Below, in pieces: positions 1 through 49,560 of a stretch of DNA of 49,560 bases (positions within the stretch are counted from its first letter, which is position 1; the number at the start of each line of letters is the position of its first letter). Source of the stretch: a virus; IMG/VR virus record IMGVR_UViG_3300010399_000046, positions 1-49,560 of that record. One strand, 5' to 3'. A model generated the notes under the pieces. That model saw nothing but the letters and a program-made list of their open reading frames with translations, was not told the DNA's origin and made no database searches. The position numbers and the translations under genes were made by a program.

Positions 1-122
1 AGCCACCGGCTGCGGTTCTGGCAGGATGCGGAAATGAGCATATCCCTGAGACGTGGGGATGGAGATATCATAAATATTGGAATCAATAAAATCTTCCGGC
101 ACTTCAATCGCTGCGTAGATCG
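1..122. repeat. Terminal overlap, left copy (circle closure)
   Basis: Identical to 49439-49560. Both copies lie inside one reading frame that continues unbroken across the join. This is what an assembler overlap of a circular or circularly permuted molecule looks like. It is less likely to be a physical terminal repeat, because real phage ends rarely cut a gene of the early operon. Confidence 0.93.
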
Positions 123-135
123 TTTTGGTTTTCAT
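1..135 (-). CDS. 5' part of an origin-spanning hypothetical early gene
   Basis: This is the first 45 codons of the gene that continues at 49438 and stops at 48962; the joined protein has 203 residues. The ATG at 133-135 follows a GAGG ribosome site 8-9 bases upstream. The protein begins MKTKTIYAAIEVPEDF. No domain is recognised. It belongs to the leftward early operon, just downstream of the small membrane gene at 145-282. The full gene is described under 48962-49560. Confidence 0.75.
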   Translation of the reverse strand, partial: MKTKTIYAAIEVPEDFIDSNIYDISIPTSQGYAHFRILPEPQPVA

Positions 136-144
136 TGCTTGGCC

Positions 145-282
145 TCAAATTTGGCTGGCTAGAACCATGCCGGTGCATAGGAAAGTAACGGCGGTCGACT
201 TCGCTCCATAGGCAAAAGCGACAAAGCTGGCGATAAAGCACCAGCCAGCCCACACAGCCACTATCATTTTGTGAGCATTCAT
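145..282 (-). CDS. Small membrane protein (45 aa)
   Basis: The start codon overlaps the stop of the upstream gene in an ATGA, so translation is probably coupled. The product begins MNAHKMIVAVWAGWCFIASF and has one or two hydrophobic segments (about residues 6-24 and 30-43), which points to the inner membrane. Its function is unknown. Short one- or two-helix proteins like this are common in the early operons of temperate phages. The next gene downstream starts within 10 bases. Confidence 0.6.
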   Translation of the reverse strand: MNAHKMIVAVWAGWCFIASFVAFAYGAKSTAVTFLCTGMVLASQI

Positions 283-464
283 TTCGCACTCTCCGCCAGC
301 TTGATTGCTTCGCGTGCACAACACAGCGCACGCATTTCTAGCGCATGTAATTTATTCCACCCATCGCTATACCCGTAGGCCTCACCGAATTTCTGCATCA
401 GCGCAAAGAACTCGCCCGCCAACTCGTACAGTTCACGCTGGTGTTTGGTGCGCTTAATTTTCAT
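279..464 (-). CDS. Hypothetical early protein (61 aa)
   Basis: The start is taken at the ATG at 462-464 (MKIKRTKHQREL), which has a GAGGCG ribosome site about 7 bases upstream. In-frame starts further up (TTG at 500, ATG at 488) overlap the ATPase stop and have no better site. The protein is predicted mostly helical, with two cysteines (residues 47 and 48). No family is recognised. It sits between the HerA-like ATPase and a small membrane gene in the leftward operon, with ATGA coupling to the latter. Confidence 0.6.
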   Translation of the reverse strand: MKIKRTKHQRELYELAGEFFALMQKFGEAYGYSDGWNKLHALEMRALCCAREAIKLAESAK

Positions 465-492
465 CGCTGCGCCTCGTACTGTTCCCATGCGT

Positions 493-2115
493 TCATGCAA
501 AAAGCCTCTTATCTGCGAATACTTCGGCTCCGCGAATTGAAATCAGCTTACGAACGCCCAGCCTTTGAATGTAGGCGTCGCGCGTCGATCGCTTATAGGA
601 GGTGTGGTCCGAAATGGTGTCGCGTGTACATCCGGAGGGGTAAGAATTAATCAGCAGCTCGAATACGGAGCGCTCGCCGGCGGGCAAACTATTCAGCCAA
701 TATTCTTGGAGTGCTTTGCCTGTTGGCAGCGGCTCAAAATCGGCGGGCAGCTTATTAAGCCCCTCATCGGTCGCCGTGATCGGCGGTCCAATATCAATGA
801 GCCCGGCAGCGGCTAATCGCTGAATATAAGCGTCTCGGGTAGAACGCTTGTAGCCAGTCAGAATGGTGATCTGTTCTCGATCGACGCCCTCGTCATGTTG
901 TGCGATCGCAACCAATACCTTGAATTCGCCTTTACCGAGTGCGCTATCTACTGGCGCTTTCATTTGTGGTGATGGCGTTCTTGCTACTCGCGGCGGAGTG
1001 TGCTCCGCTGCTGGTGCTGTGCTCTCATCAGCAAGCGCTGACGCTGCGAGCGATACCATTTGCTCCAATGCTCGGCGCAGTTCCTTCGACATACCTGCGC
1101 CAGCCATGGTTGCGGCAGGTTGTTGTTGTCGAGCTTCTTTAACGGCCACTGCAATGCGCTGCGCAACCTCTTTTTCCGACACTCCATTTTCTTTAGCTCG
1201 ACGTTCGGCGGAGCTTAGCTTTCGGCGAAGATCGAAAATTGCGGCGCTCAATTCATCGATCGTTTTTGCTTCGTGTTCTGCCTCTTTTTGCAGATCGGCG
1301 AGTTTTGCTAATTGCGCGCGTACGCGCTCGGATGCGACCGGAGGCGCTTGCATTAATCGTTCGCCAGATTTCGGGTGCGTGGTCACAACCTCGCCGACGC
1401 GGAATTTTTCGACGCTGCGAGATAGCGCAGGGCCGAAGCCGTAAAATTCACCAGGCTCAAGATCGCGCAATGCGGCAAGCGCATCGCGTTTCGTCATACC
1501 GAGTTCGTCGCCAGCGCGCTGCACATCGACATCGAGACCGGTGCGCCCAATCAATTTATTCAGCAGCTCGGCGGCGCAGTCCTTGTGCAATTTCGAAAGA
1601 CGTTGCGTTGCAGCCACTAAACACAGGCCGCGCTTACGGCCGCGTGTAGCGACATCGATTACGGCACTTGCAGCTTCGCTGCTGCCAGTCTGCGGGCAAA
1701 ATACGTGCGCTTCATCGAGCACAACTAAAACCGGATGCCATAGTGCTCGCGGCGCATTGACAAGCGCATCGAGAAAGCGGCGTACAAATAAATGCCGTTC
1801 ATGTGCTTTCAGATCATAAATATCGAGCACAGCGGAAACGCCAGCTTCCAGCAATCGCCTTGCGAGCAATGCGGCGGTTTGAGGGGAGGCAATCGCATCG
1901 CCATCGTGCGGCGCTGCAATCACATAGTCGAACTTTTCGCGCAGCGTCGCGAACTCCCCTTCGGGGTCGATTACGAGCTGTTGCACATGCGGTGCCGTCT
2001 GTTCGAGCAACCGGCGCAGTGCGTGCGACTTACCGCCGCCGCTGTTAGCCTGAATTAACAGACGCGTTTCGAGCAGGCGTGATAGATCGACAGGATAATT
2101 ATTCGCAAATTTCAA
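493..2115 (-). CDS. HerA/FtsK-like ATPase with twin winged helices
   Basis: The 540-residue protein has a P-loop (ANSGGGKS, residues 23-30), a Walker B strand (LVVLDEAH, about 130-137) and a sensor-like ATQRL near 170. This is the layout of DUF87/HerA-type DNA-pumping ATPases found in phage recombination and replication modules. Residues 265-320 look coiled-coil. The C-terminal 150 residues hold two winged-helix units, each with the same 13-residue core YKRSTRDAYIQRL. It starts at TTG (2113-2115) after a GGAG site; the TTGA overlaps the upstream stop. It lies downstream of exonuclease and SSB genes, so a role in DNA processing is inferred. Whether it acts as a helicase, translocase or regulator is not known. 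Confidence 0.85.
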   Translation of the reverse strand: MKFANNYPVDLSRLLETRLLIQANSGGGKSHALRRLLEQTAPHVQQLVIDPEGEFATLREKFDYVIAAPHDGDAIASPQTAALLARRLLEAGVSAVLDIYDLKAHERHLFVRRFLDALVNAPRALWHPVLVVLDEAHVFCPQTGSSEAASAVIDVATRGRKRGLCLVAATQRLSKLHKDCAAELLNKLIGRTGLDVDVQRAGDELGMTKRDALAALRDLEPGEFYGFGPALSRSVEKFRVGEVVTTHPKSGERLMQAPPVASERVRAQLAKLADLQKEAEHEAKTIDELSAAIFDLRRKLSSAERRAKENGVSEKEVAQRIAVAVKEARQQQPAATMAGAGMSKELRRALEQMVSLAASALADESTAPAAEHTPPRVARTPSPQMKAPVDSALGKGEFKVLVAIAQHDEGVDREQITILTGYKRSTRDAYIQRLAAAGLIDIGPPITATDEGLNKLPADFEPLPTGKALQEYWLNSLPAGERSVFELLINSYPSGCTRDTISDHTSYKRSTRDAYIQRLGVRKLISIRGAEVFADKRLFA

Positions 2116-2378
2116 TTTGTTTTCTCCGTGCGCTGGATGTTGCTCACAACACTTTCCAGCGATTTAATTGCCATTCGCGCTAAACGCCGGACTATTTTTT
2201 GATAGCGTATTGGATCGTGATAAAAGCATGTCTCGCCCGGTGTTTCATGATCGCCTTTGCTGCATTCGCAGCGCTGTTTAATAGCCGCCCTTGCTTCTGC
2301 CCTACATGCAGCGCGGGGCGTAAACCATCTGCGACCGCCACCACGAAACACTTTTGCCTGCTCAGTTGTTACTGGCAT
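2112..2378 (-). CDS. Hypothetical cysteine-containing protein (88 aa)
   Basis: The start MPVTTEQAKV at 2376-2378 follows a GGAGAG site. The centre has three cysteines and two histidines (CECSKGDH near residue 47, then ETCFYHDP), which may bind a metal. The rest is basic and helical. No family is recognised. Its stop overlaps the TTG start of the ATPase, so the two may be translated together and work together. Confidence 0.7.
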   Translation of the reverse strand: MPVTTEQAKVFRGGGRRWFTPRAACRAEARAAIKQRCECSKGDHETPGETCFYHDPIRYQKIVRRLARMAIKSLESVVSNIQRTEKTN

Positions 2379-2397
2379 CACAACACTCTCCAATCAA

Positions 2398-2511
2398 TTA
2401 GGTCTGCAGTGGCCGATATTCTCGGGATGCGTCGCGATCGCTTCGGCCCCATCCCTCAAGGTCATTGCTGACACCGCATTGAAATGCCGCCTTGCGCACC
2501 ATCAGTGACAT
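2398..2511 (-). CDS. Possible tiny ORF (37 aa)
   Basis: This short frame starts MSLMVRKAAFQCGVSNDLEG and ends 20 bases before the next gene. It has a plausible phage-like sequence but no clear ribosome site. It lies next to a structured non-coding stretch, so it may be real or chance. Confidence 0.3.
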   Translation of the reverse strand: MSLMVRKAAFQCGVSNDLEGWGRSDRDASREYRPLQT

Positions 2512-2520
2512 ATCATCTGG

Positions 2521-2700
2521 TTGCCATCCAGAATGCGACTGAACGTGTTCTGCCCTGCAAGGTGGGCTATCCGGCTAGATTCTTTCGGAGGCCGGCATTT
2601 CAATACGTGCTCGTCTCTCCGAGCCGTCACGCTGTTCAACCGTAAGCAGAAAGACGCGTTCTCTACTCTGCGTAGCCGGCGAACCGGCGGATTCGTGCTG
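2521..2700 (+). ncRNA. Candidate structured RNA, perhaps C4-like
   Basis: This is the main gene-free gap in the leftward operon. On the plus strand it can form three hairpins in a row: CCGGC/GCCGG (2571-2575 with 2591-2595), GCTCG/CGAGC (2609-2613 with 2620-2624, loop TCTCTC) and GCCGG-CGAA-CCGGC (2675-2688). Its conceptual plus-strand translation resembles, from memory, leader peptides annotated ahead of Icd-like phage proteins. In P1, P7 and P4 that position carries the C4 antisense RNA. The strand and identity are inferred; only the inverted repeats are seen directly. Confidence 0.35.
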
Positions 2701-2716
2701 GTTTTACTCGGTGCAA

Positions 2717-3199
2717 TTATGCAGTTTTTGCTTCGCCATTCTCTTTGTGCCACTGTTTGTGATGTGTCGGGCAAAGCCAACGCACTTCTAATGGCTTTGT
2801 GTAGTCATCGTGATGGCCGTGGACAAAACTACTTCCACAAACCTCGCACAACCCTTTAAAAATCTTTTTGTCCCTGAGCGCATTTCCAACTATGTTATGT
2901 GCTTTGTACTTAATGAGATTTCCTTTTCTGTACGATATTGTGTTCCGTCTGGAGCTTTCCTTGCCGGCATTCGTTTCGCTATATTTCTTGCGCAGCAACT
3001 TGCGGTGAGGCAAAGAAGCGCGCTTTCTATCGTACTCAATGTAGTAATCAATATTTTTCACACGATTATTAATCGAATCACGACGAGTGCATTCTTTGCA
3101 CTTTCCGAGATGCCCGTCAGACATTGCGTTATGTTTGTAAAACTCAGTGAGAGGCTTTGCAGCCCCACACTTGAAGCATGTTTTTATCGCGGTTGTCAT
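2717..3199 (-). CDS. Zinc-finger HNH-like protein
   Basis: The 160-residue protein has an N-terminal CxxC pair (CFKCG), a second pair (CKEC) about 24 residues on, a basic middle, and a C-terminal CEVCG, then HGHHDDY, then [10 protein letters not shown]. The C-terminal half is an HNH/endonuclease VII-like zinc fold. The N-terminal finger is of the kind seen in phage homing or recombination endonucleases. The ATG overlaps the SSB stop (ATGA). It could process DNA with the neighbouring recombination genes or be a free-standing homing nuclease. The gene downstream is about 200 bases away, across a structured gap. Confidence 0.75.
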
Positions 3200-3660
3200 G
3201 CTGCCGCCTCGTTAAAAGGAATATCGTCGTCGAAATTATCGAAATTCTTCGGTGCGTCACTCGACGCTGCATTTTGCGTGTGTGCCGGTTGTTGACGCGC
3301 TGCGCTCGCGGCCGTATCGCTTGGATTTCCATCTAGCATCTGCATTTCACTCGCGACGATTTCTGTCGTGTAACGATCAACGCCGGATTGGTCTTGCCAT
3401 TTGCGGGTGCGTAACGATCCTTCGACGTAGACCTTCGAGCCCTTCTTCAAATATTCGCCAGCGATTTCCGCCAGGCGGTTGAAGAACACCACGCGATGCC
3501 ACTCAGTGCGCTCCTGCGCTTCGCCGCTTTGCTTGTCCTTCCAGCTCTCCGATGTTGCGACAGTAATATTTGTCACGGCACCACCCGATGGTAGATAACG
3601 GGTTTCTGGATCGTTGCCGAGATTCCCAATCAGAATTGCTTTGTTGACGCCCTTGCTCAT
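3196..3660 (-). CDS. ssb: Single-stranded DNA-binding protein
   Basis: The 154-residue protein opens with the SSB signature ([19 protein letters not shown]) and carries a complete OB fold to about residue 110, followed by a Gln/Ala/Asp-rich linker. It coats single strands during phage replication and annealing recombination. The acidic tip DDDIPF, which in bacterial SSBs is the very C-terminus, is followed here by NEAAA, so the phenylalanine is not terminal. That extension ends in the overlap with the next gene. The gene is coupled to the exonuclease upstream. Confidence 0.95.
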
Positions 3661-4301
3661 GCAGCCATCCTCATTAGTTGTTTGTGTTCTTCGTCTACTT
3701 CGGCGAGAAATGTAAGAAGCTTTTCTTCGTACTCTTTCATCGCCGCTTCATTGCGTTCGACGCGGATTGTGAATAATTGGAGCTTCCCGGAAAGTCGCGG
3801 ATCGAATGAAACGAAATCGCAAAAATCAGCACCGGTCACCCACATGTTGTGCAGTACTTGCGGCTCGTGCGCGCTCGGTAATTTGTTTGCGCGCAGATAA
3901 CTGATATGCGTGAAGCTTTTCGGGCATTTCGCCTCCCAGATTCCAAGGCTGCCGCTCTCGTCAATAAAACCATCGACGCTACAACCAGCCATCACGTCAG
4001 GCAGATAAACAAAACCAGATTCACTAACGATGCGACCGGTTTGTTCTTCATAGGCCATGCGTGCGAAAGGCTCCTGTTCAGTGCCCCATGCCATTTCGGC
4101 GCTGATAAATCCCTGCGGAGCGGGGGAGCCTGTCATGCGCTCAATCGCAAGCTCTAGGCGGTAATCACGACGCGCTGCGGCTTCGCCAGATTTAATCGTT
4201 GCGAGAATGTCAGCGGCGCGTGACCCCGTTGCTTTTCCTGCGCGATCCTGCAACCACTCTTGCGTTCCTTGCGCGTGAGGTGAAACGATAAATCGGCTCA
4301 T
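3657..4301 (-). CDS. YqaJ/lambda-type 5'-3' exonuclease
   Basis: The 214 residues match the YqaJ viral recombinase family (lambda Exo fold). An N-terminal [17 protein letters not shown] holds the conserved R...GSR motif, followed by CSVDGFID (metal-binding Asp, about residue 110), IWEAKCPK (Glu and Lys, about 123-128) and a QVLHNMW helix. The enzyme would resect double-strand ends to leave 3' tails for an annealing protein. It lies between SSB and the 4298-5116 gene and overlaps both, which fits a lambda Red-like module. Confidence 0.9.
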
Positions 4302-5116
4302 TGCGCCTCTCTCTTCAATTTCTTGCCGTGAGCTTCCACCGCGGCCTTGAATGCGTTGTAAGCTGGCATGTCATTCGCGGCTTTGATTTCTGCAAGACCT
4401 GCTTTCCAGATCAGCGCGAGTTCGTCTGCGTTATTGCAACCAGCTACTTTCCCAGTCCACTTAGTGGCAAGCAGTGGGTCACCTGCTGGAACATCAACGC
4501 CTTCGCTACGAAGCTCTGCCGGTAAATCCTCGATGTCTTGCGTGAAGATGTCAGACGCAGCAGTTACGTTTAGCGTCATCGCGATCTTGGCGCGCTTGCA
4601 GGCCATTTTCAGAATGGTGTTGGCCTGATCTGCGGGCTCGGTCCTTACCTGCTGTTTTTTGTCGACCTTTCCCTGCCATTGGCTGAATTTGATGCGGCGC
4701 AAATTTTCCGGCGTAACATCAAATTCCTCTTGGCAAATGGCTCCGCGCCACTTGTATTTCTCTTCATGCGAAGAGCACTCGCCAACGCCTTCGCCAAGAA
4801 CGTCACCGGTGACTTGATGCACGCCAATACAGCGAACGCGAAAGCGCGAGATACCATCAGCCGAAAGATCTTCGATTTCGTATTTATCGGCGATGCGAAA
4901 CGTCACGCACAAAACTTCCGCGCCCGGTTTGTACAGTGACGGCTTTTTAGTTCCAGGGATCACGCCGTAGTGCGTATCCTTGATCATGATGTTCTGCATT
5001 ACTTCCTGAATCAGATTCACGCGCTGGCGAATTTCGATTGCGGAGTATTGCGTCGTTTGGGCCGCCACAATCCCCGCTGTTTCGCGACGCGGCATTTCAA
5101 TTACGTCATTGTTCAT
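4298..5116 (-). CDS. Conserved phage protein in the annealase position
   Basis: The 272-residue protein has a central motif HYGVIPGTKKPSLYKPGAE (about residues 49-67) and a cysteine-rich stretch before CKRAKIAM (about 173). The family is widespread in phages but, as far as I know, has no settled function. Here it sits directly upstream of the exonuclease with an ATGA overlap. That is where RecT, Erf or Rad52-like annealing proteins usually lie, and no other annealase is visible in the genome. A single-strand annealing or recombination-mediator role is inferred. Confidence 0.65.
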   Translation of the reverse strand: MNNDVIEMPRRETAGIVAAQTTQYSAIEIRQRVNLIQEVMQNIMIKDTHYGVIPGTKKPSLYKPGAEVLCVTFRIADKYEIEDLSADGISRFRVRCIGVHQVTGDVLGEGVGECSSHEEKYKWRGAICQEEFDVTPENLRRIKFSQWQGKVDKKQQVRTEPADQANTILKMACKRAKIAMTLNVTAASDIFTQDIEDLPAELRSEGVDVPAGDPLLATKWTGKVAGCNNADELALIWKAGLAEIKAANDMPAYNAFKAAVEAHGKKLKREAQ

Positions 5117-6171
5117 GCTGCCTCCAATAATTCACTAAAGTCGTACTTCGCCAGCCAGTTCGCTGCAACCGCTGTATCGACGCAGTAGTGATCGGCGACC
5201 AGTTTTAGTAACTCGACAGCGCCGGGACCGTCTGCAATAAACGCCTCACGCTGCGCGCGTTCTTCCTGTTCGCGTTTTGCTTTGGCTTTGGCTTCGGCCT
5301 TCGCCTGTTTTTCACGCTCGACTGCGGCAATGCGGTCCGCTTCAGCTTGGGCAATTGCGCGCTGCTGCTCTTCCAGTTCGCGGCGCTGGCGATCGATCTC
5401 GGCTTGCGCGTCGGCCTGCTCTTTCGCGATACGACGCTGTTCGGCTTCCTGCGCGGCCTGCTCCGCAAGAATCTTCGCTGCGTATGCTTCCTGTTCCGCC
5501 TTCACTTTTGCCTCTGCCTCGGCGCGCTCCTGCGCTGCTACACGCTCGCGTTCGGCTTGTGCGGCGCGAAGTGCTTCGAGCTCGGCGCGCTCTTGTTTGA
5601 TGCGCTCCTGTTCAGCTTCATGCGCCAGTGCTTTTTCGTGCAGATCATTCAGTGCAGCGATTGTTTGCTGCTTGGCTTGCATTGCCTCGCCGGTAAACTC
5701 GGCGTAAAGAACGAGCGAAATTTCTTTTGATTCGATGCGCGATATTGTTTCTGCAATAACATCTGATCGACTGCCGACAGCCTCTGATGCAATTGCGCGG
5801 ATGCCATCAATCGCAAATCGGATCGCAGCTACGCGCTCGGCCTCAATGCGCGCCTTCTCGGCTTTTTCTGCTGCCGCCGCTTGCTCTGCTGCTTTAATTT
5901 GCGCGTCGATCGGCTCTTCAAGCGCGAGCAATTCAGCGGTGATGCGCTTCGCTTCCGCATCAATCAGCCGTGACCGCTCGAGTGCCGGCGCTTTTAATTC
6001 GGTGCGCATCTTTTCCAATGCAACGCGATAGCCTTTAACCTCTGCTCGCGCCGCTCTGGCAGCCTTGTCGCCTGCTGTGGTGCTCAGGTCATAGGTCGCG
6101 CCTTTGTAACGGCTGCGCAGCTCTGAAAGAGCCATTTCAGTTTGTGAATACTCGATAATTTGGGATGTCAT
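5113..6171 (-). CDS. Coiled-coil recombination-associated phage protein
   Basis: The 352-residue protein is almost entirely helical. An N-terminal region (YDLSTTAGDKAARAARAEVK, about 24-43, then LKAPALERSRLIDAEAKR) is followed by a long Glu/Ala/Arg/Gln coiled coil (about 110-315). Such proteins recur beside phage exonuclease and annealase genes. The start at 6169-6171 has a GAGG site 8 bases upstream; an in-frame ATG at 6228 directly after the upstream stop is a weaker option. The role is probably structural or scaffolding; no enzyme motif is seen. Confidence 0.75.
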   Translation of the reverse strand: MTSQIIEYSQTEMALSELRSRYKGATYDLSTTAGDKAARAARAEVKGYRVALEKMRTELKAPALERSRLIDAEAKRITAELLALEEPIDAQIKAAEQAAAAEKAEKARIEAERVAAIRFAIDGIRAIASEAVGSRSDVIAETISRIESKEISLVLYAEFTGEAMQAKQQTIAALNDLHEKALAHEAEQERIKQERAELEALRAAQAERERVAAQERAEAEAKVKAEQEAYAAKILAEQAAQEAEQRRIAKEQADAQAEIDRQRRELEEQQRAIAQAEADRIAAVEREKQAKAEAKAKAKREQEERAQREAFIADGPGAVELLKLVADHYCVDTAVAANWLAKYDFSELLEAA

Positions 6172-6228
6172 TAAATTTTCCTCTTCAAAAAATAATCTGA
6201 TGCTGCTCACTGATTGAATCGATTGCAT

Positions 6229-6423
6229 TCACGCTGCAACCCTCCGCTTATCCCTGATCATTTTTGCGAAGGCTTCGTATCCGCGATATGCGCATGTGCC
6301 TTCGGGGAAATGTGCTGGTTCAAAATGCCCCTTCGTTTCAAAGTCATGCGCTGCGCGCTTCCAGCCCCACTGGAAATCGAGCTTATTCACATCGGATTGT
6401 GCGGCTTCCTGCTCGATGCTCAT
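6229..6423 (-). CDS. Hypothetical protein (64 aa)
   Basis: It starts MSIEQEAAQS after a GGGG-rich site and overlaps the stop of the membrane gene upstream (ATGA). It contains WGWKRAAHDFETKGHF and ends in a basic tail. No family is recognised. A hydrophilic cytosolic protein within the coupled leftward operon. Confidence 0.65.
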   Translation of the reverse strand: MSIEQEAAQSDVNKLDFQWGWKRAAHDFETKGHFEPAHFPEGTCAYRGYEAFAKMIRDKRRVAA

Positions 6424-6548
6424 TTCTGAATTACCCCGCAAAATTCAGGCTTCGGATTGACGCGGCACGAATCGCTATGCGCTATATGCGGCGATGCGAG
6501 AAACAGCGCGCCCATAAACGCAACAAAAAATGCTGCGCCCTGGATCAT
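6420..6548 (-). CDS. Small membrane or secreted protein (42 aa)
   Basis: The ATG overlaps the stop of the 26-residue gene upstream, and its own stop overlaps the next start. The product (MIQGAAFFVAFMGALFLASP) has a hydrophobic N-terminal helix, then a short tail with two cysteines. This could be a signal anchor with a disulfide-bonded periplasmic tail. A longer in-frame start at 6632 would override the tightly coupled frames and is less likely. Confidence 0.5.
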   Translation of the reverse strand: MIQGAAFFVAFMGALFLASPHIAHSDSCRVNPKPEFCGVIQK

Positions 6549-6625
6549 GACCAGCGCACCATTAAAATGAGCGCCCAAATCCACGGCAGAATTAAAACGA
6601 TGAAAGCTGCTTTTGCTTCGCTCAT
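6545..6625 (-). CDS. Tiny single-helix membrane protein (26 aa)
   Basis: The sequence MSEAKAAFIVLILPWIWALI and six more residues form one tryptophan-rich transmembrane helix. Its start overlaps the upstream stop (ATGA) and its stop overlaps the downstream start (ATGA). The double coupling is the main support, since the gene is very short. Function unknown. Confidence 0.45.
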   Translation of the reverse strand: MSEAKAAFIVLILPWIWALILMVRWS

Positions 6626-6963
6626 GATTCATCCATCGAATCGATAATTTCGTTTTTGATGCGCTCGATTTCGTATTTGCCGAGAATGTGCAAAACGTTT
6701 GTTGAGCCGATACGAACGACGACTAAATCCACGATTGCCGGAGAGCCTTCTTCGGCCTGATCGATCGGATAAAGCACGGGCGCAGTGGGGGGCGAATAAT
6801 TAAACGCAATCGTGTATTCGCCATCACCTAGCACATCGTTATCAAACGAGATATGCGTCCATTGCGTTTTTGGCGTGCGGTATACCGGTGCGATGCCGTG
6901 GCGTACGCAGAGCTGGTTTATCTGAGCAGCTGCCACTTCTTTAATCAGATCGATTGCGTTCAT
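6622..6963 (-). CDS. Hypothetical early protein (113 aa)
   Basis: It starts MNAIDLIKEVAAAQINQL after a GAG-rich site and overlaps the upstream gene by an ATGA. It is predicted alpha/beta, with LVVVRIGSTNVLHILGKYE near the C-terminus. No family is recognised. It is acidic and soluble, in the leftward early operon. Confidence 0.65.
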   Translation of the reverse strand: MNAIDLIKEVAAAQINQLCVRHGIAPVYRTPKTQWTHISFDNDVLGDGEYTIAFNYSPPTAPVLYPIDQAEEGSPAIVDLVVVRIGSTNVLHILGKYEIERIKNEIIDSMDES

Positions 6964-7190
6964 GCCGCTCTCCTTGCGCGCTTCGCATCGATACGGCCCT
7001 TAGCACCATTGATCCCAGCACACTGCATGACACAAACACCGTTGCGCACAACGTCGAACACATTTGGCAGGCGGTGATAAATCAAGTAGCCGCCATGCGG
7101 CATCGGCTTAACCGTCGTCGTGAATGCTGCCGGGCCGTACTCTGAGCTATGTGGTCTGTGCCAAGGATTTTTGTAGGTGGCTGCGTTCAT
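6960..7190 (-). CDS. Hypothetical early protein (76 aa)
   Basis: Three ATGs stand in a row (7190, 7193, 7196). The last one leaves proper spacing to the GAGGGA site and is chosen. The protein is small and basic at its end (GRIDAKRARRAA). No domain is recognised. It is the second gene after the leftward early promoter. Confidence 0.6.
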   Translation of the reverse strand: MNAATYKNPWHRPHSSEYGPAAFTTTVKPMPHGGYLIYHRLPNVFDVVRNGVCVMQCAGINGAKGRIDAKRARRAA

Positions 7191-7209
7191 CATCATTCCC
7201 TCGGTTAAA

Positions 7210-7404
7210 TCAGTTTTTCGTCGACGAATCGGAAACTTCCGATTTCTGAAACCGCGTCAGCGATTGCACCGTCAGCGAATGAGCCACTTCGATCACGCTG
7301 TCATGCGGATGGCCGCCGGCGAGCAACCCGCCAATCACGGACCGATAGGTCACGCGGTACTGGCGGTTGATGAATGCGTTTCGTATTCGAGTGAGGTAAG
7401 GCAT
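7210..7404 (-). CDS. First gene of the leftward early operon (64 aa)
   Basis: The start MPYLTRIRNAF at 7402-7404 lies about 22 bases after the predicted transcription start. Longer in-frame starts would fall inside the promoter and operators and are rejected. The ribosome site is weak. The small soluble protein is not recognised. In lambda this position holds N; nothing here looks like an arginine-rich N. Confidence 0.55.
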   Translation of the reverse strand: MPYLTRIRNAFINRQYRVTYRSVIGGLLAGGHPHDSVIEVAHSLTVQSLTRFQKSEVSDSSTKN

Positions 7405-7432
7405 CGCTATGTGCTCGCTTGTTGATGGAGCA

Positions 7433-7462
7433 AAGATACAACGCATGTTGTCGTATTGTCAA
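7433..7462 (-). promoter_or_regulatory. Leftward early promoter (PL-like)
   Basis: On the minus strand, TTGACA (7462-7457) and TATCTT (7438-7433) are 18 bases apart. Each element begins exactly where a repressor operator ends. Transcription would start near 7426 and drive the leftward early operon across the circle join towards xis and int. Confidence 0.75.
7438..7451. promoter_or_regulatory. Repressor operator in the PL spacer
   Basis: ACAAC-GCAT-GTTGT, perfect 5-base half-sites with a 4-base centre. It covers the spacer of the leftward promoter up to the first base of the -10 element. Confidence 0.75.
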
Positions 7463-7475
7463 CAACGTACGTTGT
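7462..7475. promoter_or_regulatory. Repressor operator upstream of PL
   Basis: ACAAC-GTAC-GTTGT, a perfect 14-base palindrome. It lies 24 bases from its partner and abuts the -35 element. It is the most symmetric of the five copies. Confidence 0.75.
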
Positions 7476-7554
7476 CGTTGGTGAAAATATTTTGCTGCGA
7501 TGCGACGAACGGTAGGGGGCGGGCAGAGTGAAAAACTTTTGGTATGCTAAATAC

Positions 7555-7570
7555 CTGTTTATTTATACAG
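7555..7570. promoter_or_regulatory. LexA (SOS) box
   Basis: CTGTTTATTTATACAG fits the E. coli-type LexA consensus CTGT-N8-ACAG with an A/T-only centre. It overlaps a possible -10 element (TTTATA, 7562-7567, paired with TTGGTA at 7539-7544, spacer 17) and lies 9 bases before the ATG at 7579. Expression of that gene should rise after DNA damage. Confidence 0.75.
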
Positions 7571-7578
7571 TGTTAATT

Positions 7579-7935
7579 ATGAGCACGTATTCATTCCTGG
7601 GCTCCCGGAGGCCCGAAATCATTCTTACCGATGACGAGCCGGGCCTGGTTAGCTATGAGGTCGCGGATAACCGCATGACAGCGGCGAGCTGGGGTGGTGT
7701 GATGGCTCGATCGGTAGCGGCGGCGCTGAGGCCGTGGGCAGTGCCAGTGCGTTTAAGCGTGCTGGCGTATCGCTATGGCAATTACGATTGGGAGGAGTTG
7801 GAGATCGGGCAGGGGATATGGGGTGCGTTGTTCAAAGGGCCTAATGCTCGTTATCTCGCGTTTGCGCTACTTGATGATGGGCGACCGATGATCACCTCGG
7901 TACAGGCACGGCCGGAGTTGAGGCGAAGGAAATAG
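7579..7935 (+). CDS. LexA-boxed protein of unknown function (118 aa)
   Basis: The start MSTYSFLGSRRPE follows the LexA box directly, with no clear ribosome site, so the transcript may be nearly leaderless. The upstream GTG frame would cross the SOS box and is rejected. The protein is mixed alpha/beta and ends in a basic ARPELRRRK tail. No family is recognised. It converges on the SRAP gene with a 2-base gap. The phage repressor lacks a cleavage domain, so an SOS-induced antirepressor (as Tum in phage 186) is one inference; an accessory DNA-damage factor working with SRAP is another. Confidence 0.7.
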   Translation: MSTYSFLGSRRPEIILTDDEPGLVSYEVADNRMTAASWGGVMARSVAAALRPWAVPVRLSVLAYRYGNYDWEELEIGQGIWGALFKGPNARYLAFALLDDGRPMITSVQARPELRRRK

Positions 7936-7937
7936 CT

Positions 7938-8843
7938 TTAAGCGGCCAATGCGTTAGAGAAATATGTCGATTGCTTGTGGTCGAGCAGGGCGTCGAGTTC
8001 GGTCAGCGGCTTGCCGTTGGGCCGCAGCCAATCATCGAGCAGTGATTCGCTGAGGAATACCGGGCAGCGGTCGTGCCCAGCGGCCGCGACTTCGGGCGGT
8101 GGTTCATCGGTCACCATTGCAAAGGAGCGAATCAGTCCGTTTCGTGTTTCCGTCACTTCGTAAAGGCTTGCGGCCCACATCTCTTCAAAACCATCTGGCG
8201 AGAATGTCAGCTCGACTTTGCGACCATCCCGTTCCACCCATTCGTAAAAGCGTTCGAACGGAAAAATTGCATGTTTGCTGCCGAATAATGGCTTCCATGT
8301 GCGCGCTGATTGCAGCGAATCGCGCCTCGCGTTGAACACATTGTATTGGCCTGGCACTTCCACCGCTGTGCGAGGGAGCAGGCGATAACGCATCGGCAGC
8401 AGCTCGCGCACACCGTTTGTTTCGATTATTACGGGAGCGAAATAGTAGGGATAAATCCGATAAGTCTCGCCTGTGGGCTGCTCAATCGGGCGCATCAGTT
8501 TGTCGCGCTTACGCAGTTTCGTTTCCAGCTGCTTCTGCGCGGTCTTTGTTGCCTTCACTTTGAGTCGCGATTCAATCTCTGCGATTTCCGCATGCAAATC
8601 CTCAATTGCTTGCCGCAACCTAGCGTCCTCGCCGGCCGTGAACTCGCGAATGCTCTTGGCTATCGATTTGGCTGCCATGCCGTCTAGCTCTAATGCGCCG
8701 GCGTCCATACCAAGAGGGATTTTGATCGAAGGATCGCGCACCCTCATTGCGTACAGATCGACGAATGCCTCGTCGCGCACAACGGCACGATACCTCGCGG
8801 CAATTTTCTTAAATGAGCGTTTTACCAGTGATGAATAACACAT
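7938..8843 (-). CDS. SRAP-domain protein (HMCES/YedK family)
   Basis: The start is placed at the ATG at 8841-8843, which puts the catalytic cysteine at position 2 (MCYSSLVKRS), after a GAGGGCGG site. Later family motifs are NVFNARRDSL (conserved Asn and Arg), FERFYEW (Glu) and HDRCPVFL (His). SRAP proteins crosslink to abasic sites in single-stranded DNA and shield them. Compared with YedK (about 220 residues) this 301-residue form has an extra charged, helical insert near residues 70-120. It may protect phage DNA during replication or damage. A terminator separates it from the toxin gene upstream. Confidence 0.9.
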   Translation of the reverse strand: MCYSSLVKRSFKKIAARYRAVVRDEAFVDLYAMRVRDPSIKIPLGMDAGALELDGMAAKSIAKSIREFTAGEDARLRQAIEDLHAEIAEIESRLKVKATKTAQKQLETKLRKRDKLMRPIEQPTGETYRIYPYYFAPVIIETNGVRELLPMRYRLLPRTAVEVPGQYNVFNARRDSLQSARTWKPLFGSKHAIFPFERFYEWVERDGRKVELTFSPDGFEEMWAASLYEVTETRNGLIRSFAMVTDEPPPEVAAAGHDRCPVFLSESLLDDWLRPNGKPLTELDALLDHKQSTYFSNALAA

Positions 8844-8884
8844 AGCCACCGCCCTCGTTGCGGGCAGAAGTTTAACAGACAGGC

Positions 8885-8910
8885 ATAAAAAAGCCCGCGC
8901 TGGGCGGGCT
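8885..8910 (-). terminator. Terminator after the Doc operon
   Basis: On the minus strand, AGCCCGC-ccagc-GCGGGCT is followed by a T run. The 7-base stem lies between the Doc toxin stop and the SRAP start. Confidence 0.75.
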
Positions 8911-8933
8911 CTAGGCGTTCATAAAATCGTCAA

Positions 8934-9389
8934 TCAACAATCTTCGTTCAACGATTCTGCGCTGAAGGGTCGCACCCAGTACGCTAACCAGTCTGCAAAA
9001 TCCTCTCTTGTGCATCGACCTACCACAAGTCCCTCGATGAAATCGACCAGCTCATGATCTGGGGCGGTAAGCTCCAAACCGTTCATTAAGAGAAACATGC
9101 CAGCGCACATAGCGGCTGTACGTTTATTCGCATTTAAGAAGGCATGGGCTTTTGCAAGACTGTAAGTCAGAACGGCGGTCAGCATAATGATGTCATTGCA
9201 CTGCTGCCAATATCTATATTGGCTGGGGCTGGCAATAGCTGATTCTAAAAGGTGCTCGCTTAAAAGACCGACCTGTTCATCTGGCGAGATGATGTTGATG
9301 ATTGCTTCGTTAATCGCAATGACATCTGGTGCAGTTAAATATCGAATCGCGCCTGGCGGCAACACGTCCTGTTGGTTGTCGCCGGACAC
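8934..9389 (-). CDS. doc: Doc-type toxin (Fic/Doc family)
   Basis: The 151-residue protein carries the Doc active-site motif HAFLNANKRTA (residues 82-92) and the family's N-terminal YLTAPDVIAINEAII. Doc proteins phosphorylate EF-Tu and stop translation; Fic relatives AMPylate targets. The histidine, asparagines and lysine-arginine are all present, so the enzyme looks active. It starts at GTG (9387-9389), 3 bases after the stop of a 55-residue partner gene. It is probably a lysogenic-conversion or plasmid-like addiction module carried by the prophage. Confidence 0.88.
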   Translation of the reverse strand: MSGDNQQDVLPPGAIRYLTAPDVIAINEAIINIISPDEQVGLLSEHLLESAIASPSQYRYWQQCNDIIMLTAVLTYSLAKAHAFLNANKRTAAMCAGMFLLMNGLELTAPDHELVDFIEGLVVGRCTREDFADWLAYWVRPFSAESLNEDC

Positions 9390-9392
9390 GAA

Positions 9393-9560
9393 TTATATCT
9401 TCGCTAGCTGCTTCAGTGCTTGTTCGTAGCGAGTACCTACGCGCGCAAAGGCGCAAGCTACCTGGTTTTTGTGATCGCCATTTGCCGGGCGCGGCTCGAC
9501 ACCCTTCGCATCGCGCACGGGGATGTCCGGCTTAAAATCTTTCCGCAGTGCTTGGCTCAT
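9393..9560 (-). CDS. Probable antitoxin partner of Doc (55 aa)
   Basis: It starts MSQALRKDFKPDIPVRDAKG at 9558-9560 and ends 3 bases before the toxin start, the usual antitoxin-first order. It does not look like Phd (no AbrB/YoeB-like N-terminus). The C-terminal QVACAFARVGTRYEQALKQL helix could fold over the Doc active site. The antitoxin role rests on position and size. Confidence 0.65.
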   Translation of the reverse strand: MSQALRKDFKPDIPVRDAKGVEPRPANGDHKNQVACAFARVGTRYEQALKQLAKI

Positions 9561-9607
9561 GATGATGATCTCTGATTTGAATCAATCCATAGATTCAGGC
9601 GCGCGGC

Positions 9608-9636
9608 ATTATAGGTGTCGCCACCTGCGTGAACAA
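9608..9636 (-). promoter_or_regulatory. Promoter of the Doc toxin operon
   Basis: A perfect TATAAT (minus strand, 9613-9608) stands 17 bases from a partial -35 TTGTTC (9636-9631). It lies 48 bases upstream of the antitoxin ATG, so the pair can be expressed from the prophage independently of the lytic promoters. Confidence 0.6.
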
Positions 9637-9686
9637 GGTCAGGTTACCAATATAGACCATCGCAAGTACATAGGTTCTGATCCGCA

Positions 9687-9706
9687 ATATCAACATTTAT
9701 TGATAT
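9687..9706. promoter_or_regulatory. Inverted repeat upstream of the toxin promoter
   Basis: ATATCAA-N6-TTGATAT, 7-base arms, about 50 bases upstream of the -35 element. It could be an operator for the toxin-antitoxin complex or for a host regulator. The arms differ from the phage repressor half-sites. Confidence 0.35.
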
Positions 9707-9791
9707 AGTCATTAACCAATCCCTTTCCTGCTTTTATTTTATATGGCCATCCGGGTCTGCCTCTTTGCCACCCGCAGCCTGAGCCTTCTTG

Positions 9792-10073
9792 TCAGTTTCG
9801 GCACTTAACCACCAGACTTCTATTGGCGGTTTGTCCGCCGTAAACGCCAAATTGATTGCCCGAAAACGATGATTGCGAGTCACCATCCTTGCTTACTACC
9901 TCATAGCCGCGCGGGCCACATTTCTCGCCCGCTTTTTCGTAGCATTTACCCCAGGACAAATAGCTACTAGAGCAATTAATGGCGTAGGCGTCCGATCCAT
10001 CGGGTGCATAGGTATGGTTGGCAGTGGTGCAGCCGGCCACGGCGATAGAAGCAAAAAGCAAAATGGTCTTCAT
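9792..10073 (-). CDS. Predicted lipoprotein (93 aa)
   Basis: The N-terminus MKTILLFASIAVAGCTTA is a type II signal peptide with lipobox VAGC, so the mature protein would be lipid-anchored. The mature part has further cysteines (CSSS, GKCYEKAGEKCG) that could form disulfides. Similar small lipoproteins occur in bacterial genomes; the function is unknown. It lies downstream of the repressor, in the region expressed in a lysogen, so a role in surface change or superinfection exclusion is inferred. Confidence 0.75.
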   Translation of the reverse strand: MKTILLFASIAVAGCTTANHTYAPDGSDAYAINCSSSYLSWGKCYEKAGEKCGPRGYEVVSKDGDSQSSFSGNQFGVYGGQTANRSLVVKCRN

Positions 10074-10179
10074 TTAATAACTCTCTAAATCGCCAAATTT
10101 TTGTCGCAGCCCTTGCAGCCTGCGCAGCCGCGCATCCGGCAGAGCGATAAAATATTCACAAGCTCTACTTCCATGTCGC

Positions 10180-10794
10180 TTACTTTAGATCCGATGCGCG
10201 CTTGAACTCCTTGTCGGGCGGGTATTCTTGTCGTTGCCGTCGATCAATAAAGCTGACGACCTTATCTGCTGCCGCGATCTTTTCTGTAGCGCTCCTGGCG
10301 CCGTAGTAGGCGTCAATTTTGGTTCCCAGCTCTGCCATGTCAAAGCCGGCCATTACCTCTGAGTCCAGTTTGTCTTGTTGGACGCTGCGAATCTGTTGAC
10401 GCGGATCGGCCCCAAAAGCGACCTGCATTACCAGCCGTGCCTGCTCTTTGTTGTCGCGCTGCAATTCGCGAAATGCCTCAATCAAGGATATTTCTTGGCT
10501 TGTGAGCCTCGCACTACTTGAAGAACCCGATGGAACTTCAATTACCGGCACCACAGTTTCGTCAGCTCTGAAGGCCTTAATTGCGTCTTTGGTAAGCCGC
10601 CCAGCTTCTCCCGCCGTCAATGCGTCCAAGACATCGCGCAAGCGTCGTGAGTCAGCCCCAGGCTTTTCGAGCCGGGCTAGAGCCTGCTGTGAAAAAGGCT
10701 TTTTGATAAGCATTCGCACTGCGGCCGCAAGCTCAGCCTGCGACCACTTCAGCTTTTCTCTTCGTTCGGCAATTTCGCTGCGTGTCTCGTCCAT
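10180..10794 (-). CDS. Phage repressor without cleavage domain
   Basis: The N-terminal 55 residues form an XRE-type helix-turn-helix (KLKWSQAELAAAVRM then FSQQALARLEK). The remainder is helical and shows no S24/LexA-like Ala-Gly cleavage site or Ser-Lys dyad. It should bind the ACAAC-N4-GTTGT operators upstream and at 7.44-7.48 kb. The ATG at 10792-10794 coincides with the predicted transcription start of its own promoter, so the mRNA may be leaderless, as for lambda cI. RecA-driven self-cleavage is not expected; induction would need another route. Confidence 0.8.
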   Translation of the reverse strand: MDETRSEIAERREKLKWSQAELAAAVRMLIKKPFSQQALARLEKPGADSRRLRDVLDALTAGEAGRLTKDAIKAFRADETVVPVIEVPSGSSSSARLTSQEISLIEAFRELQRDNKEQARLVMQVAFGADPRQQIRSVQQDKLDSEVMAGFDMAELGTKIDAYYGARSATEKIAAADKVVSFIDRRQRQEYPPDKEFKRASDLK

Positions 10795-10800
10795 CACCAA

Positions 10801-10829
10801 AACCTACAACGGTTGTTGTTCGCAATCAA
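10801..10829 (-). promoter_or_regulatory. Repressor promoter (PRM-like)
   Basis: On the minus strand, TTGATT (10829-10824) and TAGGTT (10806-10801) are 17 bases apart, lying between the first and second operators. The -10 is weak, as expected for an activated maintenance promoter. The start would fall at the repressor ATG. Confidence 0.5.
10806..10819. promoter_or_regulatory. Repressor operator 1 (near the repressor gene)
   Basis: ACAAC-GGTT-GTTGT with perfect half-sites, ending at the first base of the repressor promoter -10. Confidence 0.7.
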
Positions 10830-10843
10830 ACAACAAATATTGT
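10830..10843. promoter_or_regulatory. Repressor operator 2 (between divergent promoters)
   Basis: ACAAC-AAAT-ATTGT, one base off in the right arm. It is the central copy, flanked by the -35 elements of the two divergent promoters, 24 bases from operator 1 and 23 from operator 3. Confidence 0.65.
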
Positions 10844-10871
10844 TGACCCGTAACAACGCAAGTTGTAGAGT
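10843..10871 (+). promoter_or_regulatory. Rightward early promoter (PR-like)
   Basis: TTGACC (10843-10848) and TAGAGT (10866-10871) with a 17-base spacer. Operators 2 and 3 end at the first bases of the -35 and -10, the same arrangement as at the leftward promoter. Confidence 0.7.
10853..10866. promoter_or_regulatory. Repressor operator 3 (in the PR spacer)
   Basis: ACAAC-GCAA-GTTGT with perfect half-sites, filling the spacer of the rightward early promoter. Confidence 0.7.
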
Positions 10872-10900
10872 TGTCACAAGTTCAAATCGGATTCGCACCA

Positions 10901-11161
10901 ATGACGCCATTAGAAGCACTCCAAAAAGCCGTATCTGTAATTGGCACCCAGGCTGAGTTCGCGGCCGTTTGTGGGTGGCCGGTAAGGCAGGGGCACGTCG
11001 CCAACTGGCTACATCGGGATGAGGCTCTGCCGGCGAAGCACGCTTTGAAGGTGCAGAAAGCCTGCGTTGAAAAAGGCGATCCCGTTTACGCGCATGAGTT
11101 GTGCCCGGATGTTTTTGATAAGCCGCAATCCACCAAGCGCAAAAAATCCGAGGCAGCGTGA
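10901..11161 (+). CDS. Cro/YdaS-like regulator
   Basis: The 86-residue protein matches the YdaS/Cro-like helix-turn-helix family: TPLEALQKAVSVIGTQAEF, then VANWLHR and the typical end VYAHELCPDVF. It is the first gene after the rightward early promoter, diverging from the repressor, so it should repress the repressor promoter at the shared operators and commit to lysis. The ATG at 10901 is chosen; the GTG-type start at 10871 would overlap the -10 element. Confidence 0.8.
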   Translation: MTPLEALQKAVSVIGTQAEFAAVCGWPVRQGHVANWLHRDEALPAKHALKVQKACVEKGDPVYAHELCPDVFDKPQSTKRKKSEAA

Positions 11162-11433
11162 TGGTCGCCCCCAACATTGATCTGCGCGGGCTGCCGGAGC
11201 TGCAAAAGCTGTTAGGTGCGCAGCTCTGCGAAATCCTTAAAGTCGTCCATCCCGAGAACGTCGACCGCGTTGTTCGTGAATGGAATAAATACGTTCGCAT
11301 TGCACTGGTTGGAATTGCCTCTGTGCCGCCAGAAATTTTTATTCCGCAATCAGCGGAGCCGTTACCTGCGCCGAACTTCGCCCCGACGTATTCGGCGAGC
11401 CAAAGCCAACCAGCAACGAGGCTGCATAAATGA
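11161..11433 (+). CDS. Hypothetical early protein (90 aa)
   Basis: The start overlaps the Cro-like stop (GTGATGG) and has a GAGG site. Residues 5-45 (LRGLPELQKLLGAQLCEILK and on) are helical; the tail is Pro/Ser-rich. By position it could be a CII-like activator, but no helix-turn-helix is evident. Not recognised. Confidence 0.6.
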   Translation: MVAPNIDLRGLPELQKLLGAQLCEILKVVHPENVDRVVREWNKYVRIALVGIASVPPEIFIPQSAEPLPAPNFAPTYSASQSQPATRLHK

Positions 11434-11795
11434 AAGCCGCCCGATCATGCGAAACATGCGATGCAGATTTAACGGGCCGTCACTCACAAGCTCGGTTTTG
11501 CGGTGCCTGCTCTTATGAGCGCTCAAAAAAAGCTAGCGCCGTGTCGGCACGCAAAGCCAAAACCCTTAACGACAACGAAACCTCGCGCAAGCTCACGCGC
11601 TACGCCGTAAAGATTGGCTTTCTGCCGCATCCATCGCTGTACATCTGCATGGATTGCAAGTGGAGGCAAGCTCAGTGTTACGACCATCGCGATTACTCAA
11701 AGCCATTAGATGTTGATGCCGTGTGTCTTGCGTGCAATTCACATCGGCATCGCGGTATTCCATTTGTAAAACCCAAACCCACCGAAGCCGCATAG
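11430..11795 (+). CDS. Zinc-ribbon HNH-like protein (121 aa)
   Basis: It has an N-terminal CETCD/CGAC zinc ribbon, a basic middle, and a C-terminal CMDC, then CYDHRDYSKPLDVDAVCLACN and HRHRG. The DHRDYxxPLxVxxxCxxC block also occurs, in related form, in the HNH-like protein at 2717-3199. It may bind or nick DNA; catalytic activity is uncertain. It overlaps its upstream neighbour by an ATGA. Confidence 0.65.
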   Translation: MKAARSCETCDADLTGRHSQARFCGACSYERSKKASAVSARKAKTLNDNETSRKLTRYAVKIGFLPHPSLYICMDCKWRQAQCYDHRDYSKPLDVDAVCLACNSHRHRGIPFVKPKPTEAA

Positions 11796-11831
11796 ACGGC
11801 GAACACGTTTCCAAACCAAACGGAGTGAATC

Positions 11832-12023
11832 ATGAGTTACCTATCCACCAAAGAGCTGAAGGACGTTCCTAAAAAAACGTGGCTCACGGAGAGCGATGCG
11901 GAGCGATTGGAGCGACACGCCGCGATGCTCGATATGAAGCCAGGCGCCCTCATGCGCAGAGCTGTGTTGCTAATGCTGTCCCGCATTGATAACGAAGGCT
12001 ACGCAGCTCTGTACGAAGATTGA
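11832..12023 (+). CDS. Ribbon-helix-helix-like protein (63 aa)
   Basis: KKTWLTESDAERLERHAAML followed by a helix containing GALMRRAVLLML has the strand-helix-helix pattern of Arc/MetJ-type DNA-binding proteins. A GGAG site precedes the ATG. It is probably a small early regulator; the target is unknown. Confidence 0.6.
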   Translation: MSYLSTKELKDVPKKTWLTESDAERLERHAAMLDMKPGALMRRAVLLMLSRIDNEGYAALYED

Positions 12024-12051
12024 AGGCGCTAAACGGCGCGAAGAGGCCCAG

Positions 12052-12252
12052 ATGAACGCAGCACAAATAAAACAATTATTTACCGGGCAAGAGTGGGCAC
12101 AGATCGAAGACGTAGCGCGCGACATGGGCATAACGCCCGATGAGTGCGTCCGCAAATTGTCGTTAGCGGAACTCGCCAAAAATCCAATGTTGATCGGCCC
12201 GAATAGTGCCGAATCGGAACATGAAATATCGGCGAGTCGAATGAGGCATTGA
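12052..12252 (+). CDS. Hypothetical early protein (66 aa)
   Basis: The start MNAAQIKQLFTGQEWAQIED follows GAAGAGG. The fold appears helical and may include a helix-turn-helix (VARDMGITPDECVRKLS). No family is recognised. Confidence 0.55.
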   Translation: MNAAQIKQLFTGQEWAQIEDVARDMGITPDECVRKLSLAELAKNPMLIGPNSAESEHEISASRMRH

Positions 12253-12256
12253 GGCA

Positions 12257-12430
12257 ATGAATTTAATCCCCGTGCAAACCTGCCAGCGCTGCGGCAATGA
12301 ATTGAATTACCGCGAATACAAAGCGCTCGCATGGTACTGCACACCGTGTCGCAAGGTTCGCGAAGACGCAGAGCTAGCCAAGCAGCGCGGGGAAATGTTG
12401 AACAAGGCGAATCGGAAAATACATGCATAG
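12257..12430 (+). CDS. Small zinc-ribbon protein (57 aa)
   Basis: The sequence starts MNLIPVQTCQRCGNELNYRE and continues with a CTPC pair about 23 residues after the first CxxC, forming a four-cysteine ribbon, then a charged helix. A GAGG site is 3 bases from the ATG, which is close. It follows the previous gene by 4 bases. Function unknown. Confidence 0.55.
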   Translation: MNLIPVQTCQRCGNELNYREYKALAWYCTPCRKVREDAELAKQRGEMLNKANRKIHA

Positions 12431-12451
12431 ATAAGCAAAGAGGAGTCAGAA

Positions 12452-12889
12452 ATGAACGAAATGCCACAGTTATCAGCATCGGCATACAGCAATTCAACCG
12501 GTGATATTGCAAGTATTTTTAACGATAAAAATTCTGCAGTATTTGCCGGTGCAATTCATGCAATTAATCAAACTAATCCAACCATTGTAGGAAAGGAGAT
12601 TAAAAATATGGCTTCAACGCGAATCGTAAAGGTATTTGTTGCCGACCCAGACGAAAACATTCCAGTGGAAAAGCGACTGCTTTATTCCGGCGAGGAAAAG
12701 CTTACCGAGCTAACTGATCAAGAGCTTTATTTCGAACTGCCGTTTTCCGAATTACTGGCCGCGCATAACGAATACAGGAAAACACTCGTTGACAAAAAAC
12801 AATCTGAAAAATTCGGGCGCGATATTTATTTGGAACCGGTGCGCATTCGGGATTTAAAAATGGTTGTGCTGAACGTAGCGCAATTTTAA
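12452..12889 (+). CDS. Hypothetical early protein (145 aa)
   Basis: The start at 12452 has a strong AGAGGAG site. Internal ATGs near 12608, also preceded by an AGGAGAT, would give a 93-residue form beginning MASTRIVKVFVADPDE. Both could be used, giving two products. The C-terminal half is alpha/beta. Not recognised. Confidence 0.6.
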   Translation: MNEMPQLSASAYSNSTGDIASIFNDKNSAVFAGAIHAINQTNPTIVGKEIKNMASTRIVKVFVADPDENIPVEKRLLYSGEEKLTELTDQELYFELPFSELLAAHNEYRKTLVDKKQSEKFGRDIYLEPVRIRDLKMVVLNVAQF

Positions 12890-13026
12890 TTCGCGCGCCT
12901 CTCCGGAGGCCGCATTCGCATGCACACCCACGGATGACCCGCGAGGGCGCCGTGATATCGGAGAGACGCTAAGTGCAACTCAAGCGGTGTGCAGCCGAAT
13001 GCGAATACACAAAAGAGGAATTCGCC

Positions 13027-13230
13027 ATGTCACCCGAAGAAATCGAGCACAACCACATTAAATCCAGTTACGCACAAGACGACGATCTCGAAGCCGATCT
13101 GCGCCGCGCGTATGGCTACGGCGATGAAGAAGCGCGAGAGCCAACCAGCTACCGCGTGTTGATATTCCTGTGTGCGTGCTCTGCCAGCGTCACAGTGACG
13201 GCGTTTGCGCATTGGATGGGGTGGTTGTAG
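13027..13230 (+). CDS. C-tail membrane protein (67 aa)
   Basis: It starts MSPEEIEHNHIKSSYAQDDD after a GAGGA site. The N-terminal two-thirds is acidic and the C-terminus (VLIFLCACSASVTVTAFAHW) is one transmembrane helix. Function unknown; a tail-anchored early membrane protein. Confidence 0.6.
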   Translation: MSPEEIEHNHIKSSYAQDDDLEADLRRAYGYGDEEAREPTSYRVLIFLCACSASVTVTAFAHWMGWL

Positions 13231-13252
13231 CCACCAATTAACAGGCAAGAAA

Positions 13253-13280
13253 AAGCCGACGGGTGAGGTCGGCTTAATTA
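13253..13280 (+). terminator. Terminator-like hairpin
   Basis: AAGCCGAC-gggtgag-GTCGGCTT followed by AATTA. The 8-base stem is good but the T run is poor, so it may be an early attenuator. Confidence 0.45.
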
Positions 13281-13305
13281 CTACATGTGCGAGAGGTGAT
13301 TTTAC

Positions 13306-13809
13306 ATGAGTAAAGGCTATGTGTACATCCTTTCAAATCCGGCAATGCCTGGGTTGATAAAAATTGGACGCTCTGAAAATGACCCGCAAATACGCGCGCA
13401 GCAACTTTACTCAACAGGCGTTCCTGAGCCTTTCAATATTGAATTTGTTTGGTTTACACAGGACTGTATTCGTCTTGAGCAGGAGATACATGCCGAGTTT
13501 TCAGAATATCGAAAACAGGGTAGGGAGTTTTTTAGCGTAAGTCCAAAAGATGTTATCGAATATCTTTTGAGTCCATTTTTATACGAGCACGAACTGGCTA
13601 TTACTACCCAGGAAGCTGAGTCAGATCATAACTTCCTTTGCTATGTCTGCAGCCATTATCCAGCATCAATTACAGAGCTTTTGGGCGCCATTAGCTTCCT
13701 TCCTGAGGATGCCATGAATGCGGCCATTGATCTCTATCGTGAGGAGCAGTCTCAGCGAAAAGCTGGTTTGGCTACGAACGTTGTTCAGTTGGGGCGCTCA
13801 AATGGCTAA
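13306..13809 (+). CDS. T5orf172 / GIY-YIG-like protein (167 aa)
   Basis: The N-terminal 100 residues match the T5orf172 domain: GYVYILSNPAMPGLIKIGRS, then EIHAEFSEYRKQGREFF. This is a GIY-YIG nuclease-like fold common in phages; the role is unclear and may be mobile or regulatory. The C-terminal 60 residues are helical. It overlaps the start of the replication gene by 8 bases. Its A/T-rich codon use differs somewhat from its neighbours, hinting at separate acquisition. Confidence 0.75.
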   Translation: MSKGYVYILSNPAMPGLIKIGRSENDPQIRAQQLYSTGVPEPFNIEFVWFTQDCIRLEQEIHAEFSEYRKQGREFFSVSPKDVIEYLLSPFLYEHELAITTQEAESDHNFLCYVCSHYPASITELLGAISFLPEDAMNAAIDLYREEQSQRKAGLATNVVQLGRSNG

Positions 13810-14602
13810 GACAGACGTTTGGATGCCAATATTTATTGGCGACTACCTATCCGCTACAACAAACCTTACAACCGCTCAGCACGGCGCCTATTTTCTTTTG
13901 CTAATGGCTGCATGGAAGTTTGAGGGTAGGTTGCCAAATGACGATGAGCAGCTTGCGGCGATTTGCAGGCTGTCATCTGATGAGTGGAAAAAAACCAAAC
14001 GGTTATTGGTAGGTTTCTTTTCGGTTACGGATAGCTTTTGGATTCAAGAGCGCCTGATGGCCGAATATGTGAAGTCTCAGGCCGTCAGGGAGGCAAAAAA
14101 GCTCGCAGGAGCACTAGGAGGGCGCCCAAAAAAGCAAAAAGAAAGCGAACAAAAACCTAATGGTTTGGCAAAACAAAAGCAAAACGAAACCCCATCACCT
14201 TCACCATCACATAAATCCAAAGTAAATAAATTTACTTCGGATGATATGTCCACGGCGGAATTTATCTTCGCTGGAATCTTGACGCTCAACCCTGACCACA
14301 AACCTCCGAACTTCGACGCATGGTCGGAGACTGTCCGGCTAATGCGTGAGCGTGATAGCCGACCAGATCAGGAAATTCGATCACTGTTCACCTGGGCTAA
14401 TCGCCATCACTTTTGGGCTAGAAACATCCTGTCGCCAGACAAGTTACGCGAGAAGTTCGACCAGTTAACTATTCAGCGTAACCAGGAGATTTCAAATGCA
14501 GCAAGTCAACCAATTCCTTTCCGGAGCGCAACAGGCGCTGGAAAATACATGCCTGACCATAGCGATACCAGCTGGTCAGACGGACTCAGCGAAGCGCTCT
14601 GA
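13802..14602 (+). CDS. DUF1376 replication protein (lambda O position)
   Basis: Residues 1-95 are a DUF1376/YdaU domain (VWMPIFIGDYLSATTNLTTA, then GAYFLLLMAAW), a winged-helix fold of phage replication initiators. A Lys/Gln/Ser-rich linker (about 100-140) follows, then a helical C-terminal domain. It lies directly ahead of the P-like loader and overlaps it by 107 bases, so it plays the part of lambda O: it binds the origin and recruits the loader. The start ATG lies inside the stop region of the preceding gene. Confidence 0.8.
   Translation: MAKTDVWMPIFIGDYLSATTNLTTAQHGAYFLLLMAAWKFEGRLPNDDEQLAAICRLSSDEWKKTKRLLVGFFSVTDSFWIQERLMAEYVKSQAVREAKKLAGALGGRPKKQKESEQKPNGLAKQKQNETPSPSPSHKSKVNKFTSDDMSTAEFIFAGILTLNPDHKPPNFDAWSETVRLMRERDSRPDQEIRSLFTWANRHHFWARNILSPDKLREKFDQLTIQRNQEISNAASQPIPFRSATGAGKYMPDHSDTSWSDGLSEAL
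14100..14240. other. Candidate replication origin inside the DUF1376 gene
   Basis: The linker-coding DNA is strongly A-rich on one strand and contains short repeats (AAAACAAAAGCAAAACGAAA near 14169-14188). It ends in an inverted repeat AAGTAAAT-AA-ATTTACTT (14220-14237). Lambda ori lies in the same part of the O gene. This is an inference from position and composition. Confidence 0.35.
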
Positions 14603-15206
14603 ATTTCGCGAAAGCGATGCGGAGTTTGTAAATAAATTATTCAAAACGCTTGAGGGAATTTTTCCGGCGTGGCGCAACGCATTTGCCGACAAGGCCGCGG
14701 AGTTTGAAGCTAAGCGCCAATGGTCGCTCGGCATGATCGATGCCGGACTCACCAACACCGATGCGATCAAAGCAGGCTTGGCGCTAGCTCGAAAATCGAA
14801 AAACCCGTTTATTCCATCGGTCGGCCAATTCATCGGCTGGTGCCAGGAAGCGGCAAAAACGCGGATCGGATTTCCATCGATCGAATCAACCCTGATTCAA
14901 ATCCTTGATTTCAGCCGTACCCGTGGATCGCAATATCAGACCGAAATTCATCCCGTAGCGTACTGGATTTACCAGCACGTTGACCTGTATGCGCTTCGCC
15001 ATGCCGACACCAGAGAGTCGAAGAAAATTTTGGAGGCTCCGTATCACGAGGCCGAGGAAAAGGCCGCTGCCGGGTATGAATTTCCGCTACCTCCAAAGTT
15101 GCTGCCGGATGACGTTGATACGCGGCCGCAGCCTACACCGGAGCAGGTCGCGGAACGAGACGCGGCACGCGCCAAAATCAAATCGCTTTTCGGGAGCCAA
15201 GCATGA
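14496..15206 (+). CDS. Lambda P-like helicase loader
   Basis: The 236-residue protein matches the replication protein P family (FPAWRNAFADKAAEFEAKRQ near residue 55, followed by WSLGMIDAGL). P loads the host DnaB helicase at the phage origin. The ATG at 14496 has a strong CAGGAG site and lies inside the end of the preceding gene, so the 107-base overlap is probably real. The C-terminal 60 residues are charged and variable. Confidence 0.85.
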   Translation: MQQVNQFLSGAQQALENTCLTIAIPAGQTDSAKRSEFRESDAEFVNKLFKTLEGIFPAWRNAFADKAAEFEAKRQWSLGMIDAGLTNTDAIKAGLALARKSKNPFIPSVGQFIGWCQEAAKTRIGFPSIESTLIQILDFSRTRGSQYQTEIHPVAYWIYQHVDLYALRHADTRESKKILEAPYHEAEEKAAAGYEFPLPPKLLPDDVDTRPQPTPEQVAERDAARAKIKSLFGSQA

Positions 15207-15724
15207 CCTTCATCGATTCGGCCTATTCCAGACGCTACACCGGCCCCGAAATTCTCCGCACGATTCCGGCGCGCCAAGAGATTCGCGATCAGTTGGCCAA
15301 TGACGTTGAAACGGCCTTGCGTGATGGTTTGAAAATCACGGTATGCCCTCCGCCGACATTTGCGCCACGCAAGGAAGCTGTACGCAAACCACATCCCGAA
15401 GCGGTGGTGCGCAATGCACCCAAGGGGAAGCCGGCATTCGCCTATGCGCATTTGGTTGCAGAGGGAATGGTCGCGCTCAAAGAGGCAATGGATATTTGCG
15501 GGTTTGATTCGATGGTCAACACCCAAGTGAAAGCCTTTTCGGTGATGTGCGACCGCGGCGAAGGTCCGGCGATGGCGAAATCAGTCACCACCAAAGGCGG
15601 AAAAACCTATCGATTCTTCTGGCCTGCCGATTGTCGCGCGTGGGCTGCTGCGGCGCGCGCAGATCGTGCGAAGAAAAACGATCTTTCAAAGCTGGTGGCA
15701 AAGCATGGGGGAATGGCGAAATGA
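15203..15724 (+). CDS. Hypothetical protein of the nin-like region (173 aa)
   Basis: It overlaps the P-like gene (ATGA). The sequence is basic, with Pro/Lys in the middle and a C-terminal TTKGGKTYRFFWPADCRAWA segment. No family is recognised. It lies between replication and recombination genes. Confidence 0.65.
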   Translation: MTFIDSAYSRRYTGPEILRTIPARQEIRDQLANDVETALRDGLKITVCPPPTFAPRKEAVRKPHPEAVVRNAPKGKPAFAYAHLVAEGMVALKEAMDICGFDSMVNTQVKAFSVMCDRGEGPAMAKSVTTKGGKTYRFFWPADCRAWAAAARADRAKKNDLSKLVAKHGGMAK

Positions 15725-15939
15725 GTTTAACGCGAACCAACACCGCAAAGATTTACTCGCTGCTGAAACGCCGCGGCTCGCTCACTCGTCGCGAGATTGC
15801 CGAGAGGTTGAATCTCGAATGTGGCGAAGTGGCTGCGCGAGTCAAGGAGCTTATCGATTCGGGGAGGTTAGTTAGGAAGGGCTCGAAAATTTCGCCTTTC
15901 ACAAAAAATCCGGTCGGGTGCGTGAGGGTGCGGGCGTGA
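15721..15939 (+). CDS. Winged-helix DNA-binding protein (72 aa)
   Basis: The sequence TNTAKIYSLLKRRGSLTRRE followed by IAERL, EVAARVKELIDSGRLVRKGS is a classic winged helix-turn-helix with a wing. It starts by ATGA coupling with the preceding gene and is probably a small regulator. An upstream in-frame start at 15547 would bury the coupling and is rejected. Confidence 0.7.
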   Translation: MSLTRTNTAKIYSLLKRRGSLTRREIAERLNLECGEVAARVKELIDSGRLVRKGSKISPFTKNPVGCVRVRA

Positions 15940-16364
15940 GCGGACAATACTGGCGAGCACAGAGCGCTGAGCAGTTGCAGCAGTGCTTTCGGTTCCTCGC
16001 GCAATCGCTTCCATCGCAAGGGCTGCGGATTACGTGGGAGCCGTGGAAGGATAAGCGCAGCCTCAACGCCAACAATTTGTACTGGCAATGGCTAACGGTG
16101 TTGTCCGAACACTTCAGTCGTGCCGGTAAGAAATTCAGCAAAGACGACATGCACGACCTGATGCGTCATCAGTTCCTTGGCTATGTCGACAAGGTTGTTG
16201 GCAGCACCGAGATACCGCAACAGCTCGCTAGTACTGCATCGCTCGATGTGTCGCAGATGTGCCACTACATGACCAAGATCGATGCGTGGGCCGCTGATCA
16301 TGGCTGCCTGCTGCCGCGCCCTGAAGATTCTGAGTACGCAAAATATCGCGAGGCTCAGCAATGA
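15936..16364 (+). CDS. ninB: NinB-family recombination protein
   Basis: The 142 residues from the GTG at 15936 match NinB (lambda Orf): QYWRAQSAEQLQQCFRFLAQ, then KRSLNANNLYWQWL and a KFSKDDMHDLMRHQFLG helix. NinB binds single-stranded DNA and SSB and supports Red recombination in place of RecFOR. It overlaps its neighbours on both sides (GTGA and ATGA). Confidence 0.88.
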   Translation: MSGQYWRAQSAEQLQQCFRFLAQSLPSQGLRITWEPWKDKRSLNANNLYWQWLTVLSEHFSRAGKKFSKDDMHDLMRHQFLGYVDKVVGSTEIPQQLASTASLDVSQMCHYMTKIDAWAADHGCLLPRPEDSEYAKYREAQQ

Positions 16365-16942
16365 AGGTTTGCGCTGTATGTAATTCGAGCTTTCAGCCAT
16401 CCATGCCGTTGCAGCGCGTCTGCTCCCTGCCGTGTGCGATCAAATCGGGCAGCCAGAAAACAGCGAAGATTGCCGAGCGCAAACGCAAAGCCGCTATCGC
16501 GAAAGAACGTCGCGATTTGCGATCGCTAAAGCTATCGATCAAAACGCTATCCGATTGGCGCAAAGACGCGCAGAAGGCATTCAACGCTTACATCCGCGAA
16601 CGCGACCATGACTTGCCTTGTATTTCGTGCGGCGACTTCACGCCGATGACAAGGGGCGGTGATTACGACTGCGGGCACTATCGATCGGTTGGCGCCAACC
16701 CAGAATTGCGCTTCGAAGAATTGAATTGCCACAAGCAATGCAAGCGCTGTAATCGATACCTGACTGGCAATCACGTCAATTACCGAATCGGCCTACTGAT
16801 GCGCATTGGCGAAGAAAAAGTCGCATGGCTTGAAGGTAACCACAAACCAATGCGTTACCGCATCGAAGAATTGCAGGCTATCGCTAAAGCGTATCGTCAA
16901 AAGCTCAAAGAATTGAAACAGCAGCCGGTCTACCCGGTTTAA
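16361..16942 (+). CDS. ninG: NinG (Rap) recombination nuclease
   Basis: The 193-residue protein has an N-terminal zinc finger (CAVCNSSF, then CSLPCA), a basic coiled region, and the NinG core: RERDHDLPCISCG, then DCGHYRSVGANPELRFEELN and CHKQCKRCNRYLTGNH. Rap is a structure-specific nuclease that resolves recombination intermediates. It follows ninB with ATGA coupling, as in lambdoid phages. Confidence 0.92.
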   Translation: MKVCAVCNSSFQPSMPLQRVCSLPCAIKSGSQKTAKIAERKRKAAIAKERRDLRSLKLSIKTLSDWRKDAQKAFNAYIRERDHDLPCISCGDFTPMTRGGDYDCGHYRSVGANPELRFEELNCHKQCKRCNRYLTGNHVNYRIGLLMRIGEEKVAWLEGNHKPMRYRIEELQAIAKAYRQKLKELKQQPVYPV

Positions 16943-16967
16943 TTGCCCTCCACAAAAAGGAGTCGAT

Positions 16968-17507
16968 ATGACTAGCCCGGCCATACTTGCGCGACTCAAT
17001 CCAGCCAATGTGCGGTTCGATGTTGGCAGAGGCGGAATACCTGAGCTCACGCAAACGGATATTGCTGCCGCGTGCCAAGGCTTGGTGCCTGGCGCATGGT
17101 ATTTGGGGTTGGTGAAATACGCCGGGGCTGTGGGCGCAGTAAAGAATTTAGAAATTGCAGCTTGGATGCTTGCGGCCGATCTGGCTGCTAAGCATGAATG
17201 GAAAGTTGTTCGCGGAAAGCCTTATTTGCGATCTATTGCAAGGATGGCATGCGCTACTGTGATTGATCCACACAGATGCAAGAAATGCTGCGGGACCGGC
17301 TTAAATGAGCGAATGAGGGCATGTTCTATATGCGCAGGCAGCGGGGTCATAACTGAAATAAGTTTGCGATCGTTGGCGAAAATAGCAGAGATACCAGTCG
17401 AGTCATTTCGCACGGTTTGGGCTCCCAGATATGAGTTACTGGTGAGCCATATACAGCTATGGGATAGCTCTCTTGAATCGCTTCTGAAAAGGAGGCTTAA
17501 AGGATGA
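16968..17507 (+). CDS. Q: Q-type late antiterminator
   Basis: The 179-residue protein has a zinc motif CKKCCGTGLN...CSICAGSGV near residues 105-128 and a C-terminal helix-turn-helix-like segment (SLRSLAKIAEIPVESFRTVW). Both features and the place just after ninG fit the phage 82/lambda Q group. It would load on RNA polymerase at the late promoter and let it pass the terminator at 18057. A GGAG site precedes the ATG. Confidence 0.8.
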   Translation: MTSPAILARLNPANVRFDVGRGGIPELTQTDIAAACQGLVPGAWYLGLVKYAGAVGAVKNLEIAAWMLAADLAAKHEWKVVRGKPYLRSIARMACATVIDPHRCKKCCGTGLNERMRACSICAGSGVITEISLRSLAKIAEIPVESFRTVWAPRYELLVSHIQLWDSSLESLLKRRLKG

Positions 17508-18034
17508 ATAGGCCGAGACAGATATTCACCTATGCACTACCTAGCTTATGTTCCGCGCCGAAATGTCTAAACAGTCCGGTACAGGGCAAAAAAATGTGTT
17601 CGACATGCATGTCTGCATCGAAGTCCAATAAAAATGCGGCACATGTCAGGCGAAATCGCTCTGGGATTAGTAAGGCAAAGACTGCGCCAGATGGGTATAC
17701 ATGGATATATTTTCTGGAGGCGCCAGAGATTGGCCATATTAAAATTGGTAGAGCTCAAAATCTAATGGCTAGGCACGGCAGCATTCAGTCTGGTAGTCCA
17801 GTAAAAATCATAATCCTAGTTGCATTTCTGGCAAAAGATTTCGTAGAGAACGCTTTGCATGCAGAGTTTAAAGCGCACCAAGTAATGGGTGAATGGTTTC
17901 GTCCTGCAGATGACTTGCTTAAATTCATCGATAACGTGAAAGCCGGTCTACTCCCTAACAATCTGGGAGGGATTTACAAGGATATTGACGATGGGTCAGT
18001 CGTTATATATCATCCATCCCAAGCTACCGATTAG
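17504..18034 (+). CDS. Zinc finger plus T5orf172 domain protein
   Basis: The N-terminus has a CSAPKC...CSTC zinc finger. From about residue 65 the protein matches T5orf172 (YTWIYFLEAPEIGHIKIGRA, then ALHAEFKAHQVMGEWFRP). It is the second such protein in the genome (see 13306-13809). It overlaps Q by an ATGA, and its 3' end carries the late promoter. Function unknown; homing or regulation is possible. Confidence 0.75.
   Translation: MNRPRQIFTYALPSLCSAPKCLNSPVQGKKMCSTCMSASKSNKNAAHVRRNRSGISKAKTAPDGYTWIYFLEAPEIGHIKIGRAQNLMARHGSIQSGSPVKIIILVAFLAKDFVENALHAEFKAHQVMGEWFRPADDLLKFIDNVKAGLLPNNLGGIYKDIDDGSVVIYHPSQATD
17985..18013 (+). promoter_or_regulatory. Late promoter (PR'-like)
   Basis: TTGACG and TATCAT stand 17 bases apart, within the last codons of the T5orf172 gene. 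Transcription would start near 18020 and meet the terminator at 18057-18088 after about 40-70 bases, the arrangement used by Q-dependent late promoters. Confidence 0.55.
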
Positions 18035-18056
18035 CACACTCAAAAATCTCCATACC

Positions 18057-18088
18057 AAAAGCCTCGCCCTCAAAGCGGGGCTTTTTTA
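18057..18088 (+). terminator. Terminator after the late promoter (tR'-like)
   Basis: GCCTCGC-N7-GCGGGGC (one G-T pair) with an A run before and six T after. It closes the early operon and would be the target of Q antitermination. Confidence 0.8.
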
Positions 18089-18106
18089 TTGCTCGGAATT
18101 TACTGA

Positions 18107-18361
18107 ATGACCCAATCGATCGACGCCGCCTCGAAGATTTCTGACATCGCTCAAAACGGCGGCGCTGCGGTCGCGATGGGTTCTGCCGCACTGGGTTTCG
18201 CCAATCAGGCGATGGGCTGGCTGAATCACAACAGCGCCGGCATTCTCGCGCTTTGCGGCATCGGTGGGTTTTTGATATCGGTTGCCGGTTTCCTCGCCAA
18301 GCGCAGACACATGGCAGCGCTGCTCGCGCATGAGCTGCGCCAGAAAGAGCGTCGCGTTTAA
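18107..18361 (+). CDS. Small membrane protein, holin-like (84 aa)
   Basis: Residues 20-40 (AVAMGSAALGFANQAMGWLN) are a weak hydrophobic helix. Residues 43-65 (SAGILALCGIGGFLISVAGF) form a clear transmembrane helix followed by a basic tail AKRRHMAALLAHELRQKERR. It is the first late gene. A holin is possible and the position fits, but a second holin-like gene lies in the lysis cassette at 44388. Confidence 0.6.
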   Translation: MTQSIDAASKISDIAQNGGAAVAMGSAALGFANQAMGWLNHNSAGILALCGIGGFLISVAGFLAKRRHMAALLAHELRQKERRV

Positions 18362-18376
18362 TTCACAGGTAATCAT

Positions 18377-18433
18377 ATGCCCACGATTGTGGTGGAGTTT
18401 GAAAACCCCGGTCTTTGGGATTGGAATATCTAA
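18377..18433 (+). CDS. Very short ORF (18 aa)
   Basis: MPTIVVEFENPGLWDWNI with a weak ribosome site, in the gap between a membrane protein and a lipoprotein gene. It may be translated but cannot be supported by anything else. Confidence 0.25.
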   Translation: MPTIVVEFENPGLWDWNI

Positions 18434-18487
18434 CACCCTGCCATTATCCAACCTGCTTCGGCGCGTTTTTATTTTCCAGGATTAATC

Positions 18488-18622
18488 ATGAAACCAATCC
18501 GCATTCTCGCGGCGGCGCTCGCCTGCGCGCTGCTTTTCGGCTGCGCATCAAAGCCGCCCTACAACTCAGGTCCGGTTTACATCCAGCCGGCGCCTGGTGA
18601 ACTCCATTTAATTGTTAAGTGA
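18488..18622 (+). CDS. Small predicted lipoprotein (44 aa)
   Basis: MKPIRILAAALACALLFGC is a type II signal peptide ending in lipobox LFGC; the mature part is a short Pro/Tyr-rich peptide. An AGGATT site precedes the ATG. It resembles an outer spanin subunit in size and composition but has no Rz partner next to it; the Rz/Rz1 pair is at 44.6-45.1 kb. It is the first of a run of exported products. Confidence 0.6.
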   Translation: MKPIRILAAALACALLFGCASKPPYNSGPVYIQPAPGELHLIVK

Positions 18623-18632
18623 GGCAATAGCC

Positions 18633-19241
18633 ATGAAATACCGTAACCGCTTTGCTGCGGCGCTAATGCTGTGCGCCGCGTTTGTGCTGTCCATTTCTCA
18701 AGCGCATGCCGCTGCTGGCGCTTGGACGCTGACCAATGCGTTCAAGACGCGCATTCTCAACGGCGGTGCGATTGATCTCGATACCGACACGATCAAATTT
18801 ATTTTGCTGGCATCGACAACCAACGTCGTGTCCGGCCCCGCCGATTGTTATACGGGCGGCACTGGCACGGCAGTGACCAATGAGCTGTCAACAGCGAACG
18901 GCTATACCGCTGGCGGCGCGACGGCAGCAAGTCTTTCGATCAGCGGCACTTCAACCGTTACGTACGACACGGCGGATGCGGTATGGACGGCCTCTGGCGG
19001 ATCGATCGCAGCGCGCTATGTGGCAATGGTCGATACCACTGTGGCAAGCAAGACCATCATCGCCTATGCGCTGCTCGATACGACGCCTGCTGACGTTACC
19101 GCAACCACCGGCAATACGTTCACGATCGGCGTGGCGAATGTGTTTACGCTGGCGCAGCAGTATTTGTTCGATCACCTCTACCCATCGCCCATGCAGATGG
19201 CTGCGAACGACGCCAATTACGTCATGCGCAAAGCTGGTTAA
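18633..19241 (+). CDS. Exported protein with a phage virion-type domain
   Basis: Residues 1-26 are a Sec signal peptide ending AHA. The mature part matches a small protein common near phage structural genes: AWTLTNAFKTRILNGGAIDL, DTIKFILLASTTN, then VWTASGGSIAARY and LLDTTPADVTATTGNTFTI. In other phages that domain, as I recall it, starts directly with no signal. The start MKYRNRF at 18633 is 10 bases after the lipoprotein stop. Either a virion-like domain has been turned into a periplasmic or surface protein, or the family has a wider role than capsid or tail decoration. Confidence 0.75.
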   Translation: MKYRNRFAAALMLCAAFVLSISQAHAAAGAWTLTNAFKTRILNGGAIDLDTDTIKFILLASTTNVVSGPADCYTGGTGTAVTNELSTANGYTAGGATAASLSISGTSTVTYDTADAVWTASGGSIAARYVAMVDTTVASKTIIAYALLDTTPADVTATTGNTFTIGVANVFTLAQQYLFDHLYPSPMQMAANDANYVMRKAG

Positions 19242-19247
19242 TTCGCC

Positions 19248-20207
19248 ATGCGTAAATTCCTCGCCGGGTTATTGCTGCTCGCTACATCGCTGGCGATCGG
19301 CGGCAATAATTCTGGCTGGACCAATAGCGGCGGCTCGCTGTCGACGCAAGCGAAGTCGGTCGGTGTCGCAGCGGTAGCTGGCGGCGGCACTTTCCTATTC
19401 CAGGACGATTTCAAATCTAGCTCGGGCACCACGTATTCGTGGGGCACGCTGCCCATGACCAGCAAATCTACGTTTTGCTCGCAAGCCGGTAGCAATTGGC
19501 AGTATTGCAACGACATGGATTTGACCGGCACCAACCAAGGTGGCATCGACGCGTGGCCGCCCGATACCAGCAAAAACGCTTTTTTTATGAAATATATCGG
19601 CGATGGTGATACAAACGTCATTGCTCACAAATTCGACCCGAATCATACGATTGACACGGGCCGCCCGACAGAGATTTATGTGCAGTGGAAGGAATATCGC
19701 ACCAGCACCTTCGACTGCGCTCCCGAAAAGGATGCTCGTATAGGCATATTCACCGCAGGCCACTGGGCAGATAGTCACGATCAAACATCGACTGAATTGT
19801 ATTGGGGTGTTGGCACCGGCTCACCGACAACGGGTAACGATGCGTGCACAGGTTCAGGCATGTATCTGCAGGGTGATTGGAATTCGACCGATTTCCCGGC
19901 GAACGATGTCTGGAGTACTACCACTCTCAGTTACTCTAAAGGCGCCGCGCATACCTGGGAAATGCACGTCAAAGTTAACACACCGGGCAACCATGACGGC
20001 GCCTTGCAGATGTGGATCGACAGCGTATCAATCGGAAGCGCCACGAATATTAAATTTACAAACGCTACGCGTGATGCGCTGGGTCAATCTTATTTAGATA
20101 ACGTGCAGCTGGGCATGGCGGCCACGAATGGCGGCCTCGGAGCATTTAACGGCGTGTCCACGCGCTACATCACCGATTTCAAAATCAGCACATCGTATAT
20201 CCCATAA
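19248..20207 (+). CDS. Exported protein with lectin/glucanase-like fold
   Basis: The 319-residue protein begins MRKFLAGLLLLATSLAIGGN, a probable Sec signal. The body (FLFQDDFKSSSGTTYSW, YVQWKEYRTS, TWEMHVKVNTPGNHDGALQM and WIDSVSIG) has the strand pattern of concanavalin-like jelly-roll domains such as LamG or polysaccharide lyase folds. Binding or cleavage of a surface sugar is inferred; no catalytic residues can be assigned. It lies in the exported cluster ahead of terminase. Confidence 0.65.
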   Translation: MRKFLAGLLLLATSLAIGGNNSGWTNSGGSLSTQAKSVGVAAVAGGGTFLFQDDFKSSSGTTYSWGTLPMTSKSTFCSQAGSNWQYCNDMDLTGTNQGGIDAWPPDTSKNAFFMKYIGDGDTNVIAHKFDPNHTIDTGRPTEIYVQWKEYRTSTFDCAPEKDARIGIFTAGHWADSHDQTSTELYWGVGTGSPTTGNDACTGSGMYLQGDWNSTDFPANDVWSTTTLSYSKGAAHTWEMHVKVNTPGNHDGALQMWIDSVSIGSATNIKFTNATRDALGQSYLDNVQLGMAATNGGLGAFNGVSTRYITDFKISTSYIP

Positions 20208-20219
20208 CGAGGCCGCCAC

Positions 20220-21632
20220 GTGAAGCGAATTATTTACGGCCTACTTACAACACTGCTGATTGGGTTGTTCAGTGTTGATGCCAGTGCGGCGATAGCGGTC
20301 GGCGCAAAGCGCATTGATCATTTTTCTAATGTCAGCTCAGCAACTACCACCGGCATCACAACGGCTGCATCGGGCAGCACCTTTGTCGTTGCGGTATCGT
20401 TCGACCATACAACGCACATCGTCACAGGAATCAGCGATAGTAAATCGAACACGTACACGCTCGCAGGAACTGCTGGCGATTTTGGTTCGGTCTACTACTG
20501 CTCGAATTGCACGGGCGGCGCGAGCCATACAGTCACCATCACATTTGATGGTGCCGAATTTCCGATTGTTCATTTTCTCGAAATCACCGGCGCGGCGACG
20601 TCGTCTTATGATTCTGCGGTTACCGCAAAAGCTGAAGATTCCGCCTCGCCATTTACGGTAACGAGCGGCACGACATCACAAGCTGCCGAGCTGCTCGTGT
20701 CGTTCATTGCGTCAAATAGCGGCAGCAACCCGGTCAGTTATTCCGAATCGTCGGGCTTTACGATTCAGCAGCAGGATGGCGATGGGTCTAATTATTGCAC
20801 GTCGGCATTAGCACCCCGCATTGTCAGCTCGACCGGCACATTCACGCCGTCGTATACAGGTTCTGGAATTACTGGCAGCACCAATATTGTTATCGGCATC
20901 AAAGAAGCATCCGGCGGTGGCGGCGCAACAGCAAGTCCATCCGCGGCGTCATTAGTGCTGACCGGCGCGACGCCAACAATTACAACATCCGGCAACAAGC
21001 TCGCGACACCATCCACTGCATCACTCGCGTTAACGGGCGCTACGCCATCGCTGACTGTGCAGAATTACACGTGGTATACGCTACCGGCGCCAGGCAGCTA
21101 CGACAGCAATTCGATTCTCGCAGGTCAAACATATCCGACCGGTTCGTGGTTGCGCGTCGTCACCGATTGGGCGCACATCACGTCGGTGTACTCGACTGGC
21201 CCGCTGCAAAACGACATCAACGATTATTCGACAGCAGAGAGCGGCTACACCGGCAGCGATACCGCGACGTATGAGATCAAAACGCCAGCGCTGAGCACAT
21301 CGCAATACACGGTTACGGCAACGATCAGCAACAATATCAATATTGGCCCGTCGACAGCTTCGTTATCGCTGACAGGCGCCACACCGACGGTGACGGTGAC
21401 GAACAACAAGCTCGTAACGCCGAGCACGGCCAGCCTTGCGCTCACAGGGGCAACGCCAACCATCGCGGCCGGACAAAATGTGTTGGTTCAGCCGACTACT
21501 GCGGCACTGGCCTTGGTTGGCGCAACGCCTTCGATGCTGATCAATGGCGTCCCGACTGGAGTCAATTATTCATTCATCCGCCGCGTTGAGCGGTCACTTA
21601 TCCGCAGCGTATCTCGTAGCGTAGGGCGATAA
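20220..21632 (+). CDS. Exported repeat-containing protein
   Basis: The GTG start at 20220 follows a GAGG site. Residues 1-23 are a Sec signal ending ASA. Residues 24-230 form a beta-rich domain (IAVGAKRIDHFSN and on). From about 240, at least five copies of a P-S/T-x-A-S-L-x-L-T/V-G-A-T-P-T/S unit occur, in two blocks around a middle domain (about 290-370). This Ig-like repeat is known in phage tail and head proteins. The basic C-terminus (RRVERSLIRSVSRSVGR) is odd for an exported protein. Confidence 0.7.
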   Translation: MKRIIYGLLTTLLIGLFSVDASAAIAVGAKRIDHFSNVSSATTTGITTAASGSTFVVAVSFDHTTHIVTGISDSKSNTYTLAGTAGDFGSVYYCSNCTGGASHTVTITFDGAEFPIVHFLEITGAATSSYDSAVTAKAEDSASPFTVTSGTTSQAAELLVSFIASNSGSNPVSYSESSGFTIQQQDGDGSNYCTSALAPRIVSSTGTFTPSYTGSGITGSTNIVIGIKEASGGGGATASPSAASLVLTGATPTITTSGNKLATPSTASLALTGATPSLTVQNYTWYTLPAPGSYDSNSILAGQTYPTGSWLRVVTDWAHITSVYSTGPLQNDINDYSTAESGYTGSDTATYEIKTPALSTSQYTVTATISNNINIGPSTASLSLTGATPTVTVTNNKLVTPSTASLALTGATPTIAAGQNVLVQPTTAALALVGATPSMLINGVPTGVNYSFIRRVERSLIRSVSRSVGR

Positions 21633-21634
21633 CC

Positions 21635-21988
21635 ATGACGATATTTAAATCACTCCTGTTTGCTGTAGCGCTGTTTTGCGCATCGGATCTATACGCCGCA
21701 ACCTTCGGAACAATTTCGGCTGATGGGGATACCGATGCCGTTTTCGTCAACGGCCCGTTTGTCTTTAAGGCAGCCGGAACTTGGGGCTCAGGCACATTCA
21801 CGGTTTACTATAAATCCAAAACGGGCAGCTACAAATCACTGGTCACGGCAACCGCCTTAACGAGCGACGCTACCGGCCAAGTGCTGTATGACCTGCCAGA
21901 CGGAGTTGGCACGTTCGTGAAGGCAACGCTGAGCGGGTCGAGCAGCCCCTCATTGCTGTGGGAATTTATTGGTAAGGATGCGCGGTAA
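21635..21988 (+). CDS. Exported protein (117 aa)
   Basis: A Sec signal peptide (MTIFKSLLFAVALFCASDLY, then AA) precedes a 96-residue beta-rich domain with TWGSGTFTVYYKSKTGSYKS. This pattern resembles small phage decoration proteins but here carries a signal. It is the last of the exported cluster, 2 bases after the previous stop, and ends just before the terminase small subunit. Confidence 0.65.
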   Translation: MTIFKSLLFAVALFCASDLYAATFGTISADGDTDAVFVNGPFVFKAAGTWGSGTFTVYYKSKTGSYKSLVTATALTSDATGQVLYDLPDGVGTFVKATLSGSSSPSLLWEFIGKDAR

Positions 21989-21993
21989 GCCCA

Positions 21994-22578
21994 ATGGCTG
22001 AGGACGGTCGTTTAACTGACAAGCAGGCTATGTTTGTTCAGGAATACATTGTTGACCTCAACGCCACGCAGGCGGCGATACGGGCCGGCTACAGCGAAGA
22101 AAGTGCCAGCGTGATAGGTTGTGAAAACCTAACAAAACCTTACATTCAGGCCGCTGTGCAGAAGGCTATGGATTTGCGCTCAGAGCGAGTGCAGATCACT
22201 GCCGACAGGGTGCTGGTTGAGCTGGCAAAGATCGGTTTCGCTGATGTGCGCGACATGTTCACCGACTCTGATCAAATCAAATGCGTCAAAAATCTTCCCG
22301 ATGATATTGCGGCAGCCGTGCAATCTATAGAGATCGTCACTCGCCCTGATGGAGTTGATGAGAATGGCGATAAAACTGTTGAACATATCCATAAAATTAA
22401 GTTGGCAGACAAGAAGTCAAGCCTTGAGCTTCTTGGCAAGCACTTGAAGCTATTTGCCGATCGAATAGAACACACCGGCAAAGATGGCGCGCCAATAGAG
22501 GTCGAGAATCAAAGCATGACCGAAATCGCCAGGCGCATCGGATTTGCACTATCAAAAGCCATCAACGATAAATCGTGA
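21994..22578 (+). CDS. Terminase small subunit
   Basis: The 194-residue protein matches the Terminase_2 family: LTDKQAMFVQEYIVDLNATQ, then AAIRAGYSEESASVIGCENL and a ITADRVLVELAKIGF helix. It recognises the packaging site and feeds DNA to the large subunit. It overlaps the large subunit gene by 4 bases (GTGA). Confidence 0.93.
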   Translation: MAEDGRLTDKQAMFVQEYIVDLNATQAAIRAGYSEESASVIGCENLTKPYIQAAVQKAMDLRSERVQITADRVLVELAKIGFADVRDMFTDSDQIKCVKNLPDDIAAAVQSIEIVTRPDGVDENGDKTVEHIHKIKLADKKSSLELLGKHLKLFADRIEHTGKDGAPIEVENQSMTEIARRIGFALSKAINDKS

Positions 22579-24146
22579 GCCTCAAAGAAATATTGGCAGC
22601 GCTCGAGGTGATGCCAGAGAGTGATCGCCAAGCTGTTATTGAGGATGCGATGCTCGCCACAAAGGGCATGCGGTGGGTTCCAAACCCGGGACCGCAAGAG
22701 CAGGCGTATTTCTCCGAGGCGGATGTCCTCCTATACGGCGGGGAGCCTGGTGGCGGAAAAAGCCAGCTAATCCTGGGCCTTGCGTTCAACTGCCATCGCC
22801 GCTCGCTAATTATGCGGCGCAAATACAGCGACCTTGGGCGCATTGTTGAAGATGCCCTTAAGATTAACGGCGGGCGCGAGGGGTTTAATGGTTCGCCACC
22901 GCCAAAACTGCGAATCAGCGCAAACCAGCAAATTGATTTCGGTGCCGCGCACCGTGTGGGCGATGAACAAGATTGGATGGGTAAGGGCCGGGATTTTCTC
23001 GGTATCGATGAAGCCACCCATTTCGCGGAATCTCAAATCCGGTTTTTGATGGGCTGGAACCGCACCGAGCATAAAGGCCAGCGCGTGCGAACAGTGCTCG
23101 CGACCAACCCGCCGCTCAGCGCAGAGGGTTTGTGGGTTGTGTCCATGTTTGCGCCGTGGCTCGATCCAACCTTCCATAATCCCGCCAAACCAGGCGAGTT
23201 GCGCTGGGTTATTTCCAACGAAGAAGGCGTGGATCAGTGGGTTGACGGGCCTGAGCCTGTCGTTATTGATGGCAAGGAATATCGTCCGATGTCGCGGACC
23301 TATATTCCTGCATCGGTCGACGACAATCCGGAATATGCGGATTCCGATTACAAGCGCCAATTAGAGGCCATGCCTGAGCCGTTCCGCTCATTGTTGATGG
23401 GTGGATTCAAGACTTCGTTTCAGGATGCGCCGAATCAAGTTATTCCGACGGCATGGGTAACCGCGGCACAGGCGAGATGGAGTAGTTCTCCGCCCGAAGG
23501 CATCCCAATGTGCTCCATGGGTGTTGATGCCACCGGTGGTGGAAACGATCCCATGACGATTGCGTGCCGTCACGATGGCTGGTACGCGCCAATCGTTAAA
23601 ATTCCTGCGAAGGAGTTGCCGATCGAGAAGGCAGGGCGCATGGCGGCCGGCATTGTAGTTTCGCATCGTCGCGATAAAGCCAAGGTAATTATCGATCTTG
23701 GGGGCGGCTTCGGCTTATCGGCTTATGAACAATTAAAAGCCAACGATGTTGATGTTATCGGGTACAGAGGAGCGGAGAAGTCCGAGCGCCGAACCAAAGA
23801 TGGCAGCCTGAAGTTTTTCAATAAGCGCAGCGAAACTATTTGGCGCTTCCGTGAAGCATTAGATCCCGGGCAGCCGGGAGGCTCTACGATTGCTTTGCCG
23901 CCAAGCGCAACATTAACCGCGGATTTAACGGCGCCGACGCTTGATATGAGCTTCAACGGAATCAAGGTTGAAAGCAAAGAAGACGTCTGTGATCGACTCG
24001 GCCGCTCGACCGATGACGGCGATGCTGTGGTGATGGCATGGACCGCAGGCGCAAAGGCATCAGAGGCGCGTGATGGCGATATCCGCACAGCGCGCGCACG
24101 CACACCCAAAGTGATCCAAGGCCACCAGGCCGCACGTAGACGCTAA
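22575..24146 (+). CDS. Terminase large subunit
   Basis: The 523-residue protein has the ATPase Walker A GGEPGGGKS (residues 55-63) and Walker B FLGIDEAT (141-148). Its nuclease domain has the acidic residues MGVDATGGGND (Asp 318), IIDLGGGFG (about 373) and DDGDAVV (about 493). It packages DNA into the prohead and cuts it. The start is GTG. Residues are complete in both active sites, so it looks functional. Confidence 0.95.
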   Translation: MSLKEILAALEVMPESDRQAVIEDAMLATKGMRWVPNPGPQEQAYFSEADVLLYGGEPGGGKSQLILGLAFNCHRRSLIMRRKYSDLGRIVEDALKINGGREGFNGSPPPKLRISANQQIDFGAAHRVGDEQDWMGKGRDFLGIDEATHFAESQIRFLMGWNRTEHKGQRVRTVLATNPPLSAEGLWVVSMFAPWLDPTFHNPAKPGELRWVISNEEGVDQWVDGPEPVVIDGKEYRPMSRTYIPASVDDNPEYADSDYKRQLEAMPEPFRSLLMGGFKTSFQDAPNQVIPTAWVTAAQARWSSSPPEGIPMCSMGVDATGGGNDPMTIACRHDGWYAPIVKIPAKELPIEKAGRMAAGIVVSHRRDKAKVIIDLGGGFGLSAYEQLKANDVDVIGYRGAEKSERRTKDGSLKFFNKRSETIWRFREALDPGQPGGSTIALPPSATLTADLTAPTLDMSFNGIKVESKEDVCDRLGRSTDDGDAVVMAWTAGAKASEARDGDIRTARARTPKVIQGHQAARRR

Positions 24147-24245
24147 ACCCACTTTTTAATTTTCCCCGGCACTTCGCTGGGGTGGCGGGCTATTGCCCAT
24201 TTTCTCCACAAGCACAAGCACTCAACTCAGCAGGAGATACACATC

Positions 24246-25022
24246 ATGGCGCGCATTCTTACGTCGCTACACGGCAAACTAGCAGGGCTCACTCGCACTG
24301 GGAAACTGATGGTTCCCGGTGGGTTTATTGCGGGCGAGGACGGCATGCAAATAGTGGAGCCGTCTCCATCGACTGTTTCGGTATTCGATGACTTCCTTGG
24401 CGATGTGATCGCCGACCAGTGGAATTCTCATGTTGGCTCGGATTCGCCTGCGGCAATTGCTGTTGCAGCCGCGGCGGGCGGTACGCTTGTACTGACTACC
24501 GGTGACTCTAACGCCTCTCTCGCAGCCGATGGCTCGGTACTCGACAGCTACCTGAACTGGTACGCGCAAAACGGCGGTCTTACCTTTAGCGCACGGCTGA
24601 AAGTTTCTTCTATCGCCACGGTGCAGTGCTGCTTCGGATTTACCGATCAAGTATCAGCGCTGGAAATGCCGGCCACTTTGTCCGGCACCACCTACACCAC
24701 AGTGGCAACTGACGCCGCGGTGTTCCTGTTCGATACCAGCGCAACCACAGACACGATTCGCTGCGTTGGTGTAGCCAATGATGTCGATGCGACCCATGTC
24801 GACACTGGCAATGCATGGGCTGCAAATACGTACGCCACATTCACAATTGAACTGGATGCGAGCGGCAACGCCAAGTTCATGATCAATGGTGTTCCGGTCG
24901 GTGTTGTAGCGAATGCCGTTACGCCGAGTGTCGCCCTGACTCCTGTGTTCGCCATCCGTTCGCTGGCTGCCGCGTCGTACACGATGACGATCGATTACGT
25001 CAACGTCTCGATGAATCGGTAA
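24246..25022 (+). CDS. Probable head decoration or fibre protein, jelly-roll
   Basis: The 258-residue protein begins MARILTSLHGKLAGLTRTGK with no signal peptide. From about residue 45 it has a jelly-roll-like pattern (VFDDFLGDVIADQWNSHVGS, LTFSARLKVSSIATVQCCFG, TFTIELDASGNAKFMINGVP). Such domains decorate capsids or bind sugars. It sits between terminase and the portal region, alone after a hairpin-forming gap. Confidence 0.65.
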   Translation: MARILTSLHGKLAGLTRTGKLMVPGGFIAGEDGMQIVEPSPSTVSVFDDFLGDVIADQWNSHVGSDSPAAIAVAAAAGGTLVLTTGDSNASLAADGSVLDSYLNWYAQNGGLTFSARLKVSSIATVQCCFGFTDQVSALEMPATLSGTTYTTVATDAAVFLFDTSATTDTIRCVGVANDVDATHVDTGNAWAANTYATFTIELDASGNAKFMINGVPVGVVANAVTPSVALTPVFAIRSLAAASYTMTIDYVNVSMNR

Positions 25023-25076
25023 GAGCGCGCCCTGCGAAAGCGGGGCCCTGTTTTCAAAAAATGCGAGAAATTTAAA

Positions 25077-25352
25077 ATGGGTGGTGCGACTGGTCCAATC
25101 GGAAGTTTATTCCACAAGCTGGATAACGTTGATCCGGTGGTTAAATTTCTCGATAAGAAAGGCATCAAGGCGCCTGGGAATTTGTTATTTCCAGAGGCGC
25201 CAAAAATTCCATTGGCGCCAGTACAGGAGATGCCAGATCCGAACGATCCTGCGTTGCTGCTTGCCAAGAAGCGCAGGATTGCTGACTCCGCATCGCGCTC
25301 GGGCCGTCAAAGCACCATTCTTTCCGATACGCAAGATTCACTGGGCGGCTGA
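25077..25352 (+). CDS. Small head-region protein before the portal (91 aa)
   Basis: It starts MGGATGPIGSLFHKLDNVDP and ends in a conserved basic segment (AKKRRIADSASRSGRQSTIL). Proteins of this type recur directly upstream of portal genes in short-tailed phages. The exact role is not established; it may be a packaged or adaptor protein. Confidence 0.7.
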   Translation: MGGATGPIGSLFHKLDNVDPVVKFLDKKGIKAPGNLLFPEAPKIPLAPVQEMPDPNDPALLLAKKRRIADSASRSGRQSTILSDTQDSLGG

Positions 25353-25355
25353 TTG

Positions 25356-26990
25356 ATGGATTCGCGCGTATCAGAATTAATCCACTGCGGTGACAACTTG
25401 TTTAGCAAGAAATCGTCGCTGCTGAGTTTGTGGCAAGAAATTGCCGACAACATGTATCCAGAGCGAGCCGATTTTACGGTACAGAGAAATCTCGGCCAGG
25501 CTTTCGCCGAGAATTTGATGACCAGCTTTCCATTGATGGCTAGGCGCGATTTGGGTAATTCGTTTGCCTCAATGCTACGCCGCGATAAATGGTTTGACCT
25601 TGGTACGCAACAAGAGGATCGCGAAGACCATGCGGCCAAGCAGTGGCTGGAGTGGGCGACCGGTGTTCAGTATCGCGCGATGTACGATCGCAAAACACAG
25701 TTTGTACGCGCTACAAAAGAGGCTGATCACGATTTCGCTGCATTCGGTCAGACTGTCATTTTTGTTGATCTGAATCGCTATCGAGACACTTTGGTTTATC
25801 GCTGCTATCACCTACGCGATGTTGCATGGTGCGAGAACGCGGATGGTGAGATCGATACTATCCATCGGAATTGGAAGCCGACCGCGCGCGATCTATGTAA
25901 GATATTTCCCAAAACGTGCGCGCAAAGCGTCAAGGATTGCGAAACGAAAGAGCCGTACAAGGAGTTCAAGTGCCGGCACATCATCATGCCGGCTGATTGC
26001 TATGAATCTTCGAGCGGCAAGAAATGGCGCACGCCGTATGTGTCCATTTTTATTGATATCGAAAATAGCGTCATCCTCGAAGAAGTTGGAAGCTTAACCA
26101 AAAAATATGTGATCCCGCGCTGGCAAACCGTGTCGGGCTCGCAATATGCCTATTCGCCAGCAACCGTGGCCGCGCTGCCTGATGCACGCCTGATTCAGGC
26201 GATGACGTTAACGCTGCTCGAGGCAGGTGAAAAAGCCGTATCGCCGCCGATGTTAGCTGTCGAAAATGCCATTCGCGGCGATGTCGCGTTGTATGCCGGC
26301 GGTATCACATGGGTTGACAAGGAGTACGACGAACGGCTTGGCGAAGTGTTGCGCCCGCTGACGCAGGATATGCGTGGCATGCCGCAAGGCATGAATATGC
26401 GCGAAGAATTAAAGAACGCCATTACGCAAGCGTTCTATCTCAATCAGCTGAATCTTCCGCAGGTCGCGGGCGCCACCGCTTACGAAATATCGCAACGCGT
26501 GCAGGAATACATTCGTCAGGCACTACCAATTTTTGCGCCGATGGAAATGGATTACAACGGCGCACTTTGCGACGAGACGTTTACGTTGTTGATGGCCAAT
26601 GGTGCCTTTGGTCCTCCAGATACGATTCCGCAATCGATCCGCGGCGCAGAAACGCAATTCCGATTCAAGTCACCGCTTAACGATGCCATTGCGATGGAGA
26701 AGGGTCAGCACTTCCAGTCAGCTGCGCAAATGCTCGCGACGGCTGTGCAGATAGATCCAACGGTTGCCGCCGATTACGACGTGCATACCGCATTTCGCGA
26801 TGCAGCCGATGGCGTTGGCATTCCCGCGAAATGGTTCAGGTCAGAAGACGATGCGGCGGCAATTGTTCAGCAGCAACAACAGCAGCAAGCCATGCTGCAA
26901 GCAACGCAAACGATTCATGGCGGCGCGCAGGTTGCGGAGCAAGTAGGAAAAGCTGGCAAGGCATTGAATGATGCGGGGATGGCGGCGTGA
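25356..26990 (+). CDS. Portal (head-to-tail connector) protein
   Basis: The 545-residue protein matches the head-tail connector family of podoviruses: LWQEIADNMYPERADF, MTSFPLMARRDLGNSFASML, DHDFAAFGQTVIFVD and LPQVAGATAYEISQRVQEYI. Twelve copies form the ring through which DNA passes. The C-terminus has a run of eight glutamines (near residues 508-515). The ATG at 25356 is chosen over the TTG 3 bases upstream. Confidence 0.93.
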   Translation: MDSRVSELIHCGDNLFSKKSSLLSLWQEIADNMYPERADFTVQRNLGQAFAENLMTSFPLMARRDLGNSFASMLRRDKWFDLGTQQEDREDHAAKQWLEWATGVQYRAMYDRKTQFVRATKEADHDFAAFGQTVIFVDLNRYRDTLVYRCYHLRDVAWCENADGEIDTIHRNWKPTARDLCKIFPKTCAQSVKDCETKEPYKEFKCRHIIMPADCYESSSGKKWRTPYVSIFIDIENSVILEEVGSLTKKYVIPRWQTVSGSQYAYSPATVAALPDARLIQAMTLTLLEAGEKAVSPPMLAVENAIRGDVALYAGGITWVDKEYDERLGEVLRPLTQDMRGMPQGMNMREELKNAITQAFYLNQLNLPQVAGATAYEISQRVQEYIRQALPIFAPMEMDYNGALCDETFTLLMANGAFGPPDTIPQSIRGAETQFRFKSPLNDAIAMEKGQHFQSAAQMLATAVQIDPTVAADYDVHTAFRDAADGVGIPAKWFRSEDDAAAIVQQQQQQQAMLQATQTIHGGAQVAEQVGKAGKALNDAGMAA

Positions 26991-27283
26991 CCAAGGCCCC
27001 CATCGCAGCGCCGTACGCACCCTATCCGTGGGAGAAAAATGTTCTCGCTGTGTACGCGGTGCAAGCGCTACATAAAGGCGAAGCAACGCCCGAGCAACAA
27101 AGACTTGCAGTCGATCTCATCATCAACGGGTTATCCGACTATTACGGGCTTAGCTATCGGCCCGATACGCATGACACCGCCTTCGCAGAGGGGCGCCGAT
27201 TCGTCGGCGCACAAATCGTCAAATTATTAAAACTCTCTCCCGCAGTTATTGCCGCGGTGAAGAAGAAAACAGAAAAAAACTAA
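26987..27283 (+). CDS. Bbp19-like phage protein (98 aa)
   Basis: The start overlaps the portal stop. The helical C-terminal half (TAFAEGRRFVGAQIVKLLKL) matches the small protein found beside the portal in BPP-1-like phages. Function unknown. A terminator-like hairpin follows. Confidence 0.65.
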   Translation: MTKAPIAAPYAPYPWEKNVLAVYAVQALHKGEATPEQQRLAVDLIINGLSDYYGLSYRPDTHDTAFAEGRRFVGAQIVKLLKLSPAVIAAVKKKTEKN

Positions 27284-27300
27284 GTAGTACCCCAGCAGCG

Positions 27301-27326
27301 AAACCCGGCCATGTGTCGGGTTTTTC
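27301..27326 (+). terminator. Terminator-like hairpin before the scaffold gene
   Basis: AACCCG-N9-CGGGTT followed by TTTC. It separates portal and scaffold genes. Confidence 0.5.
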
Positions 27327-27344
27327 ATTTAAGAGGTCTAAAAA

Positions 27345-28316
27345 ATGGCAGAAGCAGCCGCGGCAGTAGTTGAAGATTCAGCAGCAGCACCAAGTCCAAC
27401 CCCTGCGCCAGCTCCAGCACCGAGTCCGGCGCCGGCGCCCGCACCAGCACCAGCACCAGCACCAGCTACCGCCAGCATTCTCGATGACAGTGGTGCTGGC
27501 GAAAAACAGATCACTGCACCAGCAGACTGGCCGGAAGATTGGCGCACGAAACTATCGGCGGATGATGCGAAAGCGCTGAAGCAATTAGAACGCTTTGGCT
27601 CGCCCTCTGATTTATTCAAATCGTACCGCGCGCTGCAGCAAAAGGTTTCATCGGGTGAACTGAAATCGACGGCCGCATTACCGAAAGACGCAACACCTGA
27701 GCAGATCAAGGAATACCGGACACAAAATGGTATCCCTGAAACACCGGATGCGTATCTTGCCGATTTGCCGCAAGGCTTGGTGATTGGCGAAAACGAAAAG
27801 CCGCTCGTCGATAGCTTTGCGAAATACATGCACGAGCAGAATGCGCCGAAGTCATTGGTACAGGCGGCTATCGCATGGAATCAGCAACAAACGGAAGAGG
27901 CGCAGTCGCGGCTTTACGAAGCCAATACGCGCGCGCAACAGGCCGCAGAGGACGAATTGCGCGCGGAGTATGGCAACGAATATCGCGGCAATATCAATGC
28001 CATTAAATCGTTGCTCTCAACTGCTCCTAGCGGCGTTTCGGATTTAATTAGCACGGCTGTCGGCCCCGATGGGGTGATGCTGTTAAACAATCCTGCTATC
28101 GCCAGATGGCTTGTCAATCTCTCTCGCGAAATCAACCCAATGGCAACGCTTACGCCTGCAGGCAATGGCGGCGGCATCGATGTGGCTGCGCGTAAAGCCG
28201 AGCTGACTAAGATGGCAGGTGATCGCTCTAGCGATTACTGGAAAGGCGCCAATGCTCAGCAGTTGCAAGATGAGATGGCGCAGATCCTTGCCTATGAGCA
28301 AAAGAATCAAAAGTAA
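27345..28316 (+). CDS. Probable scaffolding protein
   Basis: The 323-residue protein starts with an acidic segment, then a run of Pro-Ala repeats (about residues 17-42), then DWPEDWRTKLSADDAKALKQ, typical of podovirus scaffold proteins. The rest is helical, with an acidic, Gln-rich character. It lies directly before the major capsid gene, the usual place. It would guide prohead assembly and then leave. Confidence 0.8.
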   Translation: MAEAAAAVVEDSAAAPSPTPAPAPAPSPAPAPAPAPAPAPATASILDDSGAGEKQITAPADWPEDWRTKLSADDAKALKQLERFGSPSDLFKSYRALQQKVSSGELKSTAALPKDATPEQIKEYRTQNGIPETPDAYLADLPQGLVIGENEKPLVDSFAKYMHEQNAPKSLVQAAIAWNQQQTEEAQSRLYEANTRAQQAAEDELRAEYGNEYRGNINAIKSLLSTAPSGVSDLISTAVGPDGVMLLNNPAIARWLVNLSREINPMATLTPAGNGGGIDVAARKAELTKMAGDRSSDYWKGANAQQLQDEMAQILAYEQKNQK

Positions 28317-28330
28317 ATCCGCGAATCGTT

Positions 28331-28462
28331 CAGGACAACCCGTCCGGCCCCTGATAGCACTCGCATAAACCACCGCAATAGCACTACGGCCCCCGATTAA
28401 AGCGAATGGCCCCTCTTCACTGAGGACAACCCGTTATTGCTTGATGACGGACAACCCGTCGG
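28331..28462 (+). repeat. Three GGACAACCCGT repeats in the capsid gene leader
   Basis: GGACAACCCGT occurs three times between the scaffold stop and the capsid start (near 28333, 28423 and 28449). Two copies form short hairpins (GGAC/GTCC and GACGG/CCGTC). The stretch holds no gene. It may stabilise or regulate the abundant capsid mRNA. Confidence 0.5.
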
Positions 28463-28499
28463 CGCGGAAACCATCCCGTAAACCGATGAGGAAATCATC

Positions 28500-29324
28500 A
28501 TGGCATACACTCAAACCCAATACCGCACCGAATTCGTTGCGGCGTTCGAGCAAAACAAATCGTTAGTTCTTCCCACTGTCACGCAAGAAGCACAGATCAA
28601 AGGCAACCAGGCAGTCTTTCTGGTCGCTGGATCTGGCGGCAACCGCGCGGTAACTCGAGGCGCTAACGGCCGTATTCCGGCATCCAACACCAGCCGCACG
28701 CAATACACCGCGACGCTGGCTGAAAAGCACGATAAGCGCGAGCAAACCAATTACGACATTTTCTCGTCGCAATCGGATACGCGCCGAATCATGCAGGATG
28801 CAGCTATTGCCGTTATCAACCGCGAGATGGATCAGGACATCATCACTGAGTTGAATACCGGCACGCAGGACACTGGTGCTGCAACCACGGCATCGCTGAG
28901 TATGGCGATGTATGGTCTGACCATTCTCGGCAATAACGCCGTACCGCTCGACGGCAATATCTCTGCGCTCATCACGCCGGCGTTTTATGCCTACCTGATG
29001 CAAACCAAGGAGTTTGCCAACGTCGATTACGTCAACAACAAGCCTTTCGCCGACACCATGACTCAGTTCCGCTGGGCTGGTGTCAACTGGATCGTGCATC
29101 CGAATTTGCCGGGTGCTGCAACCACTGCGGAGAAATGCTTTATGTATCACAAGACCGCGATTGGTTATGCGCTTGATACAGCAGGCATTCAGACCGCCAT
29201 CGGTTACAACGAGGAAGACGATTATTCATTTGCTCGTGCGACCTATTACGGCGGCGCCAAGCTGTTGCAAAACACGGGCGTTGTTGTTCTTAACCACGAT
29301 GGCAGTTCGTTCGCGGCTCAATAA
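28500..29324 (+). CDS. Major capsid protein
   Basis: The 274-residue protein fits the HK97-fold coat proteins of BPP-1-like podoviruses: YRTEFVAAFEQNKSLVLPTV, then SRTQYTATLAEKHDKREQTN, MQDAAIAVINREMDQDIITE and a C-terminal YNEEDDYSFARATYYGGAK. It follows the scaffold gene and is flanked by hairpins on both sides. Confidence 0.88.
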   Translation: MAYTQTQYRTEFVAAFEQNKSLVLPTVTQEAQIKGNQAVFLVAGSGGNRAVTRGANGRIPASNTSRTQYTATLAEKHDKREQTNYDIFSSQSDTRRIMQDAAIAVINREMDQDIITELNTGTQDTGAATTASLSMAMYGLTILGNNAVPLDGNISALITPAFYAYLMQTKEFANVDYVNNKPFADTMTQFRWAGVNWIVHPNLPGAATTAEKCFMYHKTAIGYALDTAGIQTAIGYNEEDDYSFARATYYGGAKLLQNTGVVVLNHDGSSFAAQ

Positions 29325-29354
29325 ATCATGATGCGAACTTAACGCCACAGTAAT

Positions 29355-29383
29355 CGCCCCTTCACCGGGGCGTTTTCATTTTT
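29355..29383 (+). terminator. Terminator-like hairpin after the capsid gene
   Basis: CGCCCC-TTCACC-GGGGCG followed by TTTTCATTTTT. A strong stem with a good T tract between capsid and decoration genes. Confidence 0.65.
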
Positions 29384-29394
29384 GGAGAACTATC

Positions 29395-29685
29395 ATGGCT
29401 TATGCAACAACCAACCCTCCGCAACTTGTTACCAAAGGCATCGGCTACGGCGCTCCGCAGAAGTGGACATATACGTCCACCGATGCAATGGCCACTGTCG
29501 ACGGCTCTGGTTACATCACCAACGGCGGCGCGCTCGGTATGCGCGTTGGCGACATCGTTGAAGTTAACGACACCACCAACGGCATCACCAGCACGCACCG
29601 CGTTATCACGGTCAGCTCGACGTATCCAGGCGCTGTTGATTTGGGTAACGGCACTACCATTGGCACCGCGACGAACTCGGATTAA
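29395..29685 (+). CDS. Probable capsid decoration or cement protein (96 aa)
   Basis: This beta-rich small protein (WTYTSTDAMATVDGSGYITN, then LGMRVGDIVEVNDTTNG) follows the capsid gene, has its own GGAG site and is flanked by hairpins. In BPP-1 a cement protein is encoded near the coat protein. Similar patterns occur in head fibre and decoration proteins of other phages. Confidence 0.65.
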   Translation: MAYATTNPPQLVTKGIGYGAPQKWTYTSTDAMATVDGSGYITNGGALGMRVGDIVEVNDTTNGITSTHRVITVSSTYPGAVDLGNGTTIGTATNSD

Positions 29686-29702
29686 AGATTCTTCGCTGCT
29701 TT

Positions 29703-29726
29703 GGGGGATTTCGGTCCCCCCGTTTT
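29703..29726 (+). terminator. Terminator-like hairpin after the decoration gene
   Basis: GGGGGA-N6-TCCCCC followed by CGTTTT. With the two hairpins upstream it isolates the capsid and decoration messages. Confidence 0.55.
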
Positions 29727-29753
29727 GCATTTCAACTAACAAAAAGGTGATTT

Positions 29754-30263
29754 ATGACAGCGAACAATTTCAATCCGCAAGATGGTATTACGGAAGAGAC
29801 TAAAAGCGATGCACCGAAATTTGTTCGGCCGGTTGCGCCGCGTCGAGCCTTGGAGGCAAATTTTCAACAAGCCGAATTTAAGCGCACGGTTTGGCACCTT
29901 CAATTGCGCGAAGGTGAATCGAGAGAGGATATTTTGCGCCCCGATTTTTGGACGCATATTCGCTCTCGAGTAAAGCAGAACGACCATATCGAAATCACGC
30001 ATGAGCATGCCAATTATTTTGCGGAGCTCATTGTGATTGCCAGCGACTCGATTGGTTTGCGTGTTGCTTTTTTGCGCGAGCTGGACTTATCGAAACTGGA
30101 GAGCTCATCCGTTGATGAGGGTGACTACATGGTGAAATTCCGTGGACCTCGCAAGTTCTCCATTATCCGCCGCTCGGACAATGTGGTGATCGAAGAAAAT
30201 ATCGCGACTGAAGGCATGGCAAAACAACGCCTGCGTGATATGTCGGGCGACCATGCAGCATGA
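29754..30263 (+). CDS. Hypothetical structural-region protein (169 aa)
   Basis: The N-terminus is disordered and acidic; the middle (FWTHIRSRVKQNDHIEITHE) is basic; the C-terminus (DYMVKFRGPRKFSIIRRSDN, then NIATEGMAKQRLRDM) resembles a small beta domain seen in phage proteins. It lies between decoration and tail tube genes and overlaps the latter by an ATGA. Function not known. Confidence 0.6.
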   Translation: MTANNFNPQDGITEETKSDAPKFVRPVAPRRALEANFQQAEFKRTVWHLQLREGESREDILRPDFWTHIRSRVKQNDHIEITHEHANYFAELIVIASDSIGLRVAFLRELDLSKLESSSVDEGDYMVKFRGPRKFSIIRRSDNVVIEENIATEGMAKQRLRDMSGDHAA

Positions 30264-30883
30264 GCAGCACTCAGCTGGGCTTGTATAACGCAGCGCTGCG
30301 CGCAGTCGGAGAACGCCGGCTTGCATCGCTCACAGAAAACCGTGAGCCGCGGCGCCTGCTAGATGAGATATGGAATGACGATGCCATTGAGGCTTGTCTT
30401 GAGATGGGGCAATGGAAGTTTGCTTGCCGCATATCGTCGTTAACGTATTCACCATCGATCGAGCCCGATTTTGGCTATCGGTATGCGTTCGACAAGCCTG
30501 CTGACCACATTCGAACCGTTGCATTTTGTCGTGACGAGTATTTCAAGACTCCGCTAATCGAATATAACCAGTCCGCCAATTATTGGTTTTGCGATCTGCA
30601 GGCGGTGTATGTGCAATACGTTTCCAGCGATAGTGCGTACGGCGGCGATTTATCGTTGTGGCCAAAATCATTCGATACGCTGGTGGCTGCATTTTTAGCG
30701 CGCGATCTTGGCCGGCGAATGAAAAACGGTAGCGATCAGGCGGTATTAAAGAAAGAATTCGACGACGCGCTGACAGAGGCTAAATCGCTATGCGCAATGG
30801 AGGGGCCGACTCAATTTCCGGCTGCTGGATCATGGGTTCAGTCGCGCTCTAATGGCCGATTCGGTCGCGGGAATCGTTGCTAA
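30260..30883 (+). CDS. Tail tubular protein A-like adaptor
   Basis: The 207-residue protein matches the T7 gp11-type adaptor: QLGLYNAALRAVGERRLASL, then MGQWKFACRISSLTYSP, FGYRYAFDKPADHIRTVAF and a helical C-terminus. A ring of it sits under the portal and holds the tail. It is followed directly by the nozzle gene. Confidence 0.85.
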   Translation: MSSTQLGLYNAALRAVGERRLASLTENREPRRLLDEIWNDDAIEACLEMGQWKFACRISSLTYSPSIEPDFGYRYAFDKPADHIRTVAFCRDEYFKTPLIEYNQSANYWFCDLQAVYVQYVSSDSAYGGDLSLWPKSFDTLVAAFLARDLGRRMKNGSDQAVLKKEFDDALTEAKSLCAMEGPTQFPAAGSWVQSRSNGRFGRGNRC

Positions 30884-33561
30884 TGCCGTCTGCAAATGTT
30901 CCTTTGCAGGCCTTTAATCGAGGCCGTGTAAGCCGGCTAGCTTTAGCGCGCACCGACATCGACCGCATAGCACTATCGTCAGAAATCCAGACAAATTGGA
31001 TGCCTCGCGTGCTCGGGTCAATGATGCTGCGCCCCGGTCTTGAATATATTACGTCGACATACAATAACGCCAAGGCAAGATTTATTCCGTTCATATTTTC
31101 ATCGACGGATGTCGCACTGCTGGAGTTTACAGATAGCGCATTGCGAGTGTTGGTCGATGAACAGCCGATTACGCGGGTTTCCGTATCGACCGCGGTTGCC
31201 AATGGCTCGTTTGATAGCAATTTATCATCATGGACCGATTCCGATGAGGCCGGCGCGACATCAAGCTGGGCAACTGGCGGATATATGTCGCTGGTAGGAA
31301 CTGGTTTTAATGCCGCGATACGCGATCAAACGTTAACGGTTTCTGGTGGCGACCAAAACAAAGAGCATGCGCTGCGCATTGTTGTATCTCGAGGGCCGGT
31401 TTTACTTCGCGTCGGGTCTACCTCTGGCAACGATGACTATATCAGCGAAACATCGCTTGGCACCGGCACACACTCTCTGGCATTTACACCGACAGGCGCA
31501 TCGGTATACGTCCGATTCTTGAGCCGATCGAAGTCAGCAAAGCTGATCGATTCCGTTGCCATCGAAAGTGCAGGCGTGATGATACTCGCGACGCCGTGGA
31601 CAGAGTCTGATCTGTCATTGCTACGCACCGATGAATCTGCGGACATTGTGTATATCGCCTGTTATGGTCATCGGCAGAGGAAAATAGAAAGACGCGCAAC
31701 GCGATCATGGTCGATCGTTAACTTCGATCCAGAAGATGGGCCGTTTCGCACGATTAACACATCGAAAATCGTGCTTACACCATCGGCAACATCTGGCGAT
31801 ATCACGCTGACTGCATCGGCTGCATTCTTCAAGCCGACTAATGTTGAGTCGTTATTTCGCATCGAATCATCTGGCCAGCTCGTCACCAGCTCGTTGGCAG
31901 GCGATGACCAATACACCGATCCAATCCGCGTGAATGGCGTTTCATCATCGCGCAATTTTACGTTAACGATTACCGGAACATGGGTTGCAACATTGCAATT
32001 GCAGCGCTCTATCGGTGATGTTGGCTCCTGGACTGATTGCCCAGGATTCACTTATACAGGGAATATTTCTGGCGGAATTAATGACACGCTGGACAACCAG
32101 ATTATCTATTACCGAGTGGGCATAAAGACGGGAAATTATACGTCTGGAACTGCTGTTGTATCGCTTGAATTTGCCGGCGGCAGCATTGCGGGAATTGCCA
32201 AGGTAACTGCCTACACATCACCGACACAGGTTTCTGCGCAAGTGTTGAAGGATTTAGGTGGTGTCGGTGGCACCGAAAACTGGTACGAGGGCGCATGGTC
32301 AGATCGCCGCGGCTATCCTTCGAGTGTATGCCTATACGATGGGCGGCTCTGGTGGGCAGGTAAAGATAAAATATTTGGATCGGTATCTGATTCATTTGAA
32401 AGTTACGATGACACTGTCGAGGGCGATTCCGGGCCGATTTCGCGAAGCATTGGATCGGGGCCGGTAGACAATATTAACTGGCTGTTGCCACTCAATCGAT
32501 TGTTGCTTGGAACCTCGAGTGCTGAAAAATCATGCCGATCGTCGTCGCTCGACGAGCCATTATCGCCGACTAATTTTAACATCAAGACGCCATCCACTCA
32601 GGGGTCGGCAAAAATCAGTCCGTTGGTTGTCGACGATCATGGATTTTTTGTACAGAAATCCGGCCGCCGACTTTTTCAATTAACAGTCAGCTCCGACGTT
32701 TACAATTACGATTACCAGTCAATCGACGCCACAATGCTATGCCCCGAGATCGGTGCTTCTGGTTTCGTTGCGCTTGGCGCGCAGCGTCAGCCAGATACGC
32801 GCATACACGGTATTCTTGGGGATGGGACCGTTGCCATATTGATTTTTGATCCCGTGGAAAAAGCAATGTGCTGGGTCGATTTCGAAACGAATGGTGTCGT
32901 TGAGGATGTTGTCGTGCTGCCAGGCATCGAAGAAGACCAAGTTTATTATTCGATAAAACGAACGATTAATGGCTCAACTGTGCGCTACCTTGAAAAGTGG
33001 GCACGTGAAAGCGAGTGTATTGGCGGCACGATAAGCAAGCTGGCCGACTCGCATGTTGTTTATTCTGGCGTAGCAACAACCTCAATCACCGGGCTTGATC
33101 ATCTGGAGGGTGAGACGGTTATTGTATGGGGCGATGGTGCAGATCTCGGCACCAAAACGGTAAGCGGTGGTGCAATTACGCTTGATTCAGCCGTCAGCAA
33201 TTGCGTTGTCGGCCTTTACTATGAGGCCAGATTCAAGAGCACAAAGCTAGCTTTTGCGGCCGGTATGGGAACGGGCCTAGCTCAACGCAAACGCGTGAAT
33301 TCGCTTGCGGTCATCATGCTCAATACACACGCACAAGGGCTAAAATACGGTCCTGATTTCGATAACTTGGACGATCTTCCCATGGAGGAGGGCGGAGAAA
33401 TTATCGATTCAAATTACGTGTGGGATACCTATGACAAAGAAGCATTTGAATTTCCCGGAACATGGGATACAGATTCGCGCCTTTGTTTATTCGCCGCCGC
33501 TCCACGCAGCGTAACGCTATGCGCAGCAATCATTGATGTCGCAACCAAAGATAAAGGTTGA
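30883..33561 (+). CDS. Tail tubular protein B-like nozzle
   Basis: The 892-residue protein is the T7 gp12-type nozzle of short-tailed phages. N-terminal PLQAFNRGRVSRLALARTDI and MPRVLGSMMLRPGLEYI, a middle ENWYEGAWSDRRGYPSSVCL, and RLWWAGKDKIFGSVSDSFES are family signatures. Start ATG at 30883; the TTG 6 bases upstream lies inside the previous gene. It forms the tip of the tail and the channel for DNA. Confidence 0.9.
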   Translation: MPSANVPLQAFNRGRVSRLALARTDIDRIALSSEIQTNWMPRVLGSMMLRPGLEYITSTYNNAKARFIPFIFSSTDVALLEFTDSALRVLVDEQPITRVSVSTAVANGSFDSNLSSWTDSDEAGATSSWATGGYMSLVGTGFNAAIRDQTLTVSGGDQNKEHALRIVVSRGPVLLRVGSTSGNDDYISETSLGTGTHSLAFTPTGASVYVRFLSRSKSAKLIDSVAIESAGVMILATPWTESDLSLLRTDESADIVYIACYGHRQRKIERRATRSWSIVNFDPEDGPFRTINTSKIVLTPSATSGDITLTASAAFFKPTNVESLFRIESSGQLVTSSLAGDDQYTDPIRVNGVSSSRNFTLTITGTWVATLQLQRSIGDVGSWTDCPGFTYTGNISGGINDTLDNQIIYYRVGIKTGNYTSGTAVVSLEFAGGSIAGIAKVTAYTSPTQVSAQVLKDLGGVGGTENWYEGAWSDRRGYPSSVCLYDGRLWWAGKDKIFGSVSDSFESYDDTVEGDSGPISRSIGSGPVDNINWLLPLNRLLLGTSSAEKSCRSSSLDEPLSPTNFNIKTPSTQGSAKISPLVVDDHGFFVQKSGRRLFQLTVSSDVYNYDYQSIDATMLCPEIGASGFVALGAQRQPDTRIHGILGDGTVAILIFDPVEKAMCWVDFETNGVVEDVVVLPGIEEDQVYYSIKRTINGSTVRYLEKWARESECIGGTISKLADSHVVYSGVATTSITGLDHLEGETVIVWGDGADLGTKTVSGGAITLDSAVSNCVVGLYYEARFKSTKLAFAAGMGTGLAQRKRVNSLAVIMLNTHAQGLKYGPDFDNLDDLPMEEGGEIIDSNYVWDTYDKEAFEFPGTWDTDSRLCLFAAAPRSVTLCAAIIDVATKDKG

Positions 33562-33904
33562 GTGGGCCACGGCTGCCGACATTCAATCGTTTTATGAGCG
33601 GCAGTTGCCCTATACAATTCGCGCTATCGCTTTGAAAATAGATGGAGAGATCGTTGCGATGGGCGGCGTTTATTCGGCAAATGTGCCGTTAGCCGTCATG
33701 GATTTTCGTGGCGGAATTCCCAAAAAATCAATTTGGCGTGCCACGCGCGAAGCCATCCTAAAAATATTTGAACGATACCCTGCCGTGTATGCGCGCCGCG
33801 ATCCAGCTATTCCATCATCGGCGCGTTATCTCGAGAAAATTGGGTTTGTTCCTGTCGACGATACTGATGAGGTGTTTGTATGGCTGCGGCCATCCCATTC
33901 ATAG
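33536..33904 (+). CDS. GNAT-like acetyltransferase (122 aa)
   Basis: It has the GNAT order of strands: IRAIALKIDGEIVAMGGVYS, then LAVMDFRGG, a helix, and SARYLEKIGFVPVDDTDEVF. It is short and without a clear acetyl-CoA loop (Q/R-x-x-G-x-G/A). Similar genes sit beside the nozzle gene in other podoviruses, but their role is unclear. It overlaps both neighbours. Confidence 0.7.
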   Translation: MSQPKIKVEWATAADIQSFYERQLPYTIRAIALKIDGEIVAMGGVYSANVPLAVMDFRGGIPKKSIWRATREAILKIFERYPAVYARRDPAIPSSARYLEKIGFVPVDDTDEVFVWLRPSHS

Positions 33905-34368
33905 TGATTGCAGCAAGCACTCTGCTGTCGGCATCCAGTCAAGCGAGCGCAGGAGCGCAGGCTCAAGGCAATGCTAATTTTAGAGCCGGACAATTAAATC
34001 AAGAGGCTAATGCCACGGAAGCTGCATCACAGCGCACTGCCAGTGAGCAGCGCAGACAGGCGGGTATTATCAATTCTCGTGTACAGGCTTTAGCGGCTGG
34101 CTCTGGCGCCAGCGCAACCGACCCAACGGTTCTCAACATCGAAGGCAATATTGCGAAGGAGGGCGAATACAACGCATTAACCGCGCTCTATAACGGCGAT
34201 ACGCAAGCGGGATCGATGCGCGCCGAAGCTGTCAATGTGCAAAAATCGGGCGCCAACGCAGCATCTGCCGGCAGCATGAATGCCTTTTCAACAATCCTGA
34301 GTAGAGGATCGTCCCTCTACGATAAATATTCTGCGCGCACTCGCGCACCAACTGCTTCAACGGGCTGA
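33880..34368 (+). CDS. Internal virion protein, T7 gp14-like
   Basis: The 162-residue protein begins with a hydrophobic helix (AAAIPFIVIAASTLLSASSQ), then a Gln/Ala-rich helical region (QRTASEQRRQAGIINSRVQA) and ASATDPTVLNIEG. This is the usual small ejection protein that forms a pore in the outer membrane. The start follows a GAGGTG site inside the GNAT-like gene. Confidence 0.8.
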   Translation: MAAAIPFIVIAASTLLSASSQASAGAQAQGNANFRAGQLNQEANATEAASQRTASEQRRQAGIINSRVQALAAGSGASATDPTVLNIEGNIAKEGEYNALTALYNGDTQAGSMRAEAVNVQKSGANAASAGSMNAFSTILSRGSSLYDKYSARTRAPTASTG

Positions 34369-34370
34369 TC

Positions 34371-36455
34371 ATGCCAACACTTCCAGATGCGTCATCGCTA
34401 GGCCGGCGTCCAACGCCTCAGCCTTCGCTCAGCATTGTTAGCGGGGTAGACGATCCTCGCAACCAGGCATTGCAGAATGTTGCACAAGGTATCGGCGATG
34501 TCGGTCAGGCGATGCTCAATCGGCAGGACCGCCAAGATGAGCTCAGCTATGCCAATGCGAAATCGCAATTTCTGCAGACCAAGGTTCAGCTCGATCAACA
34601 ATTTAAAAATGACCAGGATTTTGCGACTGCGCCGCAGCGGTATCAGGAGGCAATTACCAAGGCGCAGCAGGATGCAGCCAATAGTATTGGGAGCGCGAGA
34701 TACCGTTCAGAATTTGACAATGAGTCCGGTCTGCATGTGCGGCAGGGATTAGCATCAATCAATGAAATGGCATTCAAGAATAAATCGGATGCAGAAATTG
34801 GCAACACGCTTAATCTGGTCACGACTAATCGAGAAGCAGCCATTAAGGCGCCCGATGATGCTACGCGAATCGGGCTGCTAAATGCCTCGCGCGAATCAAT
34901 CTATGCGCTGGCAAAAAATGGTTATATCTCTGATGCCAAAGCCACTGAATTAAGCAAAAAAACCGCGCAGGATTATGCCGAGGCATCGATTAATGCATTG
35001 CCTCTTGACCAGCAAATAAAGCGGCTACGCGATACGACGCCAGGCACCGCAGCAGACTTCATACCATCCGATAAGCGCAACGAAATGTTGTTGCGTTCGC
35101 AGCGTGAATATCAAGCGCAGCAAGACAGGCTGCGTATTCTTGCCAATCAAGAACGCGCGCAATTTCGCGAGGATTTGTCGTATCGCGTGCAGGATGCACA
35201 GGCAGCCTACTTATCCGGCCAAGATGCCCCTGATGCACCGACACGTGTGGACTTTTACAAGGCATTTGATCCGGATCATGCCGAGCGCCAATGGCAGAAC
35301 TTCCAAACAATTCAGAATGCGGGAGGTGCGATTAAAAATTTGTACACCGCATCTCCGCAAGAGCGTGCTGATATTTTGAATCAGCATACGCCGGTACCTG
35401 GAGATGGGTTTGCAGAAAATGAAAAAATGTACAGCTTGCTCAGCGAAATCAATTCGCGCATAACGGCGCAACAGAAGTCGGACCCGGCCGCCTATGTAGC
35501 CAAGTACAATCCACAAATTGCTCAATCATTTCAGGCTGCAATGAACGGCGATTCGCAGGCTGCGAAACAATATGCCATTGCGACAGTAGCCGAACAAAAA
35601 CGATTGGGGATAACGCAACCTGACATATTGCCAAAGCAGATTGCTGCGCAGATCGCTGCGCAATTCTACGATCAGAAAGAAGGCGGTCAGGATTCGGCAA
35701 AATTAATGAATAGCCTGCAACAACAATGGGGCGCGATATTTCCGCAGATTTATCAGCAATTATCGGAAGACGATAAATTGCCGGCCGCTGCGTTCGTTAT
35801 TCCAAATATGTCAGATGATGGCGCAAAGGATCGGTTAGCGCGCTGGTCGCTCGTAGAAGATAAAACATTCGAGTCTAGGCTTGGCGATACAAAAACCAAA
35901 GATATTAAAACGAACTTGCAGCAACAGCTTGGTTCGTTCTGGAATAGCCTTTCCGTCCAAAATGGCGGCGAGCAGATTTACAACAAATTTGAATCACAAG
36001 CCTACAAACTTGCATTGGGATATGTGGCGAATGGTAAGAGTGCGTCCGATGCAGCGACGCAGGCAGCAACTGAAGTAATTAATCACAATTACAGTTTTGG
36101 CCCTACCTATCGTGTTCCAGTTGCCGAGATACCTGATCAAGTCATGCAAGGTGTCGCCACAACTACTGAAGAGTTGTCGAAATTAGATATTGCGCCATTC
36201 CCATCGCGTCTCGGTCTCAATACAGAGCAAGCGAAAAAAGCGACGCTCGACATCATTACTCATAACCCAGTATGGGTAACTAATGGCGATGAAAGCGGAT
36301 TGACGCTGTATGCGAAAGGCAACAATGGATTGAATATGGTTCGAGACAGCAATGGTAAGCCAATCCAGCTTACCTGGGAGCAATTGCGCGCTAGAAGCGC
36401 CCAAAAGTCAGCTCCATCGGATATGAGCGCTCCTGGCAGTAGTGGCGCATTATGA
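34371..36455 (+). CDS. Internal virion protein, T7 gp15-like
   Basis: The 694-residue helical protein is Gln/Ala/Asp-rich, with LQNVAQGIGDVGQAMLNRQD near the N-terminus and no signal or membrane helix. By size, composition and place (second of three ejection protein genes) it matches the periplasmic tunnel protein of T7-like ejectosomes. It ends in an ATGA overlap with the third gene. Confidence 0.75.
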   Translation: MPTLPDASSLGRRPTPQPSLSIVSGVDDPRNQALQNVAQGIGDVGQAMLNRQDRQDELSYANAKSQFLQTKVQLDQQFKNDQDFATAPQRYQEAITKAQQDAANSIGSARYRSEFDNESGLHVRQGLASINEMAFKNKSDAEIGNTLNLVTTNREAAIKAPDDATRIGLLNASRESIYALAKNGYISDAKATELSKKTAQDYAEASINALPLDQQIKRLRDTTPGTAADFIPSDKRNEMLLRSQREYQAQQDRLRILANQERAQFREDLSYRVQDAQAAYLSGQDAPDAPTRVDFYKAFDPDHAERQWQNFQTIQNAGGAIKNLYTASPQERADILNQHTPVPGDGFAENEKMYSLLSEINSRITAQQKSDPAAYVAKYNPQIAQSFQAAMNGDSQAAKQYAIATVAEQKRLGITQPDILPKQIAAQIAAQFYDQKEGGQDSAKLMNSLQQQWGAIFPQIYQQLSEDDKLPAAAFVIPNMSDDGAKDRLARWSLVEDKTFESRLGDTKTKDIKTNLQQQLGSFWNSLSVQNGGEQIYNKFESQAYKLALGYVANGKSASDAATQAATEVINHNYSFGPTYRVPVAEIPDQVMQGVATTTEELSKLDIAPFPSRLGLNTEQAKKATLDIITHNPVWVTNGDESGLTLYAKGNNGLNMVRDSNGKPIQLTWEQLRARSAQKSAPSDMSAPGSSGAL

Positions 36456-38416
36456 CGATTTACACTGAAGGCTCTATCGGTGCTGAGCAACCGACTTTGG
36501 AGGACTTTCCATCATCAACCGGTGAATCATTATCAGCTGCAGCGCAAGCGGCATGGGAAGGAAACCCATCGGTTGTAGTTAAAGATGCTGCCAATTTATA
36601 TGAAGCCAATACCGGAAAAAGCCTTGCTCCTTCGCCTTCGCATGTTGCCTTATTTGGGCTTCCTGGTGCTGCGTACGATTTTTATAAAACGCTACAGGCA
36701 CCTGATACCACCCAAAAAGTTGAGCGCACGGCAGCAGAACAACAAATTAAAGATGCTGGTGTTGATTTAAAGATTCCCGATTCTGGTTATTCGCAAGCTG
36801 CGCTCGATATTTTAATTAAACGCAAGCGCGACAATATGGCGCTGCAAGATGCAATGGCGCGTGCTCCTGGCGGGGTCGTGAATAGTAGCGCACGTTTCCT
36901 TGCGCAGATTGCCGCGAGCCTTGCCGATCCAACCAATATTGCAATCTCATTTATTCCAGTTGTAGGCGAGGCCAAATATGCAGAAATGTTGGCTAATGCC
37001 AGCGGTGCATTTGGCCGAACCGTTGTGCGTGCCGGTGTCGGCGCAGCAGAAGGGGCCGCAGGTTCTGCATTGATTGAGCCAGTTATTTACGGTGGACGCA
37101 CACAGTTACAAGACGATTATTCAATGGCTGATAGCCTTGAAAACATCGCGTTCGGCGGCGTATTCGGTGGTGGGCTGCATGCGGTCGGTGGTGGTTTGGC
37201 GGAATCCATACGCTCTGCTCGCGGACTGCCGCAGTCATGGGGGCGTACCGCGGCGAATGAGTCTTCGATTGCGGCTGCTAATGGGAATGCAGCACTATCA
37301 GGAACAATGCCGCCGTCTGAACCAGCGCCGCGCCGTCTAAGTGATGAAGCACTCGCCATAAGCCAACAGATAGACCGCGGTGCCTATACTGCCGAGCAGT
37401 TCGGCAAACTCTACGATGAGAACCCGGCACTCGCTAAAGAAATCGTTGCATTCCGCACTGGCGATCGCCCTAGCATCGAGCCAGCGCCATTTTATCGCGC
37501 AATCTCTATTGAGTCAGCGCGTGCGCAAGCCATCAAAGAATTATCCCCAGAGATTCGCGCACAGCTCACTGCCGATGCCGGTAATCTCGCCGATAAAGGC
37601 GTAATCGCCGACCTCAAAGCACAGCAGTTGGTGACCCAGGCTGAGCTAGATCGTTTGCGTGAGCAACCACAAGTCGTATTCAAGGAGACAGCCAAGGATC
37701 TGCAATCGACGGGATTAACGCGCAAGGAAGCCGAATCAAAAGCGCGCCAGCAATTGGCGGATCGCGAAGCTGAGTTAAATGCGAAAAAAGAAGCCATTGG
37801 CCAGCAGATTGAAACCAATGCAAAAGCGCAGCAAGCCGCACAAGCCATTGCGCAATTAGATAGGGGAGGAATACCCGACCAGTTTATCCAGCAAGTCGAT
37901 GCGCGCGCTCAGCAAATTATTGGCAAAGCCAATCTGCGCGAAGCGATTGCTTTGCCTCCAGAAATATCGGCGCGCTTTGCTGTATCCAATGCCGATCCTG
38001 AATTGCGTCGCGCGGCATTGAGCGCAGCAGTTACGCAGGCTGCACAAGGCAAGCTGCCCGATGTAAATGACATTATCCAAATGAAAACGGCCGATCCTAA
38101 AACAGTCAACAACCTTTCTGAAATGGCGCAGCGTGCAGCTCGACCAGAGGCATCGGCAACGTCAGATTTTTCAGCTGCAGATTCAGCTATCCAGCGCTAC
38201 AAGACTTTACCCAAAGACGCTAATTACCAAGCGGCCGAATCCGAGATGACAAAAGCAATCGATCGATTGATGGAATCGCAAAAAAACTTAGAGCAATCGG
38301 GTTTGAAATCCATCGATATAGATGCCGAATTAAAGCCTTTCGATGACGCCATAAAAACCGCCGATGAATATGGCAATGCGCTGCGCGCAGCTGCTTTGTG
38401 TGGTATCCGGTCATGA
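36452..38416 (+). CDS. Internal virion protein, N-terminal part or separate subunit
   Basis: The 654-residue protein has an N-terminal acidic region, a hydrophobic Gly/Ala segment (about 165-215; RAGVGAAEGAAGSALIEPVI) that could insert in a membrane, and a long coiled coil (about 385-460). Its stop overlaps the ATG of the next large gene. Together the two would equal one very large T7 gp16-type protein, so they may be two halves of an ancestral ejection protein. No lytic transglycosylase motif is visible. Confidence 0.7.
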   Translation: MTIYTEGSIGAEQPTLEDFPSSTGESLSAAAQAAWEGNPSVVVKDAANLYEANTGKSLAPSPSHVALFGLPGAAYDFYKTLQAPDTTQKVERTAAEQQIKDAGVDLKIPDSGYSQAALDILIKRKRDNMALQDAMARAPGGVVNSSARFLAQIAASLADPTNIAISFIPVVGEAKYAEMLANASGAFGRTVVRAGVGAAEGAAGSALIEPVIYGGRTQLQDDYSMADSLENIAFGGVFGGGLHAVGGGLAESIRSARGLPQSWGRTAANESSIAAANGNAALSGTMPPSEPAPRRLSDEALAISQQIDRGAYTAEQFGKLYDENPALAKEIVAFRTGDRPSIEPAPFYRAISIESARAQAIKELSPEIRAQLTADAGNLADKGVIADLKAQQLVTQAELDRLREQPQVVFKETAKDLQSTGLTRKEAESKARQQLADREAELNAKKEAIGQQIETNAKAQQAAQAIAQLDRGGIPDQFIQQVDARAQQIIGKANLREAIALPPEISARFAVSNADPELRRAALSAAVTQAAQGKLPDVNDIIQMKTADPKTVNNLSEMAQRAARPEASATSDFSAADSAIQRYKTLPKDANYQAAESEMTKAIDRLMESQKNLEQSGLKSIDIDAELKPFDDAIKTADEYGNALRAAALCGIRS

Positions 38417-40902
38417 GCGCGCAAGATTGTATCGATACCATTCAGAAAGCGGCCGGTCGAGAGCTATCAGATGAAGAGTTGAATGATCTATTAACCGCGC
38501 TTCAATTGCGTCAAAAATACATTCAGGCCAAGGGTCTCATTGTCGATTCGGCGGAGGCGGCACTACAAGCAGCCAATGAAGTCGCGAATAACATCAAGAT
38601 GGCGGCAGTAATTGAGAAACGAAATGCGGCGATCAATCTTACGAAGCGCGTCGAAAAGGTGGCGTGGATTCAAAAGAATTTCGGCAATAACGTCGCCGAA
38701 GGATTGGAGGCAATGTTAGTTGGCGTCAATCGCGCCAAGCAAGGTGCCCGCGAAGGCGCTGCGCAAATCCAGTCGATGATCAAACAAACCTATCTTGCCG
38801 GGCTCTCTGCCGATTTGGATCGCTCTGGCCATATGGCGCTGTTCGCATCGGGCGCTATGGACCGCGATGTTGCGCGTGCGCTATGGGTCATCGGTAAGGA
38901 TACTGAGGCCGCTGATCATGCCAAACTTCCAGCCGAGGCAGTCGAGATCGCCAAAGTGATCAACAAGTGGCAGGAAGTTTCTCGAGTCGATGCTAATGAG
39001 GCCGGCGCATGGATTGGCAAACAGGATGGCTATATCGTTCGCCAAACCCATGACTCCGAAAAGATTCGGGGAAAAGGTACAGATGCAGATTTCGAGGCAT
39101 GGAAGGGAGTAGCCATGAAGTCTTTCGATCTGCAGCGTATGCAGGTCGAAAATGGCTTTACTGATGTTGAAAAAATGCTTCGCGCCACATGGATAAACCT
39201 AGCCTCCGGCAATCATCTTAAAGCCGTTCCTGAACGCGAGATATCCGGCTTCAAGGGCTCAGCCAATCTCGCCAAGAAAATCAGCCAAGATCGCATTATT
39301 CAATTCAAGGACGCCGACAGTTGGTATAACTATAACCAGCAATACGGCGTGCGCAATTTGCGCGAAGCGGTTGTCTCTGGATTGACGCATTCAGCGGATT
39401 CGATTGGATTAATGCGTCAGCTGGGAACCAATCCGCAGGCTATGTACGACACCATAAAAAATGATTTGATTATTGCCGCTAAAGAAGCGGGAAAGGTTGA
39501 AGTTCCCGATCAAGTCAACAAACGCCGCGAACAGCTTGATAACTACATGAAAGCAGTCGATGGATCGATGAATATCCCCGGCAATGCCTTATTCGCTCGG
39601 GCATCAGCAAATATCCGTGCATGGAAAATGATGTCGAGCCTAGGGTCAATGGTTTTTTCTCAGCTCAATGATCTAGCGGTGTATGCATCTGGAACACGCT
39701 ACCAAGGCCGCGGCATGATGTCGGGAATGGCCGAAGCGATTGCAGGGCTTGGTCGTTCATTGAAGCCTATCGAGCGGCGTGAATTAATATCCATGCTTGG
39801 CGTGACGATCGACAATGCAATTGGCGAGCTTGGCCGCGTCGATTCGTTTACTCGCCCAGGAACCTTCGCCAAAGCTCAGCAATTGTTCATGAAGCTCAAC
39901 CTTGGTGAATGGTGGGTATCGCATATGCGTGCCTCGGCAGCGCTAGGTATGGCGCATGACATGGCCAATCAGGCGGGAAAGGCGTGGGGCGCGCTCAGTA
40001 CTGATTTCCAGCGCGTACTTTCGACGTACGATATTACGCCAGAACGATGGGATGCGATTCGATCCTCCGAAATCAAATCGGTGGAAGGCAAGGGCTACAT
40101 CGTTCCGGAAAACGTTACCGACAAAATCGCTGCGGACAAGCTGCGTACATACCTAACCGATCAAACACAGTTTCTTGCGCTCGAACCCGATGCAAAAACT
40201 CGTGCGATTTTGTTGCGCGGTACTCAGCCTGGGACAAAATTAGGCGAGGCAGCGCGCTTCATGATGCAGTTCAAGTCTTTTACTGGCGCGTACATGCAAA
40301 AGATCCTCGGTCGCGAGCTGTACGGCCGCGGATATGAGGGAGATAGCCTTGTTGGCGCATTGCGCAATGGTAATGGTGAACTGCAAGGACTCGCACAGCT
40401 GATTATTACATCAACGATCATGGGCTATGCGTCACTGCAACTAAAGGCTCTGGCAAAGGGCCAGAAACTGGAGCAGCCAAAAAGCCAAGGAGAAGCCTCT
40501 CAGCAATTTCTTGCGGCGATGTTGCAGGGTGGCGGTATGGGAATCTATGGAGATTTTCTATTCGGTCAGGCTAGTCGATTTGGCGGTGGATTGCTGGAGA
40601 CTCTGGCCGGTCCTGTTCCTAGTGAGGCGGCACGCATCATCGATTTATACCATAAGGCGTTACAGGATTCACAGGAGAAAGGCCCGACCGAAGCATTGCG
40701 ACGAGCAGGATCCAATGCCTTTCGCGAAGGCATTAACAACACGCCATTCATCAATTTATTTTATTCACGAATTGCCCTCGATTATCTGATGTTTTACCGA
40801 ATTCAGGAAAACATGAATCCTGGTTATTTGCAGCGAGTCGAGGCGAATTCAAAACAGCAGCAGCGTGCGTATATTGTTCCGCCGAGTTCAGTAATTCATT
40901 AA
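38413..40902 (+). CDS. Large internal virion protein (829 aa)
   Basis: Starts MSAQDCIDTIQKAAGREL by ATGA coupling with the preceding gene. It is helical throughout; later regions such as KMMSSLGSMVFSQLNDLAVY, FMMQFKSFTGAYMQKILGRE and LGEWWVSHMRASAALG resemble the C-terminal halves of large ejection proteins of podoviruses. It is probably ejected into the cell envelope to carry DNA across. Its 3' end overlaps a minus-strand gene by 15 bases. Confidence 0.75.
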   Translation: MSAQDCIDTIQKAAGRELSDEELNDLLTALQLRQKYIQAKGLIVDSAEAALQAANEVANNIKMAAVIEKRNAAINLTKRVEKVAWIQKNFGNNVAEGLEAMLVGVNRAKQGAREGAAQIQSMIKQTYLAGLSADLDRSGHMALFASGAMDRDVARALWVIGKDTEAADHAKLPAEAVEIAKVINKWQEVSRVDANEAGAWIGKQDGYIVRQTHDSEKIRGKGTDADFEAWKGVAMKSFDLQRMQVENGFTDVEKMLRATWINLASGNHLKAVPEREISGFKGSANLAKKISQDRIIQFKDADSWYNYNQQYGVRNLREAVVSGLTHSADSIGLMRQLGTNPQAMYDTIKNDLIIAAKEAGKVEVPDQVNKRREQLDNYMKAVDGSMNIPGNALFARASANIRAWKMMSSLGSMVFSQLNDLAVYASGTRYQGRGMMSGMAEAIAGLGRSLKPIERRELISMLGVTIDNAIGELGRVDSFTRPGTFAKAQQLFMKLNLGEWWVSHMRASAALGMAHDMANQAGKAWGALSTDFQRVLSTYDITPERWDAIRSSEIKSVEGKGYIVPENVTDKIAADKLRTYLTDQTQFLALEPDAKTRAILLRGTQPGTKLGEAARFMMQFKSFTGAYMQKILGRELYGRGYEGDSLVGALRNGNGELQGLAQLIITSTIMGYASLQLKALAKGQKLEQPKSQGEASQQFLAAMLQGGGMGIYGDFLFGQASRFGGGLLETLAGPVPSEAARIIDLYHKALQDSQEKGPTEALRRAGSNAFREGINNTPFINLFYSRIALDYLMFYRIQENMNPGYLQRVEANSKQQQRAYIVPPSSVIH

Positions 40903-41079
40903 ATCATATCCATATGGCATTAACTTGAATGCATATGGATAGCGCGTATAAATCATATCCGCAGCAGTAATGACATTTGCCACACACGAGAAAATCAAAA
41001 TGCGCTTTTGCCATAAGGCATCGACATTCTTTTCGGCATAAGCCAAACCAACGGCAAAGATAATGCAAATTATTGCCAT
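40888..41079 (-). CDS. Small membrane protein on the opposite strand (63 aa)
   Basis: MAIICIIFAVGLAYAEKNVD is a hydrophobic helix, or a signal peptide with an AYA end, followed by a second hydrophobic stretch (RILIFSCVANVITAADMIYT). A good GAGGTAA site lies 3-4 bases before the ATG. It is the only leftward gene inside the late structural block, between the ejection proteins and the tailspike. It may be expressed in the lysogen, for example as an exclusion protein; this is inferred from orientation only. Confidence 0.55.
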   Translation of the reverse strand: MAIICIIFAVGLAYAEKNVDALWQKRILIFSCVANVITAADMIYTRYPYAFKLMPYGYDLMNY

Positions 41080-41130
41080 GTTTACCTCGTCACTGATTAG
41101 TACTTAACCACAGCGCTAAGCAATTCTCAC

Positions 41131-41153
41131 AAACCGCCTACGGGCGGTTTTTT
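41131..41153 (+). terminator. Terminator between ejection and tailspike genes
   Basis: AAACCGCC-TACG-GGCGGTTT with a TTT run after it. The perfect 8-base stem could act in both directions, also ahead of the minus-strand membrane gene. Confidence 0.75.
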
Positions 41154-41169
41154 ATTGCCCGGAGTTTTT

Positions 41170-43458
41170 ATGCCAAGCACGCAATCTGATGCTATCGATG
41201 GGTTATCAACTAGTGTCGCCATTAAAGCGCCATGTAAATACACGACATCGGCCAATGTCATTCTGTCGGGCCTTGCTATTCAGGGCGGCGGTGCGTGGGT
41301 TGCTGAATTAACTGCAGGCGATCGCATTTTTGTCCAGCATCAATCCAACGGCGTTGATAATGGTATCTGGATTGCGGGCTCTGGAACATGGCAGAGAGCA
41401 AAAGACTTCGATGGGGCCAGGGATGCTGTACATGGGACATTAATCTCTGTTTATGGTGTTGGCGAAGGCACATATTCTATTTACAAGCTGGATACGGACA
41501 ACCCTATATTAATCGGGACAACGGCGCTAAGTTTTTCGGCAGCAACTGATTTTGCTCTTGCAGCGAATCTGGCCAATACCTCTAATCCCGCATTAGGGGA
41601 TGCTTTAATCGGTGTCCATCGCACTGGAACGGGAGCTGTTGCTCAATCCCTGCATAATTGGATCGAGACGCGGGTATATAACATCATGGATTTTATTGAT
41701 CCATTGTCACCGCCCACAGACTGGACTGTTGCTATTAATCTTGCCTATACGCGCATCCCGTCCACCGGTGGCATATTGGAATTTCCCGAAGGAGATTTTG
41801 CCTTTGGAACCGCCCTAAGCTTCACCAACGCAAAACCATTGATCATCAGTGGCCAGGGGGAATTTGCCACGCGACTAAGGCCCACTTTCGCAGCGGGGAA
41901 TGCGCTGACGGTGAATGGTCCGGCCCTATTCGGGATGAAAGACCTGCGGATCGTTCCTACAGTGGCGAGAACCAATGGCACCTATGATCTTTATTGTCAG
42001 AATATGGAAACCTGTGTTTTATCCAATCTGTATTTAGATAACGATACCGGTGGTCTCATTAAAGTTGAAACATGTAATTTTCTTCAAATGGATAACGTAA
42101 GAGGGGAGTCGGGTGATGCCTCTTCGAACACAGGGGATACCTGCCTGCGGTTAAAATCGGTGGGAGGCTGTGTTGATAATACGATTATGCGAACCCTAGC
42201 CCCCAGTGGAACGTATTCAAATGGTCCCTCGCTATTCATTAGTGGTCCGCTTACATCGTTAAGAATTGGTGGCACCTGTGCGTTTTCTGGCGGCGGCCCT
42301 CGATCTAAATTTAATGTATCTGGCATTGTGTCGACGGGAGCTAATTTTACGGTCACCACTTCAATCGCGCATGATTTCCAGGCGGGTGATTTTTTGGTGC
42401 TTCGTGGCTGTACTCCAACTGCGTATAATAAATTATGGCGAATTGCCTCGGTCGGCAGTTCTACCCTTGTTGTGACCAGTACGGCCAATCCTGGCCCTAC
42501 CTCAGTCAATGGCACGGCGGAATCAATAACGGCCTGTGCACTCATCTCGAATGAAGATGGGGCCTGCAATGAATCGAGCATTGCAGGCGGGGTTTTGTTT
42601 GAGGCCATGCAAACCAATTTATATGGAACGGTTGGACTGTATTTCGATGGCCGCCGAGGCACAGCCGGTGCTCGGTATGCGATGCAGGGCTGGAATATTA
42701 CGGGTAATTATTATGATTTCGGCTGTATGGGGGTTCTGTTAAGCGGTGCGGCGGCTACTGCGTCAAACGATCCAACCTTGTTTGGTTTTGATGTCGACGG
42801 CACCTACGAATCCATTACGCGCGGCATCCATATTGATCAAGCCTGCGGCATCACAATTGGACGAGTGAGGGGCATCGCCAATCAATCTTCGGCTAACGAC
42901 AATTTAAGCAACAGTTCTGCTATTTATATTTATGCCGGTCCCTCCGCGCCATTTTCGCAAGGGATTACGATCAATGGCTCAAACATAGGGCAGGTACGCT
43001 CATGGTACACCGGGCATGGCGGCAGATGTTACTCCAACGGAATAACGCTTGACAGCCCTGGTATTGATGATTTAACCATCACTGGCGCGACAGTGTATGG
43101 CAGTGGCAGTGCTATTTCCGATGTTAATGGAGCCGTTGTTACTGCTCAGCGCTGGAAGATAAGAAATAACACCTTGGCCAGCGGGGCATGGCCTATCAGT
43201 AATTCGACCATCATCCCGCAAATTGCTTCTGCCACGAACATTAATATCGATCCTTTCAAAGATGTTCAAAAAATCACCGGTACGACCAATATCCAAGGTA
43301 TAGCGCCCGGGTGGTTTGGCAAGGAAGTCACCTTAATATTTACCGGCGCATTGAATCTGATATCTGGAGGAAATATAGCGGTGACTGCTAATTATGTGGT
43401 AGCAGCGGGGACTGCTGTTAATTTATACAATGATGGTACTAGCTGGTACGTGCGGTAA
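41170..43458 (+). CDS. Tailspike with beta-helix
   Basis: The 762-residue protein has an N-terminal domain (LSGLAIQGGGAWVAELTAGD, then RIFVQHQSNGVDNGIW), which in podoviruses is a particle-binding or repeat module. A linker follows, then from about residue 175 a right-handed beta-helix signature (FPEGDFAFGTALSFTNAKPL and on). The C-terminal domain (VQKITGTTNIQGIAPGWFGK) is beta-rich. It should bind and probably cut the host surface polysaccharide. ATG at 41170 has a CGGAG site. Confidence 0.85.
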   Translation: MPSTQSDAIDGLSTSVAIKAPCKYTTSANVILSGLAIQGGGAWVAELTAGDRIFVQHQSNGVDNGIWIAGSGTWQRAKDFDGARDAVHGTLISVYGVGEGTYSIYKLDTDNPILIGTTALSFSAATDFALAANLANTSNPALGDALIGVHRTGTGAVAQSLHNWIETRVYNIMDFIDPLSPPTDWTVAINLAYTRIPSTGGILEFPEGDFAFGTALSFTNAKPLIISGQGEFATRLRPTFAAGNALTVNGPALFGMKDLRIVPTVARTNGTYDLYCQNMETCVLSNLYLDNDTGGLIKVETCNFLQMDNVRGESGDASSNTGDTCLRLKSVGGCVDNTIMRTLAPSGTYSNGPSLFISGPLTSLRIGGTCAFSGGGPRSKFNVSGIVSTGANFTVTTSIAHDFQAGDFLVLRGCTPTAYNKLWRIASVGSSTLVVTSTANPGPTSVNGTAESITACALISNEDGACNESSIAGGVLFEAMQTNLYGTVGLYFDGRRGTAGARYAMQGWNITGNYYDFGCMGVLLSGAAATASNDPTLFGFDVDGTYESITRGIHIDQACGITIGRVRGIANQSSANDNLSNSSAIYIYAGPSAPFSQGITINGSNIGQVRSWYTGHGGRCYSNGITLDSPGIDDLTITGATVYGSGSAISDVNGAVVTAQRWKIRNNTLASGAWPISNSTIIPQIASATNINIDPFKDVQKITGTTNIQGIAPGWFGKEVTLIFTGALNLISGGNIAVTANYVVAAGTAVNLYNDGTSWYVR

Positions 43459-43479
43459 ATTAGCTATAAGGAGCACGGG

Positions 43480-43710
43480 GTGAAGAATGAGGGCGATGCG
43501 GTGAGGGACGATGCACAGGATGATTTCTTTGCGCACTTGCGCAGGAAAGATGCGGAGATCGCGGCTATTCGGGGTCGCAGGGGCCGTAGAATCAATCGAG
43601 TGATGAAATAGATCACCATCATCATCGCGCCCGTAGTCACTGCTGGCGCGATGTTAAAAGACTTCATTGCTGCCATTTCATATGGGTATCGGCATTCGCT
43701 GGTCCGGTAA
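43480..43710 (+). pseudogene. Small membrane protein gene split by an amber codon
   Basis: A GTG start with an AAGGAG site opens a frame of 43 codons ending RGRRGRRINRVMK, then TAG at 43609-43611. In the same frame 32 more codons follow with no other stop: ITIIIAPVVTAGAMLKDFIA and on to YRHSLVR and TAA. The product would be a charged N-terminal region joined to one membrane helix, a normal layout for a small phage membrane protein; the stop falls just ahead of the helix. A tryptophan (TGG) to amber change, a sequencing error or true readthrough are all possible. Confidence 0.5.
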
Positions 43711-43866
43711 AAATTCCACAAAGCGCGAATTTCTTCAGTGCTACATCGGCTGGAAACTCAATTGATTTTTTTCTGCGGTATTTCGTGTGCAATCCGATGT
43801 GAGTGCGGCGGAGGGTTTTACCGCACCAAATCCCAATCTCTAGCAAGGGTGGTTCGACGGTCCGAA

Positions 43867-44391
43867 ATGAGCGATTCGAGCTTTGTAAAATGCCTGGCCT
43901 TTCTCACGTCGTCAGTGATCGAAGGCGGCTACAGCAGCGATCCAAAAGATCCTGGAAATTGGACGAGCGGTGTCGCCGGCGTCGGCGAAATGAAGGGAAC
44001 AAAATACGGAATATCCGCCGCCAGCTATCCCGATCTCGACATTAAAAATCTCACGCTCGATAAAGTCGGGCCGCTTTACCGAAATGATTTTTGGGTACCA
44101 GCATCGTGCGGCGCGTTATCCGCCGGTGTCGACGCGATGATGTTCGATGCTGCGGTCAATCAGGGCGTCAAGGCCGCGAAAATCATGCTGCAGCGGGCCT
44201 GCCATGTTTTCGTTGATGAAGAGATCGGGCCAAAGACATTACTGGCCGCGCAGTCGTTGAGCACGTTGCGCGATCTTGCCGTTGAGCGACAACTTCGCTA
44301 TGCGCACTCGAAAAATTTCGATGTGTACGGTGATGGATGGTTGACGCGCGTCATGCGTGTTTATGAATTTGCGAGAGGGTTGCAGTCATGA
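43867..44391 (+). CDS. Endolysin, GH108 N-acetylmuramidase
   Basis: The 174-residue protein matches glycoside hydrolase 108: FVKCLAFLTSSVIEGGYSSD with the catalytic Glu at about residue 19, PKDPGNWTSG, then GTKYGISAASYPDLDI and a C-terminal peptidoglycan-binding-like helix bundle. It cuts the glycan backbone of peptidoglycan at lysis. The start MSDSSF has a weak ribosome site; longer in-frame starts lack support. No signal peptide, so it needs a holin. Confidence 0.9.
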   Translation: MSDSSFVKCLAFLTSSVIEGGYSSDPKDPGNWTSGVAGVGEMKGTKYGISAASYPDLDIKNLTLDKVGPLYRNDFWVPASCGALSAGVDAMMFDAAVNQGVKAAKIMLQRACHVFVDEEIGPKTLLAAQSLSTLRDLAVERQLRYAHSKNFDVYGDGWLTRVMRVYEFARGLQS

Positions 44392-44609
44392 ATCTCAAAG
44401 ATCGGTTACGCGCTGGCGCGAATTTCATCCTCGATCGTATGAAGGAGCCAAGCACATGGCAGGGTGTCGGTTTCGTGGTCACGCTCTGCGGTGCCAAATG
44501 GGGTGTAGGCGTGGACTGGGGTCAGGCTGCGGCAATGGGCGGCATCGTGAGCGCTTTCCTGAAAGCGACGATTCCGGATGTGCTGGGTGAAAAAAATGCC
44601 GCTCCTTAA
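44388..44609 (+). CDS. Holin-like membrane protein (73 aa)
   Basis: The sequence has a charged N-terminus (MNLKDRLRAGANFILDRMKE), then a hydrophobic helix (STWQGVGFVVTLCGAKWGVG) and a second weak one (WGQAAAMGGIVSAFLKATIP). It is coupled to the endolysin stop (ATGA) and followed by Rz, the normal place for a holin. Similar small proteins are conserved near phage lysis genes. Confidence 0.7.
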   Translation: MNLKDRLRAGANFILDRMKEPSTWQGVGFVVTLCGAKWGVGVDWGQAAAMGGIVSAFLKATIPDVLGEKNAAP

Positions 44610-45087
44610 TTTTCTGTCGCCCTACAAAACCATGATCGAGATCGCGGCATTTGTTGCTGCGCTGGCATTCGTGTCGATCGAAATTCACCGCTTTATGGAT
44701 CACCAGCAAGACATCGGTTATCAGCGCGCCGTCGCTGAATATCAGGCGAAGCAAATAGCCGCAGACAAAGCCAATGCCAAGATCGAAGCCGCACTGAAAA
44801 AACAAGCCGAGGACGCACAAAATGCTGCAAATAACCGCGAGGCATCTATTCAGGCCGCTAGCGCTGCTACTGTCGCTCTTTCAAACAGCCTGCGCGACAC
44901 ACTCACCAGTATCCGCGCAGGCGTGCCCACAGCCACCATCAATGCCCTACGTACGACAACCATTGCCCTTGGGGACGTTTTTGCAGAGTGCCAAGACCGA
45001 CGCCGAAGCGTGGCAGAAGAAGCTGAACGGCTTAACAGCGAAAAACGCACCCTGATTGAAGCCTGGCCGAAAAGCGATGGACGGTGA
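44596..45087 (+). CDS. Rz: Rz-like inner spanin
   Basis: The 163-residue protein has one N-terminal membrane helix (MIEIAAFVAALAFVSIEIHR) and a long coiled coil (about 45-160), the layout of inner spanins. With Rz1 it fuses inner and outer membranes at the end of lysis. ATG at 44596 is chosen; ATG at 44578 is also possible. Rz1 is nested in its 3' half in another frame. Confidence 0.8.
   Translation: MPLLNFLSPYKTMIEIAAFVAALAFVSIEIHRFMDHQQDIGYQRAVAEYQAKQIAADKANAKIEAALKKQAEDAQNAANNREASIQAASAATVALSNSLRDTLTSIRAGVPTATINALRTTTIALGDVFAECQDRRRSVAEEAERLNSEKRTLIEAWPKSDGR
44822..45055 (+). CDS. Rz1: Rz1-like outer spanin lipoprotein, nested
   Basis: The 77-residue frame lies entirely inside Rz in a different frame, as in lambda. 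It begins MLQITARHLFRPLALLLSLF and continues to a TAC lipobox cysteine. The mature part is proline-rich (CPQPPSMPYVRQPLPLG). The residue 3 before the cysteine is Gln, which is unusual for a lipobox. Position and the proline-rich region support the call. Confidence 0.75.
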   Translation: MLQITARHLFRPLALLLSLFQTACATHSPVSAQACPQPPSMPYVRQPLPLGTFLQSAKTDAEAWQKKLNGLTAKNAP

Positions 45088-45238
45088 ATCGCGCTGCCAT
45101 CCCTGCATTGCTGCCGGCCGGCGCATAACGGCGGAAATGGCCAAAGAGATCGACAATATCAAACGCAAGCGAACCGAAGAGGCTTTAAAACATGCAGCAT
45201 ATATTCAGAATATTGTTATTGATCGGCGTCGCCAGTAG
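45077..45238 (+). CDS. Small cysteine-pair protein (53 aa)
   Basis: MDGESRCHPCIAAGRRITAE has a CHPC pair; the rest is a charged helix. It overlaps Rz and the next gene at its ends. The ribosome site is weak. Not recognised. Confidence 0.45.
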   Translation: MDGESRCHPCIAAGRRITAEMAKEIDNIKRKRTEEALKHAAYIQNIVIDRRRQ

Positions 45239-45605
45239 CGCGCACGCAATTACGGCACCCGCAGTTACGTCGGCAGCGCTTTGCGGCGTTCATATCGCTT
45301 GGAATTTGCCATCGACTCGAAGTGACACGGCGAAAACGCCTCTGCCGATTTCGGAGCTGAAGGAATCCAGGCTCTACATAGCATCGCTGTCCGCATTTAT
45401 TGCAGTGCCGGCTCCAGCAACAACCTACGATTACATTATTGCTCCCGGTGCGAGCACGGCTCCGGCGGACGCTGTCGCGGTAACTGCGGTGGATTCGGCT
45501 GGTGCGGAATCTGCCAGCACAGCGCCTGTGGCATTCCCGGTTATCAGCTGCCCAAAGTCACGACCCGCTGCACCCGCTGGGCTTACAATCACTACGGTCA
45601 AGTAG
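45192..45605 (+). CDS. Exported fibronectin III-like protein (137 aa)
   Basis: The Sec signal peptide MQHIFRILLLIGVASSAHA ends in AHA. The mature domain has Fn3-like strands (PLPISELKESRLYIASL, TTYDYIIAPGAS, AVAVTAVDSAGAES) and two cysteines that may pair. It is the last rightward gene. Fn3 domains in phages usually bind sugars or surfaces; a secreted form is unusual. Confidence 0.65.
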   Translation: MQHIFRILLLIGVASSAHAITAPAVTSAALCGVHIAWNLPSTRSDTAKTPLPISELKESRLYIASLSAFIAVPAPATTYDYIIAPGASTAPADAVAVTAVDSAGAESASTAPVAFPVISCPKSRPAAPAGLTITTVK

Positions 45606-45668
45606 TGTGTACGAGCCCGAGGTAGCGGCGGGGCCGCTTGCCGCAGCGATAAACAGCGGCGTCGCGCG

Positions 45669-45851
45669 CTAGTCCTCTCGATCCGATTGTTTCGTCTCAG
45701 GTTCTTTTGGCGGCCACTCCATATGGTTCAGCGTTTCGCCGGGACCACGATATGCGCCGGTATCGTCACGCTGTGGAGGGATATTGGTCGACTGAAAAAC
45801 CGCGCGAATGTCGCGGGCGATGCGGGCGATGAAGTTGGAAATTGATGACAT
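45669..45851 (-). CDS. Hypothetical small protein (60 aa)
   Basis: Starts MSSISNFIARIARDIRAVFQ after a GGAG site and ends in a charged Pro/Glu-rich tail. The N-terminal amphipathic helix could touch a membrane. It lies just downstream of int past attP, on the same strand, so it might be expressed from the prophage end. Not recognised. Confidence 0.6.
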   Translation of the reverse strand: MSSISNFIARIARDIRAVFQSTNIPPQRDDTGAYRGPGETLNHMEWPPKEPETKQSDRED

Positions 45852-45985
45852 GTTGCGCTCCTTGGTTGATGGAGCGCACAGCCAAAAATTCCGCCAATCG
45901 TGTGTTTTACTGAGTATTTGTGAGTGGCCGCTTACGCTAAAGCCTTACTCGCTACACTCTGGCTAACACTGAAAGACACAGGAAA

Positions 45986-46012
45986 CAGGTTCAAATCCTG
46001 CCGTCCCGACCA
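45986..46012. other. Probable attP core: 3' end of a tRNA-Pro-like gene
   Basis: The sequence runs from a T-arm (GGTTCAAATCC) through the acceptor strand CGTCCCG to ACCA. The final G72 implies a C1 in the intact tRNA, a mark of bacterial tRNA-Pro (CGGGACG...). No 5' half is present, so it is not a tRNA gene. Integration here would rebuild the host tRNA. It lies 80 bases from the int stop. Confidence 0.75.
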
Positions 46013-46057
46013 TTTTTAACTATGCGCTTCAATAAGTTATAACATATTCAAGATTTG

Positions 46058-46078
46058 AAAAGCCAAATAAAAGCCAAA
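46058..46078. promoter_or_regulatory. Direct repeats, candidate Int arm sites
   Basis: AAAAGCCAAA occurs twice, 11 bases apart, between the attP core and int. A related AGCCAAAAA lies on the other side near 45880. These are candidates for the arm-type sites bound by the integrase N-terminus. Confidence 0.45.
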
Positions 46079-46091
46079 ACGAGAAAAATTG

Positions 46092-47234
46092 CTAGGCGTA
46101 GGCAGGCAGTTTTGCCAGCTCTTTGGCGTCCGCTTTACCACTAATCCACTTCCCGTAAATCGTTGCAGTCATCGTCACCGAATGGCCGAGCTGCGCTGCC
46201 ACGAAATTGATATTTGCCCCCGACATAAGCAACATGGTCGCGTATGTATGGCGGCAATTCTTCGCCGGCCGGTGGCGCATGCCGATCTTTTTTAGCACAC
46301 GCGTGAATACATACCGCTGCGATTTCTCTGTTTTAAACCCCTCTCCTGATCGGCTCGATGCAAACACGCAGCCGCCTGCCAGGTAAGTAAGCGATTTAGC
46401 CACCTGCAGGGCGTGCAGGGCGCGCTCGTTAAGGGCAACATCCCTGGAGCGCGCATTCTTCGTTTGCGTGTTGAGACGCCCCTTTGACTGCGCTTTGGCG
46501 ACGCGCGCATAAGCTTTGCGCAAATCAATATCCTCCCACCGCAGAGCGAGCGCCTCAGACGCGCGCATTCCGGTGAAGAACTCAAACTCAAAGTACGCCG
46601 CATGGATTGCTTCATCGGCGCGATATTGATCGTAGAGCGTCTTAATAATCAGCTCCGCCTCATCGCGCGTGAAAGGATCAACCGGCAGCTTTTGGTGTTT
46701 CATATTGCGCAGCTTATCGGCTGGATTTTTATCGATGATCTCATCGACGTGCGCCATTTCAAAAATGCCGCGCAATGGGATGAGCATATTGTTACGAGTT
46801 TTTGCGCTGGTCCATTCAATGCTATTCACATCCTTGCGCAATTCGCTGTAGGCGATCGAATCGATCTCGCGCTCGGCGTAGAGCGGCATCCAATACCGAT
46901 TAATGGCCTTGCGGTATTCATCGCGAGTCGCTGCGCTGACCTCTATCGCATCAAGCCAATCCTGCGCAATGCGTCCGAACATTGGCGCAGTCCCCATTGT
47001 TTCAACGCGCTTGCTGTGCGGGAAATATTTTTTGTAGTCGCTCAGCGTGAAATTTTTGAATCTAATTCGCTGTGCTATTTCACTGCGTAGATTGCCGGCT
47101 CTTTCGATGTTTTTCGGTGTTGCCGGATACGCGTACGTTTCGCGGCACCGCTCGCCGTTCCAGCTGAAGCGGATGACGATTCGATCACCTTCGACCGAGA
47201 CTCCATCAGGGAATTGCGTTGCTTTTCTACCCAT
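46092..47234 (-). CDS. int: Tyrosine integrase
   Basis: The 380-residue protein starts with an arm-binding domain of the DUF3596 type (GVSVEGDRIVIRFSWNGERC), then a core-binding domain, then the catalytic domain: TGMRASEALALRWEDID (first Arg), KNCRHTYATMLLMSG (second Arg in an HxxR site where Lys replaces the usual first His) and LGHSVTMTATIYGKW (Tyr nucleophile). It recombines attP at 45986 with a host tRNA. The start at 47234 has a GGGTGGG site; upstream in-frame starts lie deep inside xis. Confidence 0.92.
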   Translation of the reverse strand: MGRKATQFPDGVSVEGDRIVIRFSWNGERCRETYAYPATPKNIERAGNLRSEIAQRIRFKNFTLSDYKKYFPHSKRVETMGTAPMFGRIAQDWLDAIEVSAATRDEYRKAINRYWMPLYAEREIDSIAYSELRKDVNSIEWTSAKTRNNMLIPLRGIFEMAHVDEIIDKNPADKLRNMKHQKLPVDPFTRDEAELIIKTLYDQYRADEAIHAAYFEFEFFTGMRASEALALRWEDIDLRKAYARVAKAQSKGRLNTQTKNARSRDVALNERALHALQVAKSLTYLAGGCVFASSRSGEGFKTEKSQRYVFTRVLKKIGMRHRPAKNCRHTYATMLLMSGANINFVAAQLGHSVTMTATIYGKWISGKADAKELAKLPAYA

Positions 47235-47407
47235 GAATCCCACCCGCTGCGACTGTAAAAAATACGACCATTTTGCTTTACCCACACCTCACCTTCGGGA
47301 ATCAGCCCTCGCTGCCTTTGTGCTTCGAGAGAGCGGGGTGACAACCCAACATCTTTGGCAAACTCTTTTTCTGTTACATGATCAACAGCGCGGACAGCTT
47401 CGCTCAT
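47075..47407 (-). CDS. xis: Excisionase
   Basis: The 110-residue protein has a winged-helix excisionase fold: EKEFAKDVGLSPRSLEAQRQ, then GLIPEGEVWVKQNGRIFYSR and SGWDSWVEKQ. The basic Ser/Arg-rich C-terminus overlaps the first 160 bases of int in another frame. It directs Int towards excision. It lies at the far end of the PL-like operon, so excision would follow loss of repressor. Confidence 0.8.
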   Translation of the reverse strand: MSEAVRAVDHVTEKEFAKDVGLSPRSLEAQRQRGLIPEGEVWVKQNGRIFYSRSGWDSWVEKQRNSLMESRSKVIESSSASAGTASGAAKRTRIRQHRKTSKEPAIYAVK

Positions 47408-47442
47408 CACAAAACCCTCAAGCTCATAAATGTATCAATTTT

Positions 47443-47814
47443 CTAAACTAACGAGAGCGGCATATATTTTCTGCGCTGTCGTTTCTTGCGATTAGGTGGC
47501 ACAGGGATCGCTTTGTTGTAACGCGGTCGCAGCTGCTCGTAGTAATGCAGTTCGATCGCATCCATATCTTTCGCGTCCACTTCATGAATTACATACGCAT
47601 CCCATTTTTTTCGCGGGTCAATGCGATGCGCCTGCAGCCTTGCGTAAACCGAAGTTGATTGGCCGACGTATACAACTTCGCCTTCATACAGCAGAAAGTA
47701 GATACAGGCTTTTGAAAGCGTGTTGATGTGCGCTGCGTTATCCAGCAAATCGGTCAGCACGTCCGCAGCCTCGGATATTTTGTAAAGACGCACTATTTTC
47801 GGCTGACCACTCAT
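47443..47814 (-). CDS. GIY-YIG nuclease-domain protein (123 aa)
   Basis: It holds ACIYFLLYEGEVVYVGQSTS (the GIY...YVG core; the first motif is IYF), a VYARLQAH helix, and a C-terminal YYEQLRPRYNKA motif. The key Tyr, Arg and Glu-like residues are present. The start at 47814 follows GAGGTGGG. Its role may be homing, DNA repair or host DNA attack. It stands upstream of xis in the leftward operon. Confidence 0.8.
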   Translation of the reverse strand: MSGQPKIVRLYKISEAADVLTDLLDNAAHINTLSKACIYFLLYEGEVVYVGQSTSVYARLQAHRIDPRKKWDAYVIHEVDAKDMDAIELHYYEQLRPRYNKAIPVPPNRKKRQRRKYMPLSLV

Positions 47815-47822
47815 CACCCACC

Positions 47823-48479
47823 TCAACAAATATTCAAATGCGTTTGGTTGCTACTCACCCGATGCGGCGGCGATGGCTGCGTCGATAAACTCAATAGCCG
47901 GCGTGATGATTTCATCGTAAAATCTATCCATTGCTTCATGCCACCCGTAAGCCATTGCTTCATATCTGTCAGTGATGCAGCGTCTTCCAATCCGCACCCC
48001 ATGCCTTGACTGTGATATTCAATACCATCCCATTCGAGAATTTCTTTTAATTGCTTTAACTGCCCAGCATCGCGCACAGTCTCAGCCTCCACGATGGGTG
48101 GGCAATCAGGGCAATCCACACCACCTTCATCTGGGCTGTAATAGCTCGGACCTCCTATTATTCCGTGGCCGTTACATGTTGCGCATTTGGAAGCCTCACC
48201 ACCAACGACAGTGGGCGAGGGGGCGAGCATCCTTTCGACGACCGGTGTAAGTACCGTTCCGAGATTTTCATACTGATCGCCTTTGACTGTAAATGATTCC
48301 AATCCGTGCATAAGCTCTGCCGCTATTTCATTTGCCCAGTATTCCACGGCCTCCTGCCCACTCGGCTGCGGGGCTATGCTGCTTATTACAGGGGCATACC
48401 CTATTGAGTTCAGCTTCTCCATCACCGGTACAATTGCATCTTTATGCACGGTTAAAACTAACCCCGCGTAATCACTCAT
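47823..48479 (-). CDS. Hypothetical protein with zinc motif; possible frameshift
   Basis: The 218-residue frame starts MSDYAGLVLTVHKDAIVPVM and has a DnaJ-like zinc motif CATCNGHG...DCPDC (about residues 99-129). The last 28 residues (SSRRLLSLSTQPSPPHRVSS and on) look non-natural. In another frame the DNA encodes YEAMAYGWHEAMDRFYDEII and TPAIEFIDAAIAAASGE, which looks like real protein. A frameshift near 47940-47980 or an overlapping small gene is likely. The RBS favours the second ATG (48479). Confidence 0.6.
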   Translation of the reverse strand: MSDYAGLVLTVHKDAIVPVMEKLNSIGYAPVISSIAPQPSGQEAVEYWANEIAAELMHGLESFTVKGDQYENLGTVLTPVVERMLAPSPTVVGGEASKCATCNGHGIIGGPSYYSPDEGGVDCPDCPPIVEAETVRDAGQLKQLKEILEWDGIEYHSQGMGCGLEDAASLTDMKQWLTGGMKQWIDFTMKSSRRLLSLSTQPSPPHRVSSNQTHLNIC

Positions 48480-48666
48480 GCTCATTCCTCGCTGGCGCTA
48501 ACTTGCGGCGCATTGGCAAAAATTCGCACATGTAGTTCATCCCTATCGCAATAGGGACAACCTTTTCCCACGTTTCGGCGTCGTCCATTAGCGTCTCATC
48601 GTTGCGATCAATAATTTCACCGCGCTTCAATAGGCGATAGGTGGTGCTAACTATTTCGCCCATCAT
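48472..48666 (-). CDS. Hypothetical early protein (64 aa)
   Basis: Starts MMGEIVSTTYRLLKRGEIID after a GAGGA site and contains ETWEKVVP, seen in many phage early proteins. The stop overlaps the start of the next gene by 8 bases. Function unknown. Confidence 0.65.
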   Translation of the reverse strand: MMGEIVSTTYRLLKRGEIIDRNDETLMDDAETWEKVVPIAIGMNYMCEFLPMRRKLAPARNEHE

Positions 48667-48692
48667 TCATTCCTCGCTGGCTGGGGGTGCTA

Positions 48693-48965
48693 TCACCACA
48701 AATCTTCACTGAATAAATATTTCTTTGGCTCTCCGATCGTCGGTTGCTTAATCTGTCGAACATGCAAAAACGCTTTGCGACGATTAAGAAAAACGCCCTT
48801 GTCGGTATAAAACCCCTGTTGCTCGCCGTTCGCTTCCAAGCCGATCTCGCCCGCCGTTTTTCCTGTAACCTCCGCGAAGTACCAAAAGCAATGGCAGTGC
48901 CTGTTCGGTGCCGGTAATCGCACTTCAATATGGTCACCGAACTTCACAGCAACGCCGACTATCAC
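48693..48965 (-). CDS. Conserved phage protein (90 aa)
   Basis: Starts with GTG (48965) after GGAGAG, overlapping the upstream stop (GTGA). The core (VRLPAPNRHCHCFWYFAEVT, then GEQQGFYTDKGVFLNRRKAF) matches a small domain found in many phage early regions with the pattern R-P-x-x-R-H and GFxTxxGxFxxRxxA. Function not established. Confidence 0.7.
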   Translation of the reverse strand: MIVGVAVKFGDHIEVRLPAPNRHCHCFWYFAEVTGKTAGEIGLEANGEQQGFYTDKGVFLNRRKAFLHVRQIKQPTIGEPKKYLFSEDLW

Positions 48966-49560
48966 TGATCGCTCTCCTGACGCGCAGAGGGAGCGGCGTT
49001 GAGCAATCCATGTTTTTCAAACATGATGCCTATAGTGGCCCAAGCCGTTCTATAGCCAACATTCCACGTCGTTGAGCTATCAATCCCGCGTTCGCTTGGA
49101 TCTTGTTGAATCCAATTTAAAATGTCATCCGGCACGCCATGCGCTGCGGTGGTGGCGGCTGTTTCACATTCGATAAGCTGCACCAATTTTTCTAGGATGT
49201 TGCGCACCTTTATTGATGTTGGGAATTGTGCTTTTATTCCGTTAGCATCCCCATCAGATATAATTTCTTTTGCTTCATCTAATGTTTGCTTTATCTGCGC
49301 ATCACCCTGTGGCCGGCTCTCGGTGGGGGAGGCGTAGAGCGGTGCCCATGCGCCTGATTGTTTGCGCACATCTTCGATATCAACATCAGGGATAATTTTC
49401 CCCGGCTCTAGCTCGCCATCTGGATAGCGATATATCCAAGCCACCGGCTGCGGTTCTGGCAGGATGCGGAAATGAGCATATCCCTGAGACGTGGGGATGG
49501 AGATATCATAAATATTGGAATCAATAAAATCTTCCGGCACTTCAATCGCTGCGTAGATCG
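48962..49560 (-). CDS. Hypothetical early protein, continues across the join
   Basis: With the codons at 1-135 this gives a 203-residue protein. Its N-terminal third (NIYDISIPTSQGYAHFRILP) is alpha/beta; the middle (AQIKQTLDEAKEIISDGDA) is helical; the C-terminus has PDDILNWIQQDPSERG. No family is recognised. Within this window the 5' end is cut at 49560; the true start is the ATG at 133-135. It is coupled downstream to the 48693-48965 gene. Confidence 0.7.
   Translation of the reverse strand, partial: IYAAIEVPEDFIDSNIYDISIPTSQGYAHFRILPEPQPVAWIYRYPDGELEPGKIIPDVDIEDVRKQSGAWAPLYASPTESRPQGDAQIKQTLDEAKEIISDGDANGIKAQFPTSIKVRNILEKLVQLIECETAATTAAHGVPDDILNWIQQDPSERGIDSSTTWNVGYRTAWATIGIMFEKHGLLNAAPSARQESDQ
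49439..49560. repeat. Terminal overlap, right copy (circle closure)
   Basis: The exact copy of bases 1-122. Removing one copy leaves a circle of 49,438 bp. Confidence 0.93.

Follow-up and report, generated by a model that had tools for sequence, protein, structure and literature searches.

The window analysed here, a 49,560-nucleotide stretch of viral DNA, carries five consecutive genes (18488-21988) that, judged from sequence comparison, are a mobile, selected cassette of late genes and would export relatives of phage accessory surface proteins (fibre or decoration type). The cassette is apparently shared with an unrelated siphophage, L016, which also has a tail fibre predicted to be exported; this sharing goes beyond the first-pass annotation, which had described a puzzling cluster of exported, virion-like proteins ahead of terminase. 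The products probably act on the cell envelope, and our first choice of function, held tentatively, is that they hide glycans or receptors on the host surface in late infection and lysis.

Gene layout and export signals

Signals were scored at each gene's own start with a simple n- and h-region plus AXA score, and the assignments rest on these sequence rules and on conservation in the second phage. Seven of the 60 predicted genes in the window score as signal-bearing, namely the five block genes, the Fn3-like gene past the spanins and an early lipoprotein gene (Table 1). A run of five among these seven has a chance of 2.8e-4 (permutation), or of ~8e-7 if the rate in other phage loci (16 of 587 ORFs) is taken as background. 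The weakest signal in the block, that of gene 3, is without a crisp AXA site, and its score was reached by 2 of 2000 protein shuffles. The scoring confirms the run of five that had been described, with one predicted lipoprotein signal followed by four predicted Sec signal peptides, and likewise the predicted export of a sixth protein past the spanins, which has no family match and no relative among the phage loci examined.

Table 1. Features of the block and its surroundings in the window; a slash marks the predicted cleavage point of a signal peptide.
Feature	Position	Strand	Description
Early lipoprotein	9792-10073		Scores as signal-bearing
Promoter-like site	17985-18013	+	TTGACG-17-TATCAT, from consensus scan; 5' of block
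Terminator-like hairpin	18057-18085	+	11 pairs; downstream of promoter-like site, 5' of block
Holin-like protein (by shape)	18107-18361	+	84-aa small membrane protein; hydrophobic segment, basic tail
Gene 1	18488-18622	+	44-aa predicted lipoprotein, lipobox LFGC, mature part ~26 aa
Gene 2	18633-19241	+	Predicted signal peptide (SQAHA/AAGAW), phrog_644 domain, then C-terminal extension
Gene 3	19248-20207	+	Probable signal peptide; domain weakly similar to polysaccharide lyase 14
Gene 4	20220-21632	+	GTG start; predicted signal peptide (DASA/AIAVG), 207-aa head domain, PSTASLxLTGATPT repeats
Gene 5	21635-21988	+	Predicted signal peptide (DLYA/ATFGT), then small domain
Terminase small subunit (TerS)	21994-22578	+	phrog_51, E 3.2e-44; 3' border of block
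Terminase large subunit (TerL)	22575-24146	+	Closest named phages BPP-1 and others, ~42% identity
Rz spanin	44578-45087		
Candidate Rz1	44822-45055		77 aa, nested in Rz
Sixth predicted exported protein	45192-45605	+	Fn3-like by eye; past Rz spanin
Integrase-like gene	46092-47285		

The holin-like protein upstream of the block has no significant family match. The stretch 17985-18085 has the appearance of a late promoter with a terminator downstream, which is no more than suggestive; the consensus scan found one promoter-like site against 3.6 expected from shuffles, i.e. without enrichment, and none within the block or directly 5' of it. The integrase-like gene marks the phage as temperate, as far as gene content goes. 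PDB matches of the protein at 24246 to antibody chains were dismissed as composition noise.

Genes of the block

The signal of gene 1 reads MKPIRILAAALACALLFGC followed by ASK, with C as the predicted lipid-anchored cysteine; its lipobox follows a hydrophobic stretch and is kept in L016, whose copy is 60% identical. PHROG matches of gene 1 are spanin-like and weak (E 0.015-0.25). A role as Rz1-type outer-membrane spanin, a short lipoprotein with prolines that pairs with a neighbouring or overlapping Rz, was rejected since Rz lies 26 kb away and has its own nested Rz1 candidate.

Gene 2 belongs to phrog_644 by profile (E 5.6e-17, residues 27-168 on profile positions 2-135 of 174), with a predicted signal peptide of 26 residues ahead of the domain. 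Typical members start directly at the domain, and a signal was seen in 0 of 78 other viral phrog_644 loci; the two automatic signal matches among the 74 phrog_644 rows scored are both the L016 phage itself. The start methionine of the signal-less relatives aligns with the predicted cleavage point of gene 2. Past the last conserved motif the exported copies have 37 and 46 residues, compared with 9-16 in the 65 relatives measured, and this C-terminal extension is seen in both exported copies (window and L016) and in no others. By these sequence features gene 2 is an exported variant of phrog_644 and no typical member. Its structure model is modest (pTM 0.59) and suggests a likeness to tail-collar fibre domains. 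An origin as a host-derived secreted protein was rejected, as gene 2 nests within phage phrog_644. Descent of all signal-bearing copies from one ancestor is compatible with the data (AU p 0.36), although in the best phrog_644 tree L035 and L084 fall among them.

Gene 3 is 63% conserved in L016. The window copy matches Polysacc_lyase_14 at E 2.9e-4 (21 bits) and the L016 copy at E 8.1e-6 (26.1 bits), both below the Pfam cut-off of 27, and the profile of the pair matches alginate lyase 6kcv at E 0.0035. The lyase match spans only ~50 core residues, and the AlphaFold model of gene 3 is unusable (pLDDT 30).

The head domain of gene 4 is 96% identical to the L016 copy (dS 0.18, dN/dS 0.11). The repeats of gene 4 also occur in mycobacteriophage minor tail proteins, and matches that are repeat-rich and were obtained with no low-complexity filter were found to prophiGD17-2 gp100 (BLASTP, E 2e-9) and in 44 mycobacteriophage records (tblastn, E limit 1). 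In the PHROG profile search the whole protein matched none of phrog_553, phrog_2106 and phrog_13352, and the head domain aligned to mycobacteriophage minor tail domains without significance (hhalign probability 1.8%). A gene-4 relative lies near phrog_644 in 42 of the 78 other loci, with a signal in 0 of 42. Neighbours and annotation suggest that phrog_644 proteins and the gene-4 relatives may belong to virions.

Gene 5 is similar to a portion of a phage protein that is not exported (39%, E 1.4e-11). This relative has 'virion structural protein' as its top PHROG (E 0.004) and lies directly 5' of the terminase of another phage.

The idea that the mature parts are virion-like is supported for genes 2, 4 and 5, which have signal-less phage relatives; gene 3 is weakly similar to polysaccharide lyase 14. 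With 0 of 78 phrog_644 loci and 0 of 42 gene-4 neighbours carrying a signal, the homologue search clearly favours secondary conversion to export, and the signal-less relatives of genes 2, 4 and 5 indicate that phage accessory surface-type proteins were converted. Comparison places the predicted signal peptides ahead of normally cytosolic phage families, with the gene 2 cleavage site at the old N-terminus.

The same cassette in siphophage L016

L016 (the same DNA as L015) is an HK97-like siphophage in which the lipoprotein and genes 2, 3 and 4 stand in the window's order with their signals intact and gene 5 is absent. Its block sits between the major capsid protein and head-tail adaptor genes, and there is no relationship between its head genes (ClpP-type protease, phrog_10 capsid, adaptor) and those of the window. 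Between the two phages dN/dS is 0.18, 0.17 and 0.26 for genes 2, 3 and 4, respectively; synonymous sites are saturated for gene 2 and the lipoprotein, and for the lipoprotein this saturation leaves dN/dS unmeasurable. By this comparison, the lipoprotein and genes 2, 3 and 4 have kept their order under purifying selection, and since an unrelated phage has four of the five genes in unchanged order, the block appears to move as a unit. When viral sequences were scanned with gene 3, gene 4, the gene 2 pair and the holin-like protein, the L016 phage alone came back, which leaves two phages known to carry the cassette; no relative turned up in genome-contig scans with the alignments of genes 4 and 2.

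The L016 tail fibre, that phage's only recognisable separate fibre gene, bears a predicted signal peptide, and two fibre-like PHROGs would start near residue 24, its cleavage site. Two further phages also have a signal-bearing protein a short way 3' of phrog_644, a tailspike-like one in L035 and another protein in L059. Together, these putatively exported proteins of L016, L035 and L059 suggest that conversion happened more than once. The L016 contig opens with a tRNA-His gene next to the integrase, so this phage probably integrates too. At its host-like end the contig encodes a protease that matches only plasmid-borne S8 peptidases, the best of them from Sphingomonas and Novosphingobium (<40%).

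Proposed function and alternatives

Tailed phages produce their virion proteins in the cytoplasm and assemble them there, so conserved export of relatives of these proteins suggests a further role away from the particle. In our proposal the cassette genes would be transcribed together with the late operon, Sec and the signal peptidases would deliver the proteins to the periplasm and the lipoprotein to a membrane, and at lysis or earlier the exported proteins may bind host-envelope glycans or receptors. Once bound, they would spare progeny and rival phages from waste on the producing cell and debris, or exclude superinfection. Soluble Sec substrates in a diderm host stop in the periplasm unless carried further, which weakens the case for surface masking before lysis. 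The wider account, in which signal peptides captured virion adhesin or decoration genes into a transferable cassette whose particle-free surface proteins pervade the host's envelope and surroundings and serve as receptor masks or decoys late in infection, is possible and more doubtful.

Such action might be comparable to that of the free T5 receptor-binding protein pb5 added to cells, or of the T5 lipoprotein Llp; T5 infection is blocked by free pb5, and the Llp gene neighbours that of pb5 (PMC9586334). As with pb5, receptors could be occupied by an adhesin-type protein that is not part of a particle; unlike pb5, which was added artificially, the window genes themselves encode predicted signals. 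Llp and Cor-type lipoproteins offer the parallel of a small phage lipoprotein beside receptor-binding genes, active in the envelope during infection (PMC9586334), whereas PHROG and Pfam profile searches gave no Llp/Cor superinfection-exclusion family among the matches of gene 1 and no sequence relation to it, and here a 26-aa mature lipoprotein is followed by four predicted exported proteins, at least three from normally cytosolic phage families. T4 Spackle is likewise a phage protein exported to the periplasm, where it excludes superinfection (PMC7677548); unlike the block, it is a single early protein that inhibits the tail lysozyme and is not derived from a virion adhesin.

Ordinary phages, including mycobacteriophages in their minor tail regions, have the families of genes 2 and 4, often adjacent; their clusters are signal-less in all 78 loci, and gene 3 relatives are absent from the 29 phrog_644 records searched whole, L016 excepted. 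Lambda lom and bor are exported lysogenic-conversion genes inserted among late genes, and they resemble the block in that placement. They differ in not deriving from virion protein families, several of which here appear signal-bearing as a set. A lambda-type moron forms its own transcription unit, expressed in the lysogen; here the sequence has a single promoter-like site upstream, followed by the terminator-like hairpin, and none within the block. As the first-pass annotation had supposed, no described phage system of this layout was found in the literature searched.

Alternatively, the block might encode a secreted polysaccharide-acting set, in which gene 3 would cleave or bind alginate-like glycans and genes 2, 4 and 5 would be binding modules, and which would loosen capsule or biofilm so that progeny leave and spread. 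The lyase-14 and 6kcv matches of gene 3 and its L016 homologue speak for this, but their short span, their scores below the Pfam cut-off and the unmodelled fold leave it rather unlikely. Lysogenic conversion, in which the prophage would express the cassette to alter the lysogen surface (exclusion, adhesion, biofilm) as with lom and bor, is consistent with the temperate gene content, the predicted export and the probable integration of L016; we consider it unlikely, given that promoter-like sites are absent inside and directly 5' of the block, which lies within the late head and packaging region in both phages, at different places.

That the proteins are virion parts after all, their signals being used for membrane targeting in assembly or the exported proteins joining particles after lysis, would fit the L016 block occupying the place of a signal-less cluster in L033 and L057, soon past the capsid gene, and its sole recognisable separate fibre being the signal-bearing one. 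This is improbable, as an AXA site should lead to cleavage of the signal and release of the protein, and we know of no tailed phage that builds virions outside the cytoplasm. Chance hydrophobic N-termini or wrong start codons, suspected from the weak gene 3 cleavage site and from scoring by simple rules rather than SignalP, are very improbable, as the run of five signals, the textbook cleavage sites of genes 2, 4 and 5, the conserved lipobox and retention of the signals in L016 despite saturated synonymous divergence of gene 2 and the lipoprotein argue strongly against them.

Receptor masking, if true, would offer phages a general, readily spotted means of protecting progeny or excluding rivals, and it would be testable by a survey of phage genomes for signal peptides ahead of fibre and decoration families.

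Results

The gene content of the window, a 49,560-base IMG/VR virus record, suggests a temperate phage. The named phages whose large terminases most resemble that of the window are Bordetella phage BPP-1 and Acidovorax, Limnohabitans and Acinetobacter phages (~40-42%). The region ahead of the terminase was inspected in BPP-1 and in the relative L018 and holds no genes comparable to the block at 18488-21988, five genes arranged head to tail, which suggests that the block was added at this slot. Two side observations concern these two phages: the slot of the LamG-like gene in the window holds a short tail fibre gene in BPP-1, and in L018 an intein-like insert splits the large terminase (4714-7161, + strand; weak Hom_end_hint match at the insert start), with a 238-aa HNH_3 endonuclease-like ORF antisense to it (5186-5902, - strand), an unusual arrangement.

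Features of the window, with identities of the block genes to their copies in L016, a second phage carrying the cassette
Feature	Position	Strand	Remarks
Early genes		-	
SRAP protein, early region	7938-8849	-	E=3.5e-27
Fic/DOC-family protein, early region	8934-9389	-	E=2.6e-10
Small lipoprotein, early region	9792-10073	-	unrelated to block
Gene 1, lipoprotein	18488-18622		60% identical in L016
Gene 2, signal + phrog_644	18633-19241		48% identical in L016
Gene 3, signal	19248-20207		63% identical in L016
Gene 4, signal	20220-21632		76% identical in L016; head domain 96%
Gene 5, signal	21635-21988		absent from L016
Terminase	21994-24146		
LamG-like protein, no export signal	24246-25022		between terminase and portal; E=7.7e-4, below cut-off
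Portal-like protein	25353		
Major capsid protein	28500		phrog_3437, E=4e-59
Tail genes			
GH108 endolysin, holin-like protein, Rz	43738-45087		
Candidate Rz1 lipoprotein	44822-45055	+	other frame inside Rz gene; weak spanin match, E=0.038
Fn3-like protein	45192-45605		
Integrase-like gene	46092-47285	-	

Signal peptides were scored by rule (basic n-region, hydrophobic core, AXA-type site) in the 60 predicted window genes, and only seven scored at their own start: the five block genes, the early-region lipoprotein and the Fn3-like protein. Across 80 other phage loci a similar score flagged 22 of 599 ORFs, of which six belong to the second cassette phage; the background rate in other phage loci is ~2.7%. 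Whole-protein shuffles rarely scored as high as the real proteins (0 to 14 times per 2000). With 7/60 genes flagged, five in a row have a permutation probability of 2.8e-4. The five consecutive predicted signals ahead of the terminase reported in the first-pass annotation are thus borne out, the gene 3 cleavage site being the least typical. Another phrog_644 phage encodes a small protein with predicted export (L060:279-647) whose size and Fn3-like look recall the sixth exported gene of the window; a sequence search between the two gave no match.

Scans with genes 3 and 4 found one other phage, L016 (identical DNA in a second assembly, L015), a siphophage of the HK97-like type that carries an integrase-like gene. 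Its head genes are unrelated to those of the window (a ClpP-type protease, a capsid protein matching phrog_10 at E=2e-78 and an adaptor matching phrog_442 at E=6e-28), and the cassette sits between capsid and adaptor genes in the same gene order. Between its lipoprotein and gene 2 lies an 82-aa ORF with 33-bp direct repeats (93.9% identical) on either side (2978-3321). Both phages have a 73-aa holin (99%) and Rz (84%) in common and therefore probably share a host group. Comparison of the two copies gives dN/dS values of 0.17-0.18 in genes 2 and 3, where synonymous sites, as in the lipoprotein, are saturated or nearly so, and 0.26 in gene 4 (head domain 0.11, dS 0.18); the signals were retained throughout this divergence. 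The unequal divergence of the genes suggests that parts of the cassette were exchanged at different times.

The first-pass annotation had proposed a search for homologues with and without the signal, and relatives of genes 2, 4 and 5 that appear to lack it were found in phages. In gene 2 the phrog_644 match begins at residue 27, directly after the predicted cleavage site (SQAHA↓AAGAW), and the start Met of relatives typically lies at this point (MAAGAWTFTN...), as if a signal had been added before the old start. The family-alignment scan gave 80 loci, two being the L016 phage; no signal peptide was found on phrog_644 proteins in the 78 others (74 rows scored automatically, odd ones by eye, the remainder nearly identical to a group that was scored). 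Beyond the final conserved motif the two exported copies have C-terminal tails of 37 and 46 residues vs 9-16 in 65 measurable relatives. They group with L035 and L084 in the phrog_644 tree, and a single origin for signal-bearing copies was not rejected (AU p 0.36). A gene 2 model of modest quality resembles phage tail-collar fibre domains, with a best PDB match of only E=0.14.

Gene 4-like proteins, by repeat-rich matches made without low-complexity filtering, occur within ~4 kb of phrog_644 in 42 of the 78 loci, often directly adjoining, and none of the 42 bears a signal. In mycobacteriophages the phrog_644 neighbours are annotated as minor tail proteins; in some other phages the pair follows a capsid or portal gene. 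A gene 5 relative without signal (39% over 93 residues, the match starting at the signal end) lies directly ahead of the large terminase in the L036 phage, and 'virion structural protein' is the PHROG it matches best (E=0.004). That the block proteins derive from phage families and are exported is very probable. Gene 3, a putative enzyme or binding protein, weakly resembles polysaccharide lyase 14 and alginate lyase 6kcv over ~50 core residues only, and structure prediction from its two sequences gave no usable model.

The export pattern may extend to further candidates, studied in less depth. After the tail-tip protein, L016 encodes a 321-aa tail fibre (L029:4182-5147; L016 contig 35581-36546) with signal peptide MKKMSFVISVMLAAMVAIVPA↓SQ; phrog_24121 and phrog_29834 match it from residue 34 to PHROG position 11, which puts the PHROG N-terminus close to residue 24 and once more at the cleavage site. 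Signal-bearing proteins also lie downstream of phrog_644 in L035 (tailspike-like, one gene away, weak pectate-lyase-like match) and L059 (543 aa, directly adjacent). Separately, a viral contig encodes near phrog_644 a 937-aa protein (L096:4851-7664) with a signal peptide, CxxCH motifs and a hydrazine-synthase-alpha middle domain (E=2.5e-11).

Discussion

The block is located in the late head/packaging region of both phages. In the window it is preceded by a promoter-like site and a terminator-like hairpin, as in an antiterminated late operon; the promoter scan gave no excess over chance. The cassette would be expressed late, and its proteins would be exported by Sec and act either in the envelope or once lysis frees them. 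They may bind glycans or receptors on the host surface, which would keep progeny from wasted adsorption and exclude rival phages. Such masking fits an origin of the block proteins from surface-type proteins, and we propose it tentatively, by analogy, as a role that is possible but short of an even chance. T5 offers a precedent: its receptor-binding protein pb5, purified and given to cells, blocks the phage, and llp, which encodes a lipoprotein, adjoins pb5 (PMC9586334). Masking has live alternatives: the proteins may form a polysaccharide-acting complex, bring about lysogenic conversion or have an unusual role in the virion.

Exported phage proteins are known singly: Llp, Cor, Spackle, lom and bor. 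No description of a mobile set of virion-family proteins turned to export was found in the literature searched, which covered few subscription journals; this agrees with the earlier remark that no described phage system of this layout was known. That the cassette represents a new class of phage function seems rather unlikely. What appears to be new here, judged from sequence comparison, is that proteins from virion families have been turned to export as a mobile set.
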